A stretch of 29,813 nucleotides of DNA from the IMG/VR virus record IMGVR_UViG_3300025646_000221, positions 1 to 29,813 of that record; one strand, given 5' to 3'. This document shows, one piece after another, positions 1 through 29,813 of this stretch. Below the pieces are notes generated by a model that saw only the letters and a list, made by a program, of their open reading frames with translations, made no database searches and was not told the origin of the DNA. This DNA comes from a virus. Positions within the stretch are counted from its first letter, which is position 1. Each line of letters begins with the position of its first letter. Both the position numbers and the translations under genes were made by a program.

Positions 1-2
1 CT

Positions 3-1562
3 GAACTACAGGGTTTATTTAAAAAGATTGCTAAAAAGAAAGCAGTCAATATAAAAAAATATCCTAATGCTGAAGTAGTATTAAAAGATATTCAAAAAGA
101 TTTGAATTTACCTATTGCTATTAAAGTAGACAAAGATGGTACACTAGATGTAGTTCACAAGACTATTATGAGAAAGAAAAATTTCACTACAACAAGCCCC
201 GTGATTAAATACGAATCATATGAACTTGATGAAGGTTTAAACGATCCTGGTATATTCAAAGCAGTATTTTTAGCTGGTGGTCCTGGTTCTGGTAAATCGT
301 TTATTGTAGGTAGAACTGGTTTAGTAGGATTAGGTTTAAAATTAGTAAACTCAGATCCAATTTTTGAATTAGGTTTAAAAAATGCTGGACTGAAAACAAC
401 ACCAGAAGATATCTATACAGCAAAAGGACAATCTATACGAGATCGTGCTAAGGCTCTTACTAAAAAACAACAATCTTTATATCTAAATGGTAGACTTGGT
501 TTAGTAATTGATGGTACTGGTAAAGATTATCAAAAAATTCAAAAACAAAAAGAACAACTAGAAGCTATGGGTTATGAAACTGCTATGATTTTTGTCAACA
601 CAGATGAAGATACAGCACTTGAAAGAAATCGTAAACGAGATAGAAGTCTTCCTGATGAAGAAGTAACAAAAATGTGGAAGTCTGTACAGAACAATTTAGG
701 TAAGTTTCAGAATAGTTTTAAACCCAAATTCTTTATTGTAGATAATTCAGAAGGTTCTAATTTTGAAGCCGCTTCTACCTCTGTTTACAAAAAAATATCT
801 GCATGGATGAAACAAGAACCACGTAATAAATTTGCACAAAACTGGATTAGTCAAGCTAAGTCTGCTAGAGGCATCAATGAAGAGTTTGTGCAATATATGT
901 ATCTTGAAGAGAAATCTTTAGAAGGATTGAAAAAGAAAGCAGAGAAGTCTGGTATCTCTTATAGTATTCTAAAGAAAGTATATGATAGAGGTATGGCTGC
1001 TTGGAAGGGTGGTCATCGTCCAGGTACAACACCTCAACAATGGGCTTATGCTCGTGTCAACTCATTCATTACTGGTGGCAAGACAAGAACAACTGCTGAT
1101 GCTGATTTATGGAAGAATGTTCGTAAAGAAGAACTATCCATTGATGAGAAGTTCTCTATACAGAACGAAGCAAAGTCATGGGCGCAACAAGCTGCTATTG
1201 CTATTGCTAAAAAGAAATCTGGTAAGTATGATGATGAAGGTAAGAGAATAAAAGAAGGTGATGCAATGGATACGGTTAAACAACGGCACACTAGCGAGAA
1301 AGAGGCACTGAAAACTAAACATGATCGCGAAATGGATGCAGCAAGACTTAGAGATGCCCGTACAAAGAATAGAATGACAAGTAGAAATGAAGAGTTTGAA
1401 AACTTATTTAAAAAAGACTTAAATGAATCTTTTGAGATGGCAACGACTTCTGGTATTGGTGTTACCTATTTCGCTAAAGATCTAGGTATTAAGACTCTAG
1501 CAGGATTTGCTTTGCATCCTTCAGTTTTAGTAGATGAGGAGGAGGAAGATGGTGAAGTTTAA
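3..1562 (+). CDS. P-loop kinase-like, multi-module phage protein (5' partial)
   Basis: The reading frame is open back to the first bases of the window, so the TTG at 102 is not a convincing start and the N-terminus is missing. After a YELDEG segment (nt 222-236) comes a P-loop, GGPGSGKS (nt 276-299), followed by a zeta-toxin or polynucleotide-kinase-like alpha/beta domain with VIDGTG and an FVNTDED stretch. A second module around nt 912-1115 carries the hallmark GMAAWKGGHRPGTTPQQW and resembles a domain found in many marine phage proteins (DUF5824-like, from memory). The C-terminal third is charged and helical. L/I-x-E tripeptides (LDE 225-233, LEE 903-911, IDE 1140-1148, LNE 1419-1427) lie at module borders and fit a T4 gp21-type protease consensus. 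The kinase fold is clear; its substrate and role are unknown. The stop overlaps the next gene by 14 bases. Confidence 0.75.
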   Translation, partial: ELQGLFKKIAKKKAVNIKKYPNAEVVLKDIQKDLNLPIAIKVDKDGTLDVVHKTIMRKKNFTTTSPVIKYESYELDEGLNDPGIFKAVFLAGGPGSGKSFIVGRTGLVGLGLKLVNSDPIFELGLKNAGLKTTPEDIYTAKGQSIRDRAKALTKKQQSLYLNGRLGLVIDGTGKDYQKIQKQKEQLEAMGYETAMIFVNTDEDTALERNRKRDRSLPDEEVTKMWKSVQNNLGKFQNSFKPKFFIVDNSEGSNFEAASTSVYKKISAWMKQEPRNKFAQNWISQAKSARGINEEFVQYMYLEEKSLEGLKKKAEKSGISYSILKKVYDRGMAAWKGGHRPGTTPQQWAYARVNSFITGGKTRTTADADLWKNVRKEELSIDEKFSIQNEAKSWAQQAAIAIAKKKSGKYDDEGKRIKEGDAMDTVKQRHTSEKEALKTKHDREMDAARLRDARTKNRMTSRNEEFENLFKKDLNESFEMATTSGIGVTYFAKDLGIKTLAGFALHPSVLVDEEEEDGEV

Positions 1563-2082
1563 GAATCATCTAATTTCAGAAGCGATTGAATATCATATTG
1601 CAAAAGATATTCCTTTTGCCGAATCTATTTTTAGATATGGTTCAGAAAAATACTTTGAAGTAATTAATGAAGTTCGTAGAAGATATGAAGAAGAGGGTCT
1701 AGAACTTACACCTCTTGACGAAGATTTTCTTAATAGTGATATTGGAAATTTTGCTGAAGTAGATGGTGTTGATGTTCCTCTAGACTTTCCTATGATAGAT
1801 GAAGAAGAGACACCAGAATTAAACAAACCAAAAAGAGGTGGACCTAAGAAGTATTATGTTTATGTGAGAGATCCATCAACTAAGAATATTAAGAAAGTGA
1901 CTTGGGGAGATACAACAGGGCTAAAGGTAAAACTCAATGATCCTGGAGCACGAAAGTCATTTGCAGCAAGACATAGATGTCATATGCAAAATGATAAAAC
2001 AACAGCGGCGTATTGGGCTTGTCGTCTTCCTTATTATGCAAAGAGCCTTGGGTTAAGTGGCGGAGGATCCTTCTTTTGGTAA
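1549..2082 (+). CDS. Probable capsid-internal / prohead protein
   Basis: The protein has 177 residues. I chose ATG 1549 over the in-frame ATG at 1534 because the GGAGGAGG tract (1536-1545) is an ideal ribosome binding site for it. The N-terminus, MVKFKNHLISEA, resembles the capsid-targeting peptide of T4 internal proteins (recalled as MKTYQEFIAE followed by Ala), with I-S-E before the putative cut. The middle is acidic. The last 75 residues form a module with KKYYVYVRDPS, KSFAARHRCH and AAYWACRLPYYAKSLG, a pattern I associate with uncharacterised T4-like head-region proteins of marine phages. Its place after the kinase-like gene and before the modular scaffold-like gene fits a head role. Function is inferred from context only. 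Confidence 0.6.
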   Translation: MVKFKNHLISEAIEYHIAKDIPFAESIFRYGSEKYFEVINEVRRRYEEEGLELTPLDEDFLNSDIGNFAEVDGVDVPLDFPMIDEEETPELNKPKRGGPKKYYVYVRDPSTKNIKKVTWGDTTGLKVKLNDPGARKSFAARHRCHMQNDKTTAAYWACRLPYYAKSLGLSGGGSFFW

Positions 2083-2357
2083 TATATACTGATAATGGTG
2101 ATATTAGAACCTTTGATAATCCAAATGAAGAAGATTTAGTTTGGCATAGAGATAAAGAAAATAGACACATAGATGTATTAGAAGGTGAAGGTTGGTCATT
2201 ACAATATGAAGATGAGTTACCAACTGAAATGCATGTAGGTGATGAATTTTATATACCAGAAATGGTATTTCACAGATTGATAAAAGGTTCAACAAAACTA
2301 GTATTAAGGTTAGAAAAATATGAAAAGTCTGGAAAACACTATAAGAAGTCTGTTTAG
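2076..2357 (+). CDS. Small cupin-like phage protein
   Basis: The frame is open upstream, but GGAGG at 2062-2066 sits 9 bases before a TTG at 2076. That start gives a 93-residue protein beginning MVIYTDNGDIRTF and overlapping the preceding stop. The sequence is a single compact beta-rich domain with EGEGWSLQYEDELP, HVGDEFYIPEMVFHRLIKG and a C-terminal VLRLEKYEKSG. The GD-x-F-x-IP-x-x-x-x-H pattern is typical of cupin barrels, with His of VFHRLI as a possible metal ligand. No catalytic function can be assigned. It sits among head-region genes and its end overlaps the next gene by 38 bases. The TTG start is an inference from the binding site. Confidence 0.6.
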   Translation: MVIYTDNGDIRTFDNPNEEDLVWHRDKENRHIDVLEGEGWSLQYEDELPTEMHVGDEFYIPEMVFHRLIKGSTKLVLRLEKYEKSGKHYKKSV

Positions 2358-2574
2358 GGATGGGCCCAGTTATCTACAAGAAGACGGACATACTGATGTT
2401 GCTAGTATGATTACTAAACTACAGTCTATCGCTGAAGATGCTCAACAACTACAAGAAGTACTACAGGCTATGGACAAAGAGAGTTCACTACCAACTTGGT
2501 TAACAAACAAAATTGCAGTAGCAGGAGACCATCTAAACTCTGCTAGAGACTATCTAGTCAATCAGAGTGCATGA
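2320..2574 (+). CDS. Small helical conserved phage protein
   Basis: An 84-residue protein starting MKSLENTIRSLF and overlapping the end of the upstream gene in another frame, which suggests coupled translation; no strong ribosome binding site is visible. It is predicted to be all-helical, with Gln-rich segments (QSIAEDAQQLQEVLQ) and a C-terminal LPTWLTNKIAVAGDHLNSA followed by DYL. That tail recurs in T4-like phage head-region proteins as I recall the family (lPeWv-x-KI...a-d-l-x-s...DYL). The function is unknown. It is followed directly by a T4-type late promoter, marking the end of a transcription unit. Confidence 0.6.
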   Translation: MKSLENTIRSLFRDGPSYLQEDGHTDVASMITKLQSIAEDAQQLQEVLQAMDKESSLPTWLTNKIAVAGDHLNSARDYLVNQSA

Positions 2575-2577
2575 TAA

Positions 2578-2585
2578 TATAAATA
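2578..2585 (+). promoter_or_regulatory. T4-type late promoter (TATAAATA)
   Basis: Exact TATAAATA in the 36-base gap between two genes, with the start codon of the next gene 26 bases downstream of its 3' end. This matches the T4 gp55-dependent late promoter, which has a -10 element and no -35. The predicted transcript start is about 2591-2593. It would drive the 2611 and 2906 genes late, as expected for virion components. That this phage uses a gp55-type late sigma is inferred; the sigma gene is not in the window. Confidence 0.6.
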
Positions 2586-2610
2586 ATAGAAAAACATAGA
2601 GGAAATAAAA

Positions 2611-2904
2611 ATGTCTTACATTCTAACTCCCACAGGTCGTCGTTTTCTTCGTGAAGAAACCATAGAAGAGAAAAAAGACGGCGAAGATGTTAAAGATACC
2701 ATGCATGATTGTGCTACTCATGTAGTACATGAAGAATATGGCGAGGGTATTACTATCTCTGAACAACATGCGGATCCAGATGAGAATGGTCAAATTGAGT
2801 GGTATACAGTTGCTTTTCGCAATGGTCTAACAGAGAAGGTTTCTACTAAAGACATTGAAATCACCAAATCCGAATCCCACATGCATAGTAAAAAGAAGAA
2901 ATAA
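2611..2904 (+). CDS. Small conserved phage protein behind a late promoter
   Basis: A 97-residue protein with a good AGAGGA ribosome binding site (2599-2604), first in the unit after the late promoter. It begins MSYILTPTGRRFLREETIEEKK, where LREE and IEE again match the L/I-x-E protease consensus. The central part (CATHVVHEEYGEGITISEQH, then IEWYTVAFRNGLTEKVSTKDI) looks like a small beta-barrel of the KOW/SH3 or Tudor type, as in proteins with the pattern HxxYGEGxV. It ends in a basic Lys tail. It lies one base from the large modular gene at 2906, so the two are co-translated. Function unknown; a head-interior role is suggested by position only. Confidence 0.6.
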   Translation: MSYILTPTGRRFLREETIEEKKDGEDVKDTMHDCATHVVHEEYGEGITISEQHADPDENGQIEWYTVAFRNGLTEKVSTKDIEITKSESHMHSKKKK

Positions 2905-2905
2905 A

Positions 2906-5065
2906 ATGTTCCCTAAGAATCTCTTTAATAGCCCCGATGATCTTGTTAAAGCCGTCACAGAAATTATGACGGGTAAAAGCAAGAAAGAAGCGTTAGATCC
3001 TGTAGATGCGAAGGCATTAAAGGGTTCTCATGCTGATCGTAAAGACAAAGACATTGATAACGATGGTGATGTAGATAGTTCAGATGAGTATCTACACAAT
3101 CGTCGTAAAGCCGTAATGAAGGCAATGAAAGAAGCCACCAAGGTCAAAGAGAACGATGATAATGACGATGATGATATGGAAGATGACGACGATGAAATGA
3201 CCGATGCTCAAAAGAACGATATGGATGGCGACGGTAAGAACGACAAAAAGAAAAAGAAAAAGAAAGATGATGAGTTAAGTGATAAACCTGACAAGATCGA
3301 CACTAAACCATCAATGGACGATGCTCGTACAATGATGGCAAAAGAAGAAGTTGAACTTGATGAAGAAACTGTGTACGTAAAAAGACGTTATAAGTCTTTG
3401 GGAGCAAACCAAGCTGCAAACGATGTAGGGTTTGCTAAAAAAATAAGTAATGCTGCGTCTAAACTAGGGCTTTCTGTCAAAATGAATGATAAGAATTTTG
3501 TTATAAGTGGTGATCCAGAAAAACTAGCTACTTTGAAAAAAACAGTCAAAGGTGTTACTTTTTCTATGAAAGAAGATGTAGGTCTTGATGAAGGTAAGTC
3601 TGGTACTGGTTATGATCTATATCATAAAGATTTTTCTTCTGCTATGAAACACGCATATGATTTTGCAAAAAGAAAGTATGGTATTACAATCAGTAATGAT
3701 GAAATTGACGATAAGGTTGCAACCGGACCTAGAAAACCTTCAGAGGGTAAAACAAACAGTTATCGTTTAAAAGGTGACAAGGGCGCTATCCAAGTTCAAG
3801 TATACAACAAGGGTGGTTCAAAACCATTTGAGTTGAACATGTATAAAGAAGAAGTTGACCTTGATGAAGCAGACGTTTCTGTATATAAAAATACTGCAAG
3901 AAAAAATAAAAATGACGTTACATATGCTTTTGGTAGAACTAAAAAACTAGATGGCCAACCAAAAGAAAAGGGTGGATATTGGGTTTGGAAATTGTCGAAG
4001 AATTATGATGGAACAGTTCGGGGTGGTATTAGAACCTCATGGGTATATGTTGACAAAGATTTATCTTATTCTGATGCTGTCAAATTAATGAATAAAAAAC
4101 TTGGACGCAAAGAATTTAAAGAAGAAGTTGAACTTGATGAAGGTAAGATGGGTGACCAGTGGAAGAAGGGCGCCAAGTCAGTCAAGTCTGGTCCTTTCGA
4201 ACTTATGCGAGGCAAGAGTGGTGTTCATGCTATTATGCAGAACGGTAAGAAACTTGGTGACTTCTCATATGACGATGAAGCAGATAACTTCGTTGCAAAT
4301 ATGAAGGGTATGAAAGGTCAGTGGGTAGGTAATGATATCGACTCTCTTATCAATCATCTTCAGAAGGTTCACAAAGAAGAAGTTGAACTTGATGAAGCAT
4401 TTGATAAAGATATTGAGATGGGTATCAGTAAGGGCGAAAAAGTTAGGATGACCAATCCTAAATCATCCGCTCGTCACGTCGTCCATAAGATCAAGGGAGA
4501 CAAGGTTGTTATACATAGAAACGGAAACCCGGAAGATGAAGTTATAATGCCACTTAGTAGAATAAAGAGAGTTAAGAAACTTGCTCAGCAGTATAAAAAA
4601 GAAGGATATACTTCCAGTCTTGAAATGTCTGATGTTCAGATGAAGAAGCGTGAAGAAATTGTTAAAGGTATGAAGAAAAGCAGTGGTGATTTGAAAAAAC
4701 GTTATGGTGATCGTTGGAAAGATGTTATGTATGCAACTGCTACAAAACAAGCGATGAAAGAAGAAATGGTAGATGAAGCTCGTGGTCGTCCAAAGAAAGA
4801 AGATGATGTATCCACTGATTCTAACTTTGTTATGCAGATGAGGAAAGCAATTTCTCTAAATGGTAATAAAGTAAACTTCTTAGACGGTACGTCATCACAA
4901 GTTTCTAGTAGAGATGCACAACAATTTATGATAGTATATAATAAACAAAAATCTTCTATCGATAAAGGTAGATTGATGAACAGCGCCCATAAAAGCTTGA
5001 AACATTTTAAAATGGCTCTACAAGGTAAAATTGAAAAGCCAAAAAATCCATTAGACTTAGATTGA
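2906..5065 (+). CDS. Modular prohead-core-like polyprotein with repeated KEEVELDE linkers
   Basis: The frame is open further upstream, but ATG 2906 directly follows the previous stop and gives 719 residues. Residues 49-60 form an EF-hand/dockerin-like loop (DIDNDGDVDSSD) and 105-113 a second Asp-rich loop (DMDGDGKND), followed by a Lys tract. After that come modules bounded by near-identical octapeptides: KEEVELDE at 146-153, KEDVGLDE at 222-229, KEEVDLDE at 314-321, KEEVELDE at 405-412 and 490-497, and the variant KEEMVDEA near 618. Each ends in or near L-D-E, the L/I-x-E consensus of the T4 gp21 prohead protease. The modules of about 70-120 residues differ from each other; YDLYHKDFSSAMKHAYDFA and KREEIVKGMKKSSGDLKKR are segments I recognise as recurring in other marine phage proteins. 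Scaffold/core role and processing are inferred. Confidence 0.65.
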   Translation: MFPKNLFNSPDDLVKAVTEIMTGKSKKEALDPVDAKALKGSHADRKDKDIDNDGDVDSSDEYLHNRRKAVMKAMKEATKVKENDDNDDDDMEDDDDEMTDAQKNDMDGDGKNDKKKKKKKDDELSDKPDKIDTKPSMDDARTMMAKEEVELDEETVYVKRRYKSLGANQAANDVGFAKKISNAASKLGLSVKMNDKNFVISGDPEKLATLKKTVKGVTFSMKEDVGLDEGKSGTGYDLYHKDFSSAMKHAYDFAKRKYGITISNDEIDDKVATGPRKPSEGKTNSYRLKGDKGAIQVQVYNKGGSKPFELNMYKEEVDLDEADVSVYKNTARKNKNDVTYAFGRTKKLDGQPKEKGGYWVWKLSKNYDGTVRGGIRTSWVYVDKDLSYSDAVKLMNKKLGRKEFKEEVELDEGKMGDQWKKGAKSVKSGPFELMRGKSGVHAIMQNGKKLGDFSYDDEADNFVANMKGMKGQWVGNDIDSLINHLQKVHKEEVELDEAFDKDIEMGISKGEKVRMTNPKSSARHVVHKIKGDKVVIHRNGNPEDEVIMPLSRIKRVKKLAQQYKKEGYTSSLEMSDVQMKKREEIVKGMKKSSGDLKKRYGDRWKDVMYATATKQAMKEEMVDEARGRPKKEDDVSTDSNFVMQMRKAISLNGNKVNFLDGTSSQVSSRDAQQFMIVYNKQKSSIDKGRLMNSAHKSLKHFKMALQGKIEKPKNPLDLD

Positions 5066-5075
5066 GGAGAAAGTA

Positions 5076-5396
5076 ATGTTAGAAAGTGAATTGAAAAAAA
5101 TGTCAAAAAAAGAGTTAGAAGATCATGGGAGAACTCTTGATATTGAGTTAGATAGACGCGAATCAAAGTGGAAACTAGTACAACAGATTTTAGAAGCAGA
5201 AGCGAATGTATATTTTGCTGAAACTGAAGAAGAAGTTGTAGAAGAAATTTCAGTTGTTCAACCAGAAACTGTATCAACTAACTCAGAGTATGTTCTAGAA
5301 AAGAATGGTTCATTCTGGACTGTTCAATATAATGGTAGAGAAGTAAAGAAATCATCAAGTTTAGAAGTATGTCAGAGATTTATTGCTTCTAGATAA
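5076..5396 (+). CDS. SAP/HeH-like small phage protein
   Basis: A 106-residue protein preceded by GAGGAGAAAG at the right distance. Residues 1-40 (MLESELKKMSKKELEDHGR, then LDIELDRRESKWKLVQQIL) look like a helix-extended-helix or SAP-type DNA-binding fold, in which K-x-x-L-x-x-x-G ... D-R-R-x-x-K-x-x-L is typical. The middle is an acidic Glu-rich linker and the C-terminus (YVLEKNGSFWTVQYNGREV) looks like a small beta domain. It is the last gene before the virion protein at 5454 and lies 10 bases from the modular protein, so it probably shares its late transcript. DNA or capsid-interior binding is a guess. Confidence 0.6.
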   Translation: MLESELKKMSKKELEDHGRTLDIELDRRESKWKLVQQILEAEANVYFAETEEEVVEEISVVQPETVSTNSEYVLEKNGSFWTVQYNGREVKKSSSLEVCQRFIASR

Positions 5397-5453
5397 TTTA
5401 TATTATGCCGAGTAGGATAATTGATTAAAATCCGAAAAGAGAAAGGAAAATAA

Positions 5454-6158
5454 ATGTCAAATTGGGATTTTAGAAGAGAAAGTACAGCCGTTGCATCAGG
5501 TGCTAATACTGTAGCTGGTATTGTTGCTGGTTATCAACCATTCCCAGAAGCCGATAATTTGGCTTCTAAGAGAAACGTTATTGCAACTAGAGTAGGTTGG
5601 GTTCGTCGTCAAAATAAAACTGATATGCATGGTAGTACCCGCACTATCGATGAAGTTTTAGTCGCGGCTGCTCCAGGTTCAGGATTTTTCTACACATCCA
5701 ATACATATCTAGGTAAAACAGATATCGCACAAATGTATGTAAAGTTAAACGCTAATGGCGTTATTTCTGCTAACGTGTCTGCAAACCTTTATGTTGTATT
5801 CAACGGACCAATTAAGTTTAAGAATAGTGGTAACGCATTATCAATTAATCTTTCTAACACTGCCGGTGGTAATAACGGTGTTGCTAGATTTACCGCACAA
5901 ACAGCATCTAATCTAATTGGTGCTAATAATACACTGGTATTTACAATGCCTGCTCTACAAGGTGGATCTGGTTCTGCTAGGGCTACATATCATGTTAATG
6001 CACAAGCGATATCTGTAACTGGTATGCCACTGTACAACCCAGAAGAAGGTGTTGCTTATGCTGCTAACGTTACAATTACTGGCGCTGTCGCTAATAACCT
6101 TACTAATGGTGCCGGCACTCGCATTACTAACTTCCAGGTTAGCCCAAAAGGCGTATAA
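5454..6158 (+). CDS. Virion structural protein
   Basis: A 234-residue protein starting MSNWDFRRES after an AGAAAGGA binding site. The sequence is Ala/Gly/Asn/Val-rich and beta-predicted throughout, with no catalytic motif, signal peptide or coiled coil: for example GVISANVSANLYVVFNGPI and VTGMPLYNPEEGVAYA. The composition, the tight linkage to the tail-fibre-like gene 11 bases downstream and the codon choice (more C-ending codons than neighbours, as in highly expressed genes) fit an abundant structural protein such as a decoration or fibre-associated protein. I do not recognise a named family. The 57-base gap upstream shows neither TATAAATA nor a good sigma-70 promoter. Confidence 0.6.
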   Translation: MSNWDFRRESTAVASGANTVAGIVAGYQPFPEADNLASKRNVIATRVGWVRRQNKTDMHGSTRTIDEVLVAAAPGSGFFYTSNTYLGKTDIAQMYVKLNANGVISANVSANLYVVFNGPIKFKNSGNALSINLSNTAGGNNGVARFTAQTASNLIGANNTLVFTMPALQGGSGSARATYHVNAQAISVTGMPLYNPEEGVAYAANVTITGAVANNLTNGAGTRITNFQVSPKGV

Positions 6159-6169
6159 GGATATAACTA

Positions 6170-6613
6170 ATGGCAGATAAGAAGGTATCACAGCTTACAG
6201 CTTTGACAAGTCCCAATGATGAAGACCTTCTTCTCATTGTGGACGATCCTAATGGAACGCCTGTAAGCAAGTCGATTACCGTAAAGACTCTCCTAGGCGC
6301 GTTACCGTCAAATACTTCTATCACAGGAAGTTTGACGGTATCCGCTAATGGGTCATTTACTGGTAGTAATGTTAATTTCACATCAAACGTTGTAGTGACT
6401 GGTACAACTACAATGTCTCAGATTGTTGGTGCTACTAATCGTATCACAATCAAGACAAGTAAAACACCAGGAACAAATAACTCAACAACCGAGTTTGGAT
6501 CTCCTACCACTGATAGACCCCATGATGGTTCTATCTTCTGGGATTCAAACTATCTCTATTTGTGTACATCAAATACAGTGATTAAAAGAGTAGCTTTATC
6601 AGTGTTCTCATAA
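6170..6613 (+). CDS. Short tail-fibre-like structural protein
   Basis: 147 residues. The N-terminal block KKVSQLTALTSPNDEDLLLI, followed by VDDPNGTPVSKSITVKTLLG, is a very common phage tail-fibre or virion attachment module (K-x-S-x-L-x-A-L-x-x-P...D-x-L-x-I-V-D...T-x-x-I-T...L). It is followed by a low-complexity Ser/Thr/Asn beta stretch and a C-terminal DGSIFWDSNYLYLCTSNTVI segment that resembles the trimeric fibre tips with a D-G-S-x-x-W-D/N-x-x-x-L-Y pattern. It is shorter than most receptor-binding fibres and may be a virion-attached accessory protein. Start ATG 6170 has AAGGATATA upstream, and the gene is 11 bases from its structural neighbour. Confidence 0.65.
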   Translation: MADKKVSQLTALTSPNDEDLLLIVDDPNGTPVSKSITVKTLLGALPSNTSITGSLTVSANGSFTGSNVNFTSNVVVTGTTTMSQIVGATNRITIKTSKTPGTNNSTTEFGSPTTDRPHDGSIFWDSNYLYLCTSNTVIKRVALSVFS

Positions 6614-6623
6614 GGAGAAATAA

Positions 6624-7259
6624 ATGTTATATTATTTGTTATCATTATTATTAGCGTTACCGTTATTTGTTACTTGGTCATATAGAGGCGGTTCAATACC
6701 CAATCAACAGAGTTGGGGGTTTCTGGGTAAATCCAGACCCCTTACTCTATTGGGCACACCTTTATTTCTTTTATTATCAATGACGGCGATAATTTGTAAC
6801 AAACAAGATTTAGGTCTTGTTGGTTCTAGTTTAGCAGTTATTGGATTTTTAACATTCTTTGCTGCCCAAGCTACTGGATGGGGCAGACAAATGGATCTTG
6901 GTCGTAACGACAGACCGGATGATGAATTAGGTTGGCAGATTAGAGATATTTTCTTTACAGAAAAATCTTCATTTAGTAGAGACTTAACTGGTCTATATAT
7001 GAGAATGGCTCAATTTTTAATTCCCGCCGCACTATGGTATTTTGTCACTCCAATGATGGCTTTACCATGTGTTGCCCTAGCATTATTAGCACCATTGTTA
7101 TGGGTTGTCGAACATAAAAAGTTTTATCTAAAGGATTTAAATCCCGCTGAACATGCACCATTTGGAGGTAAACTAGGACATTCATGGGTGGAATTTTATA
7201 TAGGAACAATGTTGTTTGTCTCAACGGTTATCGCAAATACAGTAATCTATATGACATGA
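6624..7259 (+). CDS. Multi-pass membrane protein
   Basis: 211 residues with about six hydrophobic segments: roughly 1-19, 41-59, 64-84, 128-142, 144-163 and 190-209. A polar loop (TGWGRQMDLGRNDRPDDELG, about 84-103) lies between segments 3 and 4. It has a strong AAGGAG site. It lies inside the virion-gene cluster and its stop overlaps the next start as ATGA, so it is translated with structural genes. A role in the host inner membrane at the end of infection, for instance as a holin-like or membrane-remodelling protein, is conceivable but unsupported by any motif. Its size is larger than a typical holin. Confidence 0.6.
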   Translation: MLYYLLSLLLALPLFVTWSYRGGSIPNQQSWGFLGKSRPLTLLGTPLFLLLSMTAIICNKQDLGLVGSSLAVIGFLTFFAAQATGWGRQMDLGRNDRPDDELGWQIRDIFFTEKSSFSRDLTGLYMRMAQFLIPAALWYFVTPMMALPCVALALLAPLLWVVEHKKFYLKDLNPAEHAPFGGKLGHSWVEFYIGTMLFVSTVIANTVIYMT

Positions 7260-7636
7260 ATTTAACTGATCTGAATTTGGAATTATATGCTGCTAAGTAT
7301 TATAATAATCCTAATTGTGTAGATATGGAAGAATTTTATGAAGATTTCAATAGATTAAAATATGTGAAAAGACTTATAAAAAGACATGCTGAAGGTGGTG
7401 AATTAAAAGAAAGATTGATTCTTAATCATATTGTCATTTTATACAATGTGTTTGAAAATGAAGCGTGTACTAGAATGATTTACTTTAGAATGAAAAAGTA
7501 TCTATCTTATGTTGCACCATTTCTTATTTTAATAAGAAGAATGCCTAAAAAAATATTGGATGAAAATAATAATATATATTATACATCTAATATTAAGTTA
7601 GATGAACATGTGATAGAAAAATTAAGGAATATTTAA
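7256..7636 (+). CDS. Conserved T4-like phage protein (DUF7207-like)
   Basis: 126 residues. The frame is open upstream to 7184, but ATG 7256 overlaps the previous TGA as ATGA and gives MNLTDLNLELYAAKYYNNPN, which matches how I recall this family beginning in T4-like cyanophages. The body is helical, with EEFYEDFNRLKYVKRLIKRH, then ERLILNHIVILYNVF and a C-terminal FLILIRRMPKK. I associate it with the DUF7207 family, which sits beside head-completion or tail genes in T4-like genomes; the molecular function is unknown. The next gene overlaps by one base (TAATG). Confidence 0.65.
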   Translation: MNLTDLNLELYAAKYYNNPNCVDMEEFYEDFNRLKYVKRLIKRHAEGGELKERLILNHIVILYNVFENEACTRMIYFRMKKYLSYVAPFLILIRRMPKKILDENNNIYYTSNIKLDEHVIEKLRNI

Positions 7637-8157
7637 TGTCACAGACAGTAGATTTATTTTTAGTATATCATTTCATAAAAAGATTGTCAACACCTTTCAA
7701 CGAAACTAAGGCTTTTCGGTTAGGACTGATTGATGAGAAAGGAAAGAAATTAAAGAAAGCGTCTTCTTCAGAAGAGAAGAACGCAATGACTTATTATGAT
7801 CGTTTGATATTCAATCTCAAAAGACTTCTATCTAAAGTTGGAGTAGAAAGTAAGTTTACGACATTTGCCGCAGCACTATTTCTTATCAAAGAAGGGAATA
7901 AACCTAAAGATAAGAGAGTGACTTACATATCAGAAAGTGAATTTTATGAGTTTAAGAACGAAAATAAGAAACTTTTGTTGAGTTTAATGAATGAAGATGC
8001 TCCTGTTAATGCTGTGGGTGGTGGCAATATTGCTGGTGCTGGTCCTGGTGAAGATCCACCAATGAGAAAAAAAGTTATTGATAGATATAGAAAGAAAAAT
8101 AAAGCACAAGCAAATACTGTAGGTCGTAAAGTCTATTCGATGATAAGGACGACCTGA
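7636..8157 (+). CDS. Conserved T4-like virion-region protein
   Basis: 173 residues, coupled on both sides by one-base stop/start overlaps. It begins MSQTVDLFLVYHFIKRLSTP, continues with FNETKAFRLGLIDEKGK and TYYDRLIFNLKRLLSKV, and has the Gly-rich motif APVNAVGGGNIAGAG near residue 128. Such V-N-x-x-G-x-G-x-I-A-G motifs occur in structural proteins of several tailed phages that are annotated only as hypothetical. The last 35 residues are basic (KKVIDRYRKKNKAQ). Its place between a DUF7207-like gene and a large tail protein is typical of T4-like marine phages. Function unknown. Confidence 0.65.
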   Translation: MSQTVDLFLVYHFIKRLSTPFNETKAFRLGLIDEKGKKLKKASSSEEKNAMTYYDRLIFNLKRLLSKVGVESKFTTFAAALFLIKEGNKPKDKRVTYISESEFYEFKNENKKLLLSLMNEDAPVNAVGGGNIAGAGPGEDPPMRKKVIDRYRKKNKAQANTVGRKVYSMIRTT

Positions 8158-9719
8158 TGGCTCAGTGGCGTAAAGATATACAAGAATATGATGGTCAATC
8201 GACTCGTCATGAAGTACAAATTCGAGCAGATCAATACGGTAATTTGTTAGGTGAAGGTGCAACACATAAATCTGCATTTGGTGAACTTATATCAATACCT
8301 ATTACACCAGTAATTCAGTTGGATGGTCTTTACGGATTAACGTCAAATAAATTCGAAACATTTGTTGGTGCTGCTAGTGGTACCGCTAATACAACTCCTA
8401 CTCTTATGCAAGTTGGCACAGAATCTGGCATAGGAGGATATGGTGTTATTCGTTCTAGAAGAGTTGTTAGATATCGCCCAGGACAAGGAGCTTTGTGTAG
8501 ATTTACGGCAAAGTTTCATACAGGAACCGCAGGATATACACAAAGAGCAGGGTTTTTCGCACAAGAACAAGCACTTCAAATAGGATATGATGGCACGTCT
8601 TTTGGTATTCTAAGAGAAAATGGCGGTAAAGCTCATATTCACGTATTTCAAATAACAACACTAGATGCTGGAGATGTTACTGTTGAACTTAATGGAACAT
8701 CATACGCCGCAGTTACAGTATCTGGTACTACATTAGGTGATAGAATTGCTTCACTTAGTGTAGGTCTTTTATTAGACAACAGTTTCTCCGCAGCATGGAT
8801 ACCTGAATATGATAATACGAAGATTTGTTTTCTTTCTACAAGTCTTGGTGTTAAAGGCGGTGCTTATTCTATGTCTAGCACAGCAACAATCTCTACAACA
8901 AATAGTACTATACAAACGGGAATATCTACAACAGCTAATTGGATACCACAAACATCGTTCAATGTAGATAAGTTAGATGGAAATGGTCCAAGTGGTGTAT
9001 TATTAGATCCACAAAAATTAAATGTGTATCAAATAAATTTTCGTTGGTTGGGCGCTGGTGAAATGAGATTCGCGGTAGAGAATCCAATTAATGGTGATAT
9101 GATATTTTTTCACCATATTCATTATACTAATCAAAATACAGATGTACATATTGATAATCCTTCATTAAAAATTGGTTATGTGGCAGCAAGTCTCGGTGGA
9201 ACTGGGACGAATGTTATAGTTCAAGGTGCATCAATGATGGGCGCTGTAGAAGGATTAATATCACCTACAGCACAACCAACTTCTGCTACAAATACTAGAA
9301 CTGCAGGAATGAGTTCTGGTACAGAGTGGACTGTTCTGGGTATTAAAAATAACGTTATTCACACTAATAAAATTAACATGAGAGAGATGATATTAAAGTC
9401 ACTCAGTGTTGGTGGCACAACAGCAGGTGGAGCACCACTCACAGTAACGATGTGGTATAATCCTGTAACCATTGATAATCTGGTTTGGTTGCCAAGAGGA
9501 AATGAATCTGCTTCGTCATATAGTACAACAGAAACAAGTGTAACAACAACAGGTTTAATACCATTATTTTCTATTTTACTTTCTGATAATGCTTCAGAAA
9601 TTGTAAACCTAGATGATTTGAGAATAGTAATTCCACCCAATAATGAAATTGTAGTAACAGTAATATCTACTGCTAATATCAATAGAGCGGGCGTTGCATT
9701 AACTTGGTTAGAAGATTAA
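8157..9719 (+). CDS. Large virion / tail structural protein
   Basis: 520 residues, beta-rich, with Gly/Ser/Thr repeats and no enzymatic motif. The N-terminal portion (RKDIQEYDGQSTRHEVQIRA, then SAFGELISIPITPVIQLDG) is a block I associate with fibre or baseplate-attached adhesins of marine myoviruses: AFGE-L, then P-x-x-Q-x-x-x-x-Y. The middle looks like a lectin or jelly-roll type repeat. The C-terminus (SILLSDNASEIVNLDDLRIV, then IPPNNEIVVTVIS) resembles a terminal beta-sandwich. It closes the structural cluster; a lysis module follows after 10 bases. A receptor-interaction role is plausible but not shown. Start ATG 8157 overlaps the preceding TGA. Confidence 0.65.
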   Translation: MAQWRKDIQEYDGQSTRHEVQIRADQYGNLLGEGATHKSAFGELISIPITPVIQLDGLYGLTSNKFETFVGAASGTANTTPTLMQVGTESGIGGYGVIRSRRVVRYRPGQGALCRFTAKFHTGTAGYTQRAGFFAQEQALQIGYDGTSFGILRENGGKAHIHVFQITTLDAGDVTVELNGTSYAAVTVSGTTLGDRIASLSVGLLLDNSFSAAWIPEYDNTKICFLSTSLGVKGGAYSMSSTATISTTNSTIQTGISTTANWIPQTSFNVDKLDGNGPSGVLLDPQKLNVYQINFRWLGAGEMRFAVENPINGDMIFFHHIHYTNQNTDVHIDNPSLKIGYVAASLGGTGTNVIVQGASMMGAVEGLISPTAQPTSATNTRTAGMSSGTEWTVLGIKNNVIHTNKINMREMILKSLSVGGTTAGGAPLTVTMWYNPVTIDNLVWLPRGNESASSYSTTETSVTTTGLIPLFSILLSDNASEIVNLDDLRIVIPPNNEIVVTVISTANINRAGVALTWLED

Positions 9720-9729
9720 GGAGAAAAAT

Positions 9730-9882
9730 ATGTTAGAATGGTTAGGTTCAATTTTAGATCACATTAACTGGTTCTGGTTAATTGTAGGTCTATTAGTTGG
9801 TTGGAACGTATTACCACAACCAGCTTGGGTTTCTAGTTCAATCGCATGGATTAAGAACAAAATTAAAGGCGCAGGTGCGTAA
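9730..9882 (+). CDS. Small membrane protein, holin candidate
   Basis: A 50-residue ORF with a GGAGAAAAAT site 6 bases after the previous stop. It begins MLEWLGSILDHINWFWLIVG and has one hydrophobic helix (about 13-32), a short Pro-containing turn and a positively charged amphipathic tail (WIKNKIKGAGA). A short transmembrane protein immediately before i- and o-spanin genes fits a small holin or antiholin. It overlaps the i-spanin gene by one base (TAATG). No endolysin lies in the window, so the assignment depends on context. Confidence 0.55.
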   Translation: MLEWLGSILDHINWFWLIVGLLVGWNVLPQPAWVSSSIAWIKNKIKGAGA

Positions 9883-10367
9883 TGTCTCGTATCTTAGTTC
9901 CTTTAATTCTTCTGTTAATCATCGGTGGATTAGGCGCCGGTGGTTACTTCTATACGCAAATGCTTGAAGCTAAACTTGAAGCACAAGAGCAAAAAACTCA
10001 GCGCGCATTAGAAGTAGCAGAAGAACAAAAGGTAACAATGGAGAGAATGCAAGCAGACATTCAAAAGATGGCTGAAGTTCAACAAGAGTTGAATACCAAG
10101 ATAATTGCCGCTGAACAGAATGTAGTTAATCTAAATAATAAGTTTGATACAGACTCTAGCGGCAAAGCGCGTGACATTGGTAGAAAAGCAATAGAAGATC
10201 CAGTCAAATGGAGCATAAAGATAAATAGAGCTACAAAGGATGCTTTGAGATGTAATGAGTTGGCTTCTGGTGCTGAGGCACTACCAGATGAGAAAAATAG
10301 TCAATGTCCAGAGCTTGTGCCTGGTGGTGGATACGAAACCCAACCTAAAGAAGAGAAAAAACAATGA
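9882..10367 (+). CDS. i-spanin (Rz-like inner membrane subunit)
   Basis: 161 residues: an N-terminal transmembrane anchor (about 5-27, VPLILLLIIGGLGAGGYFY), then a long periplasmic coiled coil (about 30-95) rich in Gln/Glu/Lys heptads, then a C-terminal domain DIGRKAIEDPVKWSIKINRA followed by TKDALRCNELASG and a second Cys in SQCPEL. This is the layout of Rz-type i-spanins, and the TKDALRC...QCPEL pair recurs in T4-like marine phages. With the lipoprotein encoded next it would span the periplasm and fuse inner and outer membranes at lysis. The o-spanin start overlaps its stop by four bases (ATGA), as usual for such pairs. Confidence 0.8.
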   Translation: MSRILVPLILLLIIGGLGAGGYFYTQMLEAKLEAQEQKTQRALEVAEEQKVTMERMQADIQKMAEVQQELNTKIIAAEQNVVNLNNKFDTDSSGKARDIGRKAIEDPVKWSIKINRATKDALRCNELASGAEALPDEKNSQCPELVPGGGYETQPKEEKKQ

Positions 10368-10726
10368 AAAAGATACTTTCATTAGTAGCCGTTTCTTTTC
10401 TTGTTGTCGGATGTCAGACTTCCAGTTTGAATGAGTTTTTAATGAAACCAAAGGTAGTTGAAAAACCAAATTTGGTAGTACAGACACCAAGACCTGTACA
10501 GAGTAAGAATGTAGAGTTTGTTATTATTACAAAAGAGAATGTGGATGAAGTTTTTAGTAACTTAGAAAAAAGTGGACAGGATATGGTTTTCTTTGCACTT
10601 ACTGACGATGGATATAAAGCCTTGTCACTAAGTGTTGCAGATATGAGACGTTTTGTTATTCAACAAAATGCCGTAGTAAAAGCGTATAAAGATTATTATG
10701 AAACTAAAAAAGAAGAGAAAAAATGA
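10364..10726 (+). CDS. o-spanin (outer membrane lipoprotein subunit)
   Basis: 120 residues beginning with a lipoprotein signal, MKKILSLVAVSFLVVGCQTS. The lipobox LVVGC puts the lipidated Cys at residue 17, followed by Gln-Thr, which fits outer-membrane sorting. The mature part has a Pro-containing linker and a compact domain, FVIITKENVDEVFSNLEKS then FFALTDDGYKALSLSVADMR, ending in a helix with YKDYYETKKEEKK. That domain is one I recognise from o-spanins encoded beside Rz-like proteins in T4-like phages. Immediate coupling to the i-spanin supports the call. It implies a host with an outer membrane. Confidence 0.8.
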   Translation: MKKILSLVAVSFLVVGCQTSSLNEFLMKPKVVEKPNLVVQTPRPVQSKNVEFVIITKENVDEVFSNLEKSGQDMVFFALTDDGYKALSLSVADMRRFVIQQNAVVKAYKDYYETKKEEKK

Positions 10727-10839
10727 TATCAGAACCAAGAAAATGTAAATCTTGCGGGCATCGATGCCATTGCTATGCTCCAGAATGCAAAGAGTGTATT
10801 AATGACGTTTGTACAAAGTGTGACTGTAAAGAAAAATAA
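10723..10839 (+). CDS. Cys-rich 38-aa peptide
   Basis: A 38-residue ORF starting at the ATGA overlap with the o-spanin stop. It has eight cysteines in 28 residues with three C-x2-C pairs (KSCGHRCHCYAPECKEC, then CTKCDC). This arrangement could bind one or two zinc ions as a minimal treble-clef or knuckle. It is hydrophilic with no signal peptide. Short peptides of this kind (P-R-K-C-x-x-C-x-H-x-C-H-C) are common in T4-like cyanophages and marine phages, with no known function. Confidence 0.55.
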   Translation: MISEPRKCKSCGHRCHCYAPECKECINDVCTKCDCKEK

Positions 10840-10850
10840 AAGAGAGTACC

Positions 10851-11261
10851 ATGTCAGATCTGGAAACAGAAGTCAAGATTCTGCAAAAGGATCTGATTAC
10901 ATTTCAATCTATCCTGGATAAGTTCGATACCACAATATCGAAACTTACAGAAATAAGCAATAATCTAGCAAAAGTTATTGCTGTCCAGGATAGTAAAATC
11001 GAATCACAAGAAAAAGCAATAGAAATTATTCATAGAAGAATAACAGACACCCAAGAAGAATTGGGTAGTCAATTAAGCGAACACTATAAAGTTATTCTAG
11101 AGAAAATCAAAGAATTACAAAACGAACAAAAAACTCATGCACATGAGATGTCATCTAGAGTTGATGCATTAGAGAAATGGAGATATATAGTTATTGGTGG
11201 TTCTATTGTATTAGGTTTCTTACTTTCTAGAGTAGATTTTATCAATAAGATTCTAGGGTGA
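10851..11261 (+). CDS. XhlA-like coiled-coil protein with C-terminal membrane anchor
   Basis: 136 residues starting MSDLETEVKILQKDL, with an AGAGAG site upstream. Residues 3-108 are almost continuous heptad coiled coil. The end, ALEKWRYIVIGGSIVLGFLL (about 106-125), is a single transmembrane helix followed by SRVDFINKILG. This matches the layout of the haemolysin XhlA family (L-E-K-W-R-W/Y-x-V-x-G...), small membrane proteins of phage lysis cassettes. It is tail-anchored with the coil on the cytoplasmic side if it inserts post-translationally. Its place after the spanin pair supports a lysis or membrane role, which remains inferred. Confidence 0.65.
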   Translation: MSDLETEVKILQKDLITFQSILDKFDTTISKLTEISNNLAKVIAVQDSKIESQEKAIEIIHRRITDTQEELGSQLSEHYKVILEKIKELQNEQKTHAHEMSSRVDALEKWRYIVIGGSIVLGFLLSRVDFINKILG

Positions 11262-11280
11262 CAATACGAATTATAGTACC

Positions 11281-11317
11281 TGTCAACCATTTTGTCAACT
11301 AAAAAAAGCAGTTGACA
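11281..11317 (+). promoter_or_regulatory. Inverted-repeat cluster, operator-like
   Basis: TGTCAAC occurs at 11281-11287 and again at 11293-11300 (as TGTCAACT). The perfect inverse AGTTGACA is at 11310-11317, so 11293-11300 and 11310-11317 form an 8-bp stem with a 9-base A-rich loop. The last copy contains the -35 hexamer of the promoter at 11312-11340. This geometry suits a repressor or activator site covering -35. A terminator is less likely because the stem is AT-rich and is followed by GAAATTATTTT rather than a pure T run. No binding protein can be named. Confidence 0.45.
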
Positions 11318-11340
11318 GAAATTATTTTATTATGTATACT
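11312..11340 (+). promoter_or_regulatory. Sigma-70-type promoter for the primase operon
   Basis: TTGACA at 11312-11317, a 17-base spacer and TATACT at 11335-11340. This is a perfect -35 with a 5/6 -10 match. The expected start is about 11347, just 3 bases before the GGAGG of the primase gene, so the leader would be only 12-14 bases. It is the first recognised promoter after the lysis module and separates late-type genes from replication genes. Confidence 0.7.
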
Positions 11341-11359
11341 TTGAATAATGGAGGTACGA

Positions 11360-12352
11360 ATGCTTTGGATTGACACAAAATACGCAGGTCTTATTTCGCC
11401 AAAATTAGATAAATGGAAAGTTAAGCAGACAAATCCCTTTGTCGCTAATTTTCGTTGTCCTATTTGTGGTGATTCGGCTTCTAATCCTAATAAAGCCCGT
11501 GGTTATCTTCTTCAACATAAAAACAGTATGATGTTGAAGTGTCATAACTGTGGAATTTCTATGGGATTAGATAAGTTGATAGAAAAGCTTGATTCTTCTC
11601 TATATCAACAATATAAATTAGAAAAATTTGGAAAAAAATTTGAGAAAAAATCTTTCGATTTTAAACCTAAATTTGAAACAAAAAGTATCGAAGACCTTCC
11701 AGATTTTATCGAAAATATCACAAATCTAGATGTAAATCATCCGGCAGTACTATATTGTAAAAGTAGAAAACTACCAGATTATAAATTAAAATACATCTAC
11801 TATATTGATGATGTCTCAAGAATTACAGAGGTAGTAGAGAAATATAAGAATCGAATTAAGACTAACGAAGGTAGGATCGTATTACCATTTTATTCAAAAA
11901 ATAATGATATAGTAGGATTTACTATGAGAGCGATTGATAAAAATCCTCTTAGATATATAACTATTCGACTTCGTGAAGATGAACCTATGATATATGGATT
12001 AGAACGGATTAATTTAAAGAAAAAAGTTGTATGTGTAGAAGGTCCTATTGATAGTTTATTTTTGTCTAATGCAGTTGCTGTCAGTGGTGCTGACATGAAG
12101 AAAGCCACGGAGATTTTACCAAAAAACACTATTTACGTTTTTGATAATCAACCTAGAAATAAAACTATTTGTAATTTACTTGACAGAATGATAAGAAACA
12201 ATTATACTGTTTGTATCTGGCCGAACAATCTCTATGGTAAAGATATCAATGATATGGTTTTGACTGGATACAGTGTCGAGAAAATTATATATAATAACTC
12301 ATATTCAGATCTAGGTGCTATGTTAAAATTTAATGAATGGAGAAAAGTGTAA
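11360..12352 (+). CDS. DNA primase (T4 gp61-like)
   Basis: 330 residues. ATG 11360 is preferred to 11348 because GGAGG (11350-11354) serves it. The N-terminal zinc-binding domain is C33-P-I-C36 ... C61-H-N-C64 (CPICGDSASN and LKCHNCGIS). A helical linker follows, then a TOPRIM-type core: VEGPIDSLFLSNAVAVSGAD with Glu near residue 227, and YVFDNQPRN as the acidic strand, where Asp-Asn replaces Asp-x-Asp as in T4-type primases. It makes RNA primers for lagging-strand synthesis together with a replicative helicase, which is not in the window. It heads the replication/nucleotide segment right behind a strong promoter. The length is close to T4 gp61 (about 340). Confidence 0.85.
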   Translation: MLWIDTKYAGLISPKLDKWKVKQTNPFVANFRCPICGDSASNPNKARGYLLQHKNSMMLKCHNCGISMGLDKLIEKLDSSLYQQYKLEKFGKKFEKKSFDFKPKFETKSIEDLPDFIENITNLDVNHPAVLYCKSRKLPDYKLKYIYYIDDVSRITEVVEKYKNRIKTNEGRIVLPFYSKNNDIVGFTMRAIDKNPLRYITIRLREDEPMIYGLERINLKKKVVCVEGPIDSLFLSNAVAVSGADMKKATEILPKNTIYVFDNQPRNKTICNLLDRMIRNNYTVCIWPNNLYGKDINDMVLTGYSVEKIIYNNSYSDLGAMLKFNEWRKV

Positions 12353-12447
12353 TGTCATGGCCACATAAGAATAGACCAAGAAAAGGTCGTAGAAAAATTG
12401 GATCAACCAAACGTAAGAATGCCAGTAAAAACCGTAAGAGGAAATAA
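12352..12447 (+). CDS. 31-aa highly basic peptide
   Basis: A minimal ORF joined by one-base TAATG overlaps to the primase gene upstream and the envelope-protein gene downstream, so ribosomes can pass through all three. The peptide has 31 residues: it begins MSWPHKNRPRKGRRKIGSTK and ends in KNASKNRKRK, with about half Lys or Arg and no acidic residue. Nucleic-acid binding is likely from composition. Conservation of the overlaps and the lack of rare codons argue for a real gene, but I recognise no family. Confidence 0.5.
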   Translation: MSWPHKNRPRKGRRKIGSTKRKNASKNRKRK

Positions 12448-12944
12448 TGTTTAACGAAAAACATATGTTCTATATAATTATAGCTACAATAGCCATAATT
12501 ATTGCTATTCTTATTCCTATGAATGTTAACGCAGAAGAAATCAAAATTAAAGATATATATAAAACCCAACAAAGAGCGATACCTAAAGTAGAAACTGTAT
12601 GTACAGATAGACAGGTTCCGATATATAATAATCAACAATCATCTGATGGTTCTTCAATTTTAGGAACTATCATTGGTGGTGTAGCAGGTGGATTACTTGG
12701 ATCTACAGTAGGTAAGGGTACTGGAAAGAGTGTTGCTATAGGTGGTGGTGCTGTTGCTGGTGCTTTAGCTGGTAATCAAGTTGGTAAAAACATGGGTAGT
12801 AGTAATGATGTTGTTGGATATCAGAATGTACAACAATGCACTCCTCATACGAGGTATGATTATGTAAATGAAGAAATATATAGTCATAGCGAAATCACTT
12901 TCTGGTACAATGGACAATATAAAACATTAACATTTATTAAGTGA
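12447..12944 (+). CDS. Glycine-zipper envelope protein (17-kDa antigen / SlyB-like)
   Basis: 165 residues. There is a hydrophobic segment at about 8-25 followed by NVNAEE, so either a cleavable signal peptide with a cut after Ala or a membrane anchor. Residues about 68-118 form a glycine zipper: SSILGTIIGGVAGGLLGSTV, then GGGAVAGALAGNQVGKNMG. This is the Rickettsia 17-kDa/2TM motif (PF05433-type). Two Cys (ETVCTDRQ and VQQCTPH) flank the zipper, and the C-terminus (ITFWYNGQYKTLTF) is the short beta unit seen in bacterial homologues. Such proteins insert in bacterial envelopes. In a phage this suggests host-envelope stabilisation or superinfection exclusion, which is inference. It sits between primase and thyX. 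Confidence 0.75.
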   Translation: MFNEKHMFYIIIATIAIIIAILIPMNVNAEEIKIKDIYKTQQRAIPKVETVCTDRQVPIYNNQQSSDGSSILGTIIGGVAGGLLGSTVGKGTGKSVAIGGGAVAGALAGNQVGKNMGSSNDVVGYQNVQQCTPHTRYDYVNEEIYSHSEITFWYNGQYKTLTFIK

Positions 12945-12950
12945 GGTTTT

Positions 12951-13610
12951 ATGGAATATTTTGATTATAGTACACGATTGATTTCTATGACCGAACCGTT
13001 GATTGATGACGTAAATACATCCGAAGAACTTGTAGCATTCTGTGCAAGAGTTTCAAATCCAACAAATCAAACAAACAACGAGACCGCAGGAAAACTTCTA
13101 TCTTATTGTAAAAAGAATTCTCATTGGTCTATCTTTGAGATGGTAGACGCAACAATTGAGATTAAGTGTACAAGAGATATTGGTAGACAGATTCTGCGGC
13201 ATCGGTCTTTCAGTTTTCAAGAATTTAGTCAGCGATATGCTGAAGCACAGGATTTTACATGGAGGGAACCAAGACTACAAGATTCAAAGAATAGACAGAA
13301 TAGTCTAGAAGGAGTAGACAAAGACACGAGAGATAATTGGCAATTGATACAGACAAATGCCTTAGTTCAGGCCAAGAAAGATTATCAATGGGCATTGAAT
13401 ATGGGTATTGCTAAAGAAGTAGCAAGGTCTATTTTACCAGAAGGGCTCACGATGTCTACAATGTATATGAAGGGTTCTCTTCGTTCTTGGATTCATTATT
13501 GTGATCTTCGTATGGGTAATGGTACACAAAAAGAACACAGATTAATCGCAGAAAGTTGTTGGCAACTATTATCTGAGAAGTTTCCAACCGTATTTTTAGA
13601 GGGAAATTAA
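12951..13610 (+). CDS. thyX: Flavin-dependent thymidylate synthase
   Basis: 219 residues, the normal length for the family. The ThyX signature R-H-R-x2-S-x-N-E-x-S-x-R appears at 83-95 as RHRSFSFQEFSQR, with Gln in place of Asn. Further family features are KEVARSILPEG (about 135-145) and the C-terminal LRSWIHYCDLRMGNGTQKEH, with the conserved Arg/Gln/Glu that bind dUMP and FAD. It methylates dUMP to dTMP using CH2-tetrahydrofolate and reduced FAD in the cytoplasm. GAGG lies upstream of ATG 12951. The stop abuts the ribonucleotide reductase ATG with no gap, linking dTTP and dNTP supply in one operon. Confidence 0.92.
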   Translation: MEYFDYSTRLISMTEPLIDDVNTSEELVAFCARVSNPTNQTNNETAGKLLSYCKKNSHWSIFEMVDATIEIKCTRDIGRQILRHRSFSFQEFSQRYAEAQDFTWREPRLQDSKNRQNSLEGVDKDTRDNWQLIQTNALVQAKKDYQWALNMGIAKEVARSILPEGLTMSTMYMKGSLRSWIHYCDLRMGNGTQKEHRLIAESCWQLLSEKFPTVFLEGN

Positions 13611-15539
13611 ATGCAAAATCATCTTCCAACCGAATATCAACAGTTTATTCATCTATCACGTTATTCACGTTTTATGTGGGATAAGGGTAGACGTGAGAGT
13701 TGGACCGAGACTGTAAGTCGTTATTTTGATTTCTTTGAAGAAGATCTAAATGACAAACATGATTTTAAATTAAGTAAAAAAGACAGAGACGAACTAGAAG
13801 ATGCTGTATTAAATCAAAAGGTAATGCCCTCTATGCGGTGCCTTATGACTGCTGGTCCAGCATTGAAGAAAGAGAACGTTGCCGGTTATAACTGTTCATA
13901 TCTTGCGATTGATCGTGTTCAAGCATTTGATGAATTACTTTATATTCTTATGAATGGTACTGGTGTAGGATTCTCAGTAGAACGCCAGTTTGTTACTAAA
14001 CTTCCCGTTGTTGCCGAAGATTTCTTTGATTCAGATGTAGTAATCACAGTGGCAGATTCTAAGATTGGTTGGGCAAAGGCACTCAAGGAACTTATTGCTC
14101 TTCTCTATCAGGGTCAAGTACCTTCTTGGGATACTTCTAAAGTACGTCCAGCCGGATCACCATTAAAGACTTTTGGTGGTCGCGCATCTGGTCCAGAACC
14201 ACTTGAAGATCTTTTCAAGTTTGTAACCTCAATTTTCCGTGGAGCTGCTGGTCGTCGTTTATCTTCGCTTGAATGTCATGATATCGTATGTAAGATTGCT
14301 GAGATTGTAGTTGTAGGTGGTGTTCGTCGTAGTGCTCTTATCTCACTATCTAATCTATCTGATGATCGTATGAGACACGCAAAGGCAGGACAGTGGTGGG
14401 AACAAAACCCACAAAGAGCACTTTCAAATAATTCAGCATGTTATACAGAGAAGCCTGATATTGGTATCTTTATGGAAGAATGGTTATCTCTATACAACTC
14501 TAAGTCAGGTGAACGTGGACTGTTCAATCGTGAATCTGCAAAGAAGCAGGTAGCAAAGACAGGTCGTAGAGATGTAGATCATGAGTTTGGTACTAATCCA
14601 TGTTCAGAGATTATTCTGAGAGACCGTGAGTTTTGTAATCTTTCAGAAGTTGTGATTCGTTCTACAGATAGTCTAGAAACACTAAAGGAAAAGGTACGTC
14701 TTGCTACTATTCTTGGAACGTTTCAATCAACATTAACAAACTTTAGATATCTATCAAAGAAGTGGAGAGAGAATTGTGAAGAAGAACGTCTTTTGGGTGT
14801 TTCATTAACAGGGATTATGGACAATGATCTTACAAATGGAAAGAGTGAGAAGAGAGGTAACATTAAGACTCATCAAGTTCTACAGGAACTTAAAACCGTC
14901 GCAATCGAAACAAACAAAGAGTGGTCTAAGAAAATCGGTATCCCACAGTCAGTTTCGGTTACTTGTGTTAAACCTAGCGGCACTGTTAGTCAACTTGTTG
15001 ATGCTGCCAGTGGCATTCATGCACGACATAATCCTTACTATATACGGACGGTGCGTGGAGATAAAAAAGACCCTCTGGCGATCATGATGAGAGATGTTGG
15101 TTTTCCTGTTGAAGATGATGTAATGAAACCAGAACATACTTATGTGTTTTCATTTCCAATGAAGTCACCGGATAGTTCTGTGTTTCGAACTGATATGTCT
15201 GCAATTGAACAGTTGGAACTATGGAAGACTTATCAAGACGCTTGGTGTGAACATAAACCTTCTGTAACTATTTCTGTCAAAGAACATGAGTGGTTAGAGG
15301 TTGGTGCATGGTGTTATAAAAATTTTGATTATATGTCCGGTGTATCATTCTTACCATTTTCTGATCACACATATCGTCAAGCACCATATCAAGATTGCAC
15401 TGAGAAGGAATATCAGCAACTATTAGAGAAGATGCCAAAGAATGTGGATTGGGCTCTTCTACAGAATTATGAGACAACTGATCTAACACTTGGAGCGCAG
15501 GAAATGGCTTGTGCCGCTGGAGGATGTGAAATTATTTAA
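13611..15539 (+). CDS. nrdJ: Adenosylcobalamin-dependent ribonucleoside-triphosphate reductase (class II, monomeric)
   Basis: 642 residues. Key residues line up with the Lactobacillus leichmannii RTPR type: Cys95 in YNCSYL (redox partner), Asn329-Pro-Cys331-Ser-Glu333 in the active-site loop (thiyl radical Cys and Glu), Cys342 eleven residues later (as for C408 and C419 of RTPR), and C-terminal Cys634 and Cys639 in MACAAGGCEI (C-x4-C, as C731/C736). A glycyl-radical site and an NrdB partner are absent, which fits class II. It reduces NTPs to dNTPs with B12 coenzyme, so phage DNA synthesis would depend on host cobalamin. It is somewhat shorter than the bacterial enzyme (about 740). It follows thyX directly. 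Confidence 0.92.
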   Translation: MQNHLPTEYQQFIHLSRYSRFMWDKGRRESWTETVSRYFDFFEEDLNDKHDFKLSKKDRDELEDAVLNQKVMPSMRCLMTAGPALKKENVAGYNCSYLAIDRVQAFDELLYILMNGTGVGFSVERQFVTKLPVVAEDFFDSDVVITVADSKIGWAKALKELIALLYQGQVPSWDTSKVRPAGSPLKTFGGRASGPEPLEDLFKFVTSIFRGAAGRRLSSLECHDIVCKIAEIVVVGGVRRSALISLSNLSDDRMRHAKAGQWWEQNPQRALSNNSACYTEKPDIGIFMEEWLSLYNSKSGERGLFNRESAKKQVAKTGRRDVDHEFGTNPCSEIILRDREFCNLSEVVIRSTDSLETLKEKVRLATILGTFQSTLTNFRYLSKKWRENCEEERLLGVSLTGIMDNDLTNGKSEKRGNIKTHQVLQELKTVAIETNKEWSKKIGIPQSVSVTCVKPSGTVSQLVDAASGIHARHNPYYIRTVRGDKKDPLAIMMRDVGFPVEDDVMKPEHTYVFSFPMKSPDSSVFRTDMSAIEQLELWKTYQDAWCEHKPSVTISVKEHEWLEVGAWCYKNFDYMSGVSFLPFSDHTYRQAPYQDCTEKEYQQLLEKMPKNVDWALLQNYETTDLTLGAQEMACAAGGCEII

Positions 15540-15566
15540 AAGATTAAAAGTAACTCGGAGTATCAA

Positions 15567-15731
15567 ATGGAAACAATAACATGTGAGGAGTGCGGAGCAG
15601 AATTTGATATACAACATAATGAAATAAATAAGGTCGCATACTGCCCATTCTGCGGAGAAGTCTTTCAACAAAATGAAGACTTCGATGAATGGGCAGAAGA
15701 CCGAGAATTTTGGGACGATGAAGACGAATAA
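15567..15731 (+). CDS. Zinc-ribbon 54-aa acidic peptide
   Basis: A 54-residue ORF with a CGGAGTATCAA ribosome binding site upstream. Two knuckles, TCEECGAEF and AYCPFCGEVF, form a C-x2-C...C-x2-C zinc ribbon. The tail is very acidic (EWAEDREFWDDEDE). Its stop overlaps the next start (TAATG). Similar mini zinc ribbons after ribonucleotide reductase genes occur in T4-like marine phages. A role as a binding adaptor is possible; the function is unknown. Confidence 0.65.
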   Translation: METITCEECGAEFDIQHNEINKVAYCPFCGEVFQQNEDFDEWAEDREFWDDEDE

Positions 15732-16138
15732 TGTATGATAATCCTTGGATGTACCAGGGAGAAGTATTTGATGAGAATTTAGTTGACAGGTATCATGGTT
15801 TCGTTTATTGTATTACTTGCCCCGATGGTAGAAAATATATTGGTAGAAAGACATTTTGGTTCATGAGAAAAACTCGTGGGGCGAAGCGGCGTAGTCGTAT
15901 CGAAAGTGATTGGCGTGATTATTATGGTTCGAGTGATGTTGTGAAAGATCTTATAAATCAATCTGAGACAAGTAATTTTCAAAGAGAGATACTATCATTA
16001 CATAAGACTAAAGGTGAAATGAACTATACTGAAGTTAAAGAGCAGTTTCAGAGAAATGTTTTAGAATCGTCGGAATATCTCAATGATAACATCAATGGCC
16101 GGTATTTTAAATCGAGAGTGGAGAAATGGTTAGAATAA
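15731..16138 (+). CDS. GIY-YIG endonuclease, SegE-like
   Basis: 135 residues. The GIY-YIG core is visible as GFVYCIT (23-29) and KYIGRKTF (35-42), with the catalytic Arg likely in the RRSRIESDWRDYYGSS stretch (the family has R...Y/W-x-x-Y-x-G-S) and Glu in QREILS. This layout matches the small SegE-like phage enzymes, single-strand or double-strand nicking homing-type nucleases without a separate DNA-binding domain. It may be a free-standing homing endonuclease or a resident DNA-processing enzyme; no intron is seen nearby. It is coupled to the zinc-ribbon gene. Confidence 0.75.
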   Translation: MYDNPWMYQGEVFDENLVDRYHGFVYCITCPDGRKYIGRKTFWFMRKTRGAKRRSRIESDWRDYYGSSDVVKDLINQSETSNFQREILSLHKTKGEMNYTEVKEQFQRNVLESSEYLNDNINGRYFKSRVEKWLE

Positions 16139-16160
16139 TGATGATGAAATGGAGCTGAAT

Positions 16161-16709
16161 ATGCAAAATGAATTGCCAGATCATTTGGGTGGTCAAAATG
16201 GTAGGAGTTGGACGGATGATGGATCGCTTAATATTATGTGGAATCTTGGTTGCCGAAAGATGCTTGATGTCGGCTGCGGATTTGGAGGTCAAGTTAAATT
16301 AGCAGAATCTCTTGGATGGGAATCTTATGGCGTTGATGGTGATTGGACAGTCCTTCCTAAAGAATCCAATTTTCATTTAAATGATTATACAAAAGGAAGT
16401 CCTACTTTAACTTATGAAGTTGATTTAATTTGGTGTGTAGAATTTTTAGAGCATGTAGAAGAAAAGTATATGGACAACTATATGTCTACATTTCAAGATA
16501 GTAAAGCAAAATATCTTATCGTCACCCATGCTGTACCAGGACAAGCCGGTCATCACCATGTTAACTGTCAAGAGAAAGATTACTGGCTAGATGCTTTCAA
16601 AAGATATGGATTTGAATATGATGAAACACTTACTAAACAAATTCGAGAAGAATCTACTATGAAAAAACCTTTTGTTGCCAGAACAGGATTAGTATTTAAG
16701 AGGAGTTAA
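16161..16709 (+). CDS. SAM-dependent methyltransferase
   Basis: 182 residues. ATG 16161 was chosen over 16149 because GGAG (16151-16154) is 6 bases upstream of it. Motif I is LDVGCGFGGQ (35-44), motif II is YGVDGDW (56-62), and motif IV is VDLIWCVEFLEHVEE with the class I pattern W-C-x-E-x-x-E-H. The later HAVPGQAGHHHVNCQEKDYW segment is typical of small sugar or lipid O-methyltransferases (methyltransf_11/23-type). It is the first gene of the surface-glycan cassette and may methylate a sugar or phosphate group; the substrate cannot be read from the sequence. Confidence 0.8.
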   Translation: MQNELPDHLGGQNGRSWTDDGSLNIMWNLGCRKMLDVGCGFGGQVKLAESLGWESYGVDGDWTVLPKESNFHLNDYTKGSPTLTYEVDLIWCVEFLEHVEEKYMDNYMSTFQDSKAKYLIVTHAVPGQAGHHHVNCQEKDYWLDAFKRYGFEYDETLTKQIREESTMKKPFVARTGLVFKRS

Positions 16710-16711
16710 TA

Positions 16712-17584
16712 ATGTTGTATAATGATGTATATAAAAGTTCTCATAAAACTCTTGATAGGTATCCTCTAAATGATGTAGATTTAACTGAGAAAGGTATTCA
16801 TCTATATAGAAAACTTCAGGCAGAAATTAAACACTTTCAAAGATTAAAACAAGTTGACCAAGAGAACTTAGACTATTATAATGTAGGATTAATAGTTCAT
16901 AAAGGATTTGTTGGTTCTAGTGTTGACGTTGAAAGGGCTTTAAAAGAATTCGAAAATTTCGAGGTATCGGTATCTAAAAATTCTAACAATATTCTTTCAA
17001 TGAATAGAGATAAGTCTAGATTATTATATAATATATCATTACTAATCTATCCCCACATTTATAAACTTATTGGAGGAGATGAACGAGAAGTAGAAACCAA
17101 GTTCAGAAATAACACATTTGCTCAAATCGTAAGAAATAGACCAGGAGATGACGATCATCAAAAATTAATGCATCTAGATACATACTTTCCTGCAATCAAG
17201 TTTTGGTGGTTTCCAAAGAAAGTCGATGATGGTCCATTAATGTTTGCTAAGGGTAGTACAAAATCAAACGAAAAAATGCAGATGTGGTATTATCAACAAA
17301 GTGTAAAAGCGTGTAAAAAAGAATACGAAGAGTGGAGAGCAAAAGATCATTATGAAGGATCGTTTAGAGTAAGTGAAGAAGAATTACAAGAGATGGGTTA
17401 TGAAATGGAACCCATCTACGTAAACGAAGATACATTAGTTATTGCTAATGTTGGTGGTTTTCATTCTAGAGGTAATACAAAAGAATTGAATAGAAGAGTT
17501 GCTATTCATGGCAGTGTAAGATTAGATAATCCGTTGGGAGATACAATATATGTTAAAGATATACTCAAAAGTTTATCCAGATAA
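16712..17584 (+). CDS. PhyH-like 2-oxoglutarate/Fe(II) dioxygenase
   Basis: 290 residues with AGGAG upstream. The C-terminal half has the facial-triad arrangement: His154-Leu-Asp156 in LMHLDTYFPAIKFWWFP, distal His251 in ANVGGFHSRGNT, and Arg253 or Arg262 (ELNRRVAIHGSVR) to bind 2-oxoglutarate. The spacing of about 95 residues fits the family. KVDDGPLMFAKGSTK matches the PhyH G-P-x-x-x-x-x-G-S segment. The N-terminal 130 residues are helical and not recognisable. Such enzymes hydroxylate small molecules or sugars; here the substrate is probably a precursor of the glycan cassette (inference). Confidence 0.7.
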   Translation: MLYNDVYKSSHKTLDRYPLNDVDLTEKGIHLYRKLQAEIKHFQRLKQVDQENLDYYNVGLIVHKGFVGSSVDVERALKEFENFEVSVSKNSNNILSMNRDKSRLLYNISLLIYPHIYKLIGGDEREVETKFRNNTFAQIVRNRPGDDDHQKLMHLDTYFPAIKFWWFPKKVDDGPLMFAKGSTKSNEKMQMWYYQQSVKACKKEYEEWRAKDHYEGSFRVSEEELQEMGYEMEPIYVNEDTLVIANVGGFHSRGNTKELNRRVAIHGSVRLDNPLGDTIYVKDILKSLSR

Positions 17585-17972
17585 GTTATGTCATATGGTA
17601 TATCGTTCTGACGATTTATCAGAGAATAGAGAAGATGTTGCACCAGAAGATCAATTTATTCAAGTCTCGGCTTTAAAATTAGAAGCAGGAAAGACGTTTC
17701 GACCACATAGACACATTTGGAAAAATGCCCCTAGAAAACAAGTTGTCGCTCAAGAATCTTGGTGCGTTATGGAAGGTAAAGTAAAAGCACATTTCTATGA
17801 CGTGGATGATACTATTTTAGAAGAAATTGTTTTAAATTCAGGAGATATTTCACTTACGTTTGAAGGTGGTCACACATACACAATTTTAGAAAACGCTAAA
17901 GTTTATGAATACAAAACTGGTCCATATGAAGGTGTAGAAAAGGACAAGGTATTTTTAAATGGGAACGTATAA
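17550..17972 (+). CDS. Cupin-fold protein of the glycan cluster
   Basis: 140 residues. ATG 17550 has GGGAG 9 bases upstream; it overlaps the previous gene by 35 bases and the next by 14. The cupin core reads FRPHRHIWKNAPRKQVVAQE, then SWCVMEGKVKAHFYD and GGHTYTI: two His, a Glu and a late His as metal ligands. I have seen this domain type in bacterial LPS and capsule loci, where cupins act as sugar isomerases or epimerases (FdtA/WbuC-like). Whether this one is catalytic is unknown. Confidence 0.65.
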   Translation: MLKIYSKVYPDKLCHMVYRSDDLSENREDVAPEDQFIQVSALKLEAGKTFRPHRHIWKNAPRKQVVAQESWCVMEGKVKAHFYDVDDTILEEIVLNSGDISLTFEGGHTYTILENAKVYEYKTGPYEGVEKDKVFLNGNV

Positions 17973-18648
17973 CGTTCGTGGTGGACTAGGCACTCAAATA
18001 CTATCACTTTATACATGTTACGCCATAGCTAAAGAAAATAATACAACAGTAAATAAAATATTGTTTAACACTGGTGGTTATTGGCAAAATTCAGATATTA
18101 TAATGGATGAAGATCGTATCTTTTTCGACGACTTTTTGACGTTCAAAAAAAGACCAGAAATTACTACGGTGATTGGTACTAATAAAACCAATCCTTTCAA
18201 AGAACCTAATGTTTCTCTCTTACTTAAATGGTGGGAAAATATTAATGAATCTGAAGTTAGTTTAAATTTGAACGGTTGTGATTATGTTAATTCTGGTAAA
18301 ACTGTGATTCATGTCAGACAATCAGATAGACCTTTGATACCAATTGAAGTATATGATGAAGAAATTAGATATCATAAAAATCCTATTATATTATCTGAAG
18401 ACAAATCTGTACATAAAAGATATGGTATTACACCAACAAACGATACTATAAAAGATTGGATGACTATATATCAAGCGCATACTGTTATTGGAGGATTTTC
18501 TTCTTTTGCATTACTTGCTGGTATGTGGAATCCAAATCTAAATGTTTATTTCTTTAATAAACTTTTGGCAAATCCAAATGTATCATTCGATGTCTGGAAT
18601 ATTATACATAAATTTGTAGAAAAATTCCCTAACATTAATTGGACATAA
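17959..18648 (+). CDS. Fucosyltransferase-like glycosyltransferase
   Basis: 229 residues. The N-terminal GGLGTQILSLYTCYAIAKE is the nucleotide-binding entry loop of GT11/NodZ-type fucosyltransferases (G-G-L-G-N-Q-x-x-x-x-x-x-A). His118-Val-Arg120 in TVIHVRQSDR is the conserved H-x-R-x-x-D motif. VIGGFSSFALLAGMW (about 176-190) corresponds to the donor-binding S-S-F-S-x-x-A segment. It is shorter than GT11 (about 290), so it may be a minimal or divergent member. GDP-sugar use is likely given the Gmd gene in the same cluster. Start ATG 17959 overlaps the cupin gene. Confidence 0.65.
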   Translation: MGTYNVRGGLGTQILSLYTCYAIAKENNTTVNKILFNTGGYWQNSDIIMDEDRIFFDDFLTFKKRPEITTVIGTNKTNPFKEPNVSLLLKWWENINESEVSLNLNGCDYVNSGKTVIHVRQSDRPLIPIEVYDEEIRYHKNPIILSEDKSVHKRYGITPTNDTIKDWMTIYQAHTVIGGFSSFALLAGMWNPNLNVYFFNKLLANPNVSFDVWNIIHKFVEKFPNINWT

Positions 18649-18666
18649 TATAATGGAGTCTTAAAA

Positions 18667-19305
18667 ATGAAAACTGTTTTGATACTCGGTGGCAGTGGTG
18701 GTATCGGTAAAGTTTTAACAGAAATTATGAAGGATAAATATAATGTTACATCTTTATCATCTAAAAATTTAGATGTAAGAAATCGTAAAGAATGTGATAT
18801 ATATTTTAAAACAAATCATTTTGATATTGTAGTAAACTTAGCAGCGTATAATGCTAATGGTTTTACACATAGCATTGGTTATATTGATACTGCCAATCAA
18901 GTAGATACAAACGTTTGGGGTACTCTAAATGTAGTTCAACTTTGTTTGAAACATTTTATGAGAGAACGTGGTGGTAATATTATTCTTGCCTCTTCTATTC
19001 TAGCGGATAAAGCTCAAGTAGGAACTTCTATATATTCAGCAACAAAGGGATTTATAGAATCATATGTTCGTACCGTTGCCGTAGAAAATTTTAATAAGAA
19101 TGTTTATATAAACGCTATTCAGTTGGGATACTTTGAAAAAGGTCTAACAGAAACTATTAGTGAAGATATTCAACAAGAGATAATGAAGAATATTCCCGCC
19201 AGACGATGGGGTAGAATTGAAGAAGTGTACAATACAATTGAATATATATTAAATACTAGTTATGTTTCTGGTCAAACACTTCGCATTAATGGCGGTCTGT
19301 TATGA
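18667..19305 (+). CDS. Short-chain dehydrogenase/reductase
   Basis: 212 residues with a TGGAG site. NAD(P)-binding GGSGGIGK (8-15), VNLAAYNANG (the N-A-A-G-like motif, about 57-66) and the catalytic Tyr123-x3-Lys127 in YSATKGF, with Ser about 13 residues earlier in ILASSIL. C-terminal RWGRIEEV...YVSGQTLRINGG is the FabG-like substrate/NAD loop ending. It probably reduces a keto sugar in the cassette; acyl carrier specificity seems less likely in this context. It is coupled by ATGA to the acyltransferase gene. Confidence 0.85.
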   Translation: MKTVLILGGSGGIGKVLTEIMKDKYNVTSLSSKNLDVRNRKECDIYFKTNHFDIVVNLAAYNANGFTHSIGYIDTANQVDTNVWGTLNVVQLCLKHFMRERGGNIILASSILADKAQVGTSIYSATKGFIESYVRTVAVENFNKNVYINAIQLGYFEKGLTETISEDIQQEIMKNIPARRWGRIEEVYNTIEYILNTSYVSGQTLRINGGLL

Positions 19306-19814
19306 ATCCTGAATTAGTAGATCATGGTTCATTTTGTAAGTATAAATTAGAATCAACGTTTGGAGATTACGTTGTTCTAGATTATAACGTATTTTCTTCT
19401 GTTATTATGGATATTGGTGACTGGGTTCATATTGCTCCACAGGTTGCTATTATTGGCGGCAGGACTTCCAAGCTTGTTATGGGTCATTTTAGTGGTATCA
19501 GTGCTGGCGGCAAAGTTATTTGTGGTGGAGATGATTTTGCTTCTGGCTCTCTTATGAATCCACAAGTACCTAGTAAGTACCGAATTTCAAATATAACTAC
19601 AGTAACATTTGAGCCATTTTCTTGTATTGGTGTCAATAGTGTTGTTATGCCTGGAATTACTCTAGGTGAAGGAGCAGTAGTAGGTTCAAACTCGACGCTT
19701 ACTAAAGATGCTGAACCATGGACAATCTATGTTGGCAGTCCTGCAAGACCTGTAAAGAAAAGACCAAACGAACTTGCTTATAAGTATGCTAGGGAGTTAG
19801 GTTATGACTTTTAA
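19302..19814 (+). CDS. Left-handed beta-helix (hexapeptide) acyltransferase
   Basis: 170 residues of LbH-type hexapeptide repeats: GDYVVLDYNVFSSVIMDIGD, HIAPQVAIIGG, then FSGISAGGKVICGGD and the terminal ITLGEGAVVGSNSTLTKDAE ... YVGSPARPVKKR. The S-P-A-R-P-V-K/R ending is diagnostic of sugar O- or N-acetyltransferases (WbbJ, NeuD, PerB relatives). It would acylate a nucleotide sugar with acetyl-CoA or another acyl-CoA. It sits two genes before a DegT-type aminotransferase and three before Gmd, consistent with N-acylation of an amino sugar. Coupled on both sides by overlap. Confidence 0.8.
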   Translation: MNPELVDHGSFCKYKLESTFGDYVVLDYNVFSSVIMDIGDWVHIAPQVAIIGGRTSKLVMGHFSGISAGGKVICGGDDFASGSLMNPQVPSKYRISNITTVTFEPFSCIGVNSVVMPGITLGEGAVVGSNSTLTKDAEPWTIYVGSPARPVKKRPNELAYKYARELGYDF

Positions 19815-20604
19815 TAAATTCTGGAATAGTGAAGGTTATGATATCATTGATTTGGAGTTGACTGATGCCGAAATTAATGGTATAAATGATGATGTAACAA
19901 ACATTCTAGCACTAGAGAATAAGACGATTCAATCTGACCATTATCAATATACACAGTGGCCCAGATTATTTGAAGCGTGGAAAAAGAGTAGAAATATCGC
20001 CAATCTCTGTATGAATGAAAAAATACTTCGTCGTCTAGAAAATTGGTATATGAAGAAGGCATTTCCGTTTTCTACAATCAATTTTACGGGCCCATCTAAT
20101 CAACCTCTACATAGTGATTGTATTCATTTTCATACCATACCAGAGAGAATGATGATTGGTGTATGGGTTGCTTTAGAAGACGCGACTATAGAGAATGGTA
20201 CTTTGTCTGTAGTTCCAGGTAGTCACGACTGGGATATATATAACTATGAATCTCTAGGCCTTCCACATCCAGACGATATAGATAATGGTGAAGAGATAAA
20301 CTATAGAGAATATGAGAAGTTTATAGAGCATCTTGTTTTGATAAAAAAAGGAAAGAGAACTCCTGTTCCCGTGAAAAAAGGTGAAGCGATTATATGGGAA
20401 GCAAATCTTCTACATGGCGGCACATTTACGCCACACAAAGATAAAACGAGAAAAGCACAGGCGATACACTACTTCTTTGAGGGGTGTTCTGAGTACTATC
20501 ATCCAATGTTCTCTAGACCTAGCGAAGGTAAGTATGCTAAAAAATGGTGTAACGAGAATAATAATATAAGAACATATCTGGAGGATATTGATGGTAGAAT
20601 ATAA
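19804..20604 (+). CDS. Phytanoyl-CoA dioxygenase (PhyH)-family 2OG/Fe(II) enzyme
   Basis: 266 residues, close to family length. The facial triad is clear: His103-Ser-Asp105 in NQPLHSDCIHFHTIPE, distal His204 in WEANLLHGGTFTPH, and an Arg about 14 residues on in KTRKAQAIHYFF. The segment MIGVWVALEDATIENGTLSV followed by VPGSH is diagnostic of PhyH enzymes (W-x-A-L-D/E...N-G-x-L-x-x-x-P-G-S-H). It hydroxylates an aliphatic or sugar-linked substrate with 2-oxoglutarate and Fe(II). Phage homologues are common in marine viruses; the substrate here is unknown. It overlaps the upstream acyltransferase gene by 11 bases. Confidence 0.85.
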   Translation: MTFNKFWNSEGYDIIDLELTDAEINGINDDVTNILALENKTIQSDHYQYTQWPRLFEAWKKSRNIANLCMNEKILRRLENWYMKKAFPFSTINFTGPSNQPLHSDCIHFHTIPERMMIGVWVALEDATIENGTLSVVPGSHDWDIYNYESLGLPHPDDIDNGEEINYREYEKFIEHLVLIKKGKRTPVPVKKGEAIIWEANLLHGGTFTPHKDKTRKAQAIHYFFEGCSEYYHPMFSRPSEGKYAKKWCNENNNIRTYLEDIDGRI

Positions 20605-21298
20605 CGCATGGCCTATAGGACAACTACCTAAACATTTACAAAGACCAGAGCTAGACCAAATTAGAGAACTCGGTTACGATTGGAAAGATCCACGCGATAT
20701 AGTAGATATGTTTGAAAAAAAGGTTGCCAAATACGCAGGATCAAAGTACGCGGTTTCTGTAGACTGTTGTTCACACGGTATCTTTCTAGCATTACAATGT
20801 ATAAAAAGACACAGATCGAACGGCCGTAAAAATATATCAACTCTCACTATTCCTAAACACACATATGTTTCAGTACCTCAACAGATAATACATGCCGGAT
20901 TTAAAGTAAAATTAGAAGATAGAGAATGGTCAGGTATATATCAGTTAAAACCTTATAGAATATGGGATGGAGCTACTCGTTGGCAAAGAGATATGTACAT
21001 GGGTGGATTTCATATCGTTTCTTTTCAATTAAAGAAAAGAGTACCTATTGGTAGAGGTGGTATGATTTTACTTGACAATAAGAACGAATACGAGTATCTT
21101 AAAAAGATTAGATACGATGGTAGAGATTTAGATGGTAAATATGATGAAGATTCCTTTGAACACTTGGGGTGGCATTATTATATGACACCAGAAGACGCCG
21201 CTCGTGGTATCATTATTATGGACCAGACTCCTGAATATAATGATGATAGTGGTGGTTGGAAGAATTATCCTGATTTATCAAAAGCGAGGTTTTTTTAA
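20591..21298 (+). CDS. Short DegT/DnrJ/EryC1-type PLP aminotransferase
   Basis: 235 residues. ATG 20591 has GGAGG 6 bases upstream and is preferred to the TTG three bases earlier. Features of the family: IVDMFEKKVAKYAGSKYAVS, SHGIFLALQCI (PLP-phosphate loop), IPKHTYVSVPQQI, WDGATRWQRDMY (the D-x-A-H/T-x-x-G region) and FQLKKRVPIGRGGMILL with the Schiff-base Lys at 148 or 149. Typical members have about 370 residues; this one lacks most of the C-terminal small domain. It may be a minimal enzyme, need a partner, or be a remnant. Sugar 4-amination, for instance to perosamine, is suggested by the adjacent Gmd. Confidence 0.75.
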   Translation: MVEYNAWPIGQLPKHLQRPELDQIRELGYDWKDPRDIVDMFEKKVAKYAGSKYAVSVDCCSHGIFLALQCIKRHRSNGRKNISTLTIPKHTYVSVPQQIIHAGFKVKLEDREWSGIYQLKPYRIWDGATRWQRDMYMGGFHIVSFQLKKRVPIGRGGMILLDNKNEYEYLKKIRYDGRDLDGKYDEDSFEHLGWHYYMTPEDAARGIIIMDQTPEYNDDSGGWKNYPDLSKARFF

Positions 21299-22263
21299 TG
21301 AAAGCGTTAATTACAGGTATTAGTGGACAAGACGGATCTTATCTTACAGAATATCTTTTAAGTCTTGATTACGAAGTACATGGTATTGTCCGTAGACATA
21401 GTGTAGCAGAAAATCAAAGCGCAAGATTAGAAAAATTCTCTGATAAAATTGCCGGTCTTCATTACGGCGATCTATTAGATGTACACTCATTATATGATAT
21501 CGTTAATAAAATTAAACCAGATGAAATCTATAATTTGGCTGCTATGAGTCAAGTTAGGATTTCTTCTGACATCCCCTCTTTTACTATTAAAACAAATTCT
21601 CTAGGCGTTTTAAATATGCTAGAGATTACTAGTAAACTCTGCCCAGAAGCAAAGTTTTATCAAGCATCTTCTAGTGAAATGTTTGGTAACAGTGTAGATG
21701 AGGACGGGTTTCAAAGACTAACAACACCAATGAATCCTGTCAGTCCATACGGTTGTTCTAAAGTTCTTGGTTATAATCTTGTAAGACATTATAGACACGG
21801 ATATAATATGCATGCTTGTAACGGAATTTTATTCAATCACGAATCTCCTAGACGTGGAACAAACTTTGTAACGAATAAAGTTGTGAAGAACGCTGTTCTA
21901 ATCAAGAAAAACAAACTCAATAAACTTGAGATGGGTAATATGGATAGCAGTCGTGATTGGGGTCATAGTTCTGATTATGTTAGAGCAATGCACAAAATTA
22001 TTAATCATAGTGATCCAGACGATTGGATTGTAGCAACTGGTAAATCCTATACTGTCCGACAAATGTGTGAATATGTCTTTGGCCGACTAGATTTAAATTA
22101 TGAAGACTTTGTAGTACAAAATCCAAAATATATGAGACCAGAAGAATTGAAATATCTCTGTGGTGATTCAGAAAAAACTAGAAAGATACTAAATTGGAAA
22201 CCTAATTATACTTTTGAGTTAATGTTAGAAGAGATGATAGAATATTGGATGGGTAAAACATGA
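21298..22263 (+). CDS. gmd: GDP-mannose 4,6-dehydratase
   Basis: 321 residues, slightly below the usual 345-370. The Rossmann entry is TGISGQDGSYLTEYLL (6-21), then VHGIVRRHS. The catalytic set Ser125, Glu127 (SSSEMFGN), Tyr151 and Lys155 (YGCSK) is intact. NHESPRRGTNFVT and RDWGHSSDYVRAM are diagnostic of Gmd rather than of other NDP-sugar dehydratases. It makes GDP-4-keto-6-deoxy-D-mannose, precursor of GDP-fucose, GDP-rhamnose and GDP-perosamine. It overlaps the aminotransferase stop by one base and the next gene by ATGA. Confidence 0.92.
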   Translation: MKALITGISGQDGSYLTEYLLSLDYEVHGIVRRHSVAENQSARLEKFSDKIAGLHYGDLLDVHSLYDIVNKIKPDEIYNLAAMSQVRISSDIPSFTIKTNSLGVLNMLEITSKLCPEAKFYQASSSEMFGNSVDEDGFQRLTTPMNPVSPYGCSKVLGYNLVRHYRHGYNMHACNGILFNHESPRRGTNFVTNKVVKNAVLIKKNKLNKLEMGNMDSSRDWGHSSDYVRAMHKIINHSDPDDWIVATGKSYTVRQMCEYVFGRLDLNYEDFVVQNPKYMRPEELKYLCGDSEKTRKILNWKPNYTFELMLEEMIEYWMGKT

Positions 22264-22943
22264 AAATTGTTTTCGCCTGTTGTGATCCCATCTATTTAAA
22301 AGAACATGGAGAGGCGTTTGCTAAGAGTGCGATAAAGAATGGCGAAACACCTTGGATTCATATTCTTTGTGACGAAGAAACGAAACAAGAGATTTTAAAT
22401 CAGAATTCTTTTGATTGGCATATCGGGTGTCATTTTAGTTTTAGTGACATTGAACCAAAAGATCGCATGATGTATGCTTGTTCTAGATTTATCGTTGCTA
22501 CTGATATAATTAGACAAGACAATGTTTCTGAAATGTTGATTGTTGATATTGATGGATTTCTAAGAAAACCTATTGATTGGGACGATTTTAAAAATTGCGA
22601 TTATTCAATTTTCACAAGAGATCCGTTACCAGGAACAGTAGGATGGGAAAATGAGGGAACCCATGTAGCTGCTGGGGCTATGTATCTGAGAAAGTCTGGT
22701 TATAGTTTCATTGATACTGTGGCACATAATCTCATGGAAAATATCAAAAAGCATGGTTGTATTTGGTTTATGGATCAAGTCATTTTGTGGAAAGTTCATC
22801 AAAATATAAAAAACTTGAAGTTTGTTCAGATGCCCTCTAAGTATATTGATTGGGAGTTTAATGAAGACAGTATCATCTGGTCCGGCAAAGGTAATCGAAA
22901 AAATCAAAAAAACTATCTAGAGGAACGCAAAAGTGCAAGTTGA
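22260..22943 (+). CDS. GT-A-type glycosyltransferase-like protein (DxD)
   Basis: 227 residues. It starts MKIVFACCDPIYLKEHGEAF, resembling GT8-type N-termini, and carries Asp96-Ile-Asp98 in LIVDIDGFLRKPID, the metal/nucleotide-sugar binding motif. THVAAGAMYLRKSG and HGCIWFMDQVILW correspond to the acceptor and catalytic segments of such enzymes (N/A-G-x-x-x-x-x and F-x-D-Q-x-x-x), and IWSGKGNRKNQ ends with the W-x-x-x-G-K-G-x-R type loop. Transfer of a sugar onto the growing glycan is likely; donor and acceptor are unknown. Confidence 0.6.
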   Translation: MKIVFACCDPIYLKEHGEAFAKSAIKNGETPWIHILCDEETKQEILNQNSFDWHIGCHFSFSDIEPKDRMMYACSRFIVATDIIRQDNVSEMLIVDIDGFLRKPIDWDDFKNCDYSIFTRDPLPGTVGWENEGTHVAAGAMYLRKSGYSFIDTVAHNLMENIKKHGCIWFMDQVILWKVHQNIKNLKFVQMPSKYIDWEFNEDSIIWSGKGNRKNQKNYLEERKSAS

Positions 22944-23901
22944 CATATACATGCCTAGACTAGACGTTATGTTTAAAGAAGGTCCTGTTCCAGAACAAAG
23001 AGGACCTATTGCTCCAATACGAGTCCATTGGATAAAGTTTATTGAACAACTTTATAATGCTCATGATGTTTTAAAAGACGACGTAAGAGTTATTGAAGTT
23101 CCTTTGTGGCAGATTACGACTGAATTTGTAAAAGAACACAGCAAAGACGCTGATGTTTATTATATACCACACAAGATGGAACAAACTTGGTGGTTAGATA
23201 ATCGTGTTAGATATTATATGCAGATGGTTATACCACATATCTTTTCTATTGATAGTAAAGGTTGGTGCGCTACCGCTTCATTTTATCCTATAGAAAATCT
23301 TAGTAAGAATACTGAAAGACATCATTTATTTGATAGAGTTAATTCTGGCGAGACAAAGTTTGATCAACCCAGTTCAAACGATACAGCTTTATCTTTCAAA
23401 CCATATGTGTTCTTTCCTTGTCAAATACCACACGATGAGACTATCATATATCATAGTGACGTGAAAGTAGAAGAAGCTTTGGAAATGACCCTAGATTGGG
23501 CTTCAACGACTGCTAAGAAGGTTGTTATCAAAGGTCATCCTGTCAATCCAGGTTCTATGGAATCTATAAAAAAAGTTGCTAATCGTTATAACTGTGTTTG
23601 GGTAGATAATTTCAACATCTTTGATTTGATAAAAAATAGTGAAATGGTTGTGACTGTAAACAGTGGTGTGGGGTTAGAATCTATCTTAGCCGGCAAGAAA
23701 GTTGTCACATTTGGTAGGACGGATTATGATACCGTCACATGGAAGGTAAATCCTAAAGAATATCGTTATTCGTTATCTAATGCTTATAACACTGATTGGG
23801 TTAATTTTGAAAGATACAATAAATTCATTCACACTTGGTATGACACTCATTACGATTATACCAATCCAGAAAGTTTTAAAAAATTAAAAAATTTCTGTTG
23901 A
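22933..23901 (+). CDS. KpsS/Capsule_synth-like polysaccharide protein
   Basis: 322 residues from GTG 22933, which has an AGAGGAACG site and overlaps the previous stop by 11 bases. The C-terminal half shows FFPCQIPHDETIIYHSD, VIKGHPVNPGSMESIK and VTVNSGVGLESILAGKKVVT followed by FGR. That order (F-P-x-Q-x-x-x-D, K-x-H-P, N-S-x-x-x-x-E-x-L-x-x-G-K-x-V) is the signature of the Capsule_synth family (KpsC/KpsS, Kdo transferases of capsule lipid linkers). A role in attaching or extending a capsule or LPS glycan is inferred. Its TGA is embedded in the -35 of the next promoter, so it is the end of the cassette. Confidence 0.75.
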   Translation: MQVDIYMPRLDVMFKEGPVPEQRGPIAPIRVHWIKFIEQLYNAHDVLKDDVRVIEVPLWQITTEFVKEHSKDADVYYIPHKMEQTWWLDNRVRYYMQMVIPHIFSIDSKGWCATASFYPIENLSKNTERHHLFDRVNSGETKFDQPSSNDTALSFKPYVFFPCQIPHDETIIYHSDVKVEEALEMTLDWASTTAKKVVIKGHPVNPGSMESIKKVANRYNCVWVDNFNIFDLIKNSEMVVTVNSGVGLESILAGKKVVTFGRTDYDTVTWKVNPKEYRYSLSNAYNTDWVNFERYNKFIHTWYDTHYDYTNPESFKKLKNFC

Positions 23902-23926
23902 CATTTAATCAGCATGGTACTATAAT
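23898..23926 (+). promoter_or_regulatory. Consensus sigma-70-type promoter
   Basis: TTGACA at 23898-23903, a 17-base spacer and TATAAT at 23921-23926: a full consensus match. The -35 covers the stop codon of the capsule-type gene. Expected start about 23933, upstream of a 12-codon leader ORF and the HAD gene at 23999. Its -35 and spacer are nearly identical to those of the promoter at 28526 (TTGACATTTAAT, then CAGC and ATGGTA), so both belong to one phage promoter class. Confidence 0.8.
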
Positions 23927-23960
23927 GTAAATGAGTTCAGTTTCTATGGAGATCTATCTT

Positions 23961-23999
23961 ATGAAACGACTGTTTGGGAAATATATAAAGGTAGTATAA
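23961..23999 (+). CDS. 12-codon leader ORF
   Basis: ATG 23961 follows GGAG (23948-23951) at 9 bases and encodes MKRLFGKYIKVV, ending with a TAA whose last A is the first base of the next ATG. The peptide is basic. The arrangement suggests a translational coupler or leader that loads ribosomes onto the HAD gene, which otherwise lacks a good binding site of its own (AAAGGTAG is inside the leader). Coding status is uncertain; it is too short to judge by composition. Confidence 0.35.
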   Translation: MKRLFGKYIKVV

Positions 24000-24586
24000 T
24001 GGAAAAGATAATTGTCGCTGATTGCGACGGTGTACTTCTGAATTGGGAGTACGCTTTTGATTGTTGGATGAATGAACGTGGATTCTTTAAGGGTCCGGAC
24101 TCTGACCTCCATTATGAGATTGGATCTCGATATGGTCTCACAAAACAACAAGGTAAGAGTTTTATAGCAGAATTCAATCAATCTGCTGCAATTGGTTTTC
24201 TACCAGCCCTTCGAGATGCCGTTTGGTACGTCAAACGACTCCATGAAGAACATGGATATGTCTTTGATGTTGTAACCAGTCTCTCTACTGATAAACATGC
24301 TGCAATGCTACGTGAACGGAATCTTAAGAAGGTTTTCGGCGAGAACACTTTTCGTAATATCGTCTGTCTTGCTACTGGTGCTCGAAAAGATAAGTATCTT
24401 AAAGAACACTACGAAGATTCAGGATATGTCTGGATTGAAGATAAGGTAGAGAATGCAGACGATGGCTTTGATGTTGGTATGAAACCTCTTCTAGTAGAAC
24501 ATGGTTTCAATATGAATGAAAAGAATCTTTCATATCCAATCGTCAAAAACTGGAAAGAAATTTATGAAAGGGTAGTTACATCATGA
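23999..24586 (+). CDS. HAD-family phosphatase, 5'(3')-deoxyribonucleotidase-like
   Basis: 195 residues. Motif I is ADCDGVLLNW with nucleophile Asp8 and acid/base Asp10. Motif II is VVTSLS, motif III the Lys in GARKDKYLKEHY, and motif IV WIEDKVENADDG. The order and spacing fit the NT5C-type nucleotidases of the HAD superfamily, which dephosphorylate deoxynucleotides; a sugar or nucleoside phosphatase is possible as well. It is the first full gene after the promoter at 23898, and overlaps the next gene by ATGA. In a phage it would adjust nucleotide pools next to ThyX and NrdJ. Confidence 0.75.
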   Translation: MEKIIVADCDGVLLNWEYAFDCWMNERGFFKGPDSDLHYEIGSRYGLTKQQGKSFIAEFNQSAAIGFLPALRDAVWYVKRLHEEHGYVFDVVTSLSTDKHAAMLRERNLKKVFGENTFRNIVCLATGARKDKYLKEHYEDSGYVWIEDKVENADDGFDVGMKPLLVEHGFNMNEKNLSYPIVKNWKEIYERVVTS

Positions 24587-24870
24587 CTGATATTGATGAA
24601 AAATTACTGAAACAAATATACGACCTTGCCGGTGATATTAGATACGAACAGGTATACGTCGAGGTACTTGATAATACAGTAAAACACATTGATAATTGTA
24701 ATGGTAATGGTCTTATAGTTGCAGGTGTAATGTTAACCCAAGCATTGAGTATATACAAAACAATGTTGACAGAAGACGGATTTGATGATATAGTAGAAGG
24801 TATCGTGGCAAGCAAACGTCATGTAAAGAAGTTCAATGTTCCTACTACAACTAACAAAACGTTACATTAG
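24583..24870 (+). CDS. Conserved small phage protein with LAGDIRYEQ segment
   Basis: 95 residues. It begins MTDIDEKLLKQIYDLAGDIR and continues helical, with NGNGLIVAGVMLTQALSIYK in the middle and a basic C-terminus. A similar small family (acidic start, V-A-x-x-M-x-x-Q-A-L-x-x-Y-K) recurs in T4-like marine phages without known function. Oddity: the coding bases for LAGDIRYEQ are shared base-for-base with the next gene, as a perfect 26-bp repeat (24625-24650 and 24925-24950). A sigma-70-like sequence (TTGACA 24766-24771, TATAGT 24789-24794) lies inside it. Confidence 0.6.
   Translation: MTDIDEKLLKQIYDLAGDIRYEQVYVEVLDNTVKHIDNCNGNGLIVAGVMLTQALSIYKTMLTEDGFDDIVEGIVASKRHVKKFNVPTTTNKTLH
24625..24650 (+). 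repeat. 26-bp direct repeat, copy 1
   Basis: A 26-base sequence starting CTTGCCGGTGATATTAG is identical here and at 24925-24950, exactly 300 bases apart and in the same reading frame of two different genes. Flanks differ, except that both copies are preceded by a pyrimidine. It looks like a short gene-conversion tract or a remnant of tandem duplication. Confidence 0.85.
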
Positions 24871-24885
24871 TAAAGGAGTTGACCA

Positions 24886-25077
24886 ATGAAAGTTTTTCTG
24901 ATCATTCTAACCTCATTTGGCGGTCTTGCCGGTGATATTAGATACGAACAAGAAACATCTTCTTACCGAGATTGTGCTATTGCTGCTGAATTTATCAAGA
25001 ACAATCCCGGTAAGTTCTATCGTAATGGTGAAGAGTATACCTATAACCATATTGATGCATGGTGTGAATACCGATGA
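24886..25077 (+). CDS. Small protein with N-terminal hydrophobic segment
   Basis: 63 residues with an AAAGGAG site. It starts MKVFLIILTSFGGLAGDIRY: a hydrophobic stretch resembling a signal peptide or short membrane anchor, directly followed by the LAGDIRYEQ segment shared with the previous gene. The rest (YRDCAIAAEFIKNNPGKFY, then HIDAWCEYR) is a small helix with two Cys. The repeat sits right at the end of the putative signal, so the mature N-terminus may be derived from the upstream gene. It overlaps the next gene by four bases (ATGA). Function unknown. Confidence 0.6.
   Translation: MKVFLIILTSFGGLAGDIRYEQETSSYRDCAIAAEFIKNNPGKFYRNGEEYTYNHIDAWCEYR
24925..24950 (+). repeat. 26-bp direct repeat, copy 2
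   Basis: Second copy of the repeat at 24625-24650; it encodes the same nine residues, placed here right after the hydrophobic N-terminus of the 63-residue protein. Confidence 0.85.
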
Positions 25078-25628
25078 ATATTTTTGCTCTGTCAATGTGT
25101 CCTGAAGAATCAGCACAGATGATGTGTGATAAACATGTTGTCAAGATGATTGTGGAAACTGCACAACTTCTATCAACAGCACATCGTATTCTAGATGGAG
25201 AACAATATACCGATAAGACTGCTAACGGTAGGTCTATCAAACGATGGCGACATCCTAATCATAATTTAGAATCTAGTCTCTACAAAGCATCACATGTCAA
25301 TCATCCTTCTGCGATATGGGCACGTGAATGTAACAATAATTACATTTGGTTACAATGTCACTTTGAAGCCCTGTGTAGTGAATATACATATCGATATCAC
25401 AAAAAACATTTGACAGAAGAAAAACTTGTTGATATACTGTCTCATGTACCAAATAATATTCAGCGAGCTAGGTTTACACCCATTCCGCAAGCAATGCCAG
25501 ATAAATATAGAAGTTCTCATTTTGTAGATGCCTATAGGAGTTATTATGTCGGAGAAAAAGCAAGTTTCGCAAAGTGGACAAACAGATCCGTACCTCAATG
25601 GTGGAACGATCCCTCTTATAAATCATGA
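25074..25628 (+). CDS. Conserved T4-like phage protein (His/Cys-rich helical)
   Basis: 184 residues. The N-terminus MNIFALSMCPEESAQMMCDK leads into HVVKMIVETAQLLSTAHRIL, followed by LYKASHVNHPSAIWARECN and CSEYTYRYHKKHLTEEKL. The D-K-H-V-V-K-M-I-x-E-x-A-Q-L-L and H-V-N-H-P-x-x-x-W-x-R blocks mark a family that is common in T4-like cyanophages and marine phages. I have seen pyrimidine-dimer glycosylase suggested for relatives but cannot support it here. It is mainly helical, with many His. A promoter-like TTGACA-N17-TATACT lies inside it (25410-25438). The next gene begins inside its 3' end. Confidence 0.65.
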   Translation: MNIFALSMCPEESAQMMCDKHVVKMIVETAQLLSTAHRILDGEQYTDKTANGRSIKRWRHPNHNLESSLYKASHVNHPSAIWARECNNNYIWLQCHFEALCSEYTYRYHKKHLTEEKLVDILSHVPNNIQRARFTPIPQAMPDKYRSSHFVDAYRSYYVGEKASFAKWTNRSVPQWWNDPSYKS

Positions 25629-25800
25629 TGAAACAGACGTACATTGGGTTGAACCAATGCAAGCTAAATGTCTGTTAGAAGCTCCAAACTCTTCATGGAG
25701 ATACGCCCATATATACTACAGAGAACAAGCAGCAAAGTGGGAAGTGAAACTAAGAGCACTAAACAAAGAACGTATTTTACGACAACTAAATCATTTATGA
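25546..25800 (+). CDS. Small conserved phage protein
   Basis: 84 residues. ATG 25546 has AGGAG (25536-25540) upstream and is preferred to 25528. It overlaps the upstream gene by 83 bases in another frame. It begins MSEKKQVSQSGQTDPYLNGG and ends in a helical LEAPNSSWRYAHIYYREQAA, then KWEVKLRALNKERILRQLN. No motif is recognised. The Arg-rich end is compatible with nucleic-acid or protein binding. Confidence 0.55.
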   Translation: MSEKKQVSQSGQTDPYLNGGTIPLINHDETDVHWVEPMQAKCLLEAPNSSWRYAHIYYREQAAKWEVKLRALNKERILRQLNHL

Positions 25801-25812
25801 AAGGAAACTGAA

Positions 25813-26085
25813 TTGGGTAAGAAGAAGGCTTCAGGTAAACATTACGTATCTAATGGTGAACGTCCAAACGTTAACAGGTCTACTGTAAAGTCGGTTAGAC
25901 GTGATATTACGCGATTGGAACGATTGGATAATATTATGAAGGCGTGGCGACGTTTAGAGAATCCTTGGATTACGATTCCTAATCCAAATACGAAGGAAAC
26001 AAACAAACGCCATATTCGTGTTCGTACTAATGACTTGTTTGGAGATCCAAAGAGAGATTTTCGAATGGCGGTTAGTACGACATGA
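25813..26085 (+). CDS. Basic conserved phage protein (TTG start)
   Basis: 90 residues from TTG 25813, with AAGGA 8 bases upstream and no in-frame ATG before the conserved block. It begins MGKKKASGKHYVSNGERPNV, continues RSTVKSVRRDITRLERLDNI, and its C-terminal ITIPNPNTKETNKRHIRVRT is a pattern I recall from T4-like cyanophages (K-K-K-A-S-G-K...S-x-G-E-R-P-N-V and I-P-N-P-N...E-T-N-K-R-x-I-R-V). Very basic; nucleic-acid binding is plausible. It overlaps the glutaredoxin gene by ATGA. Confidence 0.65.
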   Translation: MGKKKASGKHYVSNGERPNVNRSTVKSVRRDITRLERLDNIMKAWRRLENPWITIPNPNTKETNKRHIRVRTNDLFGDPKRDFRMAVSTT

Positions 26086-26336
26086 CAAAGCTAGAAATAT
26101 ATACACAAAATGGATGCTCTTATTGTACAAGAGCAAAAACTCTTTATCTAAGTAAACATGAAATGTTTCCTGAATATGTTGAGTATAATATTTCTGAAAG
26201 AGAGGTTTGGAAAAACGAATTGAAAAAAAGAGTGCCAGATGTAAAAACTGTTCCACAGATCTTCATTAACGATAAACATATTGGCGGATATGATGAGTTC
26301 TGTGATTGGATTGATAATCATTATAGTTGGAGTTGA
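26082..26336 (+). CDS. Glutaredoxin
   Basis: 84 residues, the normal single-domain length. The redox motif is Cys12-Ser-Tyr-Cys15 in NGCSYCTRAK, the cis-Pro motif is VKTVPQIFIND, and GGYDEFCDW is the glutathione-binding G-G-x-D/C stretch. It uses reduced glutathione to reduce disulfides. The likely client is the class II ribonucleotide reductase, whose C-terminal Cys pair needs an external reductant. It overlaps the upstream gene and has a GAGGAGGAAC site for the following gene right after its stop. Confidence 0.88.
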   Translation: MTKLEIYTQNGCSYCTRAKTLYLSKHEMFPEYVEYNISEREVWKNELKKRVPDVKTVPQIFINDKHIGGYDEFCDWIDNHYSWS

Positions 26337-26346
26337 GGAGGAACAA

Positions 26347-26670
26347 ATGACCAATTATTTTACAAAATCAGATAATCTTATCGATGCCGTTAAAATGCAA
26401 GAATTTGATCGTGATTTGTTGGTTCATGCTTTACGTACAAGTGTAGTTCGTCTTGAGTTTACTAAGAAAAGTGGTGAATATCGTGTAATGAAGGCTACTC
26501 TAAAGGAAGATATGATTCCATCAGAACATCAACCTTCAGGCGAAGGTGTTTTAAAGACGGCAGAAGTACGTCCAGTATATGATCTAGATAATATGGGTTG
26601 GCGATCCTTTCGTTGGGATAGTCTAAGAAATTGGGCGGATTGGGAGAAATTTGAAGAATTTGAAGTATAA
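26347..26670 (+). CDS. Sm-like/SH3 beta-barrel protein (WYL_2-type)
   Basis: 107 residues. ATG 26347 is chosen because GAGGAGGAAC directly precedes it; the upstream in-frame extension is hydrophobic, overlaps glutaredoxin and is unlikely. The core VVRLEFTKKSGEYRVMKATL, then VYDLDNMGWRSFRWDSL, matches the phage family formerly called DUF2693 (WYL_2, PF10902-type): v-x-F-T-K-x-x-G-x-x-R-x-M-x-x-T-L, then V-x-D-x-x-x-x-G-W-R-S-F-R. The fold is a small beta barrel related to WYL or Sm domains. Single-stranded nucleic-acid or regulator binding is conjecture. Its stop codon lies inside a late promoter. Confidence 0.75.
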   Translation: MTNYFTKSDNLIDAVKMQEFDRDLLVHALRTSVVRLEFTKKSGEYRVMKATLKEDMIPSEHQPSGEGVLKTAEVRPVYDLDNMGWRSFRWDSLRNWADWEKFEEFEV

Positions 26671-26673
26671 ATA
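26666..26673 (+). promoter_or_regulatory. T4-type late promoter (TATAAATA)
   Basis: Exact TATAAATA overlapping the stop codon of the preceding gene. The predicted start is about 26680, ahead of two tiny ORFs and the GT4 gene at 26871. It is the second of only two exact copies I found in the window on the + strand outside gene bodies. It places the GT4 gene under late control. Confidence 0.5.
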
Positions 26674-26695
26674 ATATGATAATATGGAGAATATT

Positions 26696-26770
26696 ATGTC
26701 AGATAGAAGAGATGATTACCCAGATTTTATAGATGAAATTTTATGTACCAAGAAAAAACGAAATCTGTGA
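26696..26770 (+). CDS. 24-aa possible peptide
   Basis: ATG 26696 has GGAG 8-9 bases upstream (26685-26688) and encodes MSDRRDDYPDFIDEILCTKK, then KRNL and a TGA. It overlaps the 41-aa ORF at 26733 in another frame. It could be a leader used to couple translation. Too short for a composition test. Confidence 0.3.
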   Translation: MSDRRDDYPDFIDEILCTKKKRNL

Positions 26771-26858
26771 AGAATGTCAAAGACCTGCTATTACATCTAC
26801 ATTAGATAATTGTCATAGATTAAATTGTCCATATCACAAAGATTATTATACTGATTAA
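26733..26858 (+). CDS. 41-aa Cys/His-rich peptide
   Basis: MKFYVPRKNEICEECQRPAI, then TSTLDNCHRLNCPYHKDYYTD: C-x2-C at 12-15, Cys27/His28, Cys32 and His35 form a likely zinc site (C-C-C-C or C-C-C-H). Such a clear metal-binding arrangement in a 41-codon frame argues for a real gene despite a weak binding site, with the 24-aa ORF perhaps supplying ribosomes. No family recognised. Confidence 0.5.
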   Translation: MKFYVPRKNEICEECQRPAITSTLDNCHRLNCPYHKDYYTD

Positions 26859-26870
26859 AGGTTTTTAAGA

Positions 26871-27860
26871 ATGTCGTTAAAAGTAATTATGAATGAAAGC
26901 GAGTTAAACAATTCTATTGGTATTGAGACAAACGAATTGAATAGAAATGCTATGGGTGGCACAGAGATGATGCAACATGCATTGTATTCAAAGTTGTCAA
27001 AGGAGTTGTTAGATAGATTCCAAATTATTCCATCTAGAGTTAGGAATATTGATCCTAATCGTCTTCCTATTCTCTGGTTGCATGATTTGGCAGAAGACCC
27101 TGAGGCCAGGCACCTAAGTGATAGTGGAAACCGGAGCAGATTCAGACGACTTGTTTTTGTATCCCACTGGCAATTTACAACTTATCATAAAGTTTTAGGT
27201 GTCCCCTATAGCGATTCTATTGTTATTAGAAACGCTATTGAACCTATTCCTACTCACGAAAAATCAAAAGAAGGTCCATTGAGACTTATCTATCACACTA
27301 CACCACACCGTGGTCTTGATGTGTTGTTAGCTGTTTATCAGAAACTATCTGAAAAATGGGGCGATAGAGTTCATCTAGATGTATATTCATCTTTTAATAT
27401 CTATGGATGGCCACAGAGAGATGAACCATTTGAACAATTATTTCAAATTTGTCGTGATCATGAACATATCACATACCATGGAACTGTATCCAATCAAGAA
27501 GTAAGAGAAGCATTACAAAAAGCACACATTTTTGCATACCCCAGCACATGGCAAGAAACTTCTTGTATTGCTGCGATTGAAGCGATGAGTGCCGGTTGTT
27601 GCGTAGTTTGTCCATCTCTAGCTGCACTTCCAGAAACTACTTCTAACTTTTCTCTTATGTATCCATTTGATGAGGATAAGAATCAACACGCTCATATGTT
27701 CTACCAAGTTCTAAATGCGGCTATAGAATCATATTGGGAGGAAGATATGCAAACAAAATTGCAGTTTCAGAAACTCTACACAAACACATTCTATAGCTGG
27801 GATCTACGAGCACAAGAATGGGAGGGATTATTAAAATCCCTATTAGACCACGAAAAGTAA
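26871..27860 (+). CDS. GT4-family glycosyltransferase
   Basis: 329 residues. The N-terminal part has the acceptor-domain pattern with NAMGGTEMMQHALYSKL (G-G-x-E/T loop) and LWLHDLAEDP, RLVFVSHWQ (the V-x-V-S loop) and an NAIEP boundary. The donor domain shows RLIYHTTPHRGLDVLLAVYQ, ITYHGTVSNQEVREALQKAH and the E-x7-E motif Glu229-Glu237 in QETSCIAAIEAMSAGCCVV. That is a retaining GT4 (GT-B fold) enzyme. It is separated from the main glycan cassette by about 3 kb and lies behind its own late promoter, so it may modify a virion or surface component. Phage GT4 proteins of this type also occur next to DNA-modification or fibre genes. Donor unknown. Confidence 0.8.
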   Translation: MSLKVIMNESELNNSIGIETNELNRNAMGGTEMMQHALYSKLSKELLDRFQIIPSRVRNIDPNRLPILWLHDLAEDPEARHLSDSGNRSRFRRLVFVSHWQFTTYHKVLGVPYSDSIVIRNAIEPIPTHEKSKEGPLRLIYHTTPHRGLDVLLAVYQKLSEKWGDRVHLDVYSSFNIYGWPQRDEPFEQLFQICRDHEHITYHGTVSNQEVREALQKAHIFAYPSTWQETSCIAAIEAMSAGCCVVCPSLAALPETTSNFSLMYPFDEDKNQHAHMFYQVLNAAIESYWEEDMQTKLQFQKLYTNTFYSWDLRAQEWEGLLKSLLDHEK

Positions 27861-27962
27861 TTATAGTTTGTTTAGAGGGTTATTCAAGGCTTTTCTATAG
27901 TCTTGTTTACCCTGGGTTCTTGGAGCAATGAGTTGCCCTGGATTGATGGGAGATGGTCGAGC

Positions 27963-28220
27963 ATGATGAAAAAACCACCCGGCCATGCGGGATACGTCAA
28001 ACCAGACGATCCCTGGTGTGATGAGTTTATAGATTATATCGATACGAGATATGGTGGTCGTGTTGAGTTACAGCAGTTTCTCAAAGATATGAATTGGAAG
28101 GGAATAGATACACCATGGGGTCCTGGATTGAGATGGACCTACGATTTTGACAAAGACCAAAAATTTTATATCACAACAAAAAAAGTTGTTGACAAAAATA
28201 AAATTCCTGGTATTATATAA
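27963..28220 (+). CDS. Small conserved protein, start uncertain
   Basis: 85 residues from ATG 27963 (GGGAG at 27948-27952). The frame is open upstream to TTG 27933 (GGAG at 27922-27925, 7 bases) and TTG 27903, and that extension (ELPWIDGRWSS) looks protein-like, so the true start may be 27933. Sequence: MMKKPPGHAGYVKPDDPWCD, EFIDYIDTRYGGRVELQQFL and FDKDQKFYITTKKVVDKNKI. It is a small alpha/beta protein without recognised motifs. A promoter overlaps its 3' end. The 100 bases between it and the GT4 stop hold nothing else I can identify. Confidence 0.5.
   Translation: MMKKPPGHAGYVKPDDPWCDEFIDYIDTRYGGRVELQQFLKDMNWKGIDTPWGPGLRWTYDFDKDQKFYITTKKVVDKNKIPGII
28189..28216 (+). promoter_or_regulatory. 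Sigma-70-type promoter with extended -10
   Basis: TTGACA at 28189-28194, a 16-base spacer and TATTAT at 28211-28216, preceded by TGG, which gives an extended -10 (TG-N-TATTAT). It lies within the end of the preceding ORF and about 30 bases before the 57-codon gene at 28247. Confidence 0.6.
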
Positions 28221-28246
28221 ACATGATGAATGAAGGAGTGAACAAG

Positions 28247-28420
28247 ATGAAGACAGTAATCCTTTATGAGTCCGATTTTGCTAACAACCAGATTGGCATG
28301 ACGTGGGCCGATCTTCTCGATAATCTCGGTATCGAGACCCATGTTCTGGTCGGCGGTCGTTGGATCGACAAGGAAATCGAATCTGTGACCTTGAAGGTCG
28401 CTTCGGTGGAGGCAAACTAG
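28247..28420 (+). CDS. Short GC-richer ORF, probably frameshifted
   Basis: 57 residues from ATG 28247 (GGAG 28235-28238), preferred to ATG 28223. Sequence: MKTVILYESDFANNQIGMTW, ADLLDNLGIETHVLVGGRWI and a C-terminus SVTLKVASVEAN that looks unlike the rest. Codons end mostly in C or G (GCC, CTC, GTC, ATC), unlike the AT-rich genes before it, which suggests transfer. The leader GATGAATGAAGGAGTGAAC closely matches the leader of the repeat-protein gene at 28582. The -1 frame takes over with a strongly coding-like sequence near the stop (see the 28324-28536 entry), so the original protein was probably about 95 residues. Confidence 0.5.
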   Translation: MKTVILYESDFANNQIGMTWADLLDNLGIETHVLVGGRWIDKEIESVTLKVASVEAN

Positions 28421-28536
28421 GATCTGAAGAGGAATTCCGTCTCTATCCTATGAACTATGGATTTGTTTCCATGTCAGGCGATTCCATCTGGTCGATGGTA
28501 AAAAAGAAAAAAATGAAAAAAACCGTTGACATTTAA
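28324..28536 (+). pseudogene. -1-frame continuation of the 28247 gene
   Basis: In the frame one base behind the 28247 ORF, no stop occurs from 28324 to TAA 28534-28536. From about 28390 it reads LEGRFGGGKLGSEEEFRLYP, then MNYGFVSMSGDSIWSMVKKK: a well-formed segment with codon use like the 28247 ORF (CGC, TTC, GGC, CTC, TCC). This looks like the second half of the same protein after a frameshift. No classical slippery heptamer is obvious, so a mutation is more likely than programmed shifting. The downstream promoter's -35 lies in its last codons. Confidence 0.45.
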
Positions 28537-28553
28537 TTCAGCTATGGTATAAT
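28526..28553 (+). promoter_or_regulatory. Sigma-70-type promoter for the repeat-protein genes
   Basis: TTGACA at 28526-28531, a 16-base spacer and TATAAT at 28548-28553 with an extended TGG before it. Expected start about 28560, 22 bases before ATG 28582. Its first 12 bases (TTGACATTTAAT) and the CAGC and ATGGTA that follow match the promoter at 23898. Confidence 0.8.
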
Positions 28554-28581
28554 AACTATAGTTGATGAAGGAGTGAATGAC

Positions 28582-29082
28582 ATGACTACTTTTGATTTTG
28601 GCAACGGCCTGGTCCCCGCCCACCAGCATTCTAATGGTGGTGGGTGGGTCGCTGATACCGCCACTGTTTCTGAGACCGCCTATGTTGGGTCTAACGCTAG
28701 GGTGTCTGATAACGCTAGGGTGTCTGGTGATGCTGAGGTGTTTGGTGACGCTATGGTGTCTGGTAACGCTGTGGTGTCTGGTGACGCTAGGGTGGCTGGT
28801 AACGCTGTGGTGTCTGGTGACGCTGTGGTGACTGGTCACGCTAAGGTGTCTGATTACGTTATGGTGACTGGTTACGCTAGGGTGTCTGGTTACGCTAGGG
28901 TGTCTGGTCGCGCTGTGGTGTCTGATTACGCTAGGGTGTCTGATTACGCTATGGTGACTGGTTACGCTAGGGTGTCTGGTGACGCTATGGTGTCTGATGA
29001 TGCTTGGGTGTCCGGTAACGCTGAGGTGTCCGGTAACACTGAGGTGTCTGGTTACGCTAAGGTGTTTGGTAACGCTTGGTAA
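28582..29082 (+). CDS. Left-handed beta-helix hexapeptide-repeat protein 1
   Basis: 166 residues. ATG 28582 has AAGGAG (28568-28573) upstream. A 36-residue head, MTTFDFGNGLVPAHQHSNGG and then GWVADTATVSETAYVG, is followed by about 21 hexapeptides of the form V-[STFY]-[GD]-x-A-x. This satisfies the LbH rule [LIV]-G/x-x-A-x and would form roughly 7 helical coils. The ending is GNAW. Bacterial proteins of this type (YdcK-like, W-V-A-x-T-A-x-V-x-x-x-A-Y-V-G) are known as LbH proteins of unclear function. There is no acetyl-CoA-binding extension as in the acyltransferase at 19302. A surface or fibre-like role is possible. Codons are GC-rich compared with the rest of the window. Confidence 0.75.
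   Translation: MTTFDFGNGLVPAHQHSNGGGWVADTATVSETAYVGSNARVSDNARVSGDAEVFGDAMVSGNAVVSGDARVAGNAVVSGDAVVTGHAKVSDYVMVTGYARVSGYARVSGRAVVSDYARVSDYAMVTGYARVSGDAMVSDDAWVSGNAEVSGNTEVSGYAKVFGNAW
28690..29079 (+). repeat. 18-bp tandem repeat tract in repeat protein 1
   Basis: About 21 degenerate 18-base units, typically GGTAACGCTAGGGTGTCT (10 of 18 bases G or C). Changes fall mainly in the AAC/GAC/TAC/CGC/CAC codon, the AGG/GTG/ATG/GAG/AAG codon and the TCT/TTT/ACT/TAT codon; GCT and GTG are nearly invariant. Each unit is one LbH hexapeptide. Confidence 0.9.
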
Positions 29083-29102
29083 TGGATGAAGAAGTGAATG
29101 AC

Positions 29103-29627
29103 ATGACTACTTTTGATTTTGGCAACGGCCTGGTCCCCGCCCACCAGCATTCTAATGGTGGTGGATGGGTCGCTGATACCGCCACTGTTTCTGAGAGCGC
29201 CTATGTTGGGCCCGAAGCTATGGTGTTTGATAACGCTGTGGTGACTGGTAACGTTGTGGTGTATGGTAACGCTGAGGTGTCTGGTCGCGCTGTGGTGTCT
29301 GGTCGCGCTGTGGTGTATGGTAACGCTAGGGTGTCTGATTACGCTGAGGTGTCTGGTAACGCTAAGGTGTTTGATAACGCTCGGGTGACTGGTAACGCTA
29401 GGGTGTATGATAACGCTGAGGTGACTTGTGACGCTAGGGTGTATGGTAACGCTAGGGTGTATAATAACGCTGTGGTGTCTGGTTACGCTGTGGTGACTGG
29501 TTACGCTGAGGTGTATGGTAACGCTGAGGTGTCTGGTCGCGCTGTGGTGTCTGGTCACGCTATGGTGTCTGGTAACGCTCGGGTGTCTGGTCGCGCGATG
29601 TTGTATGATTACGCTATTGTGGAGTGA
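29103..29627 (+). CDS. Left-handed beta-helix hexapeptide-repeat protein 2
   Basis: 174 residues from ATG 29103; the leader GATGAAGAAGTGAATGAC copies that of gene 1 except for one base. The 108-base head differs from gene 1 at only two positions. The repeat tract then diverges: about 23 hexapeptides with more Tyr and Arg (for example VYGNARVYNNAVVSGYAVV). There is no own promoter, so it is read from the 28526 promoter. High head identity with divergent repeats suggests recent duplication followed by recombination within the repeat. It ends SGRAMLYDYAIVE. Confidence 0.75.
   Translation: MTTFDFGNGLVPAHQHSNGGGWVADTATVSESAYVGPEAMVFDNAVVTGNVVVYGNAEVSGRAVVSGRAVVYGNARVSDYAEVSGNAKVFDNARVTGNARVYDNAEVTCDARVYGNARVYNNAVVSGYAVVTGYAEVYGNAEVSGRAVVSGHAMVSGNARVSGRAMLYDYAIVE
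29211..29624 (+). repeat. 18-bp tandem repeat tract in repeat protein 2
   Basis: About 23 units of the same 18-base pattern as in protein 1, but with a different series of variable codons (more TAT, CGC and GAG). GCT and GTG again stay fixed. One unit has TGT in the first position (CDARVY), a point substitution of GGT. Confidence 0.9.
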
Positions 29628-29632
29628 ATGAA

Positions 29633-29813
29633 ATGACTACTTTTGATTTTGGCAACGGTCCGGTCTCCGCCTACCAGCATCCTAATGGTGGTGGGTGGGT
29701 CGCTGATACCGCCACTGTTTCTGAGAGCGCCTATGTTGGGCCTAACGCTTGGGTGTCTGATGCCGCTGTGGTGTCTGATGCCGCTGTGGTGTCTGGTAAC
29801 GCTAGGGTGTCTG
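29633..29813 (+). CDS. Left-handed beta-helix hexapeptide-repeat protein 3 (3' partial)
   Basis: The third tandem paralogue starts at ATG 29633, 5 bases after the stop of gene 2, and runs off the window after 60 codons. Its 108-base head differs from gene 1 at six positions (NGPVSAYQHPNGG instead of NGLVPAHQHSNGG), so it is more diverged than gene 2. Four hexapeptides are visible (NAWVS, DAAVVS twice, GNARVS). The array may continue beyond the window. Confidence 0.75.
   Translation, partial: MTTFDFGNGPVSAYQHPNGGGWVADTATVSESAYVGPNAWVSDAAVVSDAAVVSGNARVS

Follow-up and report, generated by a model that had tools for sequence, protein, structure and literature searches.

Two of the closest known systems come from phage T4, whose protease gp21 cuts after the Glu of an L/I-x-E motif, as stated in the available part of PMC9026906. 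The T4 internal proteins IPI, IPII, IPIII and Alt resemble the locus described here in this motif and in being small cargo, and T4 has the S77 protease family in common with relatives of the phage studied here; each of the T4 proteins has a gene of its own and a single N-terminal targeting peptide. The T4 core and scaffold proteins gp22, gp67 and gp68, which are encoded beside gp21 and degraded, resemble it in their several gp21-type sites per chain and their acidic stretch. According to the accessible portion of PMC9958956, gp21 degrades these three to peptides, which then exit the head; a cut protein is therefore not necessarily a delivered one. In the giant phages phiKZ and SPN3US, the prohead protease cuts many head-internal proteins after Glu at a short motif, as the available sections of PMC5694885, PMC9026906 and PMC10052503 describe, and cutting of their inner-head and ejection proteins removes propeptides, unlike the multi-module chain reported here; the word 'polyprotein' does not occur in PMC5694885 or PMC10052503. 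A cyanophage cytidylyltransferase cluster (T4-GC190) is the same genomic cluster as that of our locus; it has an IPIII-like start and linker-like sites, and its proteins were detected in virions. The accessible text on it calls the cluster putative virion-associated or structural and describes no linker or polyprotein architecture.

Compared with the T4 internal proteins, the gene in our window joins unrelated modules through five or six sites and has no IPIII-like leader (MKTYQEFIAE/A type; slashes in peptides follow the candidate Glu), while cluster neighbors and relatives do have such starts. Because this leader is missing we do not class the protein with the T4 internal proteins, although a likeness to them is that one of its modules, m3, is known in both leader and linker formats. 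Compared with gp22, gp67 and gp68, its modules are distinct and conserved, and in three cultured relatives genes of this kind sit close to those for replication. Our main reading, to which we assign a probability of roughly 0.62, is that several head-internal proteins are made from this one gene as a common precursor, in a tandem version of the T4 internal-protein system. The accessible literature on phage polyproteins, prohead-protease cargo, capsid-targeting sequences in cyanophages and virion proteomes, in which subscription journals were scarcely covered, yielded no description of this architecture, and the linker peptide itself led to one unrelated paper, on food science.

The linker-divided protein and its neighbors

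The window, that is, the whole stretch of DNA analyzed, is an entire virus record of 29.8 kb, taken from its size to be a fragment of a marine phage genome. Its other genes include primase, ThyX and class II RNR, of which primase and RNR follow the polyprotein gene, as well as, at 8157-9719, a gene whose product is homologous to a structural protein of cyanophage virions, and these identify the window as T4-superfamily, Kyanoviridae-like. A search of the 29.8-kb window for the S77 protease (PF03420) and the gp23 family found neither; in what is taken for a fragment, the missing head genes are not evidence of absence. The features of the gene are as follows.

2906..5065, + strand: linker polyprotein, 719 aa, an open frame with an ATG start
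2906..3340, + strand: N-terminal part, aa 1-145, acidic, with an EF-hand-like loop and a 'MF..S.SLIDAV'-type start
3050..3085, + strand: DxDxDG loop DIDNDGDVDSSD, aa 49-60, an Asp-rich sequence preceding the first linker
3341..3364, + strand: linker 1, KEEVELDE, aa 146-153, then E
3365..3568, + strand: module m1, aa 154-221, no relative found
3569..3592, + strand: linker 2, KEDVGLDE, aa 222-229, then G
3593..3844, + strand: module m2, aa 230-313, widespread
3845..3868, + strand: linker 3, KEEVDLDE, aa 314-321, then A
3869..4117, + strand: module m3, aa 322-404; other copies follow a T4-type targeting peptide or a different linker, or stand by themselves (phiM12 gp205)
4118..4141, + strand: linker 4, KEEVELDE, aa 405-412, then G
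4142..4372, + strand: module m4, aa 413-489, found at 13 loci
4373..4396, + strand: linker 5, KEEVELDE, aa 490-497, then A
4397..4756, + strand: module m5, aa 498-617, with the widespread part KKREEIVKGMKK...YGDR..VMYATATK
4757..4777, + strand: linker 6, the variant KEEMVDE, aa 618-624, then A; outside L/I-x-E
4778..5062, + strand: module m6, aa 625-719

The initial annotation had placed five octapeptides at residues 146, 222, 314, 405 and 490, exactly where we find them, and the weaker sixth variant it had noticed near residue 618 is KEEMVDE at aa 618-624. Six linker-type sites in the 719-aa protein compare with a mean of 0.007 and a maximum of 1 over 5000 shuffles. Beyond the N-terminal 145 aa, the inter-linker segments measure 68, 84, 83, 77, 120 and 95 aa, and they had been described as unlike one another; this is borne out, as the best blastp match between segments, with each pair reported in one direction, reached only E = 0.33. 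At the level of sequence, the protein therefore consists of distinct modules divided by protease-site-like linkers. It had also been labeled a capsid protein, a name we have dropped because nothing within the window shows a capsid role.

Database profiles touched several parts of the protein. PHROG matches covered aa 27-169 (phrog_22379), 12-87 (phrog_4359) and 325-406 (phrog_24586), all annotated as of unknown function, with a marginal match to phrog_20988 (E 0.09), and a Pfam search gave no family above cut-off; the two resources together supplied no function for any part of the 719-aa protein. The N-terminus reads MFPKNLFNSPDDLVKAVTEIM, and its 'MF...S.SLIDAV'-type start, which a crude regular expression finds in 10 of 67 polyproteins, ours among them, may act as a different targeting signal or have no meaning. 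Loop DIDNDGDVDSSD is presumably of the EF-hand/dockerin DxDxDG type, and stretches related to its region were detected in S-SM1 and in IMG/VR ORFs. Among the modules, m1 drew 14 pattern matches in an IMG/VR scan, none of them a relative. Module m2, queried with its flanking linkers, had 36 ORF matches in the fetched loci, and m6 had 38, near-duplicate contigs being counted in both. At the 12 m4 loci examined, the module lay directly behind EE[VT]xL[DE]E in nine, behind a VIEE site in one and behind neither in two.

Three neighboring genes precede the polyprotein gene:

3..1562, + strand: 5'-truncated neighbor with a P-loop/zeta-like domain and DUF5824, and linker-like sites ELDE/G, YLEE/K and SIDE/K
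1549..2082, + strand: neighbor with a targeting-peptide-like start, MVKFKNHLISE/A, one residue out of register with IPIII
2611..2904, + strand: neighbor matching another part of phrog_22379 in the PHROG search

The profile 22379 common to the last of these and the polyprotein suggests, from sequence likeness, that the two may form one gene elsewhere. An in-frame ATG lies at 1534, upstream of the 1549..2082 gene.

Linkers as candidate prohead-protease sites

The initial annotation had proposed that each linker is cut after L-D-E, one gene thereby supplying several small internal peptides for possible delivery to the host, and comparison supports this in part. Five of the six linkers match the gp21 motif L/I-x-E and Ala or Gly tends to follow, which fits such a cut; the exception is the sixth linker, whose M-V-D-E ends in V-D-E. 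The residue after the linker, left free by both the regular expression and the DNA pattern used to find linkers, was Ala in 65 and Gly in 33 of 197 distinct contexts (98/197), against 24/210 for Ala or Gly after [LI][DES]E elsewhere (other ORFs in the fetched parts of four cultured relatives); these residue counts, like the HSP and match counts, include related sequences, and the P value of this comparison overstates independence. The T4 gp23 sequence reads FLTE/A at E65, and the available part of PMC9958956 gives the gp23 propeptide as 65 residues. In the corresponding region of the relatives' capsid proteins, picked out by eye, we found FLGE/I in HTVC008M, FLSE/A in Melnitz, ILTE/T in S-SM1 and LLTE/A in S-CREM2.

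A protease of the required type is present in the cultured relatives searched. With T4 as positive control, S77 (PF03420) was detected in nine of nine cultured relatives searched (HTVC008M, Melnitz, S-SM1, S-CREM2, phiM12, S-B05, DSL-LC02, SCTP-2 and S-TIM4). Any T4-like phage is expected to carry an S77 protease, so its presence in the relatives is a necessary and not a specific sign. It was also found in 9 of 16 linker contigs of the main set (9/13 of those of at least 45 kb), a set chosen mostly by length from 80 of at least 119 loci, in 0/7 and 2/7 contigs of two further sets, and in 1/13 reversed-peptide control contigs overall (0/3 at 45 kb or more).

We found five [LI]xE sites in the whole 719-aa protein, every one within a linker; with merely 2.2 expected outside the linkers and none observed, this confinement is not significant alone. 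Across 67 polyproteins there was no depletion of internal [LI]xE (326 observed against 260 expected, a ratio of 1.26 that equals the control level of 1.25), and protease avoidance within modules was accordingly rejected. The test is blunt, because 118 of the 326 sites resemble further linker variants by regular expression.

These counts bear on an alternative in which the linkers are flexible acidic spacers that stay uncut in a beads-on-a-string protein. An AlphaFold2 model of linker-m2-linker (22 sequences, mean pLDDT 69) shows a helix-helix-three-strand domain with block means of 69-84, flanked by a first linker with pLDDT below 50 and a second in a block of mean 64, the next block falling to 52; low confidence at the linkers of this construct would suit spacers, as would the undepleted internal [LI]xE sites and the fact that cleavage is predicted from sequence. 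A fold search with the m2 model gave no match at E <= 0.001. Spacers leave unexplained both the Ala or Gly after the last Glu and the fixed L-D-E, as well as the start of m3 at the Glu of a targeting peptide (below), and we consider them distinctly unlikely. Cleavable sites in a precursor of head-internal proteins would account for these features.

Module exchange and the two formats of m3

The 719-aa protein is a member of a large modular family in T4-superfamily (Kyanoviridae-like) phages. A protein-level scan found relatives at 19 loci, including ORFs that carry these linkers three or four times and arrange their modules differently, and a codon-degenerate scan of IMG/VR for KEEVELDE returned at least 119 stretches, against 13 for the reversed peptide. 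Two loci (L013 and L016) have two modules in common (VFNGTKK... and AVKISHV...), in different genes, with linkers on either side in both; the gene of L016 is cut off by the contig end. Module exchange was examined in 67 non-redundant ORFs with at least two linkers, using 707 HSP ends with the linkers masked. Of these ends, 21.6% lay no more than 3 aa from a linker, compared with 3.7% for displaced linkers, and 8.5% did so in both partners, compared with 0.13%. The linkers are thus seams of module exchange.

Such exchange, together with a single 21-mer common to 49 of 167 EEVELDE sites, could also point to a recombination seam at the DNA level, encoding a peptide that has no function. Pairwise codon identity of the linker was 10.6 times the codon-use expectation, a value inside the range of 1.9-17.8 for 11 other conserved peptides (of 18 peptides tried, 13 with at least eight occurrences were reported, two of the 13 being the linker itself). 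Codon use in the linker is therefore not unusually uniform for a conserved peptide, on which ground DNA-level conservation was rejected, and the 50 distinct 21-mers that encode EEVELDE likewise indicate that the peptide is what is conserved. We regard a DNA seam as highly improbable.

The initial annotation had suggested looking for single modules elsewhere, and m3 does occur both alone and behind the same kind of linker. We detected it at 13 IMG/VR loci, of which 12 were examined. It stands behind ESVDLDE in four (L175-L178) and behind EEVELDE in three (L179-L181), and in L179 and L180 it lies inside a cytidylyltransferase polyprotein that starts MRSFRDITEA. At the other five (L182-L186), m3 comes directly after a leader, as MKTFIEYISE/GASVY, compared with KEEVDLDE/ADVSVY in the window, so that in the alignment its start is nearly equidistant from the Glu in the linker and leader formats. 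The start of T4 IPIII is MKTYQEFIAEA. L184 has a further in-frame ATG ahead of its MKTF start. An S77 protease is encoded on the 119-kb contig of L182, and the genes around L182 have similar starts (MKSFSQFTEEK, MKSFTEYLTEK and MKTFIEYISEG). The C-terminal part of the L182 protein may be ADP-ribosyltransferase-like, which is suggestive only: it had no Pfam match, the hint comes from weak Tpt1 matches of a poor model (mean pLDDT 54), and a fold search with that model returned nothing at E <= 0.001. In Sinorhizobium phage phiM12, gp205 (85 aa) is m3 alone, without leader or linker, encoded by a lone gene near nrdJ in the replication-side region; m3 is for these reasons not always head cargo.

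IPIII-like starts were enriched at the linker loci. Among 3592 candidates at the 119 linker loci we found 20 distinct ones (shuffled mean 0.14, maximum 2), and among 372 candidates at 13 reversed-peptide control loci, a small control, there were none. The regular expression was written after examples had been seen, guided by positions 4, 7, 8 and 10 of a review, and its matches are candidate starts, not each confirmed as a gene start. Four cultured phages, as far as they were fetched, gave three IPIII-like starts, those of the S-SM1 and S-CREM2 cytidylyltransferases and of a Melnitz gene at 12203, all three in or just before the cytidylyltransferase cluster; as 49 kb of S-SM1 and 30 kb of S-CREM2 were fetched, this localization is informative mainly for HTVC008M and Melnitz.

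Cultured relatives, virion proteins and the proposed mechanism

Canonical linkers are rare in cultured phages. By regular expression, the whole genome of the Methylophilales phage Melnitz has two (EEIEIDE and EEVELDE, the latter as KEEVELDE/G), the HTVC008M cluster has none, with one unrelated-looking match elsewhere in that phage, the fetched part of the Synechococcus phage S-SM1 has one match (EEVENVEE), and the fetched parts of phiM12 and of the Synechococcus phage S-CREM2 have none; no linker-rich protein from a cultured phage is therefore known to us. HTVC008M, Melnitz and S-SM1 have helicase on one side of the homologous cluster and primase/RNR on the other, with the head block at a distance; in S-CREM2 the cluster is closer to the head genes, starting roughly 5 kb past the major capsid gene gp23 but still outside their block. 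In none of these four phages is it encoded in the portal-gp21-gp23 block, as a core or scaffold gene would be.

Virion data are available for relatives of this cluster and concern proteins other than the window polyprotein. In CsCl-purified S-CREM2 virions, table 3 of PMC10665884, a paper available in part, lists unique peptides for the cytidylyltransferase ORF154 (3), ORF155 (5), ORF156 (6) and ORF160 (7), and the same text notes that non-structural matches could be CsCl carry-over. ORF160 carries the linker variant EETEISE/GKKDACY... and has stretches in common with linker-bearing IMG/VR ORFs; the searches made gave no homology between it and the window protein. The accessible part of PMC3037559 reports the T4-GC190 cytidylyltransferase and T4-GC15 in S-SM1 virions, and the available portions of the Melnitz and pelagimyophage papers (PMC9004378, PMC7029224) contain no virion proteome.

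A position among the replication genes helicase, primase and RNR in HTVC008M, Melnitz and S-SM1, along with the lone phiM12 gp205 gene near nrdJ, would suit early host-takeover or replication-associated multi-domain proteins that are not virion components. The detection of cluster members in S-CREM2 and S-SM1 virions (parts of PMC10665884 and PMC3037559) argues against this, as do the IPIII-like starts within the cluster, and we judge it quite improbable.

Another possibility is that the chain is cut at its linkers and yet serves as prohead core filler in the manner of T4 gp22 and gp67, its fragments discarded and none delivered. Besides the fate of the T4 core proteins noted above, this would fit the strongly acidic first segment (aa 1-153, pI 4.6), the S-CREM2 cluster's distance of about 5 kb from the major capsid gene, and weak matches of an N-terminal query to scaffold ORFs of HTVC008M (E 3e-4) and Melnitz (E 2e-5), which may reflect low complexity. 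T4 gp22 has scattered sites, whereas here the sites divide distinct conserved modules; four of the modules have a pI of at least 9.5, m3 recurs outside polyproteins, and neighbors and cluster relatives carry enzyme-like domains (cytidylyltransferase, P-loop). We therefore consider a core filler unlikely.

If the gene does encode a precursor of head-internal proteins, as we favor, six or seven independent small proteins would be joined by cut sites, and the chain would enter the prohead core during head assembly. There a gp21-type (S77) protease would cleave each L-D-E behind its Glu and release the modules within the head, and by analogy with the T4 internal proteins the modules retained there would leave with the DNA at infection. 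Cleavage of the window protein, its packaging and its delivery are steps that we infer from the linkers and the relatives. A module would be interchangeable, traveling either as its own gene behind a targeting peptide ending in [I/L]xE or within a polyprotein behind an LDE linker. We suggest more tentatively, at somewhat below even odds, that L-D-E linkers are a plug-in cargo format of marine T4-superfamily phages: any small protein behind a gp21 site would ride in the head, modules would move freely between leader genes and polyproteins, and the family would amount to a large and mostly unannotated reservoir of effectors delivered from the head, their fixed loading ratio being set by synthesis from one gene.

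One gene may here serve to load many proteins into a virus particle, by a route that has gone unrecognized. If so, a short linker would let the head-delivered proteins of abundant marine phages be read directly from sequence, and many modules that lack annotation could be tested for a role at the very onset of infection. Nature would also offer here a cargo system open to unrelated folds, in which the T4 targeting-peptide system is extended to tandem cargo from one gene.

Genes beside and beyond the polyprotein

Window features considered here
5076-5396: gene adjoining the linker polyprotein downstream, with a weak PHROG match
15731-16138: gene given the PHROG name 'NAD synthetase' (phrog_447)
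16149-23901: block of methyltransferase, oxygenase, sugar and glycan genes, by eye
21298-22263: nucleotide-sugar epimerase, PHROG match
28573-29082: repeat protein, by eye
29076-29627: adjacent paralogous repeat protein, by eye

The gene directly 3' of the linker polyprotein, in which KEEVELDE-type octapeptides separate unrelated modules, weakly matched phrog_8608, 'prohead protease inhibitor', in the PHROG search (E 1.6e-4), and its product contains EEVVEE. Homing-endonuclease PHROGs also match the 'NAD synthetase' gene, and this name may be a propagated error, since the note on the gene so annotated in Sinorhizobium phage phiM12 names a GIY-YIG domain. Among the genes of the 16149-23901 block scanned against PHROG, only the epimerase found a match. 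Near the window end, the paired proteins have nearly identical N-termini and are built from short VSGxAxVSGxA-type repeats (both by eye) that probably form a left-handed beta-helix.

Modules in related IMG/VR loci

L062: linker polyprotein ORF, 1432 aa, - strand
L182:2968-3639: ORF with a T4-type targeting peptide, then module m3 (residues 322-404 of the window polyprotein), then a C-terminal part

A second common module has its own linker form, EEVEQIDE, followed after the predicted cut by LSKKTLGSYVKKA..., and is repeated inside single polyproteins (L057, L058, L062 and others). The L062 polyprotein appears to be split within a YPSAYANG module by an intein-like stretch, read by eye as starting ...DVYP-CVPLDSLAIAKSG... 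and ending ...LITITGN-SAYANG.

A Pfam search with the L182 ORF returned no match, and a fold search with its predicted structure, a poor model, gave weak matches to Tpt1. By eye, the C-terminal part (VYRGIS...) is ADP-ribosyltransferase-like, and its combination with the targeting peptide and m3 recalls T4 Alt.

Follow-up and report, generated by a model that had tools for sequence, protein, structure and literature searches.

A tandem, probably diversifying array of YdcK-type hexapeptide solenoid genes at a proposed accessory-gene site in an estuarine phage related to T4

The window analysed here, a 29,813-bp linear fragment of an estuarine virus of bacteria, ends in a tandem array of genes for hexapeptide-repeat solenoid proteins that fills its last 1.2 kb (Table 1). 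We propose that the array occupies an accessory-gene site in an estuarine phage related to T4, where stand-alone solenoids of the YdcK type have been amplified and are diversifying as binders of host targets, and we regard this explanation as evenly balanced between right and wrong. Its evolutionary part is well supported, and its functional part is a guess from context. The protein family itself is known; what is new here is its amplification, its turnover and its apparent movement on a promoter cassette shared with other genes. In the literature searched we found neither hypervariable hexapeptide arrays of phages nor a T4-related phage with a diversifying array borne on cassettes.

Table 1. 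Features of the array site, with positions in the window
Feature	Position	Strand	Remarks
Glycosyltransferase group 1 gene	26871..27860	+	conserved; upstream of the array, marks its site
Second promoter-like site, TTGACA-16-TATTAT	28189..28216	+	11/12 match; precedes the preceding cassette
Leader/ribosome-binding block GAAGGAGTGAACAAG of preceding cassette	28232..28246	+	
57-aa ORF of preceding cassette	28247..28420	+	no family match
Consensus sigma-70 promoter, TTGACA-16-TATAAT	28526..28553	+	12/12 match; extended TG before the -10 box
Leader GAAGGAGTGAATGAC of gene 1	28567..28581	+	exact match
Solenoid gene 1	28582..29082	+	166 aa; cap, then hexapeptide units
Conserved 108-base head of gene 1	28582..28689	+	encodes cap MTTFDFGNG..HQHSNGGGWVADTATVSETAYVG
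Leader of gene 2	29088..29102	+	no promoter of its own
Solenoid gene 2	29103..29627	+	174 aa
Leader of gene 3	29618..29632	+	3 mismatches; overlaps the end of gene 2
Solenoid gene 3	29633..29813 (->)	+	cut by contig end; 218 aa in L009

Array genes and their protein family

The initial annotation had described three consecutive genes with nearly the same 108-base head, and this is what we find: the head of gene 1 differs from that of gene 2 at 2 positions and from that of gene 3 at 6, and the encoded cap includes residues that are invariant in 24 relatives. The gene duplication that it suggested is borne out by the longer related contig L009, which is 99.1% identical to the window over 9.3 kb and in which the full array, truncated in the window, comprises five tandem paralogues (8001-10812), each encoding a cap followed by a solenoid. 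Contig L010 also carries five solenoid genes, matching those of L009, and L028 starts within gene 2 and then continues as L009 does. Downstream of the L009 array lie a gene for a 345-aa protein (PHROG 11903), then exonuclease and PhoH genes. Solenoid genes were also found at two distant places in one 126.9-kb contig.

Several other genes of the window and its relatives deserve mention. An adenosylcobalamin-dependent ribonucleotide reductase (window 13611-15539) is closest to that of Puniceispirillum phage HMO-2011 (66%), and the primase is closest to those of T4-like cyanophages (40%). Positions 15731-24586 hold genes that, judged by sequence, resemble sugar or lipid modification genes (nucleotide-sugar dehydratase, short-chain dehydrogenase, hexapeptide acetyltransferase and oxygenases). 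In a second lineage of related contigs (L012-L023, lineage 2), an insertion upstream of the array encodes on the minus strand a 783-aa protein (L018, 4331-6682) with cysteine-containing repeats (YDQQCSLDPLYDTDC...) and a signal-peptide-like start.

Judging from profile matches above the curated cut-off, the solenoid genes are genuine. PF18836 (B_solenoid_ydck; cut-off 30 bits) scores 63.5 bits with gene 1 and 66.2 bits with gene 2 (E=6e-18 and 9e-19), and 17.9 bits with the truncated gene 3, and among solved structures the best relative is YdcK (2F9C; E=6.5e-9 with a single sequence, 4.6e-20 with a 24-sequence profile). Scores for neighbouring families fall below their cut-offs: 46.9 and 76.2 bits against 350 for the YdcK equivalog NF040481, 18.6 against 27 bits for the hexapeptide acyltransferases (PF00132), whose catalytic loop insertion is missing from the units, and 25.6 and 25.0 bits against 27.9 (E ~1e-5) for the bactofilins (PF04519), which have a beta-helix core in common with the array proteins but of which these are not members. 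Two AlphaFold models of array proteins predicted a regular solenoid with a mean pLDDT of ~82; a fold search with them gave no significant match and matched no left-handed helix, and the nearest fold by TM-score (~0.5) was that of right-handed pectate lyases. We trust the sequence link to YdcK above these models and do not assign a handedness to the solenoid.

The YdcK proteins of E. coli and Salmonella (2F9C, PF18836, NF040481) resemble the array proteins in their V-[STY]-[GD]-x-A-x units and GGWV cap motif but are longer and have divergent units, whereas the window proteins combine a short cap with uniform units and are encoded by tandem paralogues. The family is contained in PHROG 7964 and 5070, with relatives in 60 phage and 18 plasmid records. 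The phage cap-solenoids of these PHROGs, from Streptococcus, Lactobacillus, Mycobacterium and Xanthomonas phages, are homologous and several have like unit statistics; however, KYEL..TLYRIRAL is their usual cap and VGCF.GT their usual C-terminal domain, whereas the window genes lie in arrays and no C-terminal domain was seen in their products. The gene arrangement is paralleled on the S. salivarius plasmid pIKMIN-B502 and the B. tribocorum plasmid pBT01 (L066, L076), each with five consecutive solenoid paralogues, although these arrays are plasmid-borne and have a YdcK-type cap and other units. The S. salivarius array lies near a gene for an LPXTG protein. In bacterial genomes (L077-L156), secreted proteins from Ruminococcus, Verrucomicrobia, Planctomycetes and Bacteroidales have, following DUF6055, a domain made up of an HPNGGGWV cap and a short solenoid, along with LamG, dockerin or sorting domains.

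To our knowledge, hexapeptide solenoids of the stand-alone kind, which many phages and plasmids carry, have no assigned function. They have been labelled as acyltransferases, cytoskeletal proteins, glycerol kinases and even CRISPR spacers. The 'glycerol kinase' label on solenoid genes in Javan Streptococcus phage records (for example, L065, 4839-5615) is an evident misannotation, the hexapeptide repeats deposited as 'CRISPR spacers' in the Vibrio breoganii phages L059-L063 are really protein-coding, and the label 'polymer-forming cytoskeletal protein' on relatives is probably an over-annotation.

The promoter-leader cassette

The near-consensus promoter previously assigned to the array is real as a sequence match, agreeing with the consensus at all 12 positions, and is followed upstream of gene 1 by GAAGGAGTGAATGACATG. 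Each of the five array genes carries a copy of the GAAGGAGTGAATGA leader, and the promoter precedes the first; the later solenoid genes carry the leader only. Both elements are more frequent than expected, with 6 promoter-like sites against 2.2 expected in shuffles and 4 leaders against 0.2. A promoter and leader similar to those of gene 1 also precede the 57-aa ORF, which is possibly a remnant, as the open stretch runs on in another frame. Several genes upstream of a leader end in ...GGTAATGAATGA, with the stop codon at the leader.

In related contigs this sequence forms a near-constant block (TTGACAAAAATTAATTCTTTTGTTATxATATAAACATGATGAACGAAGGAGTGAATGAxATG), which precedes seven ORF families: the solenoids and proteins of 57, 74, 99-102, 114, 132 and 189 aa. 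The initial annotation had not anticipated this sharing of the block. A family search found no known function for the six non-solenoid families. By eye, the 189-aa cassette protein in L025 (199-765; PHROG 6927) looks like a PD-(D/E)XK nuclease, a likeness that Pfam does not confirm.

Such an arrangement recalls the PeSL promoter-stem-loop cassettes (Arbiol 2010, doi 10.1093/gbe/evq006; Comeau 2014, doi 10.1093/gbe/evu129), which are reported to bring about gene shuffling in T4-like phages (PMC4503421). In both cases a host-type promoter cassette is repeated before small accessory genes of a T4-related phage and is a plausible crossover site. In contrast to a PeSL, the constant part of the window cassette is a conserved translation leader; no stem-loop was found in the leader (fold z=0.20) and no terminator-like site in 27800-29813. 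Because no stem-loop was found, we class the cassette, on its sequence features, as PeSL-like and not as a PeSL.

Repeat variation, selection and turnover

The window contains 49 units of 18 bases, unbroken by any inserted loop, with the pattern [S/T/Y/F]-[G/D]-[N/Y/D/R/H]-A-[R/V/E/M/K/W]-V. Four codons vary, not the three first reported: codon 1 (S/T/Y/F), codon 2 (G/D), codon 3 (N/Y/D/R/H) and codon 5 (R/V/E/M/K/W). The GCT and GTG codons described as fixed are nearly but not wholly so (GCT in 45 of 49 units at codon 4, GTG in 47 of 49 at codon 6). Family profiles and unit statistics bear out the broader idea of a conserved beta-solenoid core with a variable exterior. It is the first and second bases of the codons that vary, and the third base is fixed.

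Amino-acid replacements dominate the divergence between units. At the variable codons, pN/pS exceeds 1 in all 13 genes, as do the bootstrap lower bounds; it is 2.2 for gene 1 and 14.3 for gene 2 of the window, 7.6-9.8 for genes 3-5 of L009 and 1.9-85 for other genes of the phage group. Codon preference was rejected as the cause of the fixed third bases, the codon usage of the array being unlike that of the phage: GTG makes up 95% of valine codons in the array and 8% elsewhere in the phage, and AGG 60% of arginine codons against 6%. The same replacement-dominated pattern stands on other founder units in other lineages, such as TAT GGC AAT GCT xxG GTC in L038 and TCC GGT GAC GCT xGG GTA in a Ruminococcus phage. 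Since the founder units of the lineages are different and synonymous, the pattern arose repeatedly.

Programmed mutagenesis, by a diversity-generating retroelement or otherwise, might be thought to make such variants, as first- and second-base variation with a fixed third base superficially resembles adenine-directed mutagenesis. However, a reverse transcriptase was found in none of seven related virus records (fragments), in a search that detected its positive controls, and the variation is spread over every unit and draws on a restricted residue set, with codon 5 in L009 never encoding A, S, T or P. We therefore rejected retroelement mutagenesis and consider programmed mutagenesis in general extremely improbable.

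Neutral repeat dynamics need more weight. Slippage and unequal crossing-over could generate the units, with the variable residues merely tolerated and the proteins filling a plain structural role. Unrelated phages use the same residue alphabet (S/T/Y/F, G/D, N/D/Y, R/K/E/V/W/Q), the units seem to follow one another almost at random, and in older arrays (LfeInf, Bp8p-C, KLEB27-3 and Bartonella) pN is about equal to pS, with both kinds of site saturated. On the other hand, the pN/pS of young arrays is ~2 to 85, with replacement variants common and synonymous ones rare, and the codons that result from the fixed third bases are seldom used elsewhere in the phage. On balance we judge a neutral origin rather unlikely. 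We prefer an expansion and homogenisation of units accompanied, as we infer, by diversifying selection at outward positions. Homologous recombination between the 18-base units, heads and leaders would add, fuse and replace genes, and selection would keep the core alanine and valine and favour different outward residues; as a result, amino-acid changes would accumulate and synonymous ones would not. No exact run of at least three units common to different genes was found. One observation against our reading is that the residues gave no clear three-unit face pattern or face-specific ladder, contrary to what a fixed binding face would lead one to expect.

The comparison of related contigs points to such recombination. 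Upstream and downstream of the array, lineage 2 is ~96.5% (96-97%) and ~93.5% identical to L009, respectively, but its three solenoid genes share only 51-64% identity with the L009 genes, the range seen among paralogues of a single genome. In a set of 13 near-identical contigs, made up of lineage 2 and L011, the array varies about tenfold more than its flanks: pairwise substitutions per kb number 3.09 in the array versus 0.33 and 0.27 in the flanks, and variable sites number 23 of 1,908 in the array versus 11 of ~9,090 in the flank (Fisher p=1e-10). A tract of eight variant sites in L011, L015 and L018 is exactly as in L030-L032, suggesting that arrays undergo conversion with one another. L029, a contig that begins inside the array and is 99.7% identical downstream, has an in-frame junction between position 8255 of L009, in gene 1, and position 9613, in gene 3. 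This junction and the lineage 2 arrays bear out the proposed recombination and turnover of arrays between related phages, but rapid switching is not borne out, as unit order is kept in the window, L009 and L010, which come from different metagenomes. L009 and L010 differ at 3 sites within the array and at 18 in the rest of 9.9 kb, so that array variability in this comparison is not above that of the flank. Because these two are nearly identical despite the differences between lineages, we conclude that turnover occurs between lineages and not from genome to genome.

Every sequence of this phage group comes from a metagenome assembly, in which repeats of 18 bases may be misassembled; short reads could have scrambled unit order and produced much of the array difference. 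Vibrio phages give reason for caution. Between the V. breoganii phages 1.139.A and 1.139.B, the only differences lie in the repeat gene and at the record ends; what separates 1.034.O from 1.034.X is the repeat gene together with two SNPs. As the source paper, which used short reads, lists 1.034.X as a technical replicate (PMC6029569), these sister-phage differences are probably assembly errors, and we set aside within-strain hypervariability in Vibrio phages. In records L157-L160 the repeat gene alone, or almost alone, distinguishes sister phage genomes, one of them a technical replicate, which calls for care when such genes are assembled from short reads. For the turnover described above, we used only array types that recur in several contigs assembled separately. 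The window, L009 and L010, although separately assembled, agree at nearly every array base, and 7 of the 13 contigs of the second-lineage set are identical through 1.9 kb of array; both alternative arrays are thus replicated, and a largely artefactual origin of the differences appears very improbable.

Possible roles of the solenoid proteins

The initial annotation suggested that the proteins may be decoys, adhesins or shields; as adhesins, receptor decoys or shields they would decorate the virion or the host cell. Some observations agree with this: baseplate wedge and tail PHROGs contain weakly similar repeats (E ~1e-6), the cap with a short solenoid occurs as a domain of the secreted DUF6055 proteins, and the region upstream of the array looks rich in sugar-related genes. 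Against it, no signal peptide, membrane segment, anchor or virion-association domain was seen in the sequences of the array proteins, the promoter is a strong sigma-70 one, and homologues in temperate phages lie in the lysogeny and replication region, where the solenoid gene adjoins genes for CI/Cro, excisionase, and RecT or Rad52. Display on cell or virion surfaces is therefore not borne out and seems quite improbable, and a role as adhesin or shield is unsupported. DNA mimicry was also rejected, the five L009 proteins being only mildly acidic (charge -5 to -7).

An early intracellular role in host interaction, perhaps in counter-defence, appears likelier than a surface role, although it is unproven and guessed from context. 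Cytoplasmic solenoid proteins, whose genes have a host-type promoter and are probably expressed early in infection, may bind variable host targets and so contribute to host takeover or counter-defence, in which case their diversity would reflect an arms race. A profile search of a defence library gave no match. Going further, the array could be a repertoire system of the phage, in which a cassette-mobile set of cytosolic solenoid binders faces variable host targets such as defence proteins, a reading of the sequence that we offer tentatively and consider unlikely. If it is true, recombination among units and exchange between phages would keep making new binding surfaces on a fixed scaffold.

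In summary, the recurrent, replacement-dominated divergence of the units suggests that diversifying selection acts on the exterior of these solenoids, so that a binding role can be put to the test. In addition, the common promoter-leader block provides a marker for finding further accessory genes of these uncultured phages.
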